NCBI GenBank assembly: GCA_020853845.1
Contig: JADYYD010000361.1
Location: 1 to 53,716 of the forward strand
Source: Candidatus Melainabacteria bacterium
GTDB taxonomy: Bacteria > Cyanobacteriota > Vampirovibrionia > Obscuribacterales > Obscuribacteraceae
Length of the DNA stretch: 53,716 nucleotides
Direction: 5' to 3'
Shown: positions 1 to 53,716 of the stretch, in pieces
Numbering within the stretch: position 1 is the first letter of the stretch
Layout of the letters: the number at the start of each line of letters is the position of its first letter
Translations under genes and position numbers: made by a program
Notes under the pieces: generated by a model
Told to the model about the DNA's origin: nothing
Databases searched by the model: none
The model's input: the letters and a program-made list of their open reading frames with translations, nothing else

Positions 1-838
1 GAAATTCTGCGGCAATGCCTCGCACTGTCGTGTCGTTGGGATAACTCCATCGTGATTGCTGGTGACCGAGCGCCCAGTGCGGAGGAAGCTTGGAGCGACC
101 GGTCAAGGTCGTGTAAGCGGCGACCAGATCTTTGAGCGGTGCCTCTGAGAATAAATAGAGCTGCCAGCCGCGCCGGCTCAGCAGAGTTATAAGCGCCTCA
201 TCCTCCATGCCGGAATCGAGATCCCATTTTTGACAAGCGGGGGAATCGAGAAAAGCGGCATGCCACTGTCCCTGGTGCCAGAGAAAAAGCAGCGGCAGTG
301 ATTTATACATTGCATCCATTGAAGGCAGATGCTTGGAATTGTCTGTATTTATGAGCGTATGAACTGCACCGCGGCGGTTCAAACCAGACAGCCTTTCGCC
401 CAGTCCGTAGCATCTGGCATCTTCGGGCAATTGAAAGCGGAAATCATAGCGGCTCTCGGCACTGCGCTGATATTGCAACTTGAATGGAAAAATCTCAGCG
501 AGATCCGCGTGCGAAGCTTTTTCCCATTCGAGACGACCGGCTTCTCCGGATGAAAAATAGGAATAACCTTCTTCTTTGTCCGTCACGCCGTCAAAACCGC
601 CGGCGCCTCCATCTTCATCTGCTTCGATATCCAGCGCATAAGAAAAGGGCACACCACTCTCACCTTCCGGCCAAACATCCAGTCGAAGGACGGAGACCCC
701 TGCAATTTCGCACTTATTGAGAGTGCTTTTGCATGGCAGGCTTTTCTCCTTCGAAAAAGTCAAAGCCGATGCGCGCGGGCTCCTTCTTGCATCCAACCAA
801 TAATTTTCTTCTTCGACCGGAGTTGTTTGCTTTGCCAC
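1..838 (-). CDS. Glycoside hydrolase family 31 (alpha-glucosidase type), N-terminal part, cut by window edge
   Basis: Reading the minus strand from a GTG at 838 gives an open frame of about 279 codons that runs off the left edge. An AAGGGA ribosome site lies about seven bases upstream, inside the end of the preceding gene. Residues ~144-156 read YGLGERLSGLNRR, the GH31 N-terminal beta-sandwich signature. Residues ~249-266 (SKLPPHWALGHQQSRWSY) are the family's entry into the catalytic barrel. The catalytic aspartates lie outside the window, so activity cannot be judged. The family hydrolyses or transfers terminal alpha-glycosyl units of maltose-, starch- or glycogen-like substrates. No signal peptide is visible, so it is probably cytoplasmic. 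It starts three bases after the thioredoxin gene stop, so the two are probably co-transcribed and coupled. Confidence 0.85.
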   Translation of the reverse strand, partial: MAKQTTPVEEENYWLDARRSPRASALTFSKEKSLPCKSTLNKCEIAGVSVLRLDVWPEGESGVPFSYALDIEADEDGGAGGFDGVTDKEEGYSYFSSGEAGRLEWEKASHADLAEIFPFKLQYQRSAESRYDFRFQLPEDARCYGLGERLSGLNRRGAVHTLINTDNSKHLPSMDAMYKSLPLLFLWHQGQWHAAFLDSPACQKWDLDSGMEDEALITLLSRRGWQLYLFSEAPLKDLVAAYTTLTGRSKLPPHWALGHQQSRWSYPNDTTVRGIAAEF

Positions 839-841
839 TTT

Positions 842-1570
842 CTATCCCTTGGCGAGAATTTTTTTGATACCGTCATCGATGCCTTTCTCGCCGGAAAATC
901 CGATTGTGAAAGTAACGACTTCCCCTTCCTGATTGAGAAAAACCAGGGTCGGAATCGGGCTTACTTCATACTGATCGATGATGCGCTCATTGCTTGGATC
1001 ATCGACGTCGACACGCATGAAAGATACTTTGTCGCCATATGAGGTTTTCAGTTTTTCCAGGGCAATATTCGTTTGTTTGCAGGGCTGGCACCATTTGGCA
1101 TAGAAATCGATGACCGTGGGCTTGCCCTCACCTTCGGTGCCGCGCACTCTGGACAATCCGAGAACCGACGCAATCATGCGTGTATCCGCACCTGTTTTCG
1201 GACGCAAAACATCCTTCGGCAATTGCATCATTGCTTGATTGGCCAGTTGAGCATTCTTATTGCCCTTGCCATATCTGATCGCGCGCCTGTATTCATCTTT
1301 CGCTTTGACGAATTGTTTTACTTTGCAGTACGACTGTCCAAGCAAAAGGTGAGCTTCGCAGCTTGTGGGGTTTTCTCTGACTGCTATTTGAAAATGCTGA
1401 ATGGCATCTTTGATTTGCCCCTTGGTCAAACAAGCTTTCCCCTGCGTGAGGCAGCGCGCATACGGGCTGGCAACAGGAGCAGGAACAGCCGATGCCTGCA
1501 AGATGAATGCGGAACTCAAAAGAAAAGTTACCGCTATTGATCCGATGGTTTTTGTACTAACACGCAACAT
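842..1570 (-). CDS. Secreted TPR-thioredoxin fusion protein
   Basis: This 242-residue protein begins with a signal peptide (residues ~1-28, ending ASAVPA). One or two TPR-like helical repeats follow (~40-110). A thioredoxin domain (~130-240) carries the redox motif WCQPC at 160-164 and the cis-proline loop IPT near 213. Exported thioredoxins of this type reduce or isomerise disulfides, or supply reductant, on the outer face of the inner membrane; the TPR part probably binds a partner. The ATG has an AAGGTG ribosome site. It lies between an exported hydrolase (24 bp upstream) and a GH31 enzyme, all on the same strand. Which protein it serves is unknown. The CxxC centre QP differs from the classical GP of cytoplasmic thioredoxin. 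Confidence 0.82.
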   Translation of the reverse strand: MLRVSTKTIGSIAVTFLLSSAFILQASAVPAPVASPYARCLTQGKACLTKGQIKDAIQHFQIAVRENPTSCEAHLLLGQSYCKVKQFVKAKDEYRRAIRYGKGNKNAQLANQAMMQLPKDVLRPKTGADTRMIASVLGLSRVRGTEGEGKPTVIDFYAKWCQPCKQTNIALEKLKTSYGDKVSFMRVDVDDPSNERIIDQYEVSPIPTLVFLNQEGEVVTFTIGFSGEKGIDDGIKKILAKG

Positions 1571-1594
1571 AACACCTTACCCTCATTTGCAGAC

Positions 1595-2632
1595 CTATTC
1601 TTGCTTACTTTCGTCGCTTTTTTCTTTAATCGGCGACTCAGGTTTACTGCCGAAATCCGTCGTTGTATTTCCTTTCGATGCGAGATGCGAGGAGAGCCAG
1701 TTGTTGACAATCTCCACCTCACGATCGGTAAACTGCCCTTCTTCGAAAATTAGGTGTTCGGCATTCGGAATCAACTCTATTTGCCTGTCTTTGGTTGCCA
1801 ACCGGTTGTAAAGCTCGACCGTTCCTTCCGGTCTGACCAACTTGTCATCACAACCCTGCACAAAAAGTACCGGACGATCTTTGATCAAAACAGCCCATTT
1901 GTGATTCTGATTCATGAAATTCTGAAATTGAATTAGCTCATTGGCAGAAACTTTTAATCGAGAAAGTGGGTTGTTGCCCCATGAATCGCGCAACTCAGGC
2001 TTCAGTGTCGCCTGCTTGATAACTGATTTGCCAATATCGAATGGTTGATTGGGAGCGGCAAGCAGGTGAATTGCAACATTGATTTTCGTCTGCCCCTGCT
2101 TAAACCGATCTCCTGCCGGCACGCAGGAAATCAGCCCATCCACCAGCTCAGGGAACTGGGCACAAGCCCTGAGCGCAATCGCACCGCCCATCGATTCACC
2201 CAGAATGAAAACAGGCAAACCGGGATGAGCGCGATGAATCACCTTGAGAGTACTTCTCACATCTTCCATGCAACCGTCGAAGTCGACACGCTCTCGCCCC
2301 TCAGCCGCCATCCAGGAGCCGAAACCGCGAACGTCTATGGCATAAACGGCAAAACCCAGTTTGGACATGCGCTTGCCGAACGGATCATAAGTGCCGTTGT
2401 GCAAGCCCAAACCGTGAACACAGAGCAAAACCGCCTTCACCGGCTGATCGTAGTCAATCCATGATAGGCAGGGTGCGTTGCCTCTGCGAATTTTGCGTTT
2501 GCCATGATGCTTGTCATGAGACTCGGATTTGGACTTGGTGTGGGCTTTTTCGCCATACGCCTGCGGCGCGAATCCAGCCATCGCAAAAGCGAATAGTGCG
2601 GTAAACAAAATGCCGGACGCCCTAAGCGCCAT
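1595..2632 (-). CDS. Exported alpha/beta hydrolase, monoacylglycerol lipase / lysophospholipase-like
   Basis: The frame is open upstream to 2707, but the ATG at 2632 has GAGG eight bases before it and begins a clean signal peptide (MALRASGILFTALFAFAMAG, ending in AYG). That start gives about 345 residues. The Serine aminopeptidase S33 / lysophospholipase fold is shown by the oxyanion loop VHGLGLHNG, the nucleophile elbow GESMGG, the acid in GCDDKLVRP and the histidine in NAEHLIFEE. Members cleave monoacylglycerols or lysophospholipids. A basic, histidine-rich stretch follows the signal peptide, and a Ser/Lys/Glu-rich tail ends the protein. It is first in the minus-strand group with the thioredoxin and GH31 genes. 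Substrate is inferred from family only. Confidence 0.8.
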   Translation of the reverse strand: MALRASGILFTALFAFAMAGFAPQAYGEKAHTKSKSESHDKHHGKRKIRRGNAPCLSWIDYDQPVKAVLLCVHGLGLHNGTYDPFGKRMSKLGFAVYAIDVRGFGSWMAAEGRERVDFDGCMEDVRSTLKVIHRAHPGLPVFILGESMGGAIALRACAQFPELVDGLISCVPAGDRFKQGQTKINVAIHLLAAPNQPFDIGKSVIKQATLKPELRDSWGNNPLSRLKVSANELIQFQNFMNQNHKWAVLIKDRPVLFVQGCDDKLVRPEGTVELYNRLATKDRQIELIPNAEHLIFEEGQFTDREVEIVNNWLSSHLASKGNTTTDFGSKPESPIKEKSDESKQE

Positions 2633-2969
2633 TTCCAAAGCCTCGAATTCTTTATGAATGTTGATTGTCTCACGTTCTTGCCAGGCGCGCTCGGCGCTTA
2701 AACGCAAGAAATTTTATGCACCTCTGCCTTGCCAGGCGCGCCAATCCGATTCCGCTGATTGTTGTTTCATTTGCGGCAACTGTTGGTTAGAAAGTAAGAT
2801 TAATCAGCATAAAAAAACAGCAACAACGGAAGACATAGCTGTTCCATATGCGCTTGAACATCCAACCGCTTCCAGTGGGGAAAGGCTGCTGAGTTCGACC
2901 GGCTATGATTCAAATTCCGCAACAGACAAGGCTGGGTCGGTCGATGGTCCGACTGTGTCAGTCTTGAGC
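2633..2969. promoter_or_regulatory. Divergent intergenic region with 14-bp direct repeat
   Basis: This region separates the divergent hydrolase and MFS/PlsC genes. The 14-bp word CTTGCCAGGCGCGC occurs twice on the plus strand, at 2677-2690 and 2728-2741, 51 bp apart. That arrangement could be a pair of binding sites for a regulator. A weak plus-strand promoter candidate is TTGCGG at 2770-2775 and TAAGAT at 2794-2799, with an 18-bp spacer. The frame of the downstream gene stays open back to 2658, so part of this region could be coding if a non-ATG start is used. I judged this unlikely because the upstream residues are low-complexity and lack a ribosome site. Confidence 0.3.
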
Positions 2970-4889
2970 ATGAACTCCGATTCGCTCGACCAAAGGCGCA
3001 GAGAGCCGTCGGCGCAAATCGCTCTGGAGCAGCAATTGCGATCAGGCAAAAATGCCAGGCACTGTTTTATCGCCAGCAATTTTCTCTCTCAAACTGCCGA
3101 CAAAATTTCGATTCTCAGCCTGTTTTCATTGCTCATTTTTTTCGGACCGCAGGGTGAACTTTTGGGCTTGTCTTCATGCCTGGTGCTGCTGCCGCCCATA
3201 CTTTTCTCGTTTCCTGCAGGCGTACTTGCGGATCGATTCAATCCGTTTCGCTTGCTCAATCAGTCGACGCTCTTGCGCGCAACTATCGTCCTTGCGATTT
3301 CAATGTTGTTGCCGCAGATGCTTGATGAGATGCAACGCTGCGTTATCGCTTGCGCAGTGATGTTTGCCATTGGTTCCGCATCCACTTTGTTTGATATTTG
3401 CCGTTTGAAAATAACACCGAGAGTGGCGAAACTGACTGAGCATTCGAATTTTAAAAGTGGCGGCGCCGGTGAAAACAACATAGCACCGCTGGTGAGGCTG
3501 AATTCACTCTTCTGGGCCAGCTTGGCTGCAGCAATCATGGCTTCCACCACAGTCTGGCTTTTAACAGGGACCTCGATGCCGTGGTTTCTCCTGCGCGTTT
3601 CAGTGATGTTGTATGTGCTTGCCTATTTCGCCGGAGTCACATTGGAAAGTGTTTGCGCAACTGCTTTCAGAAGAAAAGACTTACCGGTTGATTTGACCTT
3701 TTTTCAGTATTTGAAGCGCCATAAACGCGCCGCAAAAACATTGTTTGTCAGCGCCGGCGTGGGCACGTTCTCACTGGCATTTTTTGTTTGCCTGACACTT
3801 TTTGCCTGGCAAGGACACCGGCTCAGCCCGACCATGATGACCGAGCTTCTTCCTGCACTCGCTCTCGGTCTGCTTTCCGGTGGACTGGCTGCGAACATGA
3901 CTGTGAAGAACGGCGGACTGACAAAATTGACCGAAGGGTTGGCGATTGTTTTAGCAGTCGCTTCGATAGCGGCTCTTGTCACTGCTTCGACAAGCTCTTT
4001 TCTCATTGCTCAGTTGGGTGTCTTTGCTCTGGGAGCTTCGGCAAGCAAGTCCCAATCATTGCTGGACACTCTTTGCCAGAGCTTGTTTCCACGTCAATAT
4101 CGCGGCAGGGCTCTCGGTCTGCGCACGTCATTGCAACTGATACCATTGATCGTCGCTGCCGTTTATTTAGAACGCATTTTGCCGGCGGTTTCGCTCTTGC
4201 CGGCCTTGCGCGTTCTTTCCATTACAGCTCTGGCGTTTGCTGTCTTGATGGCATTCGTTTGGAACGATCTGGTCTTCCTTTTGTGTCGCTTGTTCGCACG
4301 CGCTTTGCTGAAAGTCTTCTTTCATTTCAACGTTATCGACAAATCTCATGACGACATCGCATCCGGTATCAATCACTGGGGCAGGCGCAGAACAGTAATT
4401 TTGGCCGGAAACCACACGGGCTGGCTGGACCCATTGATCGTGGGTGCAATTTTCGAGCGTCGCACTAGATTTCTAGTCATGGCTGAAGCCATGGATTGGC
4501 CGTTCATAGGTTGGCTTGCATCAATGCTTGGAGCGATTCCACTGAGACGCGGAGAAGGGCACAAGGCCCTGGAAGCAGCCGGCAAATGCCTGGCGAGAGG
4601 AGAAAGCGTGCTGATTTTCCCGGAAGGACGTTTGACCAGAGACGGCAATATCGGCGAGTTTCAATCGGGTGTCGCCAGACTGCAGAAAGAAACGCAGTGT
4701 CCAATCGTTCCATTTGCAATAGCGGGCGGATTCGAAGCATGGCCCAAAGGAAGTAAGACTCCTCGCCCTGCCGCCGTGCGCGTTTCGATCGGTCGCCCCC
4801 TGGAAGTCAAAGAGCTGCGCGATTTGTCGGTTGAAGAAATCAAACATCTCCTGCACGACCGAGTTCGGGATTTGAAAAGTCATGGATGA
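2970..4889 (+). CDS. MFS lysophospholipid transporter fused to PlsC-type acyltransferase (LplT-PlsC)
   Basis: From the ATG at 2970 the protein has about 639 residues. The start is uncertain, since no strong ribosome site is visible and the frame is open upstream. The first ~430 residues form a polytopic MFS domain beginning near NFLSQTADKISILSLF, with PAGVLADRFNP as the loop 2-3 motif. The last ~190 residues are a glycerolipid acyltransferase with HTGWLD (HX4D box, residue ~482), FPEGR (~550) and VPFAIAGG (~580). In E. coli LplT flips lysophospholipids inward and Aas re-acylates them; here both functions sit in one chain without the Aas acyl-ACP synthetase part, so the acyl donor must come from elsewhere. 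The role is probably phospholipid recycling at the inner membrane. Its end overlaps the next gene by eight bases. Confidence 0.82.
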   Translation: MNSDSLDQRRREPSAQIALEQQLRSGKNARHCFIASNFLSQTADKISILSLFSLLIFFGPQGELLGLSSCLVLLPPILFSFPAGVLADRFNPFRLLNQSTLLRATIVLAISMLLPQMLDEMQRCVIACAVMFAIGSASTLFDICRLKITPRVAKLTEHSNFKSGGAGENNIAPLVRLNSLFWASLAAAIMASTTVWLLTGTSMPWFLLRVSVMLYVLAYFAGVTLESVCATAFRRKDLPVDLTFFQYLKRHKRAAKTLFVSAGVGTFSLAFFVCLTLFAWQGHRLSPTMMTELLPALALGLLSGGLAANMTVKNGGLTKLTEGLAIVLAVASIAALVTASTSSFLIAQLGVFALGASASKSQSLLDTLCQSLFPRQYRGRALGLRTSLQLIPLIVAAVYLERILPAVSLLPALRVLSITALAFAVLMAFVWNDLVFLLCRLFARALLKVFFHFNVIDKSHDDIASGINHWGRRRTVILAGNHTGWLDPLIVGAIFERRTRFLVMAEAMDWPFIGWLASMLGAIPLRRGEGHKALEAAGKCLARGESVLIFPEGRLTRDGNIGEFQSGVARLQKETQCPIVPFAIAGGFEAWPKGSKTPRPAAVRVSIGRPLEVKELRDLSVEEIKHLLHDRVRDLKSHG

Positions 4890-5685
4890 AAACGACTCTG
4901 CAAGTGTTTGCTCAAAGGCGTTCTTGAGCAACATCGCCTTTGTGGTCGTCAAACCTGTTTACCTTGGTAATATCGGCGCCGTCGCACGGGCAATGAAAAA
5001 TTTTGCCTTGAGCGATCTGCGCCTGGTCGATCCACCAAAGAATTACAAAGATGCAGAAGCTCGCAAAATGTCGGTAGGGGCATTCGACATTTTGAAGGGG
5101 GCTAAATTATTCGACTCTTTGGATGAAGCGCTTCACGACATATCGATAAGTGTAGGCACGACTTCAGGCAAGCAGCGAAAGCTCGTGCCTCTGCCGCTTT
5201 GCGAAGTGAGCTCATTAATCAGAACGCCTGCTGAAAAGAATAAAGTCGCCTTTATTTTTGGTGATGAGCGCGACGGTTTACGGCAGGAAGATTTGAATCG
5301 ATGCCACCATATAGTCACCATCCCTACATCGCCATTGCTTCCATCTCTCAACCTCGCCCAAGCTGCTTGCGTGATCGGATATGAGCTTTGCCGCAGTGAG
5401 ACGCAGCGCGCAGGGTCCTCAGGCAGCGGCAGTGAGGAAAAACGACACTCGGAGTTATCAACCGGTGCAATAGATTCGGAGTTATTGCAACTCTTCAGTC
5501 AAATTTCTGATTCTGTGAACTTTTCTCGCACGTTCAACAAAGGGTTAGTTCTCAGCGAATTCAGGCAGCTCTGGCAGAGAACTACGCCCACCAAGCGTGA
5601 GGCCGACCTTTTGAAAGGAGTGCTTATCCGTCTGCAACAACATCTGGCATTGAGGCAGAACGGCAGCGATGAGGGAACAGGTTGA
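4882..5685 (+). CDS. trmJ: SPOUT-class tRNA/rRNA methyltransferase, TrmJ-like
   Basis: This 267-residue protein has the three knot motifs of the TrmH/SpoU superfamily: GNIGAVARAMKNF (29-41), FGDERDGL (126-133) and IPTSPLLPSLNLAQA (147-161). The order and the C-terminal helical extension fit TrmJ, which 2'-O-methylates nucleotide 32 of the tRNA anticodon loop using SAM. A TrmH-type rRNA methyltransferase remains possible. The usual FGRE/FGPE is FGDE here. The ATG at 4882 lies inside the last codons of the MFS/PlsC gene (ATGGATGA overlap), implying translational coupling although the two functions look unrelated. Confidence 0.82.
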   Translation: MDENDSASVCSKAFLSNIAFVVVKPVYLGNIGAVARAMKNFALSDLRLVDPPKNYKDAEARKMSVGAFDILKGAKLFDSLDEALHDISISVGTTSGKQRKLVPLPLCEVSSLIRTPAEKNKVAFIFGDERDGLRQEDLNRCHHIVTIPTSPLLPSLNLAQAACVIGYELCRSETQRAGSSGSGSEEKRHSELSTGAIDSELLQLFSQISDSVNFSRTFNKGLVLSEFRQLWQRTTPTKREADLLKGVLIRLQQHLALRQNGSDEGTG

Positions 5686-5808
5686 GAGCACCCTGCCTGA
5701 CAACCGGATGTAAAGCCAAGGAGACTTGTCTTTCATACATGATAGGAAGGACTTGAGGTGTTAAGATGACTTTCAGTGAGCTGGCGTGAATCGAGTCGGG
5801 AGAGTCTT

Positions 5809-6492
5809 ATGAGTTTGCGGGTGAGGAAGGTCGGGTCTGTCGGAAGGGTCGCAAAAATCTGGATGACTGCGGCGACGCTTCTCACGATATCGGCGAACAT
5901 ACCCGTGTTTGCAGTCGTCGGCAATACTACGGCACCGGAAGTTCCTGTCCTCATGAAGAGGGGCTACGAGCAACTCAAGAAGAAGGATTTCCGAAGCGCA
6001 GTTACCACCTTCCGCGAAGCAGTCAAGCGCAACGTCAACGATCCACTTGCTCGCCGCTGCCTGGCGTACGCACTTTTGAGCGGCGGCGATGCCGAAGAAG
6101 CGCTCAATCAATTAATCCTCTTGACACGTTTGGCGCCTCCGGGCGCTGCCGACTGGTGCACTTTCGGCGAAGTCTATTTGATCGCGGGCAGTTACGAGCA
6201 GGCCGAAGGCGCCTTTCAGGACGCGCTCAAGCTGGATGAAAACCTCTTCTGGGCAAAGTGCGGCATCATCAGAGCCAAAGCCATGCAGCGCGACTTTAAG
6301 TCTGCTTATCGGTTGATAGCCGAGTTGATCGCTGATACTCATGACGACAAGAAGCGACGTTATCTCTACGCATTGCGCATCGCGGTTCGCAGACTGGAAC
6401 TCACACCCGTGCCTGAAGTGCCGAAAATGGATAGACCGGATGTGACGCCGGAAGAGTTGAAAAAGAATGGCGAGGAACCCCCGGGCGCGTAA
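5809..6492 (+). CDS. Exported TPR protein, paralogue A
   Basis: The ATG at 5809 has GGAG six bases upstream and gives about 227 residues. An in-frame GTG at 5776 lacks a site. A basic N-terminus and hydrophobic segment ending near VFAVVG look like a signal peptide. Three to four TPR-type repeats follow, the first starting LMKRGYEQLKKKDFRSAV. The protein ends in a proline/glutamate-rich tail. It probably acts as a periplasmic or surface scaffold; no catalytic residues are visible. It is closely related in order and wording to the next gene, which begins its first repeat LLQRGYEQMRRGNYDDAV. The pair therefore looks like a tandem duplication. Confidence 0.75.
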   Translation: MSLRVRKVGSVGRVAKIWMTAATLLTISANIPVFAVVGNTTAPEVPVLMKRGYEQLKKKDFRSAVTTFREAVKRNVNDPLARRCLAYALLSGGDAEEALNQLILLTRLAPPGAADWCTFGEVYLIAGSYEQAEGAFQDALKLDENLFWAKCGIIRAKAMQRDFKSAYRLIAELIADTHDDKKRRYLYALRIAVRRLELTPVPEVPKMDRPDVTPEELKKNGEEPPGA

Positions 6493-6660
6493 TTGCAGCG
6501 CCGGTTCTGCAGGGTCTGTTCAAAGCTGTTAGTCTTTTTGGACGCACCACGCTCGGTGCCCTGGTATCGCAGAAGCGCAGGGTTTCAAAGAGGCGCTTAG
6601 ATTGAAGTGGTCAAAGTGCTAAATCTGCTGCGTTGCATTGCCTAAAACTCATTCAGAGCG

Positions 6661-6689
6661 TTTTCATGGTGTTACTATTTGGCTAGAAT
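6661..6689 (+). promoter_or_regulatory. Candidate sigma-70 promoter for TPR paralogue B
   Basis: TTTTCA (6661-6666) and TAGAAT (6684-6689) are separated by 17 bp and lie about 43 bp upstream of the ATG at 6732. Each box matches the consensus at four or five positions. A small hairpin (GTCTGC/GCAGAC, 6691-6706) lies at the expected start of the transcript. Prediction by eye only. Confidence 0.35.
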
Positions 6690-6731
6690 AGTCTGCGCGT
6701 GCAGACGGCTAGTCGGCAAGGAGTGCTTTTG

Positions 6732-7373
6732 ATGTCAGGCAGAAACAAAGCGATGTTTTCCTTCTGGGCAATTATCGTGGCTTGCGGCATCTCCTTCAAC
6801 GGCGCGGACGCTTCAGCATCGGTCCCCGTCAAGCGCAAAGTCATAAGCTCACAGCTCAGCCAGCTCCTGCAGCGCGGCTACGAGCAAATGCGCAGAGGTA
6901 ATTACGACGACGCGGTAGTAACTCTTGCAGCGGCTGTCAAAAGCGATCCGGACAGTCTTTCTGCTCGCCGTTATCTGGCTTTCGCGCTGATGCGCAACGG
7001 GCATTCGCAAGAAGCGATGTACCAGATGCTGATTATTCAACGAATGGCCAAAGCATCACCCTTCGACAGCTATACACTTGGCGAAGCCTTTTCGAAGATG
7101 GGCAAAATGTCGGAAGCCGAAACATGCTTTAGAGATGCTCTGAAAGCTAATCCAAATTACGATCCGGCGCGCGCAAGCCTGATCAAAACCCTCTCCTCGA
7201 CTGGAAAGTACGATGAAGCTTTTGCAGAATGCATAACCGGCTATAAATCCGCCAAAACAGAAATGATGTCGCGCTATTACCGCATCCTCTATCAAAACGT
7301 TCAAGAGCAAAAGCTCTCGCTGCGCAAAATGCAAGATCAACTACAAGAGCAACAACAAGCCCCTTCTCCATAA
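6732..7373 (+). CDS. Exported TPR protein, paralogue B
   Basis: The ATG at 6732 is preceded by AAGGAG at eight bases and gives about 213 residues. A GTG at 6699 in the same frame lacks a site. A signal peptide (hydrophobic FSFWAIIVACGISF, cleavage near ADASA) is followed by about four TPR repeats (LLQRGYEQMRRGNYDDAVVTL, then LGEAFSKMGKMSEAETCFRDAL). A short coiled, glutamine-rich tail ends the protein (QDQLQEQQQ). Function is unknown beyond likely protein-protein interaction outside the cytoplasm. It has its own candidate promoter in the 239-bp gap after its paralogue, so it may be transcribed independently. Confidence 0.75.
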   Translation: MSGRNKAMFSFWAIIVACGISFNGADASASVPVKRKVISSQLSQLLQRGYEQMRRGNYDDAVVTLAAAVKSDPDSLSARRYLAFALMRNGHSQEAMYQMLIIQRMAKASPFDSYTLGEAFSKMGKMSEAETCFRDALKANPNYDPARASLIKTLSSTGKYDEAFAECITGYKSAKTEMMSRYYRILYQNVQEQKLSLRKMQDQLQEQQQAPSP

Positions 7374-7407
7374 ACAAGTCTGTCTATGCACCGCCGGCAG
7401 TGCGCTC

Positions 7408-7424
7408 CTGCAGTTTTTCTGCAG
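7408..7424. terminator. Hairpin between convergent genes
   Basis: CTGCAG, a five-T loop and CTGCAG form a short perfect hairpin between the ends of the TPR gene and the minus-strand epimerase gene. There is no T-run after the stem in either direction, so this is a weak terminator candidate. Confidence 0.3.
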
Positions 7425-7427
7425 TGC

Positions 7428-7457
7428 TCTAATGATTGGCTGTCTAATGATTGGCTG
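7428..7457. repeat. 15-bp perfect tandem duplication spanning a stop codon
   Basis: The 15-bp unit TCTAATGATTGGCTG occurs twice in a row (7428-7442, 7443-7457). The second copy contains the last codons and the TAG stop of the minus-strand epimerase gene. The first copy repeats the same stop in the same frame just downstream. It looks like a recent slippage duplication with no effect on the protein. Confidence 0.85.
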
Positions 7458-8478
7458 AAAGATGCGCTGCGTCTTTGCCGTTTCGCTTAGCTTTGTTCAG
7501 ATAATAGGGCGAGGTCCGTTTTATAGTCTCTGAAAACGGCGTGGGGCGGAAGGCCAGTTCTTCTTCCGCTTTTTTAGAAGAGAAGAAAATCTTGTGCTGG
7601 CTGAGCCAGGCGACCTGACGAGAAAGTGCAGGTGTCAGCCCAAGCAATGGGAAGGTAGCTTCGATAAGAGTGCCCAGACCGACTATGAGCGGACCGGGAA
7701 TTTCCAGTACAGGAGCGCGCGTTCCGAAGACTTTGGAAAAAATCGTACCGGCTTCCCGCATAGTCAGGTTGGCGCTGACGAGCACGTAGCGCTCGCCTGT
7801 GCGTCCCTGGTCGAGAGCATTTATATGGGCGTCGACCACATCGTTGATGTCGGAAAACGGAACTCCGCCTGGTGGAACGCCAAGCGCCCAGCCCTTGGCC
7901 ATGGCGCCGAAAATTACATGATGATGCGGGTGTGTATCACCTTCACCAAATATGATACCGGGATTGAGCATGATGACCGGTAATCCCTGACGAACGAACG
8001 AGTTGACTTCGAGCTCTGCCTCATGCTTCGTGTCGCAGTAGGACAGCCCCAGTCCATGCAAGTTGTATTCGAATTCTTCATCACCAAGCTCACCTTCCTT
8101 GGGTATTCCCATGGCTGCAACAGAGCTCGTGTGTATGACACGTTTGATGTTATTGCGCAGGCAGGCATCGAGGATATTGCGCGTGCCTAGAACATTGACG
8201 GCGTATTGCCGAGCCATGTCCCTTTTCTTGTACGAGACAAGACCGGCAAGATGGTAAACGACATCGCAGCCGGACACGGCTTCTTGCACGTGCTCGGGAT
8301 TGGTCACATCCCCGCGCCTGTGCTCCAGATTGAGACTCTGAAAGGCTTTAGGCACCAGGTTGCTGCGTCCCATGGTCCTCACTTGATGCCCTAAGGCGAC
8401 CAGCTTAGGCACGAGGCTGGAGCCGATGAAACCACTTGCTCCGGTGACCAGAATTTTTAAGGGACGCTGAGCTTCCAT
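7444..8478 (-). CDS. NAD(P)-dependent epimerase/dehydratase (extended SDR)
   Basis: This 344-residue extended SDR has the Rossmann motif TGASGFIG near residues 12-19 and the catalytic YCDTK (YxxxK). It also has the family's mid-region signature LNPGIIFGEGD and a C-terminal substrate domain. Relatives reduce dihydroflavonols, oxidise 3-beta-hydroxysteroids or act on nucleotide sugars. The closest wording is to the dihydroflavonol-reductase / hopanoid-associated epimerase group, so a hydrophobic substrate is plausible. It is the last gene of the seven-gene minus-strand operon, four bases after the preceding SDR. The stop lies within a tandem duplication. Confidence 0.8.
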   Translation of the reverse strand: MEAQRPLKILVTGASGFIGSSLVPKLVALGHQVRTMGRSNLVPKAFQSLNLEHRRGDVTNPEHVQEAVSGCDVVYHLAGLVSYKKRDMARQYAVNVLGTRNILDACLRNNIKRVIHTSSVAAMGIPKEGELGDEEFEYNLHGLGLSYCDTKHEAELEVNSFVRQGLPVIMLNPGIIFGEGDTHPHHHVIFGAMAKGWALGVPPGGVPFSDINDVVDAHINALDQGRTGERYVLVSANLTMREAGTIFSKVFGTRAPVLEIPGPLIVGLGTLIEATFPLLGLTPALSRQVAWLSQHKIFFSSKKAEEELAFRPTPFSETIKRTSPYYLNKAKRNGKDAAHLSANH

Positions 8479-8482
8479 GAGG

Positions 8483-9472
8483 TTACTTATTAGAAGAATA
8501 GACCTGAAGTGCAGTATTCAAGGGCACTGGTTTTGCCGCCAGCAATTCCTCGATACGATTATCGGTACAGATATTATCGCGCATTGACAAATTGACCTGA
8601 TCACAAGAAAGAATCGGCACGTCCTGAACCATCTGGCAGACCGCGGCGGCAGCCATTGCTAAAGGGTAAGGAAGGGCGACGATGGGTTTGTTCACAGCGC
8701 GCACGGACATCAACTGCTTGACCAGATCGCGCATGGTCAATACTTCAGACCCGCCCAGTTCAAGAGGCTCCTGCATCGGTTTGCCCGAGAGCAACCGGTC
8801 AATGGACGCCACACCGGCAAGAGCCATATCGCCGATAAAAAGCGGCTGCAGCTTATTGACGCCGCCGTTGACGAGAGGCACGGCTTTCTTTTCCGCGATT
8901 ACTTTGAGCAATCGCTCAACAAGCTTGCTGTTTCGCCTGCCTACCTGACGCCCGACAAGCAACGAAGGACGCAAAATTATCGAGGACAATCCGCTGCTTA
9001 GCAGACTGGTCTCAGCTAGATACTTAGTGGAATGATACGTGCTGACCGCATCGGATTTGGTGCCCAGCGCAGTGACCATCAGCGCACTTTGCACACCTGC
9101 AGCTTTTGCTTTTTCGATGAAGCAGTCGGTCATGACCACATGCAAAAGCCCATGGTTGGTACCTTTCTTGGGCGCAATGCTGCCTATCAGGTGAACTGCC
9201 ACACGCGCGTCTTTGAAGGCGCTCGAAACTTCGGCATCATTGCCGGTCAGCTCACCGACGAAAATTTTTGCACCCAGCTTTTTCAAAACCTGAATGTCTT
9301 CATTGTTGGCGCCTTTATGCACCAGACAGCGAATTTCCGCACCGGATGCGGCAAGCGCCGCCACCAGGTGATTGCCTAAATAGCCGGTGGCGCCGTCCAC
9401 TACAATCGCACCTTTTTGAGACAAATCGAAAGGTGACTGCAAATCTTTCGGCTGCATCAAAATGTCACTCAT
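8483..9472 (-). CDS. Atypical SDR, NAD(P)H-binding (NmrA/NDUFA9-like)
   Basis: This 329-residue protein carries the nucleotide-binding motif GATGYLGNHL near residue 28 and a conserved YHSTK. It has the region ILRPSLLVG typical of the atypical SDR group that includes the complex I NDUFA9-like proteins and NmrA-like reductases. It acts in the cytoplasm, probably as an oxidoreductase or NAD(P)H sensor; substrate unknown. The first ~25 residues precede the Rossmann fold. Its ATG overlaps the end of the Mpo1-like gene by eight bases (ATGAGTGA), so translation is probably coupled. It is one of three SDRs in this operon. Confidence 0.75.
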   Translation of the reverse strand: MSDILMQPKDLQSPFDLSQKGAIVVDGATGYLGNHLVAALAASGAEIRCLVHKGANNEDIQVLKKLGAKIFVGELTGNDAEVSSAFKDARVAVHLIGSIAPKKGTNHGLLHVVMTDCFIEKAKAAGVQSALMVTALGTKSDAVSTYHSTKYLAETSLLSSGLSSIILRPSLLVGRQVGRRNSKLVERLLKVIAEKKAVPLVNGGVNKLQPLFIGDMALAGVASIDRLLSGKPMQEPLELGGSEVLTMRDLVKQLMSVRAVNKPIVALPYPLAMAAAAVCQMVQDVPILSCDQVNLSMRDNICTDNRIEELLAAKPVPLNTALQVYSSNK

Positions 9473-9743
9473 TGGTCGTACTCGCCTTCTTATCTGCTGT
9501 AAGTTTTTTCCAAAGATGTTTTATCAGCGTAACTTCGCCGACTTCGTTGCCCTGCGCCTTATGACCAAGATATTGCAGAAAATATCCGGCGAAAATAAGG
9601 CCGGCGCCCAGCGAAAATTGTCCCGTTGCAAAAAGGAACATACCGTAGAATGCCGCCGGCACCCCAACGATATGCAAGCATGCATTGACCGGATGTTTAT
9701 GCCGCCCAATATAATCAACGACGAATTCTTTGGCGTTCATCAT
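9465..9743 (-). CDS. Small membrane protein of the Mpo1/DUF962 type
   Basis: This 92-residue protein has two hydrophobic segments (VGVPAAFYGMFLFATG and LGAGLIFAGYFLQYLGH). The spaced residues HKHPVNACLHIVGVP and LGHKAQGNEVGEV match the DUF962 / Mpo1 family. Yeast Mpo1 is an Fe(II) dioxygenase that removes one carbon from 2-hydroxy fatty acids, and its key histidines are the ones retained here. The bacterial proteins are largely uncharacterised. It overlaps both neighbours (ATGA with the upstream SDR, eight bases with the downstream SDR), fixing it firmly in the operon. A lipid substrate for the whole pathway would fit. Confidence 0.65.
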   Translation of the reverse strand: MMNAKEFVVDYIGRHKHPVNACLHIVGVPAAFYGMFLFATGQFSLGAGLIFAGYFLQYLGHKAQGNEVGEVTLIKHLWKKLTADKKASTTNE

Positions 9744-10792
9744 CGTGCCACCGCCTCTTTTCCACTTTTCTCACTGCGTTCGGCCTTGAAATATTCAAGT
9801 GTCTTATCCATGCCGACTTTAAATGGAACACGATTTACATAGTTCAGCTCTTTCTCGGCCTTTTTTACTGAAAAACCTTGATTCACACCGGCCAGGCGAA
9901 ACGCAGCCCGGGAGAAACGAGCTAGAGAGCGTTGTTTTTCCACCGGCAGCATTGGTGCAAAAGAAGATATCATTTCACATGCAAAACGAGCTACCGGAAC
10001 CGGTATCTGTTTCGTCACGCGAGGAAGCGACAGTCCATCGGCAATGGCGTCGAACAGTTGCTTCTTCGTAATGCGCTCACCGTCGGTTAAATTGAAAACC
10101 TGACCGAAAGCATTGGCGTTGAGCAACGCATTTTCTATTGCCTGGCTGAGATTGCCCACATAGATGACATTGGTCTCTTTGACGCCGCCACCGATAAGCA
10201 TCGCTTTTCCGGTGCCGATCGAATTGATCAATCGCGGCATCCAGGCTTTCTCACGCGGACCGTAGATAAACCCCGGGCGCACCGCTGTCACTTTCAAAGC
10301 TGATGTGGGCGGTTCGCTCATCACCAGTCGCTCCGCTTCCACTTTCGAATCGGCATAAGACTCTCCGCAAGGTTTCAGCTCGGCCGATTCATCGACATCG
10401 AATTGATCTCCCTGACCGGTGATAACAGACAGGCTGCTCACAAAAATGAATTGTTTAACCCCGACCGCTCTTGCCGCAGCCAGAGCAGATCTTGTCCCTT
10501 CGACGTTGGTTTTGAAAATCGACTCTCGTGAACCATAAGGATCAACAGTACCGGCTGCGTGCACCACCACATCACATCCGGCAAATGCATTCTCCAGAGC
10601 CTGCTTATCGTTTACATCGACAGCCTTCAAGGTAAGATTTCCCGGACCGCCGATAGAGTTCAGACATTTTTCAGTTGGCGCATTGCGCGACATCGCCACC
10701 ACGTTGTAGCCCTTGCCGACAAGGTGTTCCGCCAGGTGGCTGCCAACGAGCCCTGAGGCTCCCGTTACCGCCACCTTCACTTTTGCTGTCAT
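9740..10792 (-). CDS. NAD(P)-dependent epimerase / 3-beta-HSD-like extended SDR
   Basis: This 350-residue extended SDR has TGASGLVGSHL near the N-terminus, the catalytic YADSK, and VRPGFIYGPRE. The last is the usual substrate-pocket motif of the 3-beta-hydroxysteroid dehydrogenase / sugar epimerase group. It is likely a cytoplasmic NAD(P)-dependent alcohol dehydrogenase or reductase. It is similar in architecture to the SDR at 7444-8478, suggesting successive oxidoreduction steps on related intermediates. A 71-bp gap separates it from the GH3 gene upstream, and its stop overlaps the Mpo1-like start. Confidence 0.8.
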   Translation of the reverse strand: MTAKVKVAVTGASGLVGSHLAEHLVGKGYNVVAMSRNAPTEKCLNSIGGPGNLTLKAVDVNDKQALENAFAGCDVVVHAAGTVDPYGSRESIFKTNVEGTRSALAAARAVGVKQFIFVSSLSVITGQGDQFDVDESAELKPCGESYADSKVEAERLVMSEPPTSALKVTAVRPGFIYGPREKAWMPRLINSIGTGKAMLIGGGVKETNVIYVGNLSQAIENALLNANAFGQVFNLTDGERITKKQLFDAIADGLSLPRVTKQIPVPVARFACEMISSFAPMLPVEKQRSLARFSRAAFRLAGVNQGFSVKKAEKELNYVNRVPFKVGMDKTLEYFKAERSEKSGKEAVAR

Positions 10793-10863
10793 CGATTTTT
10801 CCTTCCCTTTCTAACTCAAGAACAAATTTTCGCTATCTGTAAAAAAATCCCGGTCACCTTTTC

Positions 10864-12537
10864 TCAGGGCACTTGAATCTGCGCAAGCTGTCCGGAAAAC
10901 GAACTGTATGCACTGAGAAGAGGTATCTTCACTTGTGCTTCCGGCGCTCCTTGAGAAACTCTCTGTTGCCGCAATTTCATATACGTGCCGGAAGGCAATG
11001 TGCGCATCACCGGCAAGCCAAGGCGTTTCGTCGAACGTTTATCGTCATACTCCGGATTTTGATTTTTGAGCGAATCATCAAAAATACGGATGAACTGACT
11101 CTTCACCGAATCCGGCAGTTCGGAGCTGACTTCAGCGAATGCCACATAGAAAGGCGGACTGCCGAGTTCCACTTCCACAGTGCAGTGTTCGACTTCATTC
11201 AAACCGAGTTGCGTTTTTGCCATCGTCAGCGCGACAAGCACCTGCTCTTCCGTTAGTTTTTCACCAGTTATCGAGCTTACTCCCATGCCTTTTCTTACGA
11301 ACTGAATGATCGGCGTTTCGTCCTGGAAATCGACGACTTCAATCAAATCGTTGATGTTGTACCGGTAGAGACCGGCGGCGGTCGTAAAGTATATGTAGTA
11401 GCGGCCGCCCTTTTTGAGCTGGTGCGCAAGCAAGAATTTGGGGCTGGATGATTCAAGTTCATCCTCTTCAACGAACTCGTAGAAGTGGCTGGTCAATGCC
11501 AGGACGCCACCGGCACCGTCGCTCGAAAGCGGAATAGTTCCGCGCCCTTCGCTGGCCATATAACCGAAGTCACGCACCGGCATATTGCCGTAAAGCTCAG
11601 GCAATTTGTCCAGATAGAACGCCATCGGTCCGCCTTTCCAGCAGACAAGAATTTCCAAATTGGACCACACTTTACGGGGCAGAAGCGTGCCTTCTTTCTC
11701 GAGCATTCTGTCTAGCTGGCGAGCGCGTTCTTTATTGGGCGCGAAGTATTTGCTGAATGCTTCATCGTAAATCGCAGGCGGACGGTGCGCGTGTTTGACC
11801 GTGCCGTCGAAAAGATCAGAAACGAGATCTCCTGCGTGCTCACGCATCTGGTCGGCAAGTAAAAGCAAACTGGACGGATTGCAGCAAATAAGCGCTGTAA
11901 CGTCCAGCCCGAGAGCGGAGCGGAGCATCAAATAATACTTGGTGTCGACATTTTTGATTTTGCACAACTCATAAGGCGTTGCAAAATGCTTGCGAATGAC
12001 TTCCGGCTGGCGGCGATTCAACATGCCGGAAACCGCACCATAAGGTATGTCCGACTCTGTGCGTCCTTCCTCGTCGTTGCTTGTAATAAGCAGAAATCTT
12101 CCATCGGCAGCACGCGGATAATCTTTGATCAGGTGATAGTTGTGAACTTGAAATGCGTGAGTGTAGTCGCGAATATGGCTGGCAGTGATCGGAATGAATT
12201 TAGGCAGGGCGGTGGTGCCGCTGGTGGTGGCGAACATGAAGGGAGTTTCCCGGGTCAACTGGTTTGTTCCGCCGGCACGCACACGATCGATGTAAGGCTG
12301 CAGATCCTCATATTTAGAGGGCGGCACATAGCGTTGATAATCTTCTACCGTGCGTATCTTGTCAAAATTGTGAGCCTTTCCGAAAGCGCTATTTTCATTG
12401 GCTCGAATAAAGCTGAGCAATTTTTGCGATTGCACCGCCTCCGGCTTCTTGACCGCATCGAGGAAGCGGCGAATGTGCGTGGCGCGCCGGTAGAATTGCC
12501 CCAGATGAATTAGACTCGGACGCTTAAACTTATACAT
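10864..12537 (-). CDS. GH3 family acyl-adenylating enzyme (acyl acid amido synthetase-like)
   Basis: The ATG at 12537 is preceded by AAGGGG and overlaps the upstream gene by eight bases. An in-frame start at 12585 would overlap by 56 bases. The protein has about 557 residues. The firefly-luciferase/ANL fold of the GH3 group is shown by FATTSGTTALPKFIPIT (phosphate loop, residue ~100), IPYGAVSGML, DFGYMASEG and YRYNINDLIEV in the C-terminal half. Plant GH3 enzymes adenylate auxin, jasmonate or benzoate and conjugate them to amino acids. The substrate of bacterial members is mostly unknown. Next to an enolase-superfamily epimerase and several SDRs, it probably activates a carboxylic acid for amide or ester formation. 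Confidence 0.85.
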   Translation of the reverse strand: MYKFKRPSLIHLGQFYRRATHIRRFLDAVKKPEAVQSQKLLSFIRANENSAFGKAHNFDKIRTVEDYQRYVPPSKYEDLQPYIDRVRAGGTNQLTRETPFMFATTSGTTALPKFIPITASHIRDYTHAFQVHNYHLIKDYPRAADGRFLLITSNDEEGRTESDIPYGAVSGMLNRRQPEVIRKHFATPYELCKIKNVDTKYYLMLRSALGLDVTALICCNPSSLLLLADQMREHAGDLVSDLFDGTVKHAHRPPAIYDEAFSKYFAPNKERARQLDRMLEKEGTLLPRKVWSNLEILVCWKGGPMAFYLDKLPELYGNMPVRDFGYMASEGRGTIPLSSDGAGGVLALTSHFYEFVEEDELESSSPKFLLAHQLKKGGRYYIYFTTAAGLYRYNINDLIEVVDFQDETPIIQFVRKGMGVSSITGEKLTEEQVLVALTMAKTQLGLNEVEHCTVEVELGSPPFYVAFAEVSSELPDSVKSQFIRIFDDSLKNQNPEYDDKRSTKRLGLPVMRTLPSGTYMKLRQQRVSQGAPEAQVKIPLLSAYSSFSGQLAQIQVP

Positions 12538-13768
12538 GAAGTCCCCTTCTTGTTGCCTCGATGGCGGCGGTATCTTGCGCAGCATTCGCTGCTGGCTGCT
12601 TCATTACGAAGCGCCCCAAATGTCTGTCGTCAACGGTCACACCAATGCCATTTCCTCCGGGCATCTTAGCTTTGCCGCCCCAACCGGCGGTCATGTTCTC
12701 TCTGGTCAGATCTTCTTTAAGCAAGAAGAAATTGGCCGCCCCTTCGTAATTTTCGAAGCTAGAATTTGCCACTGCCAGCGCACGTCCGGCAGCCGTCAGA
12801 ATTCCGCTTTCGCCCACCTGGGCCCCTAAATGCACGTGGATTCGGTTTTTCTGAGCGATGTCGACAATCTTCTGAGCGGCTATCAAACCGCCCACCTTGG
12901 AGATTCTGATATTGAAACCTCTGCACGCCTTCATTGCTGCAAGCTTCTCCGCTTCGTCTACAGTGCATAGAGATTCATCCACGACGATCTCAGGCTGCAA
13001 AACTTTAGTGAGCTCGACCAGCTCGTCCAGCCGATCAAATGGAACCGGCTGCTCGATCGATGCAATGTTGAAACCCTTTGCCCGGTTGGAGAATTCGACT
13101 GTTTGATCGTAATTCCAGGCGCAATTGGCATCTACCCTCAGGACGACTCGGTTTCCCAAAAGTTCGCGAGCTTTTCGCACTGTAAAGATATCCAGCTCGG
13201 AATCGTCGCCCACTTTTAACTTCACAGTTTTGAAACCGTACAGCTTGTAGAAAAACAAGAGAGCGGAGAGGGTTTTTCGTTTTCCAAAAGGAATGACTCC
13301 GCCGTATTGAATCGACTGGTCCGGCCATCTGTCTTTTCGCTTAGCAAGCCAATCGCACAAAGCAATGCCTTCTGCTTTTGCACAAGCATCCAGCAGCGCC
13401 AATTCGAGCGCGCAAAATGCAGCACCGATGCGCTTTGAATAAACATTGTTCGCAACCGCGACTGCTTCGAGTAAATGGGCCGCCGCATCCGTAGGGCTCA
13501 CTCCATCGGCTAATGTCTGACCGGCAAGCATGGGGGCAAAATTCTTTTCGATCTCATCGACAGCACTATTGCAACTTTCGCCGGTCACATATTCGCGCGG
13601 CACGCTTTCGCCCAAACCAGATATGGTGGCGCCCGCCGAATTCTCCAGCTTGACTTGAACAATCACATTTTGGGAGAACGACCTGGATGCCAGGCTATGT
13701 TTGAACGCAAAGCGAAACGGCAAAAGCACCGTTGAAACCTGAATGTCGGCAATGCGAAACTCTGTCAC
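12530..13768 (-). CDS. Enolase-superfamily enzyme, muconate-lactonising/dipeptide epimerase subgroup
   Basis: This 412-residue protein starts at a GTG. The N-terminal capping domain is followed by the TIM barrel with all expected residues: KLK (183-185), metal ligands D213 (RVDANCAW), E239 (IEQP) and D264 (VVDES), and K291 (RISKVGG). Lysines on both sides of the active site define the MLE subgroup, which includes L-Ala-D/L-Glu epimerases, o-succinylbenzoate synthase and N-succinylamino-acid racemases. It abstracts an alpha proton next to a carboxylate. No menaquinone genes are nearby, and the GH3 neighbour makes an amino-acid- or dipeptide-like substrate more likely than a MenC role. It overlaps the hydrolase stop by one base (TAGTG). 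Confidence 0.82.
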   Translation of the reverse strand: MTEFRIADIQVSTVLLPFRFAFKHSLASRSFSQNVIVQVKLENSAGATISGLGESVPREYVTGESCNSAVDEIEKNFAPMLAGQTLADGVSPTDAAAHLLEAVAVANNVYSKRIGAAFCALELALLDACAKAEGIALCDWLAKRKDRWPDQSIQYGGVIPFGKRKTLSALLFFYKLYGFKTVKLKVGDDSELDIFTVRKARELLGNRVVLRVDANCAWNYDQTVEFSNRAKGFNIASIEQPVPFDRLDELVELTKVLQPEIVVDESLCTVDEAEKLAAMKACRGFNIRISKVGGLIAAQKIVDIAQKNRIHVHLGAQVGESGILTAAGRALAVANSSFENYEGAANFFLLKEDLTRENMTAGWGGKAKMPGGNGIGVTVDDRHLGRFVMKQPAANAAQDTAAIEATRRGLHV

Positions 13769-14763
13769 TATGACGCTCCTCGCTTTGCACTGCGAGCAGT
13801 TATCCAGCCGCTTATTTCATTGGCATAGTCGAAAAAATGACGATTATCAAAGTCGAGGCTATGCGCCGCCTTTTCATAAATTTGCAGTTTCTTGTCCTTG
13901 CAGTCGACGCGCTTAAACCATGACTCCAAACCAGGCACATCGACAATGGCGTCGTTATCTGACTGCAAAATCAAAGTCGGCAGATCGATATTTCCGGCAG
14001 CGCCAAGCGATCGCAACGACAAAAGCCAGCTTGCGAAATAAAACGCTTTGCTGGCTGAAATAAGACGATAAGGATCGCTCTCGATGTAGTTGAGATAAAG
14101 AGGATTATCCGTGAACATCGAACAAGTCAAAGGAATCGGAAACTCCGACTGCAGCGCATTGCCGCGCATAATCAAGGCGGCGGCGATGGAGAGTTTTTGA
14201 ATCAAACTCAAATCGGGTTTGGTTTTGATTGCAGGACAAATCAAAACAAGTCCGCTCAAGGGTACTTTTGCGAACTGACTCGACCACTTGTACGTTTTTG
14301 ACGCTACAATCGCGCCCAATTTCGCGCCCCAGCAGTTTGCCAGTATGAAGATCGATTGTTGCGGGTGTTTCTCGGCGATCAAATGGAGAAAAAACTCAAC
14401 GTCGATCAACAGTTGATCGGCATCTTTCACATGTCCACGTTGATAGGTATTGAGCCCGGCGCCCCGGCGATCGGGTGCGTAGACGGAGATTCCGGACTTG
14501 TTCAATAAAGAGGCGGTATTGGCGAACCATAGTGAATGCCCTTCGATGCCGTGAAGATAAAGGGCCACGGGACCGCCGGCATCGGGCGCCATGAACTTTC
14601 GCAGCCGAATTTCGGCGCCATTCACATTGATTACTTCTACGTCACCATCACTCTGGCGCGGCAATTTCTCGCCTGAGGGCAGGCGCTGAAGCGGCAGAGC
14701 AGGCGAAGAAGCGCCCCGGTCTTCAGGTTGACGCTTGGAGGTTGAGTCGACTAAATGCATCAA
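13768..14763 (-). CDS. Alpha/beta hydrolase (S33, lysophospholipase-like), first gene of the GH3 operon
   Basis: This 331-residue protein has the S33 hydrolase layout: oxyanion loop YLHGIEGHSLW, APDRRGAG after strand beta-4, acid in LQSDNDAIVD and histidine in KAAHSLDF. The nucleophile elbow is ANCWGA instead of GxSxG, so the expected serine is a cysteine. That is unusual; dienelactone hydrolases use cysteine in this position. No signal peptide is visible; the first ~40 residues look disordered. It leads the minus-strand operon ending at 7444, and the 265-bp gap upstream (14764-15028) must hold the operon's promoter. Confidence 0.75.
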   Translation of the reverse strand: MMHLVDSTSKRQPEDRGASSPALPLQRLPSGEKLPRQSDGDVEVINVNGAEIRLRKFMAPDAGGPVALYLHGIEGHSLWFANTASLLNKSGISVYAPDRRGAGLNTYQRGHVKDADQLLIDVEFFLHLIAEKHPQQSIFILANCWGAKLGAIVASKTYKWSSQFAKVPLSGLVLICPAIKTKPDLSLIQKLSIAAALIMRGNALQSEFPIPLTCSMFTDNPLYLNYIESDPYRLISASKAFYFASWLLSLRSLGAAGNIDLPTLILQSDNDAIVDVPGLESWFKRVDCKDKKLQIYEKAAHSLDFDNRHFFDYANEISGWITARSAKRGAS

Positions 14764-15028
14764 TATTGGGCTTTTCGCCTAAATGAAGTTAGCAAGATAT
14801 ACATTTTGAACCGAAACAGCGCCATATATTCGTAAAAATCCGCAAATGTGCGCCAGCGCCTGAGTTTAACACCTCTTGATATCTTTACATCTCTCTGATG
14901 ACCGAGTTTCGCAGACTTTTAGGAGATTCTTGACCAGTGCTTAACATTCATTAGTTAGATTACACAGAGCTGTCTAGTTTGCGTAGTAAAGTATATGACT
15001 GGGGTTTTACACGTTATTGGAATCTAAT

Positions 15029-15733
15029 ATGTCGCGTAAATCGGGGTGGATGCCGACCCTTATCGAGAGAATCACGATTGGATGCAAGACAAGTCCGTTC
15101 AGCGGCGGCATTCAAGACGCAACCGTTATTCCTCTGGGAAGCGAAATTTGTTTGAGTCTCTGGCCTTTCATTAGAGAGCTGCCGCGCAACATCGCTCTGG
15201 TTAGAGATTCGTTGCCGGAAAATATGGATGCCGGCAAAAAATTGTTCAATCAGCTTGCCGACGAAGAGCTGACCTACCAGCAAATGTACGTCAAACAGTG
15301 CCATCTGGCAGGCATCACTGACGAGCAGTTGAAGACCGACATACTGAACGAAGCCAGTCTTCATCTCTGTCAGGTCATTCGCAGATGGTGCGAAAGCCCG
15401 AATTACAAAGACGGAGTTCTTGCTGTTGTGACGGCGGAATTGGCGGCTACTGCGTATGCCAGGCAAACACTCGAAATTTTCGAGAAGTATTTTCTCCAGG
15501 ATCATGCCGACCAATACAGCAAAGAAGAAGTGGAAGACGGTCTCGAGTGGTTGAGACATCATTCGCGCCCTCACACTCGTCATGCGCTCTGGATGCGCCG
15601 CATGTTGGACGATATCGAAGTAGCGCCCGGCGACAAGCTGCCGCCGGCGGCACAGACTGTGCTGGATGCCCTGTATCATCTCTGGAAATGCCCTCAAGAA
15701 ACCGATGAACAGCTTCTTGAAGGCGCTCGCTAG
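15029..15733 (+). CDS. Haem-oxygenase-fold protein (TenA/PqqC/CADD-like), function unknown
   Basis: The ATG at 15029 gives about 234 residues; a TTG at 15017 is possible, and neither has a clear ribosome site. The sequence is all helical. It has acidic/histidine positions resembling the metal-binding helices of the PqqC/CADD group: ADEELTYQQMY, VVTAELAATAYARQ and, near the end, RHHSRPHTRHALWM. In the last motif the H-x3-D-x2-H of CADD would read H-x3-H-x2-H. Such proteins include thiaminase II, PQQ synthase and di-iron oxygenases. Assignment rests on pattern only. It is followed closely by LolA-like and methyltransferase genes on the same strand. Confidence 0.5.
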   Translation: MSRKSGWMPTLIERITIGCKTSPFSGGIQDATVIPLGSEICLSLWPFIRELPRNIALVRDSLPENMDAGKKLFNQLADEELTYQQMYVKQCHLAGITDEQLKTDILNEASLHLCQVIRRWCESPNYKDGVLAVVTAELAATAYARQTLEIFEKYFLQDHADQYSKEEVEDGLEWLRHHSRPHTRHALWMRRMLDDIEVAPGDKLPPAAQTVLDALYHLWKCPQETDEQLLEGAR

Positions 15734-15777
15734 TCATCATTAGTCATTGCGGCATCTCTAGCGTGGAGGATCGGCAA

Positions 15778-16566
15778 TTGAGTAAGAATGCGCCCGGACG
15801 TGCATCGAGAATTTCCAAACTTCTTTCCATGGCCGGCTTCGCTGCCGTCCTTGCCGCGCAGAGTGTTGCGATTGCCGGCAATGACGCGCACGACTCAAAA
15901 CGTTTAATCAGCTCGCTTGCTGATATGAAACCCGCACAGACTGCCACGTTTTCTGATGGTCACAGCTTCGTGCAGCATATGTTGAACTCAGCGGACAGTC
16001 TGGAGAGTTATTCGTTCAATTACAAAATGAGCGCCGTCAAAGGCGACAAGACAGTAGTCGAGAAAGGTGATTTCTATTTCAAGAAACCGCGTTTGATGCG
16101 TCTTGAGGTTACAGAAGGAAAGCGCAAAGGTTCGGTTGCCATCCTGCAAGCCGATGGACGTGTGCGCGGCAAAGCGCCGGGTCTGGGCGTTTTCGCTTCC
16201 ATGATCACACTTTCCCCCGACTCGAAATTTCTCAGATCCGTCAACGGTTATCCGATGGTCCAATCTGATTTTCACTCGCTTGCGCAAGCTCTGAAGAAAT
16301 TTCTCGATGATGGTGCCTCGGCAAAAATCACCACTCACACAGTATCCGAGCGGCTCGGACATAAGCCTTCACATTTGATCGAAGTTTATACCGACAAGAC
16401 GCAGTCTCGTTTGTTCAAACGCGTTTTCGTTGACGCGAACAACTACCTGCCTGTAGAGTGGTACGACTATGAAGATGGCAAGCTGTCTTCAGAGAGTTCC
16501 TGGCAAAATTTCAAAAGCGATCCCACAATGTCCGTCGCTTTATTCTCTTTAAAGGGAGATAACTAA
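15778..16566 (+). CDS. Exported LolA-like protein
   Basis: The TTG at 15778 has GGAGG eight bases upstream and fits better than the in-frame GTG at 15763. It gives about 262 residues. A signal peptide (SKLLSMAGFAAVLAAQSVAIAG) is followed by a LolA/LppX-like half-barrel: an amphipathic helix (FVQHMLNSADSLESYSF), then alternating strands with GDFYFKKPRLMRLEV, VFVDANNYLPVEWYDY and a C-terminal strand near VALFSLKG. LolA-fold proteins bind lipid or lipoprotein acyl chains in the periplasm. This one lacks obvious chaperone-partner context (no LolB or LolCDE nearby). Its stop codon abuts the next GTG, implying coupling. Confidence 0.65.
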   Translation: MSKNAPGRASRISKLLSMAGFAAVLAAQSVAIAGNDAHDSKRLISSLADMKPAQTATFSDGHSFVQHMLNSADSLESYSFNYKMSAVKGDKTVVEKGDFYFKKPRLMRLEVTEGKRKGSVAILQADGRVRGKAPGLGVFASMITLSPDSKFLRSVNGYPMVQSDFHSLAQALKKFLDDGASAKITTHTVSERLGHKPSHLIEVYTDKTQSRLFKRVFVDANNYLPVEWYDYEDGKLSSESSWQNFKSDPTMSVALFSLKGDN

Positions 16567-17217
16567 GTGAGTTTCAACGTCCCAACCCTGGTGACCGTCG
16601 CATTGGTTTCAGTGGGAGCGGTAATCGCCGCGCCTGTTCTGACGAAAGCATTTATCCGCCGTGGTACCGGCGTCAAATACGAAAAGAACTTCATCATTCA
16701 ACGAGCGCCTCAATATGCCTCGGTACTGACTATTTTTGCTTTGATTCCTGCGTTCTTGATGTACTCGGACGTCATCAAAGCCGACTGGGCGCATCCCCTT
16801 ATTACAATCGGTCAGGGTGAACCTCAGGGTTTCGCAGCGATTATGTCCTGGCTCGGCGTGCTCGTCCTTATAAGTGGATTGATATTTATGATCGGCGGCT
16901 GGATATCGCTCGGCGAAGCCTTCACTACCGATGCGGAAATCCTCGAAGATCACAAAGTAAAAAGCGACGGCTTGCTGAAGTTCGTCATGCACCCGGCATA
17001 TTCCGGCATCATCCAATCTCTTCTTGGTGCTTCTCTCGCCTCCACGTCCATTCCTCTGGTGCTCTTCACCGTCGGGGTGGTGGCACCACTCTGGCTCAAT
17101 CGGGCTAAATACGAAGAGAAGATTCTTCTGGAGAACCTGGGCGAAGGCTACAGAGAATATGCCGAGAAGATGAAATGGCGCAGACTGGTGCCCAAATTCA
17201 TACCGATAGGCGTTTAA
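16567..17217 (+). CDS. Membrane methyltransferase, ICMT/PEMT-like
   Basis: The GTG at 16567, with GGGAGA seven bases upstream and immediately after the previous stop, gives 216 residues. Four to five membrane segments are visible (VTVALVSVGAVIAAPVL, YASVLTIFALIPAFLMY, IMSWLGVLVLISGLIFMIGG, IIQSLLGASLAS and the one after it). The C-terminal cytoplasmic signature LKFVMHPAYSGII, then RAKYEEKILLENLGEGYREY, is that of isoprenylcysteine carboxyl methyltransferase and phospholipid methyltransferase relatives. SAM-dependent methylation of a membrane-soluble substrate is likely. It forms a three-gene run with the haem-oxygenase-fold and LolA-like genes. Confidence 0.78.
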   Translation: MSFNVPTLVTVALVSVGAVIAAPVLTKAFIRRGTGVKYEKNFIIQRAPQYASVLTIFALIPAFLMYSDVIKADWAHPLITIGQGEPQGFAAIMSWLGVLVLISGLIFMIGGWISLGEAFTTDAEILEDHKVKSDGLLKFVMHPAYSGIIQSLLGASLASTSIPLVLFTVGVVAPLWLNRAKYEEKILLENLGEGYREYAEKMKWRRLVPKFIPIGV

Positions 17218-17423
17218 TCACCGTCAAATATATTTCATTGCAAGCTGGGTCCGGAAAAGCCCAGCCGCAAGGCCGGAGAAACTCATGACAAGCTCATGAC
17301 TTTCTTTTAGTCTTCTGTCCTCTTCAAATCCCCGACTTGTCATGATAAGCTAGCCCGAAGCGCGAAGAGCGCCATCTACAGCCTGTTTACAGATTGCGCT
17401 GAGACACATTCACTAGAAGAGAG

Positions 17424-18722
17424 ATGCTCGTGATAGACAAACATTCGAGACCATTGCTCAAAGGGCACCAACTTGCAGGAATTGCACTCGCCCTTTCTTT
17501 GACAGTCCTCAGCTCAGGCGCGGTTCCCTCTGCGCAAGCAAAAGGACTGTTCGGCGACGAAACAAAAGATTCGAAAACAGAAGGCTCGCTGCAAGCCCAG
17601 CTATATCAAATTCAGCAGCAACTCACGCAACTGCAAGCGCAAATGACTCAATTGCAACTGCAGATGAACAAGCGCACCACTGTAATAGAACAAAAGCAAA
17701 ATTCATTGCACGAAACGCTCACTCAGCAGGGCGCAGTGCTCAGAAGTTTGAATCGCGAAGAGCAGCAGCTCGAGCATCAAGTTCAAGCGGTAGCAAGACA
17801 AGTCGAGCCGCTTGCCGTCAAACCTGCAGCACCGCGTGTTCAAGTTCAACAGCCGACACTCGAAGAGAGCGCCGACTATGAAGTCGCCAAAGTAAATACG
17901 AAGGCTACACCGGCGTACAAGTCGCACATTCAAGATCTGGACGCCACAGATGCTGCAGCGACAGGCGCGCGCAAAAAGCCGGTGGCAATCGCCGCCAAAC
18001 CGGCGACTGTGACACCGCCGGCAGTGACAGACAAGAAATCCAAGAAAGCCGAAGAAAAGGCGGAGAAAGCAGAAAGAGCCGAGCGAGAAAAGGCAGAAAG
18101 AGCTGAAGAGAAGGCTGATGCTAAAACCGGCGGCCGCATGTTGCCCGGATATTTTGGTGACAGGCTTTCCAAGGCGAAGAAGGAAACATCTTCTACCCAG
18201 CCGCAAGCACAGGCCGCTGCTCCTCAAGCAGAACCGGCAAGACAAAACCTCAACAGCGGCAAGCCCCGTGTCAAAGCTTCCATCATTATCAAAGCGCCGC
18301 CCGAAGCTGTTTGGGACGCTGTTCACGAACAAAGAAAGACCGATCCTGAACTGGCTTACAGCAAGGTGCTCAAACAGGGCGTCAATGAAGCAGTGCTAGA
18401 GCAAAAGTTCACCGTCATTCCAATGATCGGCTCGGCCGTCTGCACGATGAATACACAAGAAGTTCCGAATCGCCGCATCGACTATCAAATGATCAAGTCC
18501 GACCGATTTAAAGCAATGGAAGGAAGCTGGGTCTTAACTCCGTCCGCCGATGGCAAAACCACGACATTGGAGCTTTCTACCCACGTTGATCTTGGACTTC
18601 CGGTGCCGAAGAGCATGATGAACGGCGTCACGCACAAGAAGCTCGAGCGCCGATTGTCCGCAGTGCGCGAATTGGCAGAGAAATCGCGCATGGCGCAAAA
18701 GCCGGGCGGCGGCACTCACTAG
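17424..18722 (+). CDS. Exported coiled-coil protein with C-terminal SRPBCC (START-like) domain
   Basis: This 432-residue protein opens with a long signal peptide (cleavage near SAQAKG, ~40). A glutamine-rich coiled coil spans ~52-128 with repeated LQAQ/LQLQ heptads. An Ala/Pro/Lys/Glu linker includes a charged KAEKAERAEREKAERAEE helix (~205-230). The SRPBCC domain (~283-420) begins VKASIIIKAPPEAVWDAV and ends with a long helix LERRLSAVRELAEK. SRPBCC domains bind hydrophobic ligands in a deep pocket. Most bacterial members are cytoplasmic, so an exported one on a coiled-coil stalk is unusual. It may carry lipid or polyketide across the periplasm. The 206-bp upstream gap holds a CATGACAAG/CTTGTCATG inverted repeat (17284-17344). 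Confidence 0.72.
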   Translation: MLVIDKHSRPLLKGHQLAGIALALSLTVLSSGAVPSAQAKGLFGDETKDSKTEGSLQAQLYQIQQQLTQLQAQMTQLQLQMNKRTTVIEQKQNSLHETLTQQGAVLRSLNREEQQLEHQVQAVARQVEPLAVKPAAPRVQVQQPTLEESADYEVAKVNTKATPAYKSHIQDLDATDAAATGARKKPVAIAAKPATVTPPAVTDKKSKKAEEKAEKAERAEREKAERAEEKADAKTGGRMLPGYFGDRLSKAKKETSSTQPQAQAAAPQAEPARQNLNSGKPRVKASIIIKAPPEAVWDAVHEQRKTDPELAYSKVLKQGVNEAVLEQKFTVIPMIGSAVCTMNTQEVPNRRIDYQMIKSDRFKAMEGSWVLTPSADGKTTTLELSTHVDLGLPVPKSMMNGVTHKKLERRLSAVRELAEKSRMAQKPGGGTH

Positions 18723-18734
18723 ATCTAAAACCAG

Positions 18735-20414
18735 CTAATTGGATTTCTTGGTTTTCATTGCGAAGCCTGCTTCCGCTTGCACTTGCAAGCTGAGCCTGAC
18801 TTGAAACTGGTTTTCGAAAAACTCTTTCTTTTCCAGGAGCGCCCAACTCTCGGAATAGCAATTTTCGCCCGGCTTCAATTTCACAATCAAAGACAACAAC
18901 TTTCTCTCGTAGCCGCCTTTTTGAAACGGCTGCATGGCTACATTGACCTGTTCAATAACTTGTTTGTGGCTTCTGTCAAGGGCTTCCGCCACTCTGAGAA
19001 TGGCCGCCATATCAGTCAACACTTTTCTGTTTTCCGGCGAGACTGTGTAATACGCCTCGTGCGAGTCTTTCGGTTCACTGCCCCGGTGATAGCGTGCAAT
19101 CGCAGCAATGATGCCCACTTCCTCTTCCGAATGCCCGAGCAAACCGGAATGCTTGATCAAATAATATGAGTGCTTGTGATGCCCGTTCCTGCCGATGAAC
19201 ATGCCGATATCATGCAGCATGGCGGCGGACCAGAGCAGATGCCCAACATATGATGAGTACTCATGCAGAATTCCACGTGTCTGTATAAAAATATCGGAAG
19301 CGATTTTCGCCACTTGCTCGGCGTGCAAATAAGGCACATGGTATTTGTCCATGAGCTGATGCACTGATGTAGAGCGGGGATCGCGGTGTTCTTTAAGACC
19401 GCCGTCCAACCAGCCTGTCTGCAAAAAGCGATCGACGACGCATCCTTCTCGCAACGCCGCGGTGCACACGATCGTTTCGGAAACGTTGAAGGAGCGCATT
19501 GCTTCCAGCAAAACAATAGCCCCGGCGAGAATTGTCTGACTGCGGTCCGAACTGACGCCTTTGATTTTTTCTTGCTTAATCGAACTTTCTTCGATAAGCA
19601 AAACTATCTCTTCCAATCGTTTTTGCGAAAGCCGCCAGCCGTGCAATTCATGACCAGGCTTGCCCTGGCGCACACGGTCTATTTTCGCCAGCGATTGCAC
19701 GGTGCCGGATGTGCCAATCAATTGCTGCACACCGCCAAGCTCTTCCAGCCGTGCTGCCGCCGGTCTCAGTACGCCACGCACTTCATCATGAAGCTCTCGC
19801 AGTGTTTCCTGTGTCGGCTGTCCTTTTTTGAAAAACCGCTGCGTGAGCCGGGCGGCACCAAGCTTGTACGACTCTGCAAATGAGATGCCGTGACGGTCGC
19901 CCATTATCACTTCAGTCGATCCGCCGCCGATATCGACAATTCCAAATGTGCCTTTGAGCTTGGGCATGCTCCAAAGAACACCCAGGTAAATGAGCCTGGC
20001 CTCTTCTTTTCCGGAGATCATGCGCGCGTCTATCTCGAGCTCTTCTTTGATTTTGCTCAAGACTTCGGCACCATTGCGCGATTCGCGCACCGCCGACGTA
20101 GCCACCGCGACAATACTGTCCGCGCCCTTCTCATAGGCCTTTTTGCGCATCACTTTGAGAATGCTTATTGCAGAATTGAGCGCCACTTCATCGATATAGT
20201 GCGCAGTCAAAGATCTGCGGAAAAACGGCACCGCCTCTTTGACTTTGGTTATCACTTCAAAGTGATCGCGCTCCGGGCTCGCCTGGCAGACGATCATGTG
20301 AAACGAGTTCGTGCCCATATCGATGCAGGCCAGAATCGGACCGCCCTCGACCTGAACCCAGGAACCAGAGCGAGTCTGCTTTTCTTCTTGCGCTGGAGCT
20401 TGCTTACGTGCCAT
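18735..20414 (-). CDS. ppx: Ppx/GppA exopolyphosphatase with C-terminal HD domain
   Basis: This 559-residue protein has the ASKHA phosphatase motifs ILACIDMGTNSFHMIV (27-42), GIVDIGGGSTEVIMG (158-172) and the GTSGTV loop (~234-239). AALREG (~319-324) corresponds to the family's SSREG region. From ~380 an HD domain follows, with HD at 401-402 and downstream histidines (NGHHKHSYYL, ARYHRG). The family removes terminal phosphates from polyphosphate or converts pppGpp to ppGpp. Length and HD tail match the long E. coli Ppx/GppA form. Polyphosphate storage is a known trait of the suspected lineage, but that link is inferred. It faces the SRPBCC gene convergently, 12 bp apart. Confidence 0.9.
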   Translation of the reverse strand: MARKQAPAQEEKQTRSGSWVQVEGGPILACIDMGTNSFHMIVCQASPERDHFEVITKVKEAVPFFRRSLTAHYIDEVALNSAISILKVMRKKAYEKGADSIVAVATSAVRESRNGAEVLSKIKEELEIDARMISGKEEARLIYLGVLWSMPKLKGTFGIVDIGGGSTEVIMGDRHGISFAESYKLGAARLTQRFFKKGQPTQETLRELHDEVRGVLRPAAARLEELGGVQQLIGTSGTVQSLAKIDRVRQGKPGHELHGWRLSQKRLEEIVLLIEESSIKQEKIKGVSSDRSQTILAGAIVLLEAMRSFNVSETIVCTAALREGCVVDRFLQTGWLDGGLKEHRDPRSTSVHQLMDKYHVPYLHAEQVAKIASDIFIQTRGILHEYSSYVGHLLWSAAMLHDIGMFIGRNGHHKHSYYLIKHSGLLGHSEEEVGIIAAIARYHRGSEPKDSHEAYYTVSPENRKVLTDMAAILRVAEALDRSHKQVIEQVNVAMQPFQKGGYERKLLSLIVKLKPGENCYSESWALLEKKEFFENQFQVRLSLQVQAEAGFAMKTKKSN

Positions 20415-20562
20415 AGGTCATTGGACTGCGATTGGGGTTACCGGTTATTGAGCATTATGCAGGAAGGTGGGCTGCATGAGTTGAATCTTGAAGCCTGCTA
20501 TCGTAAAAATTGTATGCTGGAACCGTTGATCTGAAAAGCGTATTTAAAACGTGCAAAGCGCC

Positions 20563-21576
20563 ATGAAGACTGCTATCAAGAAAGTGGACGTTTGCTGCAA
20601 CAACTGCGGCGGCACCGCCTGCAGCCTTGTCACAGAGGGCGTGGAGCACGAGTATAAAAACACCACTTCCGACACATTCCGCGTGGTCAAGTGCAGCAAT
20701 TGCAATTTGGTCTACCTCAATCCCCGCCCGGATATCTCAGAGCTGTCCACAATCTATCCAAGTGAGTATTACGCTTATCATCTGGCCGCAAAAAACGCTG
20801 AAAAGGAAAATACCAATTCACTGCTATATAAAGCCAGACGCCACGTCTATTTGAGCCGTCTGGAAAAGGCGCTGTCATTATGCGCGCAGAAGGACAATCT
20901 AAAAGTCCTCGATATCGGCTGTGCGGACGGGCGAGCACTGAACTGGTACAAGCAGGTAAGAAGCGCTAAAGTAGAGACTTTCGGCGTAGATTTCGACGAG
21001 AAGGCGGTGGAGCTGGCTGGCAAAGCCGGTCATACAGTCTATTGCGGGCGATTCGAGAGCGCGGACATTCCCGTGGGATTTTTCGATTTAGTGGTAGCCA
21101 CGCACGTCATCGAGCATGTTGCCGACCCCAAAGGGTTTGCAAAACGCGCCTTTGATGTTCTTAAACCAGGCGGGATTTTTCTTATCGAAACACCAAACAT
21201 TGAAGCTGCTGATGCAAAATGGTTTAAAAACCGCCACTGGGGCGGCTATCACTTTCCCAGACACTGGATCTTCTACAGTCAGCAAACACTGAAGCGCATG
21301 GTGGAAGAATGCGGATTTACCATAGTTGAAACGCAGTATCACCCGGCTCCGGCGTTCTGGAACTGGACCATGCATTCGATAGTGGGTGCGGTCGATCGAG
21401 AGAAAAACGGTTTTTTCAGCCGGATTGCCGACCGCCTTTTCCCGCCTACCGAATTCCAGAAGAACAGCCTGCGCAACTTGATTTTCGTCTCGCTCTTCAC
21501 TTTTATCGATATCGTGCTGAAGGCAGTCACAGGCTCGACTTCCAACATGTCGCTGACCGTGAGAAAGCCTATCTGA
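20563..21576 (+). CDS. SAM-dependent methyltransferase with N-terminal zinc ribbon, paralogue 1
   Basis: The ATG at 20563 gives about 337 residues; a GTG at 20551 is also possible. The N-terminus has two CxxC pairs (CCNNCGG and VKCSNCNLVYLNPRP), typical of the ribbon that precedes the C-methyltransferase-like domain. SAM motif I is VLDIGCADG, followed by GVDFDEKAVELAG and the post-I motif DLVVATHVIEHVADP. It is closely related to the gene at 22673-23719, sharing EHEYKNTT/EHEYTNTT and HWGGYHFPRHW. Homologues often modify sugars or secondary metabolites in surface polysaccharide clusters. No such cluster is visible here, so the substrate stays open. Confidence 0.8.
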   Translation: MKTAIKKVDVCCNNCGGTACSLVTEGVEHEYKNTTSDTFRVVKCSNCNLVYLNPRPDISELSTIYPSEYYAYHLAAKNAEKENTNSLLYKARRHVYLSRLEKALSLCAQKDNLKVLDIGCADGRALNWYKQVRSAKVETFGVDFDEKAVELAGKAGHTVYCGRFESADIPVGFFDLVVATHVIEHVADPKGFAKRAFDVLKPGGIFLIETPNIEAADAKWFKNRHWGGYHFPRHWIFYSQQTLKRMVEECGFTIVETQYHPAPAFWNWTMHSIVGAVDREKNGFFSRIADRLFPPTEFQKNSLRNLIFVSLFTFIDIVLKAVTGSTSNMSLTVRKPI

Positions 21577-21918
21577 GATGATGTTAATCTGCTACAAGCT
21601 CTCAGCCGGTTTAGGTTGTCAAGGAGCGGGAATAAATATCATTGTCTGAGTTGGACTCTGGTTGCGTGGCAAGTTCTTCCGGCATTCCGGCGCTTCGCCG
21701 AGAAGGACACTGAGAGAGTCAGACTGAATGACCTTCGGTCTGACTCAAAGAGCGCCGATTTCTAAACGAAGCATCTGCTGGCGGCTGGCCGTTGGCAGTT
21801 TTTTGTTTTGTTCAAATAGAATGTGGGCTCTGAGTTATAAGCATTTCTGTGATACAAAAATTGCTCGTCGGATATGTAAGAGCAGCAACCAACGATCAGG
21901 ATCTATTGGAGAAAACAT
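21577..21918. promoter_or_regulatory. 342-bp intergenic region with a strong hairpin
   Basis: No convincing gene is present. The main structure is a 13-bp stem with a five-base loop at 21716-21746: GAGTCAGACTGAA pairs with TTCGGTCTGACTC through one G-U. A smaller GC hairpin (CGGCG-CTT-CGCCG) sits just upstream near 21689-21701. Neither is followed by a T-run, so neither is a standard terminator. They could be 5' leader structures or processing sites of the downstream methyltransferase mRNA. The short open frame around 21728-21922 shows no protein-like composition. Confidence 0.45.
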
Positions 21919-22641
21919 TTGAATAAAGCAGTTCCAATAAACAGCATTGTTGGCGTTGAGCTGGCTGCCACCGATACTCCAGGCATCTGCAAAGTAGTAG
22001 TGAAGGATCAGTCTGCAAGGTCGGGCTTGTCCTGGGATCGATTTGTCAGGCTCAAAGCGGCTTCTGAAGCCATTGCGCAGAATGCTGGCAGAGAGACGAC
22101 GATTCTTGACGTCGGCGGATTCGATGGTGCTCTTGCCCTGTTTCTGCCGGACTACGATATAGACTTGATCGATCCGGCGACCACGGGCGCGTCATTGCTT
22201 CCAGGACCCGCAGGTTCGCTTTCATACGATGCGGTTACAGCAATAGATGCTCTGGAGCACATCGCTCCGCAAGAACGAGAGCGCGCCTTGCAAGAATTGG
22301 CCAGCATTGCACGAAATTTGGTCGTTCTAAACTATCCATGCCGTGAAACAACTGAAGCGCAGAAGATTGTGCTTGAAGCCACCGATAATCCACTTGTCCG
22401 CGAACACGTAGAGTGGGAATTGCCGGACACAAACACCGTGGTGGCACTGATGCAAGATCTAGGCTTTTCAACAAAGGTCACACCGCATGCCAGTTTAGCG
22501 ATATGGCTGGGGCAATATTTGACCTTAAATTTAGCTCCCGCGGCAGCTCAAAAGATGAACCGGTATCTGATCGATCATCATTTCGATGAACCTTTTTCTA
22601 CACCGCTGTACCATCTGGTTGTCTGCAGCCGAATCCTCTGA
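21919..22641 (+). CDS. Class I SAM-dependent methyltransferase
   Basis: The TTG at 21919 has GGAG seven bases upstream and gives 240 residues. Motif I is TILDVGGFDGALALF (~62-76), followed by the acidic strand end DIDLIDP and SYDAVTAIDALEHI. These are the landmarks of Methyltransf_11/23 enzymes that methylate small molecules. There is no zinc ribbon, so it differs from the paralogues on either side. Its 3' end converges on the minus-strand methyltransferase with 31 bp between. The substrate is not identifiable. Confidence 0.72.
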   Translation: MNKAVPINSIVGVELAATDTPGICKVVVKDQSARSGLSWDRFVRLKAASEAIAQNAGRETTILDVGGFDGALALFLPDYDIDLIDPATTGASLLPGPAGSLSYDAVTAIDALEHIAPQERERALQELASIARNLVVLNYPCRETTEAQKIVLEATDNPLVREHVEWELPDTNTVVALMQDLGFSTKVTPHASLAIWLGQYLTLNLAPAAAQKMNRYLIDHHFDEPFSTPLYHLVVCSRIL

Positions 22642-22672
22642 CCGCAATCCTAGTATCAGATGCGGTGCCTTG

Positions 22673-23719
22673 CTAAGGTCTCCGGAATACAACAATCATG
22701 TTTGAAGTCTGTCCGGTAAAGCGCTTGATCAAAACGTCAACCACAGAGAAAAGGCAGATTCTCAAAAAGTTGGCTATCGAATCCTTTTGAAAATCGATGG
22801 GAGGAAACAGCAGATCGGCCATCGGCCTCAGCTTTTCGTCTTTAGCTACGATCATGCTGTGAAAAGTCCAGAACCAGAAAATTGCATTGGGAACGAAATC
22901 AATCGATTCCTGGGCAAAACCGGTCTTTTCAGCCAGCATTCTTACTGTTTCGGGCGTGAAGAAAAACCAGTGGCGTGGAAAGTGATAGCCGCCCCAGTGC
23001 GCGTTTTTGAACCATTGAGCATCAACAGATCCGATGTTTGGTGTTTCAAACCAAAAAATGCCACCCGGCTTCAATATCGAATAGACCTTTTGCGTGAACC
23101 AGACGGGATCGCTGACATGCTCGATAACATGGCTGGCGATGACCAGATCGAATTCGTTCTCCGCAATCTGGGCATCTTCAAAACGTCCCCTGTATGTTCT
23201 GTGACCGGCGGCAGAAGCCAGCACCACAGCTTCCAGGTTGAAATCCACACCATGCGTTTCAACTTTGTCGGCATGCCCATCGCGATACAGATTGAGCAAG
23301 TGCCCATCGCCGCAGCCGATATCCAGGATTTTTACTTTTCCTTTTTCATCTACGCCAGCCAATTTCAACGACTTGGCAATTTTCTGGCGGAAGCCTTTGT
23401 AGCGCAAAGTGCTGAGAATGGATTTCGGATTGGCTTTGCGCCGCAGAATATCTTGATTATATGAATAGTAATTGGGTGGATAAATCGTCCCCAGCTCCCT
23501 GAAATCAGGGCGCGGATCTAAGTAAATCAACTGGCACCCGGTGCACCTGACGACGTTGAACACGTCATCCGTCGTGTTGGTATACTCGTGCTCTTTGCCA
23601 GTCGTCACAAGTGCGCGCCGGTAAGAGCCGCAAAGATTGCAGCCGCTGTCCACCGTGGCGATCTTGTGCTTGGGCGGTCTGTCTGCTGCGTCTTTCTGCT
23701 TGTGAGCGAGTGATTCCAT
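22673..23719 (-). CDS. SAM-dependent methyltransferase with N-terminal zinc ribbon, paralogue 2
   Basis: The ATG at 23719 gives about 348 residues; a TTG at 23737 is possible. After a ~25-residue basic leader come CNLCGS and VVRCTGCQLIYLDPRP, the two halves of a zinc ribbon. Motif I follows (ILDIGCGDGHLLNLY), then GVDFNLEAVVLA and DLVIASHVIEHVSDP. Long stretches match the gene at 20563-21576, so the two are a recent duplication lying in opposite orientation around a third methyltransferase. It lies 54 bp after hemY on the same strand and may be read through from that operon, though a haem-related role is not indicated. Confidence 0.8.
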   Translation of the reverse strand: MESLAHKQKDAADRPPKHKIATVDSGCNLCGSYRRALVTTGKEHEYTNTTDDVFNVVRCTGCQLIYLDPRPDFRELGTIYPPNYYSYNQDILRRKANPKSILSTLRYKGFRQKIAKSLKLAGVDEKGKVKILDIGCGDGHLLNLYRDGHADKVETHGVDFNLEAVVLASAAGHRTYRGRFEDAQIAENEFDLVIASHVIEHVSDPVWFTQKVYSILKPGGIFWFETPNIGSVDAQWFKNAHWGGYHFPRHWFFFTPETVRMLAEKTGFAQESIDFVPNAIFWFWTFHSMIVAKDEKLRPMADLLFPPIDFQKDSIANFLRICLFSVVDVLIKRFTGQTSNMIVVFRRP

Positions 23720-23773
23720 AAAATTCCGAAATACCAATAAGAGCCAAAGTTTCTTTGCCCATTGAGGGCACCG

Positions 23774-25246
23774 TTAAATCGGAAAGAGTGAATCGAAAAC
23801 CGATCTTGCAGTGCTTTCGGCGTTGGCGATGCAGTCAGGAATGCCCACGCCTTCATACGCAGATCCACAAATGAAGGCGCCTGTGAGCTTACTCACTTCA
23901 TGTTCGATATTCTTTACCAATTTCCTGTGCCCTACCGCATATTGCGGCATCGAGTCATACCAGCGTGATACCAGTGCTTCTTTGAATGGACGTCCCCTGG
24001 CAGGAGATCTAATCGAGAGGTAAAAACTCAAGTCTGCAAACGCGCGCTGGCACATTTCAGAATCGGACAACTCCATCATCTGAGGAAACAGTGCCCCGCC
24101 TACAAACGCGCGCAAAATCACAAGATGCGAAGGCGCGCGTCCTCTAAATTTGACACTGGAAAAACTGCCCGCAAGCAAATTTCTCTTCAAAAGAGCCGGC
24201 ACCACAAAACCAAATCCATCCAGCGGGTGCAAAACATTTTCTCTTTCAACAATAAAGTTTATTACCGCAGAAGAGGCGTAGGAAATTTGGCAAAGGTGTT
24301 GTGCCGCTTCAGGTGCAGCATCGCTAAGTAATTTTGCCGCAGCTTTGGCGGGCAGGCACATTACAATGGCATCGCTCTGCCAAACGCTGCCGTCTGCGCT
24401 TTCGATTCGCCATTGATTATCGCTTGAGTGGAAACTCAGTGTTGCAACTGACTTGCCCACATGAATGGAAACGCCCTTCAAGCCTTTCTCTAGCGCATTA
24501 ACAAGTGATCCCATGCCTCTTTCAGGGGCGACAAACATGCTATATCGCACACTCTCAGCTTTGCCGTTTTGCCGTCCTGTAGCAGCCTTGCCTTTCTCAC
24601 GCAGTCCTTTTACGACACTGCCGAATTCTGCTTCGTATTCCAGAAATTGAGGCATGGTGGCACGCATGCTGAGATTTTCAGGATCTGCCGTATAAATTCC
24701 TGAGAATAGCGGCTGCGCTAGCCTTTCCAATGTCTCCTCACCGAGGCGCCGTCGCACAAAGCTGGACAGACTCTCGTCAAAATCGTCAGGCAGCTCTCCA
24801 TTCGACATTGCTGCGTGTCGCGGCACAAACGGCTCGCAAACGGCGCGCAATTTGCCGACCACGCTCAGGCACGGCGAAGCGGCGAGCGCCGCAACGCTCT
24901 CCGGTGCGATCAGGCGAAAGCCTTCAGGCATGGGCAAGAGGCAGTCATGAGCGGCAATGAAAGCGCGACGATTTTCGGCGCATGTCTCGATTATCTGATT
25001 TTCCATGCCGAGTTCTTTCATTAATCGAACGCCGGCCGGTTTTGTGCTCAGCATCGAATCAGGCCCGCATTCAAGCAGGCAATCTTCGGAGAAAACCGTT
25101 TCTATCACTCCTCCCAATCGCGGAGCAGCTTCTACAATACTGATATCAAGCGACTTTCCAACACTCAGATATTTCAATCTGAAAGCGGCCGCAAGTCCTG
25201 TTATGCCACCACCAATGATGACTACTTTTTTTCTTGTCGTCACCAT
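23774..25246 (-). CDS. hemY: Protoporphyrinogen/coproporphyrinogen oxidase, HemY type
   Basis: This 490-residue FAD enzyme starts with the dinucleotide motif VVIIGGGITGLAAAFRL (8-24). It continues with EAAPRLGGVIETV and the substrate-side region LECGPDSML typical of HemY/PPOX. The C-terminal FAD closure is ICGSAYEGVGIPDCIANAE. HemY oxidises protoporphyrinogen IX (or coproporphyrinogen III in the coproporphyrin branch) using oxygen. Which branch applies cannot be told from this window. It follows hemE by 26 bp in an ispH-hemE-hemY run, so haem synthesis genes are co-regulated with the last MEP-pathway step. Confidence 0.9.
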   Translation of the reverse strand: MVTTRKKVVIIGGGITGLAAAFRLKYLSVGKSLDISIVEAAPRLGGVIETVFSEDCLLECGPDSMLSTKPAGVRLMKELGMENQIIETCAENRRAFIAAHDCLLPMPEGFRLIAPESVAALAASPCLSVVGKLRAVCEPFVPRHAAMSNGELPDDFDESLSSFVRRRLGEETLERLAQPLFSGIYTADPENLSMRATMPQFLEYEAEFGSVVKGLREKGKAATGRQNGKAESVRYSMFVAPERGMGSLVNALEKGLKGVSIHVGKSVATLSFHSSDNQWRIESADGSVWQSDAIVMCLPAKAAAKLLSDAAPEAAQHLCQISYASSAVINFIVERENVLHPLDGFGFVVPALLKRNLLAGSFSSVKFRGRAPSHLVILRAFVGGALFPQMMELSDSEMCQRAFADLSFYLSIRSPARGRPFKEALVSRWYDSMPQYAVGHRKLVKNIEHEVSKLTGAFICGSAYEGVGIPDCIANAESTARSVFDSLFPI

Positions 25247-25272
25247 CGTAAGAACTCGCTGTCGTTGAACAT

Positions 25273-26370
25273 TTATTTGCTGCCGAGTTCGTGCACTACC
25301 TCGACGAGGTACTTCACGTTCTCATATGGAGTTTCCGGTAAAACACCGTGCCCGAGGTTAAAGACATGACCCGGCCGACCGCCTGCCTGCTTCAAAACCT
25401 GCTCGGCACGACGTTTGATTTCCTCTTTTCCGGCGAAAAGAATCACCGGATCGAGATTGCCCTGAACGGCGCGATCTTGACCGATTTTTTCCCAGGCCGC
25501 ACCGAGTTCGATTCTCCAATCTACACCAATGGCATCACCGCCTGCCTGCTTCATCAATTCCAGAAGTGCCGAAGTGCCTGTGCCGAAATGAATCAGCGGT
25601 GCTTTTTTATTGACACCGGCTATGGTGCGTGCCACATGGGGCAAAACATATTCGATATAATCGCTCTGGCCAAGGCAGCCGATCCAGCTATCGAAGATTT
25701 GAACGGCCTGAGCACCTGCTTCGATCTGGTTGTTCAAATGCTCGCTGACGATCTTGGACAGATGCTGCATGAGCATGTCCCAGGCACGCCTTTCCGTATA
25801 CATGAAGCGTTTGGTTTTCTCGAAATTTCTAGATGAGCCGCCCTCAATGAGGTAGGAGGCAAGCGTAAAAGGCGCACCGGCAAATCCAATCAAAGGAATA
25901 TCCGCAGGCAATTCGCGGCGTGCCGCCTTGACCGCGTCAAGCACGTAGGAGAGACTGTCTTTGCAATCAATGCCGGGCAGCTTTTCAACGTCGGCAAGCG
26001 ACCGGACCGGATTATGAATGACCGGACCGTCGCCCTTTACGAATTCGAGCCCGCAACCGAGCGACTGCAGAGGAAGCAGAATATCCGAAAAAATGATCGC
26101 CGCATCCACCTTCAAGAGTTTGACAGCCATTACGGTCACTTCGGCACAAAGTTCGCTGTTATGGCAGAGTTCCAGAAATCCGGTTTTCGCTCTGACTTCT
26201 CGATACTCAGGCATAAAACGTCCGGCCTGGCGCATCAGCCAGACGGGAGTGTAAGCAGACTTCTGACGGCGCAATGCTTGCATGAATGGAGTTTCGACAA
26301 AAGCATCCACCGCTGCATCCGCCGCCTGCGTTTTTGAGCTTGCTTGAAAGCCAGGCTTCAATTCAGTCAC
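25273..26370 (-). CDS. hemE: Uroporphyrinogen III decarboxylase
   Basis: This 365-residue enzyme starts at a GTG four bases after the ispH stop. The N-terminal signature TPVWLMRQAGRFMPEYR (~41-57) holds the catalytic arginines, and FSDILLPLQSLG the catalytic aspartate. FAGAPFTLASYLIEG, FDSWIGCL and FNLGHGVLPETP complete the TIM-barrel active site. It decarboxylates the four acetate groups of uroporphyrinogen III to give coproporphyrinogen III in the cytoplasm. It has about 25 more residues than the E. coli enzyme, all at the N-terminus. Confidence 0.96.
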   Translation of the reverse strand: MTELKPGFQASSKTQAADAAVDAFVETPFMQALRRQKSAYTPVWLMRQAGRFMPEYREVRAKTGFLELCHNSELCAEVTVMAVKLLKVDAAIIFSDILLPLQSLGCGLEFVKGDGPVIHNPVRSLADVEKLPGIDCKDSLSYVLDAVKAARRELPADIPLIGFAGAPFTLASYLIEGGSSRNFEKTKRFMYTERRAWDMLMQHLSKIVSEHLNNQIEAGAQAVQIFDSWIGCLGQSDYIEYVLPHVARTIAGVNKKAPLIHFGTGTSALLELMKQAGGDAIGVDWRIELGAAWEKIGQDRAVQGNLDPVILFAGKEEIKRRAEQVLKQAGGRPGHVFNLGHGVLPETPYENVKYLVEVVHELGSK

Positions 26371-26374
26371 TTAA

Positions 26375-27589
26375 CTATCCGCCTTGCTTTGTGCGTAATG
26401 CGAAAACCGCTTCTAAAACTTCAGCCACCACCTGGTCGGGGGTCGAGGCACCGGCTGTTACACCAATGGTGATATCACCGTCCGGCAGCCAATCGTTTTC
26501 CACAATGCATTCGCTCTCATTTTGCGGCTTGTGCTTGATTGTATTGCCGGGACCGATGCAAGACGGCCCATCAATATGATAGGAAGGAATCTGCTTGTGA
26601 TCGGCTATCTCATGCAAATGACCGGTGTTGGAAGAATTGAAACCGCCGATGACGAGAATCACATCAAGCTTCTCCTCGACAAGGTTCAACATCGCATCCT
26701 GACGCTCTTGAGTGGCATCGCATATGGTGTCGCCCGGACTGAGGAAATGTTTCTCCAGATGTTCCGGTCCGTACTTCGTCATCATTGTGCGCTCGAACAG
26801 CTTGCCTATTTGCTCGGTTTCGCCCTTCAACATCGTTGTCTGATTGGCTACGCCGATGCGCACCAGGCGCTCGTCCGGATCGAAGCCTTTAGATGTTGCA
26901 GACCGAAATCGCTCGAGAAATTCTTCCCTGCTTCCGCCTTTCAAAATATATTCGGACACCCAGCCGGCTTCCGACATGTTCTGAACAATCAAGTAGTGGC
27001 GGGCTCTGGATGAAGTAGCAATGGTTTCTTCGTGATTGTACTTACCGTGAATGATGGCGGTGAATTCACCCTGCTCGTATTTAACGACGCGGTTCCAAAC
27101 ACGAGATACCCACGGACAGGTGGTATCGACAATCTCGCACTTCTTCGACTCGAGCAATTCCATTTCTTCGACTGAGGCGCCGAAGGCAGGAAGGATCACT
27201 ACTTCGCCTTCTTTGACCGGCGAAAAATCTTTGCTTCCGTCCCCTTTTGCGGCGATGAAATCAATTTGCATTTCGCGCAAATTCTGGTTGACGACCGGAT
27301 TGTGGATAATCTCATTGGTGATCCAGATACGTCTGTCCGGGAAATGACGCCGGGTTTCATACGCCATGGACACGGCACGATCCACGCCCCAGCAGAATCC
27401 GAAAGCCGAAGCCAATCTGATAGTCAGCCCGGAGCGCACCAAGGTGTTGTTGTTCTCCCGGAGCTCAGCTATCAACTCGGAGTCGTAGGCAGCTTTCAAC
27501 TCACCATGAATTTCGTCCTTGAGACCGAAACCTTTGCGATGGTAAGTCGAGTTTTGGTTTGATTGAGATGTGGACTTGGACTGAGACAT
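26375..27589 (-). CDS. ispH: 4-hydroxy-3-methylbut-2-enyl diphosphate reductase, cyanobacterial-type long form
   Basis: This 404-residue protein has the three cluster-ligand cysteines in [22 protein letters not shown] and [10 protein letters not shown]. It also has the active-site region GKYNHEET and the substrate-binding SSNTGHL. IspH reduces HMBPP to IPP and DMAPP, the final MEP-pathway step, with a 4Fe-4S centre. Length near 400 and an extended N-terminus resemble cyanobacterial and plant IspH rather than the ~315-residue proteobacterial form. This is one of the better lineage hints in the window. It is first in the ispH-hemE-hemY run. Confidence 0.96.
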
Positions 27590-27802
27590 TTTTCGTTAAC
27601 TTGAGAGTGGTGCCGACTGCATATGTGCGCCCTTTGCAGCCGCGCATGATTTTACAGTACACCAACAGAGTATGTACTAATACGGTGTTATTATGACTTC
27701 GTCTTACGCTTACTATGACCCCTAGTTACCAAGAGTCACCAATCAAGGGAGTCGGGAGCAATCAGCGGAAACCCCGCTACGGCCTGTTCTGGAGGATACG
27801 AC

Positions 27803-28201
27803 GTGAACAAGAAGATCGGTTTATTGGCGCTTCTCGCCCTCACCCTTAATACTTCGCCTGCATTTGCGGAAAGCGAAGGCACTATGGCTAAGCAAGCCCT
27901 GATGCTGCCAGTACGCATGGTCGCCATGGGCGGCGGAATGGTTTTCGGCATTCCTGTAGCGATAGTTCGCCGCACCGGAGCCCGCAGCGTCGGTTTCAGC
28001 GAACAATTCGCCGATAACATCGGCGGCAAAGAGCACATGATTCCCCTGGGCATGGCTTCTTTGATGGGCGTTCCTTTCGGCATGATCGTCGGAACCGCTG
28101 AAGGCGTGTATTCCGGTGGCAGAAACTCGATCAGTCATGGATGGGAAAAGCCGTTCAGCTTGGACTCCTTCAGCATGGGCGAAGAACTCGATTCCAAGTA
28201 A
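27803..28201 (+). CDS. Small exported protein of unknown function, Gly/Met-rich
   Basis: The GTG at 27803 is preceded by GGAGG at seven bases and gives 132 residues. A clear signal peptide (KIGLLALLALTLNTSPAFA) is followed by two glycine-zipper-like hydrophobic stretches (RMVAMGGGMVFGIPVAIV and LGMASLMGVPFGMIVGTAEGV). They are separated by a polar segment rich in Asn/Gly. The two stretches could insert in or associate with a membrane. No family is recognised. It has its own terminator (28237-28265) and a 213-bp upstream gap shared with the divergent ispH operon, so it is monocistronic. Confidence 0.7.
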   Translation: MNKKIGLLALLALTLNTSPAFAESEGTMAKQALMLPVRMVAMGGGMVFGIPVAIVRRTGARSVGFSEQFADNIGGKEHMIPLGMASLMGVPFGMIVGTAEGVYSGGRNSISHGWEKPFSLDSFSMGEELDSK

Positions 28202-28236
28202 GTCTTGTCGAGACAGCTCATAATTTAGATCAGTTG

Positions 28237-28265
28237 ATGGGGACGGATATGCTAACCGTCCCCAT
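28237..28265 (+). terminator. Intrinsic terminator-like hairpin
   Basis: ATGGGGACGG and CCGTCCCCAT form a perfect 10-bp stem with a nine-base loop, followed by TTTGATAT. It ends the transcript of the small exported protein 36 bp after its stop. The T-run is short, so efficiency is uncertain. Confidence 0.65.
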
Positions 28266-28307
28266 TTGATATATTTGGCTAAATTTGCCTGACAGAGAGA
28301 ATTTCCC

Positions 28308-28997
28308 ATGGCGACCGGTCGACAAAATGCCGTTAATGGCGTAAAAGCGCTGATCTTTGATATGGACGGCGTATTGATAGATTCAGAACCGCTGCATCTG
28401 CTCGCTTACCAAAGGTATCTTGCCGATTTTGGGCTAACTTTCCTCGAGGAAGACAATCACAACTTCCTGGGAATGAAAGACCTGGATTGTGCAAAACATC
28501 TTCTTAAGCGCCATAAGCTGGAGATGACGGCGATTGAGTTCGTACAACGCAAAGAGGCCGTGCTTCATCAGCTCTTCAAAGAACAGCTTCAAGTGCAGCC
28601 AGGGGTGCTTCAAACCCTCGAGAAAACTTCCCAATTGCAGATACCGACCGCGATCGCGTCATCAGCAACGATGCCCACAATTGAGCTTGTAGTTGAATTG
28701 ACCGGCACCAGAAAGTATTTCCAGTATCTTTGCTCCGGAGACGAAGTACCAAACGGCAAGCCGGCACCGGATGTATTTCTTCTGGCGGCGCAAAGACTGG
28801 GTCAAAATCCTTCCGAGTGTCTGGTAATTGAAGATACTTTCAATGGGGTTTGTGCGGCAAAGGCAGCGGGTATGATGTGCATTGCCATTCCGTGCCAGGC
28901 TACTAGGCACCAGGATTTCGCACACGCCGATCTGGTCCTGTCCGGCATGGCAGAAGTCAACCTCGTGGAGCTCGTCGCCCCAAGGAGTTTGGCTTGA
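28308..28997 (+). CDS. HAD-superfamily hydrolase, beta-phosphoglucomutase-like
   Basis: This 229-residue protein has HAD motif I FDMDGVLIDSEPL (nucleophile and acid/base aspartates, ~18-30), motif II AIASSAT (~111-117), the motif III lysine in NGKPAPDVF, and motif IV IEDTFNGVCAA. The helical cap inserted after motif I is the alpha-helical type of phosphatases and beta-phosphoglucomutase. It probably dephosphorylates or isomerises a small phosphorylated sugar in the cytoplasm. A GAGAG ribosome site is near the ATG. It is separated from the polyproline gene by about 120 bp and may be independent of it. Confidence 0.85.
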   Translation: MATGRQNAVNGVKALIFDMDGVLIDSEPLHLLAYQRYLADFGLTFLEEDNHNFLGMKDLDCAKHLLKRHKLEMTAIEFVQRKEAVLHQLFKEQLQVQPGVLQTLEKTSQLQIPTAIASSATMPTIELVVELTGTRKYFQYLCSGDEVPNGKPAPDVFLLAAQRLGQNPSECLVIEDTFNGVCAAKAAGMMCIAIPCQATRHQDFAHADLVLSGMAEVNLVELVAPRSLA

Positions 28998-29116
28998 CAT
29001 TAAGAAAAGCTGCAAGGCCCGTGCTTGGCAACGATATGCCTTTGATCGCTTCTTAATTAGTGGGTATAACGAAACGAGTAAGTGACTAAGAGTAAGTCGT
29101 CAGGTAGGTACCAATA

Positions 29117-31690
29117 ATGAAATCCATTGAGAAGGATAGGATTCTCAGGCTGAATTGCCCTGGCTTCGGCGAAGAGTCTTTCCTCACATCCGGTCGCGCC
29201 AAACCTCTCGATTACTACACAGCCATAATCGTGAACCCGGTCAGCACGCTGCACCTGTTCGACAGAGATCCGGACATGATTCGGCAGATCGAAGCTGCCC
29301 AGACTGAAGGTCTTACTTCAGTCAATACGACCAATGATGCATTGCTCGAAGCAATTACCGACGAAATCAACAGCCGCACTGAGCAACTGGTCAAGTTTCT
29401 CGAGAAGGGCGGCATTCTGGTTTACTTCCTGTGCCGACCTTTCCTCATTCAGGGCAAGGCGTCGGCTATGGACAACTATGTCTGGCTGCTCAGCCTCGCT
29501 CCAGATAAATCGACCGAGCGAAACACTCGACACATGAGCGCCGTATCTCATGGTCGCAACGTGGAAATGACCGATGAAGGCAACGAGAGTGAATTTGCCT
29601 CATATCTGGCTCAACCCGGTATTGAATGGAGCACCATTATTCGCACGGACTTCCTTACGGAAGGTTATAACGTGCTGGCTACAGCCGGTCCGAAGAAGTG
29701 CATATCAGCGCACCTTTACGCAGGTGATAAGGGCGGCAGGATTATCTTCCTTCCGGCACCATATTCGCCGGATTTCGACCGCACATTGATCCATTGCCTC
29801 AACCTCTGGTATTCCAAGCGCGAAGGCGAGGACATTTCTCAATATGTGAAAGACGAAACAGCAGCGCTAGTGGCCGCTTCCGTGGAGCATCAAGCGCAGG
29901 CGATCGCTACCGATCCGCACAAGTTTGTTTCCAACAAAGCAAGCACTTCCAGTACGCAATTGCCCAGACTGGAAAGCCCGCAGATTCAAGAAGCGGCTCC
30001 AGCGGCAGCAACAAACTCTGGTGGTTCCGGTCTGGGTGCGATGCTTGCAGCCAAGACGGCCGAGTCCTCGACCGCGACACTGCCTGAGCCGACAACAGCA
30101 ACTGCATCGGTACCGCCCCTTTCATTATCCGGCGAACACAATTCGCCAATGGCAACTTATGACAAGTTGCCCGCAGCGAGCATGGATTCTCTTACTTCCG
30201 ACACTATAGATTTGTCAGCACAGCCTGGCGCCATGAGCGCGGAAGACATTATCAATTCTGTGAAAGCCGAAGCAGCAAAGACGGAAACACCTGCACCGAG
30301 ACCATCGCTTGGTTCTCTTCTTGGTGGAGCGGAACCGGAAGCGCCGGCACCACCGCCACCGCCGCCGCCACCACCTCCGCCTCCGCCGCCTCCTCCACCT
30401 CCACCTCCACCTCCGCCTCCACCTCCGCCACCGCCCCCGGTGCCAGAGCCAGAGCCACCGCCGCCACCACCACCTCCACCGCCTCCGCCACCTCCGCCGC
30501 CGCCTGAACCGGTTGCACCAGCAGCGGAAGCAAGCAAAGCCACCAATTTGATGGCTCAGTTGGAATCATTGAAAGTTTCCGGTCAAGCTGCACAGCCTGC
30601 GACCTCACGCCCCGAGGACGATGCGCAGACAGGTGAGAGCACTTCGACAGGCACGCACGCACCCATCAGTTTGGACGAGCCATTGAGTCTTACCGACTCT
30701 CTGACCGAACTCGCGGACGAGCCGGCACCGGAACCACCGGCGCCACCACCACCACCTCCTCCACCACCTCCTCCTCCTCCTCCGCCACCTCCGGTTGAGT
30801 CGGAGCCTATGCCGGAACCTATGCCGGAGCCTATAAAAGTAGAGGCACCACCGCCGCCACCACCTCCGCCTCCGCCCTTGCCCGTGGAGCCTGAGCCGCC
30901 GCCGCCGCCTCCTCCTCCGCCGCCACCACCACCACCACCTCCTCCTCCGCTTCCGGCACCACCGCCACCACCTTCACCGCCGAAGCCGGAATCCATAGTC
31001 AGTGAGTCGAGTACACATTCAATACAGGCAAAAGCAATGAGCACACAATTGGAAGAAAACACAGCAGTCGGCGCACCAGATTGGTGCTTGCAGTACTCCT
31101 TCCCTGGGTTGAATGAGCTCAAGGCCGAAAGGAATGACTTGAACGAACAGATTCGCCAGATTCAAAACAGAATCGGCACGATCGAATCGCGCATTTCGCT
31201 TCTCGACGGCATCAAGAATTCGCTGCTTTCTGCTGACGGCACCGGACTGGTTTCCGCATGCCAGAAGGCATTCGGAAAGATCGGCTGGAGCACCACCGTT
31301 TCACCAAGCAATCCCAACGAATTGTGGCTCAACCTTGGTGAGAAGGCCGATGTTCTCACCCATGTGGTGAAGAGCAACTCTCAAGCTAAACGTACGGACC
31401 TTGCTCTTCTGGGCGAATCGGTTATCAATTACTGGGGCGAGCATGAAAGCGAACCAAAAGGTTTGCTGGTTGCTTGCACCTGGTCCAACAGACCTCCGAC
31501 CGAGCGCACCGAGCCGGACTTCACTGAAGCTCTGGCAGAGTTCGCCAAGAAGAAAAATCTCTGCTTGATGACTTCCATGCAATTGCTGTGCATCTTCAAG
31601 GATCTCGAACTCGGCGCCATCAGTGCTGAGGACGTGCGCCGCAAAATCATGGAAACTAGCGGTGTCCTAAGTGGCTTCTCACTCACCTAA
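29117..31690 (+). CDS. Large polyproline protein with degenerate PD-(D/E)XK-like C-terminal domain
   Basis: This 857-residue protein has four parts. Residues ~1-250 form an alpha/beta domain (DYYTAIIVNPVSTLHLF, EKGGILVYFLCRPFLI, GGRIIFLPAPYSPD) that may be Rossmann-like. An Ala/Ser/Thr linker runs to ~405. Three proline tracts follow: ~411-467 (about 30 then about 17 consecutive prolines), ~540-562 and ~577-623, coded by all four Pro codons. A coiled coil (~663-697) leads into a C-terminal domain (~705-857) with the layout of nuclease-like domains in other bacterial proteins (ELWLNLGEKADVLTHVVKS, then EPKGLLVACTWSNRPP and CLMTSMQLL). The expected glutamate before the VK is absent, so catalysis is doubtful. 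It is likely co-transcribed with the next gene. Function unknown. Confidence 0.72.
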   Translation: MKSIEKDRILRLNCPGFGEESFLTSGRAKPLDYYTAIIVNPVSTLHLFDRDPDMIRQIEAAQTEGLTSVNTTNDALLEAITDEINSRTEQLVKFLEKGGILVYFLCRPFLIQGKASAMDNYVWLLSLAPDKSTERNTRHMSAVSHGRNVEMTDEGNESEFASYLAQPGIEWSTIIRTDFLTEGYNVLATAGPKKCISAHLYAGDKGGRIIFLPAPYSPDFDRTLIHCLNLWYSKREGEDISQYVKDETAALVAASVEHQAQAIATDPHKFVSNKASTSSTQLPRLESPQIQEAAPAAATNSGGSGLGAMLAAKTAESSTATLPEPTTATASVPPLSLSGEHNSPMATYDKLPAASMDSLTSDTIDLSAQPGAMSAEDIINSVKAEAAKTETPAPRPSLGSLLGGAEPEAPAPPPPPPPPPPPPPPPPPPPPPPPPPPPPPPVPEPEPPPPPPPPPPPPPPPPPEPVAPAAEASKATNLMAQLESLKVSGQAAQPATSRPEDDAQTGESTSTGTHAPISLDEPLSLTDSLTELADEPAPEPPAPPPPPPPPPPPPPPPPPVESEPMPEPMPEPIKVEAPPPPPPPPPPLPVEPEPPPPPPPPPPPPPPPPPPLPAPPPPPSPPKPESIVSESSTHSIQAKAMSTQLEENTAVGAPDWCLQYSFPGLNELKAERNDLNEQIRQIQNRIGTIESRISLLDGIKNSLLSADGTGLVSACQKAFGKIGWSTTVSPSNPNELWLNLGEKADVLTHVVKSNSQAKRTDLALLGESVINYWGEHESEPKGLLVACTWSNRPPTERTEPDFTEALAEFAKKKNLCLMTSMQLLCIFKDLELGAISAEDVRRKIMETSGVLSGFSLT

Positions 31691-31711
31691 TAACTAGATT
31701 CGAGGCTAATA

Positions 31712-32407
31712 GTGTCGTTAACCACATTGATCATTTGCGAGGCCGGTGAAGAAAAGGCCAAGCAGATTGAAGAGTTGATCAGAGCCCATAGTGAGCTCAG
31801 GCTCATCGGCACAGTCAACAGGCAAAGTGCAGCCAAGCAAATCGCTTCGTTGACACCTAAGCTGGTATGGATCGAATTAGCGCCCGAGCCCATGAAGGCA
31901 CTGACGCTTCTGGGTGATTTGCGAGAGCAACACCCGAAAATTCAATTCGTGGTCAGCAACGAAACGCTTGATGGCGGATTGATCAAAACATCAATGCAGT
32001 TAGGCGCCACAGATTTCCTTGATTCGCAAACATGGAAAGATCAGCTTCCTGACGTGGTCAAAAGAGTAGTCATCAAAGCAGAGCAGTTGCATGCTTCCGG
32101 GGCAGCAGCAGCTCCCTCGACTGCAGCCTCTAAAGAAAGAGATGCCATGCCTCCCGGGCTCGCCGCGGCACTGGCGGACGATGACGACGATGAGCCGATA
32201 TCATTGAAGCCGTCGGCTTCTCCTGCATCATCATCAGGCATTCAGCTTGATTCCGTGCATGCCCAGAGTCAAACCGGAACGACGCAAGCCATGCGCACGC
32301 GTTCGAAAGAAATCAAAGGCAGCTCAACTGCTTCACCAGCCTGGATCTGGGCTGTGATTTTTGGTTTGTTCGGCTTGTCGTTCTTGTTTTACAAACTCTA
32401 TCCATAA
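31712..32407 (+). CDS. Pseudo-receiver protein with C-terminal membrane anchor
   Basis: The GTG at 31712 has GAGG six bases upstream, 21 bp after the polyproline gene, and gives 231 residues. Residues 1-~125 have a CheY-like pattern (LTTLIICEAGEEKAKQIEEL, PKLVWIELAPEPM, LGATDFLDSQ). The phospho-acceptor position is Glu (VWIEL), the acidic pocket is changed, and the conserved lysine is not where it should be. It therefore resembles the pseudo-receivers of CpaE/TadZ proteins, but without the ATPase part. An acidic linker (DDDDDE) and Ser-rich stretch lead to a single C-terminal membrane span (~207-229). A tail-anchored partner of the polyproline protein is the simplest reading. Confidence 0.65.
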   Translation: MSLTTLIICEAGEEKAKQIEELIRAHSELRLIGTVNRQSAAKQIASLTPKLVWIELAPEPMKALTLLGDLREQHPKIQFVVSNETLDGGLIKTSMQLGATDFLDSQTWKDQLPDVVKRVVIKAEQLHASGAAAAPSTAASKERDAMPPGLAAALADDDDDEPISLKPSASPASSSGIQLDSVHAQSQTGTTQAMRTRSKEIKGSSTASPAWIWAVIFGLFGLSFLFYKLYP

Positions 32408-32410
32408 CTT

Positions 32411-32438
32411 GCGATCAAGAAGCTGCGATCAAGAAGCT
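32411..32438. repeat. 14-bp perfect tandem duplication spanning a stop codon
   Basis: GCGATCAAGAAGCT occurs twice in a row (32411-32424, 32425-32438). The second copy contains the TGA stop of the minus-strand pterin dehydratase. GATCAAG-AAG-CTTGATC at 32427-32443 also forms a seven-bp hairpin between the convergent gene ends. This resembles the 15-bp duplication at 7428-7457. Confidence 0.85.
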
Positions 32439-32752
32439 TGATCTATCTTGGCGGCAAGAATGAAATCGCTTTCGGTAAGACCGCCGGCCGCGTGCGTCCA
32501 GATTTCCACTTTTAGTTTGCCCCAGGCAACTAGAAGATCCGGATGGTGCCCTTCGGATTCGGCAATTTCCCAAATCTTGTTCGCCAGCTTCATAGGCTCG
32601 TTGAAGTCTTTGAAGGAAAAGCTCTTCACTATCTTCTTCTCGTCTTCAACTTGCCATCCGCTCACCTGTTTAAGCAGATCGTTTCTTTCGCTCTCGCTCA
32701 AGGTCGGCGTTCCACCACTGCATGGAATGCACTTCTTCTTCGACAATGACAT
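32429..32752 (-). CDS. phhB: 4a-hydroxytetrahydrobiopterin (pterin-4a-carbinolamine) dehydratase
   Basis: This 107-residue protein has the family signature EGHHPDLLVAWGKLKVEIWTH (catalytic histidines in GHHPD) and the upstream FKDFNEPMKLANKIWEIAE helix. It recycles the pterin cofactor after aromatic amino acid hydroxylation, or acts in molybdopterin-related repair in organisms lacking a hydroxylase. No hydroxylase gene is in the window. The basic N-terminus has two cysteines (KKKCIPCSGG), common in bacterial members. It starts 12 bp after the LOG-fusion gene stop, so the two share a transcript. Confidence 0.92.
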   Translation of the reverse strand: MSLSKKKCIPCSGGTPTLSESERNDLLKQVSGWQVEDEKKIVKSFSFKDFNEPMKLANKIWEIAESEGHHPDLLVAWGKLKVEIWTHAAGGLTESDFILAAKIDQAS

Positions 32753-32764
32753 TTGATTTTTTCC

Positions 32765-34480
32765 TTATGCTCCGCCGGTTTGCAGAACAATATTACCGGT
32801 TTGTTCGCCTGCCATACCTGAATTAGGAACTGCCCGTCTTTGCCTCAAATCTTTGATGATGTCCCGCGGGTCGCTGACAATTTGGTACAAATCACGGTCA
32901 CCCTTGGAAATCAAACCGTCTTTTTCCATCGCTCTCATCATGTTGTCGAAATGCTTGTATGGCAGCTCCGACATGATGTACACCGGTACCGGATCTTTCT
33001 TCTTCGTCTGCAAGTGCGTGATCAGCTCCGCCATCTCGTCTACGGATCCGATGCCGCCCTTTTCAACAATGGCTACATCATGTTCCCGCAACACTTGTTT
33101 GCGAGGTCCGAATTCTGCAAACTTGAGAATGTGCGTTTGATATCCGTTGCCCAATCTTTCATGCGGCAGCTCTAGAGACGAGCCGATACTCTTGCCGCCT
33201 CGTTCATAGGCGCCGCGGTTTCCGGCTTCCATTATTCCGCCTGCGCCACCGGTGTTCATCGTATAGCCTTCCTGAGAAAGCAGAGCTGATGTATACCGGC
33301 CTCTTTGATATGCAAAGGTGTCCGATTTCGTTCTTGCCGAACCGTACATGGTGGCAATGGGGCCGTTTTCTCGTATGGTTTTCAATCCGGCGATAACATC
33401 GAGATTGGCTCGGTTGAGCATCGCTTGATCGGCAAGCGGCAACAAACTCATAGTTTGCGAATCTACCAGTTTGAAATCCGGAGTCTTCAATAGACCGCCT
33501 GCTAATGCCGCGTCCTGTTCTGCAATCTTATCGTAGTGCCAGCGCGGCGGTGCATTCGGATCGCGAGTCGACTCGGCAAGTCTGGTCATGTCTTCGAGTG
33601 TGCGAACGCCTTTTACACCGCTTGTCGGTTTGTATTTTTCATATGCGATATTGGCGCCGCCCATCATGGCGCCGCCGAGAGCAAAAGTAGTCGCCGCCTG
33701 GAATGTATCATGCGCCGATGCAAAACCGTTGCCGGCCAAAAGCGACTTTCCTTGCACATCTATGACACCACCAACGACACCACCTGCCGCGCCGACGAAC
33801 ATGTCATTTTTCATTACTGCCCTGAAAGTATTATTTGCAAGTATGCCTTCAGTGTACGCTTTGGCTGCCGTCAGTCCATTTGCTTCGGCGATGGCTTGCT
33901 GGTTGAAAGCGCGCATTCCAAGCCCTTTCAGACCAATACTTGCGGCCGTCATTCCGCCCCAGGTCACCGAGCCCACGAGCATGTTGCGCGTGCGCGCCGT
34001 CAGAAAATCTTCACCCTCTTCATTCGGAGTAAAGATTGCGTTGTAACCGGCGCCAGCAAGAGCGGCTTTAGCAATTGGAGCGATCGCACCGCGATTCATT
34101 AGTGCGTAGTGCGCAGAAGTTTCCATTTTGGCGCCCGCACCCGGACCGGCAACTCTTGCCATAACTAAAAATGGAATGGCGCCGCCTATCGTTCCACCCA
34201 CAGTCTGACCAGCCCAGGCTGAAGATCCGAATTCGGCGTGTTCGGGTTTGGCAAAGTATTTGGTGCTCTGCTCTAGATTAGTGCCGGCCACTTTATCTAT
34301 GAGCTGAGTTGCACCGGTCAGTGGAGATTGGACAAGACTATATTTAAATGATGACCACGCACCGGCAGCAAAGTCTTCCATCGCCGAACGCGTCGAAGTC
34401 TGGCTTTTACCGGAATCGGCAGCAGCGAATTTCTCAGTCGCATTGACTGCTTCAGACACGTTTGATTCACCAGCGGGCAT
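32765..34480 (-). CDS. LOG-family (lysine-decarboxylase-like) domain fused to a glycine-rich N-terminal half
   Basis: This 571-residue protein has a C-terminal LOG/YvdD-like nucleoside-5'-monophosphate phosphoribohydrolase domain (~370-545): MYGSARTK, GGAGGIMEAGNRGA, and KGGIGSVDEMAEL in place of the usual PGGxGTxxE. The glutamate is kept; Pro is replaced by Lys and the second Thr by Ser. The N-terminal ~300 residues are Ala/Gly-rich with several weakly hydrophobic stretches (AGQTVGGTIGGAIPFLVMARV, MFVGAAGGVVGGVIDV, ALGGAMMGGANIAY) and no signal peptide. They resemble membrane-inserting glycine-zipper regions. Stand-alone LOG proteins are ~190 residues, so the fusion is unusual. Substrate is unknown; cytokinin activation is a plant role and not implied. 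Confidence 0.75.
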   Translation of the reverse strand: MPAGESNVSEAVNATEKFAAADSGKSQTSTRSAMEDFAAGAWSSFKYSLVQSPLTGATQLIDKVAGTNLEQSTKYFAKPEHAEFGSSAWAGQTVGGTIGGAIPFLVMARVAGPGAGAKMETSAHYALMNRGAIAPIAKAALAGAGYNAIFTPNEEGEDFLTARTRNMLVGSVTWGGMTAASIGLKGLGMRAFNQQAIAEANGLTAAKAYTEGILANNTFRAVMKNDMFVGAAGGVVGGVIDVQGKSLLAGNGFASAHDTFQAATTFALGGAMMGGANIAYEKYKPTSGVKGVRTLEDMTRLAESTRDPNAPPRWHYDKIAEQDAALAGGLLKTPDFKLVDSQTMSLLPLADQAMLNRANLDVIAGLKTIRENGPIATMYGSARTKSDTFAYQRGRYTSALLSQEGYTMNTGGAGGIMEAGNRGAYERGGKSIGSSLELPHERLGNGYQTHILKFAEFGPRKQVLREHDVAIVEKGGIGSVDEMAELITHLQTKKKDPVPVYIMSELPYKHFDNMMRAMEKDGLISKGDRDLYQIVSDPRDIIKDLRQRRAVPNSGMAGEQTGNIVLQTGGA

Positions 34481-34693
34481 ATGGGCAAGACCTCACAGCA
34501 GCGCGTGTGCACTGCTTTTCTTGCGGCAGCGCTTTCATTTGCACCGCCGTCATAGGTAGATGAAGAGCCCTCGACCAAATCGAGGATTAGTTGCCTAAAT
34601 TGAAAGAGACGAAGATAAACGCATAATAGCCGCGGCGATATGCGAACGCATTGGGGAAAATACCACCGGCACCTTAAATTCGATCAGCATGCA

Positions 34694-35971
34694 TTAATCA
34701 TCGACGACTTCTTTGGAATAATCCCCGACTGTCAGGTCGGTTTGCGATACGGTGCCTCGCCTGCTGAAGGTTATTTTGAGGACGTCTCCGGGCTTGCTTG
34801 TTTTTAAAATTTCGCGCATATCCTTTGATGATGCGACGGCCGTGCCGTTTACTCTGGTTATCAGGTCTCCCGGAACCAACTTCGCTCTATTAGAAGGACC
34901 GCCAGTCGCCACTTTGCGGACTAGAACACCCTGGACGTCTTTGGGAATGGAAAGCGCCTCGCGCACTTTAGGATCCAGGTCCCGCATGTAGATACCCAGG
35001 TAAGGTCTGCTGATCGAACGGTTGGCCAGCAAACTCGTAGCCACTTCGCGAGCGACATCGACAGGTATGGCGAATCCGATGTTCTGCGCATCATATCTAA
35101 TAGCCGTGTTGATGCCGATGACGTCGCCGCCGAGATTAAGGAGAGGCCCGCCGGAATTGCCGGGATTAATTGCAGCATCCGTCTGAATCAATTCCACATG
35201 GTGATTGAGGTCGGCGACCGACCTGCCGATGGCGCTGACGATTCCCAGAGTGACAGTGTGCTCGAAGCCGAAAGGATTGCCGATGGCAATCGCCCATTCG
35301 CCCGGCCTTATGTGCTTGCTCGAACCCAGCCGCGCAATCGGCAATCCGTGAGTATTTATCTTCACCAGCGCCAAGTCCGTGAAATTGTCTTTGCCGACCA
35401 ATTGCCCCTGAAACTCCCGCTTGTCGTTCAAAAGGACTTTTATCAGACTGTCGGCGCGAGCCACATGGCTGTTGGTCAAAATATAGCCGTCCTCCCGGAT
35501 AATCACTCCAGAGCCTGCCGATCGCTTTTCCTGCCCATCTACAAAGGGTTGGGGAATCTGTTGGGGGCGCATGCGCGGTCCGAAAAAATACTGGGGCGTC
35601 GGCGACTCGATTGCTGTGGCTAGTGTCTTCTCGGCCGAATTTCTGGCGGTCACCTCGATGGCGACCACCGCAGGAGCTACCTTTTCGGCGATATCTGCCA
35701 CTGTCGATTCGCCCAGATTGCGAACCTCAGGCTTGGCTGGAGGCGCAGGCGGCAAAATGTTTTCGTTTGAATCGTTTCGCCCATTGGAAACCCTGACTGG
35801 GGTATCGTTTTGGTCCTTGGACATGAATTGTGAACCGATCCAGATTCCCACTCCGAAAGTGTTGACGACGAGAATGCCAATCAGCAATTTGCTGCTCAAA
35901 TGCAAGCCGCCATGATCCCTGTGGGGCGTGCTCTGGGCATTGACTGTCGTCTCTTCGGCGCTGTCGGGCAT
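34694..35971 (-). CDS. HtrA/DegP-type serine protease, membrane-anchored, single PDZ domain
   Basis: This 425-residue protein has an N-terminal membrane span (KLLIGILVVNTFGVGIWIG, ~29-47). The trypsin-like domain shows TNSHV (His), TDLALVKI (Asp) and GNSGGPL (Ser). One PDZ domain (~325-415) begins YLGIYMRDLD and includes GDLITRVNGTAV. Such proteins degrade or refold damaged envelope proteins and resemble DegS/HhoA in layout. The active-site context is intact. It stands alone between the LOG-fusion and MFS genes on the same strand. Confidence 0.92.
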   Translation of the reverse strand: MPDSAEETTVNAQSTPHRDHGGLHLSSKLLIGILVVNTFGVGIWIGSQFMSKDQNDTPVRVSNGRNDSNENILPPAPPAKPEVRNLGESTVADIAEKVAPAVVAIEVTARNSAEKTLATAIESPTPQYFFGPRMRPQQIPQPFVDGQEKRSAGSGVIIREDGYILTNSHVARADSLIKVLLNDKREFQGQLVGKDNFTDLALVKINTHGLPIARLGSSKHIRPGEWAIAIGNPFGFEHTVTLGIVSAIGRSVADLNHHVELIQTDAAINPGNSGGPLLNLGGDVIGINTAIRYDAQNIGFAIPVDVAREVATSLLANRSISRPYLGIYMRDLDPKVREALSIPKDVQGVLVRKVATGGPSNRAKLVPGDLITRVNGTAVASSKDMREILKTSKPGDVLKITFSRRGTVSQTDLTVGDYSKEVVDD

Positions 35972-36060
35972 GCTGCCTTTCCTGTGGCCAATTCATCCAA
36001 TTCGACAAGATTATCATTCCACACATAAAGACGCTCGCAATCAACCAGCTATGCGTCCAG

Positions 36061-37305
36061 TTAATAATCTTCCGACGAACTCTTATCTCTTCTTGTCCAG
36101 AGCGTGTAAACAAGGCCGGCGACCATGCATATACATGCGCATGCCGATACTACCACCGGTGCACCATAGTGAGCGGCGGACCAACCGATTATCAAACTTC
36201 CAACAGGGGAAAAACCCATCATCACGATTAAATAAATACCGAGAACACGACCGCGCAAGTCATCTTTTACAGCCAGTTGCACGAGCGAATGTCCACCACT
36301 TAGTTGAGACGTGAGGAAAAAACCGACAAAGACGATAATGATCTGGCAGAGCCAATATTGACTGGACAGGGAAAACGCAAAGAGGCTCATGCCAAACAAA
36401 ATGCTTGCAAAGCCCAAATTGACTTTGAGAAACTCGCCTTTGCCGCGGCTGGCAAGCAAGAGCGCGGCGGAAAACGCGCCGAGGCCGGCACCGGCTCGCA
36501 ACATGGCCAAAGTACGGACATCTCCGTGCAGAATATCGGAGGCGAAAACAGGCATGAGCACGTTATAGTTCATTCCGCACAGACTGATTACGCCGCCTAA
36601 GAAAATCAGGCGCACGATTGTCGGAGAGTTGAGAATGAATTTGACACCGTCGGCGATGGCTTTCTTCTCTGCCGCGTCAGCTTGCCCGTTTCCATTGTTG
36701 TCTTTGATGAGAATGTAAGCAATCAAAGTCGAAAGATAACTGGCCGCATTGAGGAAGAAGCATGCCGCCTCGCCAAAAAACGGAATGGCAAGACCGGCGA
36801 TGGCCGGACCGATGATGCGAGCGCCGTTGAATATCGACGAGTTTAGACTGATGGCATTGACCAGATCCTTGCGGTCAATTAATTGAGGCAAAAATGACTG
36901 GCGGGTCGGGATCTCAAAAGCGTTGACCGTGCCCAGCAGGAGCGCCAGAGCAATGCAATGCCAAACTTCAATCTGGTTGTTGAAGGTCAAAAGCGCCAGA
37001 ACCAATGCTTGAATCATCGCCACCAACTGACAAACAATCAAAACGTCTTTCTTCCTGCTGTGGTCAGCAACCCATCCGCCTAAAAGCCCTAAAAGCATGA
37101 CCGGCAGTAAGCTCGCTCCTTCCACTACTCCAAGCAAATACGTAGAATGCGTCATCCTGTAAACAAGCCAGCTCAATGCAACTTGTTGCATCCATGTACC
37201 GGACAGAGAAAGAAGTTGTCCAATAAAATAAAGACGATAATTTCGATACTGCAGAGATCGAAAGGTATTGAAAAGTTCTTTTGCCAGAACGTGCTTGTCG
37301 CCCAT
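36061..37305 (-). CDS. MFS exporter, EntS-like (MFS_3) group
   Basis: This 414-residue membrane protein has about twelve hydrophobic spans. FRSLQYRNYRLYFIGQLLSLSGTWMQ at the N-terminus and GGWVADHSRKKDVLI in the first cytoplasmic loop are typical of the MFS_3/EntS group. ALLLGTVNAFEIPTRQSFLPQLI is the usual helix 4-5 region. Members export siderophores, drugs or metabolites. There is no siderophore gene nearby. It begins one base after the YkgJ gene stop, so the two are co-transcribed. Confidence 0.85.
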   Translation of the reverse strand: MGDKHVLAKELFNTFRSLQYRNYRLYFIGQLLSLSGTWMQQVALSWLVYRMTHSTYLLGVVEGASLLPVMLLGLLGGWVADHSRKKDVLIVCQLVAMIQALVLALLTFNNQIEVWHCIALALLLGTVNAFEIPTRQSFLPQLIDRKDLVNAISLNSSIFNGARIIGPAIAGLAIPFFGEAACFFLNAASYLSTLIAYILIKDNNGNGQADAAEKKAIADGVKFILNSPTIVRLIFLGGVISLCGMNYNVLMPVFASDILHGDVRTLAMLRAGAGLGAFSAALLLASRGKGEFLKVNLGFASILFGMSLFAFSLSSQYWLCQIIIVFVGFFLTSQLSGGHSLVQLAVKDDLRGRVLGIYLIVMMGFSPVGSLIIGWSAAHYGAPVVVSACACICMVAGLVYTLWTRRDKSSSEDY

Positions 37306-37306
37306 C

Positions 37307-38521
37307 TCATGAAGCCAATGACGAGATACGCTCGGCTCTTTCAGGAGACGACAAAAGCACTTCCAAAATGGTTTTCGACTGCTTAGAAAAGTTGGCGACC
37401 GTCAATCTTCTCTCCAGAGTTCTTACACATTCTGCAGTTTCCTCAAAAGAAATTTCACGCCCGGTCTTTTTCGAATCTATGTTCCTCAATTTCAGAACTA
37501 TGCGCACAAGCGCAATGACGCTTGCCAGATGATTGAGACCGGCCAGCAAACTCAAGCCGGCAAAGCCTGCGCCGAAATAGAGTTTCGAGAAAATTTTCAA
37601 ATAGGCAAAGCGTCTTAGCAAATTTTCACTGTCGTCGTTTAAGGGACCCAGAGAATATTGTGTCAGTTGCGAAAAGCCATACTGTTTCGAATCTAGATCC
37701 AAAAGCACCTTATCCGGTGGCATGACAAAATTTCGAGCCAGAGCAGCCGAATCGATATCACAGGTATTCTCTCTGTATACGTCTGAAGGAAAGTAAGTCG
37801 CCATCAAGCTCTTAAGCACCAGAGAGTCTATGGTGCGAGGCTTTACATCTACGCCCGGCACACGATCGAAATCTCGTTTATTGACGATCAGTCCAAAAAT
37901 TCTTTTGGATAAACCGATGAGAATTTTTTCGGCTCTTTCACTGGAGAGAGGCGACAAAGCGTTCAAAAAACCAGTTTCGAATTCGAGATATTCCTCGAAA
38001 ATGAGCGGCTGTCCATCGACCAATTGCAAGTTCGACCAATCGGGTTTGAGATTGGCGAACAGCCTTTTGAAAAGCTCGAATGTTTCTTGCAAATGCTCCC
38101 GCTGTTCGGCTAAAGGCTTGCCCCGGTTGTAAAGCACGCCGGTCGAAGCAAAGCTGGCAGCGACGAAAACGCCCGCGGGTGTGTTCGTGAACGTATAAGG
38201 AAACAACTGGCACATGGATGGCTTTACTGGCGCGCCAAACTGAGAGTGAATCTCGCAGCGGTTGTCAGGCGACAAAAATTGGCATTTACCGTCCCATCTC
38301 TTGCCCAGCGCAGCCGCGAATGAGTTCTGTCCGGCCGAGCCAGGCACGCCGGTTTTGATAATGTGAGCAGGTTCAAATTTTTGTTCGGTGAATTGCAGGG
38401 AACCTATGCGTTTCACGTCGTCGTCTGTTAAAGGCACGGGCCACAAAAAGCAACAATTGCCGCAACCAGTGCAGTCAAAATTAATGCCTTCCGGGATATG
38501 CAATATGAATTCGCTGACCAT
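37307..38521 (-). CDS. YkgJ-family cysteine-cluster protein
   Basis: The ATG at 38521 gives about 404 residues. The frame is open to 38602, but that start would overlap the divergent gene. The N-terminal domain has CTGCGNCCF, then CQFL, CEIH and CQLFPYTF, the eight-cysteine pattern of the YkgJ (zinc/iron-chelating) family. The remaining ~280 residues are helical with no recognised motif and are longer than most family members. The family probably binds a metal or Fe-S centre; function is unsettled. It is translated just before the MFS exporter, and no other metal-handling gene is adjacent. Confidence 0.78.
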   Translation of the reverse strand: MVSEFILHIPEGINFDCTGCGNCCFLWPVPLTDDDVKRIGSLQFTEQKFEPAHIIKTGVPGSAGQNSFAAALGKRWDGKCQFLSPDNRCEIHSQFGAPVKPSMCQLFPYTFTNTPAGVFVAASFASTGVLYNRGKPLAEQREHLQETFELFKRLFANLKPDWSNLQLVDGQPLIFEEYLEFETGFLNALSPLSSERAEKILIGLSKRIFGLIVNKRDFDRVPGVDVKPRTIDSLVLKSLMATYFPSDVYRENTCDIDSAALARNFVMPPDKVLLDLDSKQYGFSQLTQYSLGPLNDDSENLLRRFAYLKIFSKLYFGAGFAGLSLLAGLNHLASVIALVRIVLKLRNIDSKKTGREISFEETAECVRTLERRLTVANFSKQSKTILEVLLSSPERAERISSLAS

Positions 38522-38593
38522 ACAAGGAATTATGCAGTATGCAGGTGCGTTTGGCGCACTAATGATGAATCGAAAGAATAGGATAGACTGAGC

Positions 38594-41131
38594 ATGCATC
38601 ACAGCCGCTTCACATGGATGTCCGCGGCAGTCAAACTGAGAAACGAAATGACTGAAACAGAAACGACAAGTATAAACAGCTCAAAGAAAGAAAAAACACA
38701 ATCTGCCAGCTCTGGCAAATTGAATGAAACGGCGCTTGTGGCGGGAGCCGCCGTGCTGTCCTTCCTCGTCACTCTGTTCGTTTTTCTTCCGTCACTTGGT
38801 TCTAAATTCCTGCTTGACGAGCAGTTCATCGCCGTGTGGTCGAAAGACTTATTGGGCGGGACTGCCGATGGGGGGTGGGGCAACTTTCTTTCGTGGAGAG
38901 GACCTTCACAGCAAGATGCATTTGGACCGTTAGCCAGCCTCTCTTGCCTGGTCCTCTCTCAAGCTGGAGAAGGGGTGGCAAGACTGGTCGCGATGATTGC
39001 GCATGCGGCTTGCGGCACGGCTCTATATTTGGTGTCGAGAAAGTTGACGAAGGACTTCGGGACGAAAGTCTCCCTCGGCATTTCCATTTTCGCCACCTTG
39101 ATTTTTTCAATTCATACACTAAGCGCCGAGCAGATAAATTTCCTCGGTTCCTTCGGAATTGAACTATCTGTGCTGTTTTTCGCGCTTTCAATGAATTCTT
39201 ATTTGTCTGCTCACCCGGTGTTCAAAGCCGGACCGGAAAGCGCAGCCAAAAGAAACAGCGCGCTCTGCATCATCTTTTTCATCTGCGCATGCCTTGCATA
39301 CGCAAAGAGCTGGTATCTGCTGAAAATCATCGCCATTTTCGAGATTTTCAATTTTGCCTTTGATCCCTCAGCAAGAAGCCACTACAAACAGCTTATCAAT
39401 GACAAGGCGGCGCCTGGTCGCACACGGTTCTTCATTACTATCGCGTGCCTGACCCTTGCCTCACTGTCATTCATGTTTATCGAAATGGCCAGGGGCTTCG
39501 ATCCTGTTGGATCAATAGTGGCAATGCTGCCGAACGGATTGAAAAGCTCACTCTTATCGACAATGTTTCCTATCAACAGATCCATTCTCACGAAATACAG
39601 CAGCCAGTATATTTTCCTTTACGTAATATATGGATTGTCCGCAGCCCTGTCCGTGTACGGGTTGTGGAGCAATCAAAAATATCGCGTCATAGCAGCGACA
39701 GCTCTGGCATGGACTTTTTACGGTCTGCTTATCGGCGGCAATGGATCACTGGTTGCTGATGATTTTTATGGGCACAGATATCTCGCTCACGCGCAGGCTG
39801 GTATGGCAATTTTGATGCCGATACTTTGTTTCGGTTTGTCTGCAGCACTGGCAAAAAGGCAACTCATAGCAATGATTCCGGCCGGGCTGGTCTGTCTGCT
39901 TTTCATGCTTGCTTTCTGCCGCAATTCATTCATTCAAAGCCAGCACTATAAAGGCGCCGGCAACTTGCTTGCAAAAATACAAAAATCAGTCGCCATAATT
40001 TGTGCAAAACAAAACGCTCCCTACTGCATCACAAAAGATTTGCCGCGCCGAATTGCATTCGTCCCGCAAGTTTCTCAATTTTTTCCCGTCGTCCTCGATG
40101 CGAAAAACGGACTCATGCGAGCACCGACCGTGTCGGGCGGCGCGCTCAAAGACGCGCTTAGAGACGGGCGACTGGTCGGCAGCACGGCGCGATGGGATAC
40201 TACATTCGATTCATTAGTGCCGATCGTGGTCGATCCGAAAACAAACGATCCAAGCTTTTCACTTGATGCAAAGAAAACATCGGAAGCGCTCAGTCCGCCG
40301 TTGCAATTTTGGAAGACCGTCAGCTTTGATCCAAAAGAAGACAGCTTGAATGTCTCCAGCAACTCGGAGCACGAGCCCGGAATCGGACTTTTCTCGCGCA
40401 CTCTAAGCCCTCTCGATGGAGACGCGTTCTACGTTGATGCCAAAATCAGCACACCGGTCGAGCCTGCTAATCCAAACGTCGAGTTGCATTGGATGACATT
40501 GCACACCAGCGGCTATGAAAAAGAAGATCGCAGAGCAATCACGCCGGCACAATTGAACGATAATCAATATCACCGCCATCTTCTTTCATTGCGCGGGACA
40601 GGTTGGCCTCTTAACGGTCCTCCCACTCAATTGACTATTGGCTTTCCATCAAGCTCGAGCGTGCAAATGAAGGGCATCGGCATCATCCCGGGCAATGACA
40701 TTTTTCCAAAATTCAAAGTAGTTGATGCACCCGCTCAACCAAACAGTTCGCATCGATTTTCCAATCTCTGCTTCGATTATCCTGATGATGCGGATCTTGG
40801 TCTGTTTCACATCGATAAGAACAGACCAGAGGTAAATTTTTCATATAATGCTTCTGCCATCACGGGCAGTATAGGGTGTGTCTTGTTTGCTACTGCACCG
40901 AATCAATTGAAAACTGTTTCCGATGAGGGTGAAATTCCAAAAGACAGTGTCTTTCAAATTCCGCTGAAAGCCGCAAGCGGTTCTGTAAAACTCTCACTCG
41001 ACAATTTTAGAGAGGCGAAATTACCCTCCTCGTCCATATACGGTCTGCGCATTGCGGCGCTGGACGCCAATGGCAAGCAATCAGGCAAATTTAGCGATAC
41101 AATCTGGCTCCTCGTAGACAACAGTAGATAG
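38594..41131 (+). CDS. Large polytopic membrane protein, GT-C glycosyltransferase-like, with extracytoplasmic C-terminal domain
   Basis: The frame gives 845 residues from 38594; an ATG at 38648 is equally plausible. About ten membrane segments occupy residues ~47-450. LLDEQFIAVW in the first external loop resembles the acidic motif of GT-C sugar transferases such as PMT/ArnT, and DDFYGHRYLAHAQ lies in a later loop. The last ~380 residues are a soluble, beta-rich domain with no cysteine-rich or catalytic signature seen. A lipid-linked sugar transferase or glycan-binding role is a guess from shape only. A TTG-started UPF0158 gene follows 39 bp later. Confidence 0.6.
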   Translation: MHHSRFTWMSAAVKLRNEMTETETTSINSSKKEKTQSASSGKLNETALVAGAAVLSFLVTLFVFLPSLGSKFLLDEQFIAVWSKDLLGGTADGGWGNFLSWRGPSQQDAFGPLASLSCLVLSQAGEGVARLVAMIAHAACGTALYLVSRKLTKDFGTKVSLGISIFATLIFSIHTLSAEQINFLGSFGIELSVLFFALSMNSYLSAHPVFKAGPESAAKRNSALCIIFFICACLAYAKSWYLLKIIAIFEIFNFAFDPSARSHYKQLINDKAAPGRTRFFITIACLTLASLSFMFIEMARGFDPVGSIVAMLPNGLKSSLLSTMFPINRSILTKYSSQYIFLYVIYGLSAALSVYGLWSNQKYRVIAATALAWTFYGLLIGGNGSLVADDFYGHRYLAHAQAGMAILMPILCFGLSAALAKRQLIAMIPAGLVCLLFMLAFCRNSFIQSQHYKGAGNLLAKIQKSVAIICAKQNAPYCITKDLPRRIAFVPQVSQFFPVVLDAKNGLMRAPTVSGGALKDALRDGRLVGSTARWDTTFDSLVPIVVDPKTNDPSFSLDAKKTSEALSPPLQFWKTVSFDPKEDSLNVSSNSEHEPGIGLFSRTLSPLDGDAFYVDAKISTPVEPANPNVELHWMTLHTSGYEKEDRRAITPAQLNDNQYHRHLLSLRGTGWPLNGPPTQLTIGFPSSSSVQMKGIGIIPGNDIFPKFKVVDAPAQPNSSHRFSNLCFDYPDDADLGLFHIDKNRPEVNFSYNASAITGSIGCVLFATAPNQLKTVSDEGEIPKDSVFQIPLKAASGSVKLSLDNFREAKLPSSSIYGLRIAALDANGKQSGKFSDTIWLLVDNSR

Positions 41132-41170
41132 TCGAGCAGATGTTCGAGTGAGTGATCAAGGAGAGTCGGC

Positions 41171-41596
41171 TTGGACAAACTGAGAGTTGCGGCCAAAGAC
41201 ATCATTTTTGCGTGGCTGGATGATTCGCAAGACAATTCCTATTATCTCGACAAAATCGAGGGCGAAACGCGCATGGTCAACCGCAATTTAATTGAATTGC
41301 GCGACCTCACGGACGATATAGAGCGCAATTCGACACGCTTTCTCTATGTCCCCAAATTGACAAAAGAGGACTTGCTGGCAGACCTCAATGCGTTTTTGGA
41401 AACGGTCGAGCGACCTGACTTGAAGAACATTTTGCCTATAGCTTTTGAAAGCCCGCACAAAGTGAGCGCCTTCAGGAAAATTCTTGAAAAAGCGCCTGAT
41501 GAATTGCAGCGCTTTGATGAATTTCGCGAAAATAAGATCCTGACAAGAATTGAAAAATGGCTGAATGCCAACGGAATCGAGCCGGCTTTCAAATAG
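41171..41596 (+). CDS. UPF0158-family protein
   Basis: The TTG at 41171 has GGAGA six bases upstream and gives 141 residues. The order of blocks (an N-terminal IIFAWLDDSQDNSYYLDKIEGE, a central FLYVPKLTKEDLLADLNAF, and AFRKILEKAPDELQRFDEFRENK near the end) matches the UPF0158 group found in many bacteria. No biochemical role is known. It is soluble and acidic. It shares a transcript with the membrane protein upstream. The stop codon lies within a TAGCTC/GAGCTA hairpin (41594-41610). Confidence 0.75.
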   Translation: MDKLRVAAKDIIFAWLDDSQDNSYYLDKIEGETRMVNRNLIELRDLTDDIERNSTRFLYVPKLTKEDLLADLNAFLETVERPDLKNILPIAFESPHKVSAFRKILEKAPDELQRFDEFRENKILTRIEKWLNANGIEPAFK

Positions 41597-41622
41597 CTCA
41601 TATAGAGCTATCGTATATAGGC

Positions 41623-41841
41623 TCAGGTCGACTGTGGCGGGAATCGCGCGGCCCCGAGCGGATTTCTTTCCGGAAGAGCAGGACCACGAACGCACTTGAT
41701 GGCGGACCAGGGAAGATACAGAGTCTCATTCTCCCTGCGCAGGCAAAGGTAAGTGTTCTGGTCGGCCATGGCAACTTCGCCTTCAACTTGCTCACCGCTG
41801 ATGAGCAATATAGTGACTTGGGTATTCAATGGAATTGCCAC
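41623..41841 (-). CDS. Small Sm-like (LSm/Hfq-fold?) protein
   Basis: The GTG at 41841 has AGGAG six bases upstream and gives about 72 residues. An in-frame GTG at 41856 lacks a site. TQVTILLISGEQVEGEVAMAD then NTYLCLRR and LYLPWSAIKCVRG has the five-strand spacing of an Sm fold, with the typical glycine in strand 2 and an acidic loop 3 (AMADQN). The Sm2-like end differs from Hfq's YKHA. Hfq-like RNA binding is possible but not shown. A Pro/Arg tail follows the domain. It is 72 bp downstream of the repeat protein gene on the same strand. Confidence 0.55.
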   Translation of the reverse strand: MAIPLNTQVTILLISGEQVEGEVAMADQNTYLCLRRENETLYLPWSAIKCVRGPALPERNPLGAARFPPQST

Positions 41842-41913
41842 AGCAAACTCCTGCACCGAACAGTCAAATATTAGCAGGCAAAACCGCGGTCCTGGGATTG
41901 GTTGTGGGCTTGT

Positions 41914-43833
41914 TTAAGCTACTCTATGCTGCTGCGACAAAGCTTGTCTTTCTCTATCGTTCTCAACCAAGATGGCCTGCTGATTAAGTGCGGTCTGTTG
42001 CCGTTCGGCAGCCTGAGCATACTGGACCTGAACCAGCGCGCCTTGAGCATCTGAGAGCAATCCGAAAAGCTGATTGAGTTTCTCAAAATTGCCGGTCTTG
42101 ATGGCTCTGGCGAGTGCTTCGGTTATGTTGGTAATCGCGCCTTCAACTAAACTTTGTGCTCCTGGCGCACCCGGGTTTACCTTCGCCGCGCCGATAGCGC
42201 TGCCGGCTGTGCCGATAACTTCGGTAATTTTGCCGCCGGCGCTGATGTATTCGGGGTGGGACGAGCTATACCCGGAGCTGTTGAAGCTCACCGAGCCGTC
42301 AGCATTCGATATCGTGCCGTCGCGGTAAATCTTGTTGCCGTCCGCCATTTCAATGACATCACGGTTACTGGTGAATTCCGGAGTCTTATACGTGTCTGTT
42401 TGCGGATTGTAGGATGAAACTACTTCGCCCTTCGCATTTACTTCCGTATAAGGTGTTTCCTTGTTTCTCCGGTCATATATGAAGCGCTCTCCGCCATCCA
42501 TACCAGGTCCGGTCTGGACACCATCCTTATCATTTGTATAGACGGCTTTGTCTGTGGGCGCCGGGCCGGTCTGTACTTCAGTAGTGATTTTGCCTTGTGC
42601 GTCAGGCTTGCCTAAGGTCACATCGCCGACAACCAAACCACCTTTGGCATCAAGCCTGACTTGCGGCACACCATTTATGACGGCTTCATTAGAGCCGTTT
42701 TGAAGAGCTTCAAATGCTCTTCTCATACACGGTTTCATGTCAGAGAGTTTTATCTCGGTGCCGTCTTTTCTTTTGAAGATCGGCTTACCATCGGCACCTT
42801 GCTCGATCTTGAGCTCACCGCTCTCGAGCTTGTGGCTCAACCACATGTTGCCGAATCTGTCTCTTCTGAATCTCGAGCCGTCTTCAGTTACTCGCTCGGT
42901 ACCGTCGCCGAATTGGTGAACACCAACTTTGTCGCGCTCAGCAGCAGGCACATCCGCACGGTTCTGATTACCGTGGCTATACATAGGAATAAGCTTTTCA
43001 TGGTAGGCCTTGACCCGGTCCTCGATGCCGTTGTCCCTGATGAAGCGCTGGAGTTTTTCATTCTCCATCTTCAACGTGCCGTCACCAGCTTGCTCAATCT
43101 TGGTGCCGTTTCTATAAAATTCCTTCGTACCATCCTTGCGTTGGATGATTTTCTGACCGTCCTTACCTTCAAATATGGCATCGCCGGTGGCCGCATCAAT
43201 TCTATAGGTGCCGCCATTCTTGTCCGTCATTAAGGCTGCATTGCCGTCAAAAGTAGTGGTGTTGCCCCAACGGTCGCTGACGGTGGTGAGATAACCATTC
43301 TCGGTTTTCTTGGAATTGATGGTCCTCCCATCAGCCGTACCGGTGAATTCGGTGTATTCACCTTTATCATTTTTGACTGACTTTACTTCGCCGGCACCGA
43401 ATTCCTTATCCCAGACGCTATCCAAAGCACTGTCAATCACACCGGCCGCTGAGTCCCAGGCAGACTTGGCGAGACTGGCTACATACTTGGCCCCGTCGCC
43501 GACAGCTTTTGCCGCACCTGTGACAGTATCCACGGCGCCTCTCCACAATCCGCTAAAGAAGCCCTCTTTCTTCTCAGGTTTCGGCTCTACAGCACCAAAA
43601 GTAAACCCTGTTTCGGAAATGCTGGCGGTCGGCACGACACCGCGCTCGGTCGTTGCTCCGCCTGTCGGAACTTGATTTACCGACAAGTCGGTCGCGGCTG
43701 CGACTGGAGAAGGCTTGTCCCCGCCTTCTGCGGCGTCATCATTCTCGTCCCCAGTTTCGGCCGCCGGCTCCACGTCTTTCTTCGGACGCGTATCCTTGTC
43801 GGTGGCAGCAGCAGTGGAGGCGGGAGTGGTCAT
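41914..43833 (-). CDS. Large repeat protein of RHS/YD-like composition, function unknown
   Basis: This 639-residue protein starts with an AGGA site six bases upstream. Residues ~1-75 are Ala/Asp/Glu-rich and disordered. A helical hydrophobic block follows (LWRGAVDTVTGAAKAVGDGAKYVASLAKSA has glycine-zipper spacing). Residues ~150-530 carry irregular Gly/Asp/Asn/Thr/Tyr-rich repeats such as YTEFTGTADGR, RWGNTTTFDGNA, RKDGTKEFYRNGTK and RFGNMWLSHKL, resembling RHS/YD or bacterial beta-helix repeats. The C-terminus is helical and Gln-rich. There is no signal peptide, so secretion would need a specialised system. No toxin tip is recognised. Confidence 0.65.
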   Translation of the reverse strand: MTTPASTAAATDKDTRPKKDVEPAAETGDENDDAAEGGDKPSPVAAATDLSVNQVPTGGATTERGVVPTASISETGFTFGAVEPKPEKKEGFFSGLWRGAVDTVTGAAKAVGDGAKYVASLAKSAWDSAAGVIDSALDSVWDKEFGAGEVKSVKNDKGEYTEFTGTADGRTINSKKTENGYLTTVSDRWGNTTTFDGNAALMTDKNGGTYRIDAATGDAIFEGKDGQKIIQRKDGTKEFYRNGTKIEQAGDGTLKMENEKLQRFIRDNGIEDRVKAYHEKLIPMYSHGNQNRADVPAAERDKVGVHQFGDGTERVTEDGSRFRRDRFGNMWLSHKLESGELKIEQGADGKPIFKRKDGTEIKLSDMKPCMRRAFEALQNGSNEAVINGVPQVRLDAKGGLVVGDVTLGKPDAQGKITTEVQTGPAPTDKAVYTNDKDGVQTGPGMDGGERFIYDRRNKETPYTEVNAKGEVVSSYNPQTDTYKTPEFTSNRDVIEMADGNKIYRDGTISNADGSVSFNSSGYSSSHPEYISAGGKITEVIGTAGSAIGAAKVNPGAPGAQSLVEGAITNITEALARAIKTGNFEKLNQLFGLLSDAQGALVQVQYAQAAERQQTALNQQAILVENDRERQALSQQHRVA

Positions 43834-44090
43834 TTCCAGTCCTAGGCTGAGTCGTCTATGGATGAATAATCGTGACCTGACTGGTCACATAGTAAGATGT
43901 CAGTATTCTGCGGCATTAAATCTGCGTTGTCCATGGTGGAATTCCCATCCAAGATTAAATTGCCCAAAAAAGATCAATTTAAATCCTTTTATGCAGTTCA
44001 AAGGGTCGTTTTTGGGCATTTCGCCGGGCGAAAGAACGCTAGAATTCGTTCTAGAGGGCATCAAAGGGCCTGCTCCTTTCTCTGAAGCCC
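43834..44090. promoter_or_regulatory. Divergent region with palindrome cluster
   Basis: This region holds three palindromes. GTGACC-TGACT-GGTCAC lies at 43872-43888. TTTCGCC-G-GGCGAAA lies at 44019-44033. CTAGAA-TTCG-TTCTAG lies at 44039-44054, and AGAACG-CTAGAATT-CGTTCT overlaps it. The last two lie 37-72 bp before the lipoprotein GTG, where operators are expected. They do not match the cyanobacterial LexA or FurA boxes well enough to name a regulator. Confidence 0.4.
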
Positions 44091-45182
44091 GTGCCTGACA
44101 GCGATACCAGCCTTACTAAAACAGTTTTCGAAAATAGAATGACCGACGAAGCATTTTCCCGAAACGTCCGCCCTGCCAAAGGTTCAATCCCAAGCTCAGG
44201 CTATGCGGCTCGTCAGTGGACACCATCAAAGTCCATCACTTTACTGGTCGTAACCCTTTCCCTTGCCGGCTGCGCCAATGTTTCCCTGACTCCAAAACAG
44301 GGCGGTCAGCCGGGGCAAAAACAAGAGCAGACGCCGGCAGCCAACGTGGGTGACGTTCCAAGCATTGCGGGCTATTGGAAGATCAATTACACCGTCAACA
44401 ACAAGCCTATGGTGGCCAGCGCTCGCATTACGCAGGCCGGAAACACTTTCCAGGGGCAGGGCACGGACGACCACAACAACTCGCCCTTTAACATCGCCGA
44501 AGGAAAAATGACCTCCTCAGGCGAAATCAGGTTCTTCAAAAAATACACCAGTAAAAAGGCCACCCCCATCGAGTACACCGGAAAAATTCGCATGGTCGAC
44601 GCGATGGGATACAAGGGCCCTTATCTGGAAGGTGAGTACGTGACTGCTTTCAACGGAAACATCATTCAGGGCAAGTGGGAGGCGCAGACTTCAGCCGTTG
44701 CCGATCCCAATCCACCTGCACCTGCGCAGGATCCTGCACAACAGCAGATGCCGCAGCAACCTCAGCAGCCGATGCAGCAGGACCCGGCGATGCAGCAGCC
44801 GCCGCCCCAGAATCAACCGCCGCCGCAACAACAGCCTGTCGATGCGGCGCACGCACCGCACCTGTCGGGCAAATGGAACACCGGTTTCATCTATCACGGC
44901 AAACCAATTCATTCGAAAATGTATATCGAGCAGGAAGCCGGAAAAGTCTGGGGGCATGGTTTTGACGAAGAAACCAAAGAGAAATTCACGCTCAAAGGCT
45001 GGTATTCATTTCCAAAACTCCAATTTGTGCGCAAGTATGAAAAAGCGAAGGGAGCGAAAACCTCTAAGGAGCTGACTTTCAGAGCGAACGTCAGTGTTGT
45101 GAATGACGGTTCTTACTCCGGCCCTTATCTTGAAGGCGAAACCACATTGGGTGAACGCTGGGAAGCGCAAGCTTACCGATAG
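44091..45182 (+). CDS. Lipoprotein with an internally duplicated beta-rich module
   Basis: The frame gives 363 residues from the GTG at 44091; the ATG at 44139 is equally likely, and neither has a good ribosome site. The hydrophobic SITLLVVTLSLAGC ends in a LAGC lipobox, so the mature protein should be lipid-anchored. Two copies of one module follow: SIAGYWKINYTVNNKP to YLEGEY and GKWEAQ, then HLSGKWNTGFIYHGKP to YLEGET and ERWEAQ. A Gln/Pro-rich linker (~205-250) separates them. No enzymatic residues are seen. It probably acts at the cell surface or periplasmic face. Confidence 0.7.
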   Translation: MPDSDTSLTKTVFENRMTDEAFSRNVRPAKGSIPSSGYAARQWTPSKSITLLVVTLSLAGCANVSLTPKQGGQPGQKQEQTPAANVGDVPSIAGYWKINYTVNNKPMVASARITQAGNTFQGQGTDDHNNSPFNIAEGKMTSSGEIRFFKKYTSKKATPIEYTGKIRMVDAMGYKGPYLEGEYVTAFNGNIIQGKWEAQTSAVADPNPPAPAQDPAQQQMPQQPQQPMQQDPAMQQPPPQNQPPPQQQPVDAAHAPHLSGKWNTGFIYHGKPIHSKMYIEQEAGKVWGHGFDEETKEKFTLKGWYSFPKLQFVRKYEKAKGAKTSKELTFRANVSVVNDGSYSGPYLEGETTLGERWEAQAYR

Positions 45183-45229
45183 ATTTTTTTGGTTGAGAAC
45201 TTTTTTGCAAGAGGCAAGCACCGTATCCA

Positions 45230-45247
45230 GTGCTCAACACTGAGCAC
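45230..45247. other. Perfect hairpin/palindrome downstream of the lipoprotein gene
   Basis: GTGCTCA-ACAC-TGAGCAC is a seven-bp perfect stem with a four-base loop, 47 bp after the lipoprotein stop. No T-run follows, so terminator function is unlikely; a protein-binding site is possible. A 12-bp perfect palindrome GTTTATATAAAC lies at 45314-45325, about 95 bp before the next start. Confidence 0.4.
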
Positions 45248-45419
45248 CGCATATGGTACTAGCCGCATTCGTGCAAGCAGTACATTCGACGTCTCAAAGA
45301 GTCTCTAAGAAAGGTTTATATAAACAAACCGCATGGCATCCCAGTCTTCAAGAGAAAGTCTGCTACCCTGATGGCTGCCAACAGCATGACATTCTATAAG
45401 AATGCGTTTAGGAGCCACG

Positions 45420-46784
45420 ATGCCAACTCGGAATCCACGAGAATTTTGCGCCGCAGCAAATTCTCAAAAGCCCACACAACTGGGAAAAGCGATAAAAATC
45501 GCTCTCTCGTGCCTGCTGATTCTTGCTTGCGCAACACCTACTGCATCTATGGCATCAACAGCCAGCAGTGATGCCAAGAGATTAGACACGCCTTATCACG
45601 GACAGTTGCCAAGCGAGCAAGTGTTAAGCAGCGCTTCTAGTTTCGAAAGCGAAATCAGCAGCGAACCACTTGGCTCCGGATGGGCTGTTCCGATCGAAGG
45701 ACCGCTATCGCTGGCATCGAAAGTTTCTCGCATTGCAAAACAACAGACTGAGCAAAAATCAGCGGCGCAATCAAAGCAGATTGCACAACCGCAAAAAGAA
45801 TTGACCGGATCAATTTGCAGCGCCGATCCGTATGCTCATGTAAGCAATCAAATGGATAAACTGCTCGAAACGGCTCTCGAGCGCGATGAAAACGCCAAAG
45901 TCATCGACATGAAAGTGGCGCACTACAGAAAGAAAAGCCAGATCGTTATTGCAGAGTCTAAAGATGCTATCGATTACATGATTCCCTACAGAGGCTTCGG
46001 ACCATCCGCCGAAGCAGGCGACATCATTCTTGGCGAGAAACTGAAATTAAAGAGCCGAGCATCTGCTGAATTCGCCCGTCAAAAAAATATCGACGAAACG
46101 CATTTGAAAGTTACAACCTGCATGTTCCAGGTGGCAATGGGTCTGGGCATGGCTGACACAGAAAGAGGCGGCGAGATTGTCGAGTCCGGCATGAAATCGC
46201 TTAAGGAACTGGTCGGCGATGAGCAAGCGGAAGCCACAATGAAGATGCTCGCGCAGTTCAAAGAAAATTTCGCAGTGCCCGACTCAGTTTACGAACAGAA
46301 AATCTGGGATGTAGCGCAAAAACAAACCAAGCAAAAGCAAATTTTCCAGGCGTCTTTAGATGAAGATCCGGTAGTAAAAGAAATAAAAAAACGCATTCAC
46401 AAATACAACCGAAAGAGCAAATTGTCGATGCTCACATCGCAGGTTCTGCAGACTGGTTTGGGCGTTGCGGCACTGACTCCGAGCTTCATTGGACCGGGGG
46501 CGAAAGTAGCCCTTCTCACCTATGTGATGGCGACCGGTGGACCGGAATCATGCAAACTGTTGAAAGAACTCTACCTGGACAAACGATTTGAAAGTCGCTG
46601 CAAGGTAATCGGCGAAGAAGCGCATATGGCAATCGACAATTATCAAATTGCCCTGATGACGCGCAATCCCGTGCTGCTTGCCTGCTCGGAATCGCTATTA
46701 GGTCAGATGATTGGAGAGATGGGCGTCAGGGAAATAATGGGCGCGGCACTGCTTTCCGAACGCAAACATGCGCCCGGGGCCTAG
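45420..46784 (+). CDS. Exported helical protein of unknown function
   Basis: The ATG at 45420 is preceded by TAGGAG at five bases and gives about 454 residues. A basic N-terminus leads to a signal peptide (IKIALSCLLILACATPTASMAS). Residues ~130-460 are mostly helical and charged, with LLETALERDENAKVIDMKVAHYRKK, a later KEIKKRIHKYNRKSKLSML and a hydrophobic stretch LGVAALTPSFIGPGAKVALLTYVMA. Cysteines occur singly (SICSAD, TTCMF, SRCKV, LACSES). I recognise no family. It is followed by a short gap and the convergent higA gene. Confidence 0.65.
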   Translation: MPTRNPREFCAAANSQKPTQLGKAIKIALSCLLILACATPTASMASTASSDAKRLDTPYHGQLPSEQVLSSASSFESEISSEPLGSGWAVPIEGPLSLASKVSRIAKQQTEQKSAAQSKQIAQPQKELTGSICSADPYAHVSNQMDKLLETALERDENAKVIDMKVAHYRKKSQIVIAESKDAIDYMIPYRGFGPSAEAGDIILGEKLKLKSRASAEFARQKNIDETHLKVTTCMFQVAMGLGMADTERGGEIVESGMKSLKELVGDEQAEATMKMLAQFKENFAVPDSVYEQKIWDVAQKQTKQKQIFQASLDEDPVVKEIKKRIHKYNRKSKLSMLTSQVLQTGLGVAALTPSFIGPGAKVALLTYVMATGGPESCKLLKELYLDKRFESRCKVIGEEAHMAIDNYQIALMTRNPVLLACSESLLGQMIGEMGVREIMGAALLSERKHAPGA

Positions 46785-46863
46785 TACTGTTTCGCCGGGG
46801 AAATGATCGGTTGAGTGTTGCCATCAAAGCAGTTCTGGCAGTTGGAGGATTTTCCTTCCGTAC

Positions 46864-47295
46864 TCAAACAGAACTTAGTTCTCGCGCTAGCTCGAAGACG
46901 CGAGGATCAAGCTTGAATCGTTTTGAAAGTCGAATTCGTGCCTCTTTGGGAAGTCCACGCCGCCCTTTGAGAAAGTCGTTTAAGTTTTGCTTTGATACAC
47001 CGGCAATTTCTGCAGCTTCGGTTTGCGTCATCCCGTGTTCTTCAAGCAAATACTTCAGGGCCTCACTGCCTTTAACGCCGTCAAAAAAGTCTCCAACTAC
47101 GCCGCTTTCATAAGCTTGAATGAGTTGGACAAGGACCTTTGCATAACCAACCTCAACCGGCGACAGTTCGCCATCGCGGCCGGTAAGGTCAAGGATCATT
47201 TTCTTAGCGGCCTCGTGCTCCTCTTCGTTTGTAATCGGTAGAAGCGGCAAGCGCTCTACCAGCTTCATATATTTTGCATCCATAGTCGTTTTCAC
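46864..47295 (-). CDS. higA: HigA-type antitoxin with HTH domain
   Basis: This 143-residue protein (GTG at 47295; the ATG at 47283 is also possible) ends in an XRE helix-turn-helix: ALKYLLEEHGMTQTEAAEIAGVSKQNLNDFLKGRRGLP (~78-115). The N-terminal helical part (EEEHEAAKKMILDL) is typical of the longer HigA antitoxins found next to HigB_toxin-type RNases. It should bind the palindrome at 47644-47661 and neutralise HigB. Gene order is toxin first, as in classical higBA pairs, with 22 bp between them. Confidence 0.88.
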   Translation of the reverse strand: MKTTMDAKYMKLVERLPLLPITNEEEHEAAKKMILDLTGRDGELSPVEVGYAKVLVQLIQAYESGVVGDFFDGVKGSEALKYLLEEHGMTQTEAAEIAGVSKQNLNDFLKGRRGLPKEARIRLSKRFKLDPRVFELARELSSV

Positions 47296-47317
47296 TGTTT
47301 GTGCTTGTTTTCGTAAC

Positions 47318-47611
47318 TTATCGGCTGTTTAACTTTCTCTTGCTGTATTCTGCGTGCGTCATAAAATCCTGAATGGTGACGACACCTAACTGGAATGAAA
47401 TGGAGGTCAGAAGCCTGTAATTGTTTCCTCCAATGTCAAAACAGTATTGATTTTGCGGGATATAGTCAGTAGCCGGAAAGGTTGCTTTCACGTCTTGAAA
47501 AGACTTCCACTCAGCCGCTTTTGTTAACTTCAACCACCGATCCAAAGCAGGGCGGGCGTTTTGATATTTCTTTGCGAACTTCTTGAGACTATCTTCTCCG
47601 ACTAAATCCAC
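47318..47611 (-). CDS. higB: HigB-type mRNA interferase toxin
   Basis: Starting at the GTG at 47611 gives 97 residues and aligns the first twelve residues (MDLVGEDSLKKF) with the usual HigB start. The frame continues to a TTG at 47635, but the promoter's expected start site falls there. The HigB_toxin signature is clear: ARPALDRWLKLTKAAEWKSFQDVK, YCFDIGGNNYRLLTSISF and THAEYSKRKL. The family cleaves mRNA at the ribosome, halting translation. It is the first gene of the higBA unit. Confidence 0.88.
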   Translation of the reverse strand: MDLVGEDSLKKFAKKYQNARPALDRWLKLTKAAEWKSFQDVKATFPATDYIPQNQYCFDIGGNNYRLLTSISFQLGVVTIQDFMTHAEYSKRKLNSR

Positions 47612-47640
47612 TTCAAATCTTATGCTCAGTAACAATTATG

Positions 47641-47669
47641 ATTGTACTCAAGTTTGAGTACCATGTCAA
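47641..47669 (-). promoter_or_regulatory. higBA promoter with embedded operator
   Basis: On the minus strand a perfect -35 box TTGACA (47664-47669) and a -10 box TACAAT (47641-47646) are separated by exactly 17 bp. The spacer is nearly filled by the palindrome GTACTCAA-GT-TTGAGTAC (47644-47661), which also overlaps the first -10 bases. This is the layout expected for autorepression by a HigA-HigB complex. Transcription should start near 47634. Confidence 0.8.
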
Positions 47670-47722
47670 GAGACTCAGCGCATGGTGCTTTCCCGCCATA
47701 AAAATCTCAGGGAAACGGTACT

Positions 47723-47742
47723 CGTTCGTTTTTTTTCGAACG
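47723..47742. terminator. Hairpin after kbl
   Basis: CGTTCG, eight T and CGAACG form a six-bp stem immediately after the kbl stop. On the minus strand the loop is A8, and no T-run follows. It may end the tdh-kbl transcript weakly or serve as a 3' processing stem. Confidence 0.4.
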
Positions 47743-49008
47743 CTATTTAAGAACGCCTAACTTTTTGCCGACCTTTTCAAATGCAGCAAGTGCGCGATCA
47801 AGGTCTTTTCGTTCGTGCGATGCGGAAATTTGAACGCGAATTCTAGCTTCGCCTTGCGGAACGACTGGATACCAGAGACCGCGAGCGTAGACGCCTTCTT
47901 TTAAAAGTTCGGCGCTCATATCTTGCGCGGTGGCGGCTTCGCCGACCATGACAGGCACGATTGCGTGGATTCCCTCGAGAATGGTGAATCCGGCGCGTAC
48001 GATTTCCTTGCGGAAGTAGTCCGTGTTGTCACGCAATTTTGCCACCAGTGAAGAATCTTCTTCCAGCATTTTGAAGGCTTCGATGGCAGCAGTCACCACG
48101 GGCGGTGGTAGCGTATTCGAGAACGTGTAGGGGCGAGACTTCTGTCTGAGATATTCGATAAGCTCTTTCTTTCCGGCAAGGAAGCCGCCGGCAGCGCCGC
48201 CGAGCGCCTTTCCGAGCGTTCCGGAAATTACATCGATCTTTCCGTGCACTCCGCACTCTTCAGGCGTGCCTCGCCCTGTTTTGCCCAATACGCCTGTGGA
48301 GTGTGATTCATCGACAAAGAGAAGCACGTCATGTTTTTTCGCCAGGTCTACGAACTCCTTAAGAGGAGCGTACTCCCCTTCCATGCTGAATACGCCATCG
48401 GTCACGACGACGCCGATTCTGTACTGTTCGGCATCCGGCTCGGCAAGGAAGTGTTTGAGCTGGGTCAAATCGTTGTGTTTGTAGGCTTTTAAATCAGTCG
48501 TTTTGGTGGCAATACGGCATAGCCTGATGCCGTCAATAATAGATGCGTGATTCAATTGATCGCTGTAGATGATGTCGCGATAGTCACGCTGACCAAAATC
48601 ATTGGACATCAAACCGGTGAAGAAAGCTTCGTTTGCTGCAAAACACGACGAATGCAAAATTGCGGACTCGCATCCTAAGAACGCGGCAATTCTTTCTTCC
48701 AGTTCGAAGTGGATTTTTTGAGCACCACAAATGAACCTTACGGATGCCATACCGAAGCCGTGCTCGTCGAGCCCTTTCTTAGCGGCTTCGAGTATGCGCG
48801 GATGATTAGCCAGTCCGAGATAATTGTTGGATGCGAGCATGACGGTCTCTTTGCCGTCGACTTTCACCACTCCTGATTGCTTGCCCTCAATCGGCACTTC
48901 ATACTTGTATGTTTTATTCTCGCGGGCTTTGTCCAATTCTTGCCCAAGCGCTGAATAGAGCTTTTCCACGCCGAACTTGTTTTTGACTGCTGCGTTTTCT
49001 TTTGCCAT
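47743..49008 (-). CDS. kbl: 2-amino-3-ketobutyrate CoA ligase (glycine C-acetyltransferase)
   Basis: This 421-residue fold-type I PLP enzyme has [15 protein letters not shown] near the N-terminus, [20 protein letters not shown] (cofactor pocket) and the PLP lysine in [23 protein letters not shown] is the usual active-site segment of Kbl rather than of KBL-like BioF or HemA. It splits 2-amino-3-oxobutyrate with CoA into glycine and acetyl-CoA. It lies 20 bp after tdh, so the two form the standard threonine-to-glycine pathway. BioF is the main alternative name but the tdh neighbour decides it. Confidence 0.9.
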
Positions 49009-49028
49009 TTTGGTTCATCCTATTTATT

Positions 49029-50234
49029 TTATTTATCTTTATCAGGGGTGAAAACCAGTTTCATAGCCTCGCCTTTAGAGAGTAAATCAAATGCGGACAG
49101 GTAGTCATCCAGAGCATAAGTGCGTTCAAACAAAATGCGTGCCAGCTTGCTCTTCAAATTCAGTCTGTCCGATTTCATCAGCCTGAGCATGGTTTCCCAT
49201 GTGTCGAACATCTTTCTTCCGAAGATGCCTTTGACAGTGACACCTTTCCAAATGACACCGTTGGCAATATCGAAGTCATTCAGAGGCTTGCGGGTGATGC
49301 CGAGCAGGAGGACAGTGCCGCCATTGCGCACGATTTGAAAAGCATCGCTGTAGGCGGAGGGCGAGCCGGACATTTCCAACACTACATCGACGCCGTTGGA
49401 GCCGGTCTCGTGCTTTCTCACCGATTCATATAAAGCCTTGGATCCTTTGGACACATCGAAACATGCATCGGCGCCGAAGGACTCAGCCAACTTAAAACGA
49501 TGTTCAGTATCCATTGCTTCAGTTATATAGATTCTGGACGCGCCGAAATCGTGGCAGAGAAATGCCGCCATGAGGCCCAGCGGTCCGGCGCCCAGGATTG
49601 CCACCGACTTGCCGCGCACATCCGCCTCATAGACGGTATGCACTGCGTTGCCGAACGCATCGAGCATGGCGCCAATTTGGGGGGGAATCTGCGAGGTGTC
49701 ACCGCCCTTATTCAATAGAATGACATTTTTGTACGGCACAACCACGTGCTGAGCGAAACATCCATCCAGGTGCACGCCCTTCACTTTTACTTGAGTACAG
49801 ATATGCTCGTTGCCGGTCCGGCAGAGGAAGCAATGCCCGCAGGACAAGTGCATCTCGGCGGTGACATAATCACCCTTTTCGATTTTCAAATGTTCCGGAA
49901 CGAGAACGCCGCTGTTTTTGGCAGCTTCTCCGACTTCCTCAACGATGCCGCAAAATTCGTGCCCGACAATAATAGGATCGTACTTGCCGTTGAGATAGCG
50001 CTGCATCTCGTTGCGAATGCCTTCGCTCTGCGCAGAGTGATAAATACTCTTGTCCGTTCCGCATACGGATGTTGCCAGCACTCGAATCTTCACTTCATCG
50101 AGTCCAAGCTTCGGCGACGGCATATCGTTCTTCAATGTGAGACCGTCTTTATTCAAATCTTCCTTGATAAGGCATTTCATCGAATTCTTTGCAGTCTCCT
50201 TGGTCTTGGTTTGGGATTCTTGGCTGGTAATCAT
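49029..50234 (-). CDS. tdh: L-threonine 3-dehydrogenase (zinc MDR family)
   Basis: This 401-residue protein is a medium-chain zinc dehydrogenase. The catalytic zinc site is shown by TSVCGTDKSIYHS and IIVGHEFCGIV. The structural zinc lobe is CGHCFLCRTGNEHIC, and the Rossmann motif is AILGAGPLGLMAA. CGTDKSIY and the pairing with kbl point to Tdh, which oxidises threonine to 2-amino-3-oxobutyrate with NAD. The N-terminal extension (~18 residues before MKCLIKEDL) may not be translated; a second ATG lies at 50180. Confidence 0.85.
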   Translation of the reverse strand: MITSQESQTKTKETAKNSMKCLIKEDLNKDGLTLKNDMPSPKLGLDEVKIRVLATSVCGTDKSIYHSAQSEGIRNEMQRYLNGKYDPIIVGHEFCGIVEEVGEAAKNSGVLVPEHLKIEKGDYVTAEMHLSCGHCFLCRTGNEHICTQVKVKGVHLDGCFAQHVVVPYKNVILLNKGGDTSQIPPQIGAMLDAFGNAVHTVYEADVRGKSVAILGAGPLGLMAAFLCHDFGASRIYITEAMDTEHRFKLAESFGADACFDVSKGSKALYESVRKHETGSNGVDVVLEMSGSPSAYSDAFQIVRNGGTVLLLGITRKPLNDFDIANGVIWKGVTVKGIFGRKMFDTWETMLRLMKSDRLNLKSKLARILFERTYALDDYLSAFDLLSKGEAMKLVFTPDKDK

Positions 50235-50689
50235 CGGTTTTATTCTCTGGCAGTAAAGAAGTAAAAGCAGGACGAGATGCCCGGCTCCTGCGAAAACAGC
50301 AGCGTAATTATGCCAGATCGGGCGCCTTTAGCGATGCATGAACATTCGCATGAAGGCAGTGGCCAAACTCTATGTGGACTTGCCCTGCTGCTGATTGCGA
50401 GCCTCTCTGACGGGCCGGATTGCCAGGTGAGCGAAGCTTCATAACCAATGCTTAAAATCCGCATATTTACAGGCTAAACATATCGAAACCTTGTGTGAAC
50501 ACCGGTTTTCGGTTGTTGGAAAAGCGCATAGTGAGCCGTTTTCTGCCCAGCCAATAGCAAACTGCTATGGATTCAATAGCCCGTAGATATTGCCCCTTAG
50601 CGTTTGTTTAGTTGCCAAGCACACTGCGTGCGATTAGATTGCAATGGTGACCGCAACAATTTCTTTATTATTGACCTCGGGAGACCTCC
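50235..50689. promoter_or_regulatory. 455-bp divergent region upstream of tdh and a small gene
   Basis: No coding region longer than a few dozen codons with normal composition is present. On the plus strand a promoter for the small gene at 50690 is visible (see 50612-50640). For the minus strand (tdh) I could not pick out a convincing promoter. I looked for a glycine- or threonine-linked riboswitch ahead of tdh-kbl but saw no recognisable aptamer core. Confidence 0.4.
50612..50640 (+). promoter_or_regulatory. Candidate sigma-70 promoter of the 109-residue gene
   Basis: TTGCCA (50612-50617) and TAGATT (50635-50640) are separated by 17 bp. Transcription would start near 50647, leaving a leader of about 43 bases that ends in GGGAG before the ATG at 50690. 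The spacer contains GCAC-ACTGC-GTGC. Confidence 0.5.
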
Positions 50690-51019
50690 ATGAACGAAGA
50701 CGCTATACAAAACGATGAAATCAACTTCGATCCTGTTTTACCGGCTCCGGTCGATCTGGTTACTTCATTCGTCGCTGAAGCGTCGATTGTACGCACCATT
50801 GTCCAAGGCAGTGGTGGACCGGAAAACATCGATATTACCGAACCCGGCCTTCGATTTGTCCGACACATTCTGGCGAATTCTCGATCGATCAAATTCGGTT
50901 TCATGCCCAATTTCAAAAGCATGGATTCGATAAGAGAGTTGGCGCGCGATTTCATTCGCCGCTGCGGAGGTGCAACTTGCGCGCTCCAAACTATGTATGC
51001 GGTCACGCAATGTGAATAG
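50690..51019 (+). CDS. Small protein of unknown function in a complete single-gene unit
   Basis: This 109-residue protein has a strong GGGAG ribosome site six bases before the ATG, a plausible promoter and a strong terminator. The sequence is acidic at the N-terminus (MNEDAIQNDEINFDP), with a central GLRFVRHILANSRSIKFGF and a C-terminus with two cysteines (RRCGGATCAL). No signal peptide, membrane span or known family is recognised. The compact unit suggests an independently regulated small protein, perhaps a partner of something outside the window. Confidence 0.7.
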   Translation: MNEDAIQNDEINFDPVLPAPVDLVTSFVAEASIVRTIVQGSGGPENIDITEPGLRFVRHILANSRSIKFGFMPNFKSMDSIRELARDFIRRCGGATCALQTMYAVTQCE

Positions 51020-51090
51020 AAACTAGCGTTGCCGCCAGGCATTCCCACAGCAGTTTCTCGGCGACAAAACGCCTGTTCCACCCCCCTCTG

Positions 51091-51117
51091 AGGACAACAC
51101 CCCCGTGTTGTCCTTTT
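51091..51117 (+). terminator. Intrinsic terminator of the 109-residue gene
   Basis: AGGACAACAC and GTGTTGTCCT form a perfect 10-bp stem with a CCCC loop, followed by TTTAAA. It lies about 70 bp after the stop codon. Confidence 0.75.
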
Positions 51118-51141
51118 AAATTGCCAGCCAATGCAGCGGAA

Positions 51142-52965
51142 TCACAATTCCAGATGAAGCATCCACGAAGATGCAATGTTGATAGCGACACTCAAAAACA
51201 GAGCAATATGAATTGCCGCTGCCACCAACATCGTTGATTCGCTTTGAGTGTTTCTTGTCTCTTCATCGTCGACAAGCGAAGCTTCACCGGCAGGCAGCAT
51301 CAGCAGCACCACCAATCCGAAAACGCTGGTGATCAATCCGATCAATCCCCAGTAAAAACCATTGCGCCCTTTGCTTTTGGCAATCGAAAAACACCAGATT
51401 GGCGGAAACAAAATCAAGCACAGTGAGAAAGCAAGAAATGCTGCGATGAAAATGTCTCGAACAGTGACAGGGACGTAAAAGATCGACGCTCCCATAATGC
51501 AAAGCAACGGCATCATGGAAAGAATGAACACGCCGACGCGCGCATCGCTGACAATAGCGAAATCCGGACCGAATTCCGCATCGGCAGAGTCACGTACAGG
51601 CAGTGCTGCAACCAGAAGATAAGCAATAAAATTGAACAAAACTCCAAGGATGAACCACAATGATGGCGAGTACCCTTTTCGACCTGCTTTTGCCGCGCAT
51701 GCAATCGCTAAGGCGAACATTCCACTGAATGCCCAGGCGATGATCTGACTGGTGAGCGGCAAAATCCACGGATCAATGTATTTTCGATCTGTCAAAAATT
51801 TTGACGAGCGATTCAACTTCACTGCCAGAGCATCGGCTTGCCTCAAGCCATCATCTGAAGACACCGGTTTGACGGCATCCAATCTCTTTCGAATCTCGTC
51901 TCTTAAAGCAGAGCCGGCATCATCTTTTGAAAGCAACTCCAGATGCAGCTTGTAGACCGAGCTTAGCAGTGGATGGTTAGGAAGCTTGACCTTCTCAAAA
52001 CTGTTTTCGATGGAAGACAATTGTGCAATACATTTTTTGTGCTCATTGGCTTTCTTGTATGCTCGGGCAAGAGCCAGCCTGAAATTTTGAGTAAAAACAT
52101 CATTAGCGCCGAACGATTGTTCATACTCGTTCAAAGCTTCGATAATTAGGCTAATACCATCATCGAGCGAACCTTTTCCGGAGCCGCGAGGACTCTTCGG
52201 CGCGTTTACAAAAACCTGCCCCTGCAGACATTTCAAAAGCGCGACATCGTCATCGAAATACGTTTCATAGTCGGATCCAAACGCAGCCTTCAAGTGAGTT
52301 CGAGCTTCATCGATACGTTCTTGCGCCAGAGAGTATTCACCACGCATGATGGCACTCTGGGCCAATAGCAGATAAACATCTTCAATGTCAGCGCCGCCGT
52401 CATCCTTTTTCAGGATACTCTTTGCCTTTCCGAGGCAAAATTCTGCCGCCTTGTTGTTGCCCATGGTCAGGTTAATCCGCGCAGTGACAAGCATGCACCG
52501 GGCATATTCATTGCTTTCGTCACCTTCTTCCCTCACCCAATCGCGGGCCGCGAAATCCAAAGCAGTGCGAGCGCAGTCGTAGTTGCCTGAGACGTAGTAA
52601 GCCTTGCCCAGCGCCTCTATAGATTGAATGACTGAACTGACAGTGACCGCCTTATTCTTGATATTGAAATCGAGAGATTCGTTCAAAAGAGAGAGAGCAT
52701 CGGTCCATTGTTCCGTATATCCGCAGGTAACTCCTACATTGTGCAAGAGACGCCCATGAACAGCTTGCCAATCGGGAGAAGTCTCATTCCTTTTGGCATT
52801 GGAGCTGGCAAGCAGATCGCGAAATCGCTCATTCAGATATTGCCAGGTTTCCTGCCCTTTGAACAAGCCGTCCTTTTCGATGCGCTGAATAAGAAAAAAG
52901 CCGCCGCAAAAAGCTGCGACGGCAATTGCCACTAGAAGGACAAGTATCGTCTTATCCTTCGTCAT
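51142..52965 (-). CDS. TPR membrane protein with N-terminal anchor and C-terminal multi-span domain
   Basis: The ATG at 52965 with GGAGG four bases upstream gives about 607 residues; a start at 53022 would overlap fabI. One membrane span near the N-terminus (ILVLLVAIAVAAFCGGFFLI) is followed by ~330 residues of TPR-like helical repeats (LGKAYYVSGNYDCARTAL, LAQSAIMRGEYSLAQERI, LARAYKKANEHKKCIAQL). About six hydrophobic spans make up the last ~190 residues. The repeats would lie outside the cytoplasm if the first span is a signal anchor. It starts 14 bp after the fabI stop, so it is probably in the fabI transcript, though a lipid-synthesis role is not indicated. Confidence 0.7.
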   Translation of the reverse strand: MTKDKTILVLLVAIAVAAFCGGFFLIQRIEKDGLFKGQETWQYLNERFRDLLASSNAKRNETSPDWQAVHGRLLHNVGVTCGYTEQWTDALSLLNESLDFNIKNKAVTVSSVIQSIEALGKAYYVSGNYDCARTALDFAARDWVREEGDESNEYARCMLVTARINLTMGNNKAAEFCLGKAKSILKKDDGGADIEDVYLLLAQSAIMRGEYSLAQERIDEARTHLKAAFGSDYETYFDDDVALLKCLQGQVFVNAPKSPRGSGKGSLDDGISLIIEALNEYEQSFGANDVFTQNFRLALARAYKKANEHKKCIAQLSSIENSFEKVKLPNHPLLSSVYKLHLELLSKDDAGSALRDEIRKRLDAVKPVSSDDGLRQADALAVKLNRSSKFLTDRKYIDPWILPLTSQIIAWAFSGMFALAIACAAKAGRKGYSPSLWFILGVLFNFIAYLLVAALPVRDSADAEFGPDFAIVSDARVGVFILSMMPLLCIMGASIFYVPVTVRDIFIAAFLAFSLCLILFPPIWCFSIAKSKGRNGFYWGLIGLITSVFGLVVLLMLPAGEASLVDDEETRNTQSESTMLVAAAIHIALFLSVAINIASSWMLHLEL

Positions 52966-52979
52966 CGGGCCTCCACAAT

Positions 52980-53716
52980 TTAGATGGCGATGATGCTGTA
53001 CCCGCAATCGACGTGTATGCACTCGCCCGTCACTCCCGAAGCGAGATCGCTGGTTAGATAGAGGGCGGTTTTGCCGACTTCTTCTGCTTCCACGTTGCGC
53101 TTGAGGGGAGCGCGTTGTTCCACAAACTTGAGCATATCTCTAAAACCGGAGATACCCATTGCTGCCAGAGTTCTTACCGGACCTGCCGAGATGGAATTGA
53201 CACGAATGTTCTTTTCGCCGAGGTCGGCGGCGAGATATCTAACACTAGCTTCCAGAGCTGCTTTTGCAACACCCATTACGTTGTAGTTTTGCACGACTTT
53301 TTCAGCGCCATAATAGGTGAGCGTTACGACGCTGCCGCCGTCAGTCATCATCGGCAATGCCGCGCGGGTTACGGCAGTCAAAGTGTACGCACTGACATCG
53401 AGTGCCAGAGCGAAGCCTTCGCGAGTAGTATCGACGAAGTGCCCTTCCAAATCTTTTTTGTTGGCGAACGCTACGGCATGCACTATAAAATCGACTTTAT
53501 TCCAATGTTTGCCGAGTCTCTCAAAGGTGGCGGCAATGTCTTCGTCTTTGCCGAGATCGCACATATCTACGAACTTGCTGCCGACGCTTTCAGCCAGGGG
53601 TTTGACACGGCGCTCCAGCGTTTCGGCTTGATAAGTAAAAGCCAGTTCGGCACCTTCACTATAGAGCGCTTTGGCACATGCCCACGCCAGACTGTGATCG
53701 TTTGCTACACCAAAGA
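52980..53716 (-). CDS. fabI: Enoyl-[acyl-carrier-protein] reductase (NADH), start cut by window edge
   Basis: The frame runs to the right edge and contains FGVANDHSLAWACAKALY near the missing start, a FabI-type nucleotide-binding segment. VHAVAFANKKDLEGHFVDTTREGF follows. The catalytic pair is in YYGAEKVVQNYNVMGVAKAAL (Tyr-x6-Lys), and GPVRTLAAMGISGF is the substrate loop. Only about the first ten residues lie outside the window. FabI reduces the enoyl-ACP double bond in each cycle of fatty acid synthesis and is the target of triclosan. The downstream TPR membrane gene follows after 14 bp. Confidence 0.94.
   Translation of the reverse strand, partial: FGVANDHSLAWACAKALYSEGAELAFTYQAETLERRVKPLAESVGSKFVDMCDLGKDEDIAATFERLGKHWNKVDFIVHAVAFANKKDLEGHFVDTTREGFALALDVSAYTLTAVTRAALPMMTDGGSVVTLTYYGAEKVVQNYNVMGVAKAALEASVRYLAADLGEKNIRVNSISAGPVRTLAAMGISGFRDMLKFVEQRAPLKRNVEAEEVGKTALYLTSDLASGVTGECIHVDCGYSIIAI

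Follow-up and report, generated by a model that had tools for sequence, protein, structure and literature searches.

The window, a 53,716-nt stretch of contig JADYYD010000361.1 from a Candidatus Melainabacteria bacterium, contains seven minus-strand open reading frames spanning 7444-14763, each at the position first reported for it (Table 1). An earlier note described these genes as tightly packed with one 71-bp gap, and the coordinates, overlaps and gaps were reproduced here. The hydrolase and MLE-subgroup genes overlap by 1 bp, SDR1 and the Mpo1-like gene by 4 bp, and the Mpo1-like gene and SDR2 by 8 bp; SDR2 and SDR3 are separated by 4 bp, and the 71-bp gap lies between GH3 and SDR1. The MLE/GH3 overlap is 56 bp with the annotated GH3 start and 8 bp with a start at Met17, which is likely the true start, given the lack of conservation over the first ~24 residues. 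The family assignments given to all seven genes in that note hold in Pfam. A four-gene block on the opposite strand (15017-18722) is conserved alongside the operon. The earlier note overlooked this block, as it did the hydrolase's cysteine nucleophile and the OlsH/OlsI precedent discussed below. The model of its first product (pLDDT 89) has CADD and UndA as its nearest solved structures, and the candidate di-metal ligand positions, taken from sequence alignment only, vary between orthologues. An Rfam scan of the whole window returned no match to a riboswitch or other known RNA.

Table 1. Features of the seven-gene operon and of the divergent block beside it
Feature	Coordinates	Strand	Remarks
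SDR3, extended SDR, HpnA-like	7444-8478	-	Pfam Epimerase
SDR2, atypical SDR, kin of complex-I 39 kDa subunit (NDUFA9)	8483-9472	-	Pfam NAD_binding_10
Mpo1-like small membrane protein	9465-9743	-	PF06127; His residues conserved
SDR1, extended SDR, OleD / sterol-4-carboxylate-dehydrogenase-like	9740-10792	-	Pfam Epimerase/3Beta_HSD
GH3 acyl-acid amido synthetase	10864-12585, likely start 12537	-	Pfam GH3 N/M/C
MLE-subgroup enolase-superfamily enzyme	12530-13768	-	Pfam MR_MLE_N/C; proposed alpha-carbon epimerase/racemase, N-acyl amino acid
Hydrolase	13768-14763	-	TTG start; Pfam Hydrolase_4; monoglyceride-lipase fold; Cys nucleophile NCWGAK; proposed O-acyltransferase
Divergent intergenic region, probable bidirectional promoter	14764-15016	.	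Long invariant blocks within genus
Haem-oxygenase-fold protein, CADD/UndA/TenA-like	15017-15733	+	Block's first gene; first ATG 15029; 20/24 loci
LolA-like protein, DUF1571-related; possible periplasmic lipid carrier	15763-16566	+	21/24 loci
ICMT/PEMT-type membrane methyltransferase-like protein	16567-17217	+	Pfam; 24/24 loci
SRPBCC (Polyketide_cyc2) lipid-binding domain protein	17424-18722	+	Pfam; 21/24 loci

Obscuribacterales are poorly known, non-photosynthetic cyanobacteria, of which Ca. Obscuribacter phosphatis is an example. The full seven-gene order is identical in all 24 loci read from the Obscuribacterales family, even at low identity, whereas the left neighbours (window 2658-7373) are present in at most 7/24, and the operon arrangement is therefore far beyond chance. 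An MLE ortholog occurs once per genome in 48 of the 50 family genomes, which represent 24 genera. The earlier note had made its interpretation depend on conservation of gene order in relatives, and this order proves to be deeply conserved.

In the MLE-subgroup enzyme, the KxK motif of strand 2 (K183/K185), the D/E/D metal ligands D213, E239 and D264 and the strand 6 lysine K291 are intact, as expected of the MLE subgroup and just as previously noted for K185/D213/E239/D264/K291. The KxK motif, metal ligands and second lysine are shared with N-acylamino acid racemase and L-Ala-D/L-Glu epimerase, and the TGE loop is shared with dipeptide epimerases. However, the strand 8 DxD motif of L-Ala-D/L-Glu epimerase (D321/D323 in 1JPM), which binds the free amino terminus, aligns to E342/A344, and the enzyme belongs to a supported clade apart from the generic MLE sequences of the same scan. 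Because DxD is replaced by E-x-A, the comparison with dipeptide epimerases drawn in the earlier note finds no support. MLE enzymes are also capable of beta-elimination or cycloisomerisation.

The best NCBIfam matches of this enzyme are the muconate cycloisomerase and MenC models, none of which reaches its cut-off. A menaquinone (MenC/MenE/MenH-like) pathway was rejected because MenD was found over cut-off in 0/45 relatives, and catechol/muconate degradation found no support, as the organism's own genome holds no intradiol dioxygenase above the cut-off, although the dioxygenase is present in 8/31 relatives. The earlier note would have been refuted had GH3 and MLE matched enzymes of a known, unrelated pathway, and they belong to neither of these two; its view of a real, conserved and uncharacterised operon is supported. 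The same matches bear on an alternative in which MLE acts before GH3 and supplies its acid substrate through syn beta-elimination or cycloisomerisation, much as OSB synthase does for OSB-CoA ligase; the pathway would then yield an unusual acid in amide or ester form rather than a stereo-edited amino acid. An alpha/beta-hydrolase, an MLE and an adenylating enzyme do mirror MenH-MenC-MenE, and HDO, fatty-acid hydroxylase and PKS partners could make unusual acids. Nevertheless, with every model below its cut-off and both MenD and the dioxygenase missing as described, we regard this order of events as unlikely.

The GH3 protein has full N, M and C domains, and its motifs TTSGTT-PK, YMASE and GLYRYNIND are intact and conserved, in keeping with PF03321. 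It shares its family and three nucleotide-binding motifs with the plant enzymes JAR1/GH3.11 and GH3.12 (PDB matches), but differs from them in being bacterial, operon-borne and accompanied by lipid-type partners. The enzyme could use a non-fatty acid. Its best, and only, NCBIfam match is OlsH (lyso-ornithine lipid synthetase, NF052613), at 116 bits against a cut-off of 620. The GH3, MLE, OlsE-like and SDR scores all lie far below the equivalog cut-offs, and the NCBIfam models therefore assign no substrates.

Among known systems, the planctomycete ornithine-lipid pathway of OlsH and OlsI comes closest. In Singulisphaera acidiphila, OlsH is a GH3 enzyme and OlsI (Sinac_1601) an alpha/beta-hydrolase O-acyltransferase, and N-acylation followed by O-acylation has been proposed (PMC12493201). 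GH3 and an alpha/beta-hydrolase likewise share an operon here and occur together in seven loci outside the family, and some GH3 enzymes related to the present one carry a fused OlsE-like hydroxylase. In contrast to OlsH/OlsI, the present operon also contains an enolase-superfamily enzyme together with three SDRs, and no OlsG gene lies in between. Canonical ornithine-lipid synthesis via OlsB/OlsF was rejected, as no Acetyltransf_5/OlsB-family acyltransferase was found in 35 relatives. SDR1, in which the YxxxK and TGASGLVG motifs are conserved, resembles OleD of the OleABCD olefin pathway; that pathway was also rejected, since the operon has no OleA or OleC homologue and the OleD score is 148-153 against a cut-off of 580.

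The hydrolase has a Cys-Asp-His triad with Cys144 (model pLDDT 92.5), and Cys is present in 25/25 family sequences; in the seven GH3-linked loci outside the family, Ser replaces Cys in 4/7. Its monoglyceride-lipase fold would suit a catabolic operon, in which the hydrolase, the SDRs and Mpo1-like alpha-oxidation degrade a lipid or aromatic compound from the environment, with GH3 serving only to discard an acid in conjugated form. Yeast Mpo1 oxidises 2-hydroxy fatty acids, and the PDB relatives of MLE are often catabolic. However, the hydrolase nucleophile is Cys, the single-copy occurrence across 24 genera is unlike that of patchy catabolic genes, and related clusters hold PKS/KS, OlsE-like and DUF1571 partners. 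A degradative role is accordingly judged very improbable.

MLE adjoins GH3 in approximately nine bacterial phyla, including in Neiella marina and a Pseudoalteromonas strain. Outside the family, where the loci come mostly from metagenome-assembled genomes, GH3 lies within 3 kb of 19/51 related MLEs, versus 0/15 generic MLEs. The MLE and GH3 trees correlate with r = 0.80, or 0.74 without the family (0/5000 permutations). In planctomycete genomes with an unlinked MLE, GH3 is encoded elsewhere in 12/13, versus 0/14 genomes with a generic MLE. A nearby hydrolase accompanies MLE only at loci with GH3 (7/19 versus 0/32, p = 4e-4) and, being found at just these 7 of 19 GH3-linked loci, is not obligatory. 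Deltaproteobacteria that lack GH3 instead have a lipid-A-type acyltransferase next to the related MLE. Among cyanobacterial GH3 genes, most are not flanked by an MLE, and a GH3 paralogue on another contig was rejected as part of the system, since it belongs to a separate clade and sits with a different conserved pair, a PKS and a GT21-like glycosyltransferase.

The recurrent partners of GH3-MLE are the alpha/beta-hydrolase, OleD-like SDRs, a LolA/DUF1571 protein, an OlsE-like hydroxylase and KS/PKS genes. In six loci a fatty-acid hydroxylase that matches OlsE, the ornithine-lipid hydroxylase, is fused to the MLE-linked GH3 or lies next to it. The DUF1571 partners in other phyla match the LolA-like protein of the divergent block (hhalign probability 95.7, E 9e-9). 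Outside the family only the core recurs, and neither the Mpo1-like protein nor SDR3 was seen beside GH3-MLE in other phyla, which would fit a true unit of hydrolase, MLE and GH3 (with SDR1), with SDR2, SDR3, the Mpo1-like and the LolA-like protein forming a second, merely co-transcribed pathway. We find this division quite unlikely: within the family all seven genes keep strict order in every locus, and in two loci elsewhere (L111 and L113) SDR1 and SDR2 homologues follow GH3-MLE together with a DUF1571 protein.

Because GH3 and MLE co-evolve across phyla with lipid-type partners, the best available reading is the one put forward in the earlier note, activation of an acid, conjugation and stereochemical editing. 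We give an even chance to the proposal that the operon directs the synthesis of an N-acyl-amino-acid-type (amide-linked) lipid, for which we infer the following substrates and order of steps. GH3 would use ATP to adenylate a free, probably 3-hydroxylated fatty acid and couple it to the amino group of an amino acid or of a related amine. MLE would then deprotonate the N-acylated product at the carbon alpha to its carboxylate and invert that centre, like the N-acylamino-acid racemases of the same subgroup. The Cys alpha/beta-hydrolase, acting in acyl transfer rather than hydrolysis, would subsequently esterify the first chain's hydroxyl with a second acyl group. The chain itself may be set or trimmed by the SDRs and the Mpo1-like protein, either ahead of coupling or afterwards, and the LolA-like, SRPBCC and methyltransferase-like proteins of the divergent block may serve in modification and transport of the lipid.

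Bacteria encode thousands of GH3 homologues, and the literature found describes one characterised pathway, that of ornithine lipid via OlsH/OlsI (PMC12493201). Our analysis ties one bacterial GH3 branch to a specific enolase-superfamily clade with recurrent partner genes; a literature search of openly accessible journal papers found no published description of the GH3-MLE pairing and nothing on Obscuribacterales membrane lipids. The cultured carriers Neiella marina J221 and Pseudoalteromonas sp. MSK9-3 make the pair open to direct testing. We tentatively suggest, with considerable doubt, a cross-phylum class of lipid pathway in which GH3 forms an amide, a dedicated enolase-superfamily enzyme either sets the stereochemistry (e.g., by giving a D-amino-acid head group) or reworks the carbon that bears the carboxylate, and acyl transfer by a Cys alpha/beta-hydrolase follows, yielding in Obscuribacterales a near-universal membrane or envelope lipid. 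If true, this lipid would be the first lipid marker for Obscuribacterales.

The operon at 7444-14763 is a conserved unit in its family. All seven genes are present with unchanged order and orientation in 24 loci of relatives in the genus and family, a comparison that the earlier note had proposed as a check on the operon, with protein identities as low as ~36% (hydrolase and SDR2) and 39% (MLE). The left neighbours in the window (TPR genes, SpoU, MFS-acyltransferase) are present in no more than 7 of these loci, and the operon order is therefore not general synteny. The divergent block to the right of the operon is largely retained (haem-oxygenase-fold protein, 20/24; LolA-like, 21/24; ICMT-like, 24/24; SRPBCC, 21/24), as is the Ppx/GppA gene beyond it (18/24). 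Same-order loci from the scan described below carry the labels Candidatus Obscuribacterales, Candidatus Melainabacteria, and Candidatus Obscuribacter phosphatis, which places the window in this non-photosynthetic group related to cyanobacteria. The MLE is single copy in 48 of 50 family genomes; one of the two genomes lacking it is 75% complete, and the other, G015, is 98% complete. Upstream of the divergent block, a stretch of DNA is near-invariant within the genus, exceeding the rest of the intergenic region, and has no Rfam match.

Features of the window and of three compared loci
Feature	Coordinates	Strand	Content
Operon	14763-7444	-	alpha/beta-hydrolase, MLE-type enolase-superfamily enzyme, GH3, SDR1, Mpo1-like, SDR2, SDR3
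Divergent block	15017-18722	+	four genes
Near-invariant DNA	14940-15030		
Membrane protein	2658-4889		MFS-like N-terminus (by eye), C-terminal PlsC acyltransferase; large, resembles an LplT-Aas fusion
Locus L108	5169-8288		MLE adjoining gene with PP-loop-ATPase-like 'SGGKDS'/'SAGKDS' motif
Locus L109	7868-11137		as L108
Locus L134	9560-11936		as L108

The packing of the genes reported from the sequence was borne out, with the same genes in the same places and junctions from an 8-bp overlap (56 bp with the upstream GH3 start) to a 71-bp gap. The MLE residues described as intact are all in place (K183/K185, D213, E239, D264, K291), and the GH3 nucleotide motifs (TTSGTT-PK, YMASE, GLYRYNIND), the SDR YxxxK and glycine motifs, and the Mpo1-like histidines are likewise intact. 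NCBIfam equivalog cut-offs were missed in every case. The hydrolase triad is Cys-Asp-His, with a Cys nucleophile in 25/25 family sequences examined. Acyltransferases of the same fold, PHA synthases among them, rely on Cys, which makes acyl transfer a reasonable guess for this enzyme, but Cys-bearing hydrolases exist too.

The MLE-GH3 pairing extends well beyond the family. An MLE-alignment scan of 85,000 species genomes, followed by a neighbourhood scan with HMMs built for this analysis, places GH3 within 3 kb of the MLE in 19 of 51 loci outside the family, mostly in metagenome-assembled genomes, and in 0/15 loci of the more distant, generic MLEs returned by the same scan. The pair occurs in Chloroflexota, Binatota, Sumerlaeota, Auribacterota, Planctomycetota, Nitrospinota, Pseudomonadota, and Bdellovibrionota, and, within the window's own phylum, in a further class (Tanganyikabacteria L094, and L083). 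The Omnitrophota example is weak, scoring 91 bits and sitting on a long branch. Two named strains carry it, Neiella marina J221 (L107) and Pseudoalteromonas sp. MSK9-3 (L133). In two loci, L108 and L109, a gene the size of the PP-loop-ATPase-like gene is flanked by two MLE copies.

The MLE and GH3 trees agree in grouping Neiella with Planctomycetota L114; the fatty-acid-hydroxylase group; Auribacterota with L111, Thermoguttaceae, and Sumerlaeia; and Chloroflexota-Binatota-Tanganyikabacteria. Pairwise distances correlate at r = 0.80 (27 loci) and 0.74 (18 loci outside the family), matched by 0/5000 permutations. These comparisons of sequence indicate that the two genes are passed on or transferred as a pair. 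Planctomycete genomes whose MLE has no GH3 neighbour encode GH3 elsewhere in 12 of 13 cases, versus 0 of 14 generic-MLE genomes, a count that may simply reflect GH3 being common in planctomycetes in general. GH3 was not found in the genomes of Deltaproteobacteria with related MLEs except L168, which groups with the fatty-acid-hydroxylase/GH3 clade. Most of these deltaproteobacterial MLEs overlap or follow a lipid-A-type acyltransferase (PF03279), and we infer that, next to an MLE of the same kind, one acylating enzyme has replaced another. The MLE lies directly after this acyltransferase in L096, L097, L099, L101, L104, L110, L112, L124, L155, and L156, loci often adjoined by a sensor kinase, in genomes without a GH3 match.

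Partner genes recur around the pair. An alpha/beta-hydrolase of the operon's family lies near GH3-MLE in 7 of 19 loci outside the family, versus 0 of 32 without an adjacent GH3 (p = 4e-4). OleD-like and NDUFA9-like SDRs adjoin GH3-MLE in L111 and L113, and a DUF1571 protein does so in L111, L113, and L114; it is a homologue of the LolA-like protein in the window (hhalign 95.7%, E 9e-9). Ketosynthases or highly reducing PKSs lie nearby in L111, L113, L133, and L135. In six loci outside the family, GH3 is fused to, or lies next to, a fatty-acid-hydroxylase-superfamily domain whose only NCBIfam match is the ornithine-lipid hydroxylase OlsE, at 172-197 bits, below the cut-off of 475. Directly before MLE-GH3 in L094/L084 is a haem-oxygenase-like iron protein. 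The window's own haem-oxygenase-fold protein (model pLDDT 89) is nearest to CADD and UndA; its oxidase activity is doubtful because the candidate metal ligands differ among orthologues. A second GH3, 41% identical to that of the operon, occurs on contig C208 of the same genome (L053) and in L058-L065. In almost every locus examined, its neighbours are a GT21-like glycosyltransferase and an NMO-KS-AT-ACP synthase of 2500-2700 aa; this arrangement extends to the sister family and marks a separate conserved glycolipid-like cluster.

MLE-subgroup enzymes remove a proton from the carbon alpha to a carboxylate, and their known substrates include N-acyl amino acids. The operon MLE lacks the two residues expected to bind a free amino terminus, which is compatible with an N-acylated substrate over a free amine but is no proof of one. 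The bacterial GH3 OlsH forms N-acyl ornithine from free fatty acid and ATP, and OlsI, an alpha/beta-hydrolase, puts on the second acyl chain of the ornithine lipid (PMC12493201). Like that pathway, the operon combines a GH3 with an alpha/beta-hydrolase; unlike it, the operon has an additional MLE enzyme. Based on this precedent, the MLE-subgroup chemistry, and the missing residue pair, we propose a pathway in which GH3 would carry out N-acylation, the MLE would act at the alpha carbon, and the Cys-hydrolase would perform O-acylation. The SDRs and the Mpo1-like protein would edit the chain, and the divergent block would serve transport and methylation. It is equally plausible that the MLE produces the acid for GH3 to activate, and some operon members may be passengers. 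OlsB-type acyltransferases were found in none of 35 relatives, which is compatible with the Obscuribacterales group making an amino lipid by way of GH3. The family member G015, which has neither the operon MLE nor any GH3 match, represents a natural loss that would be useful for lipid comparison.
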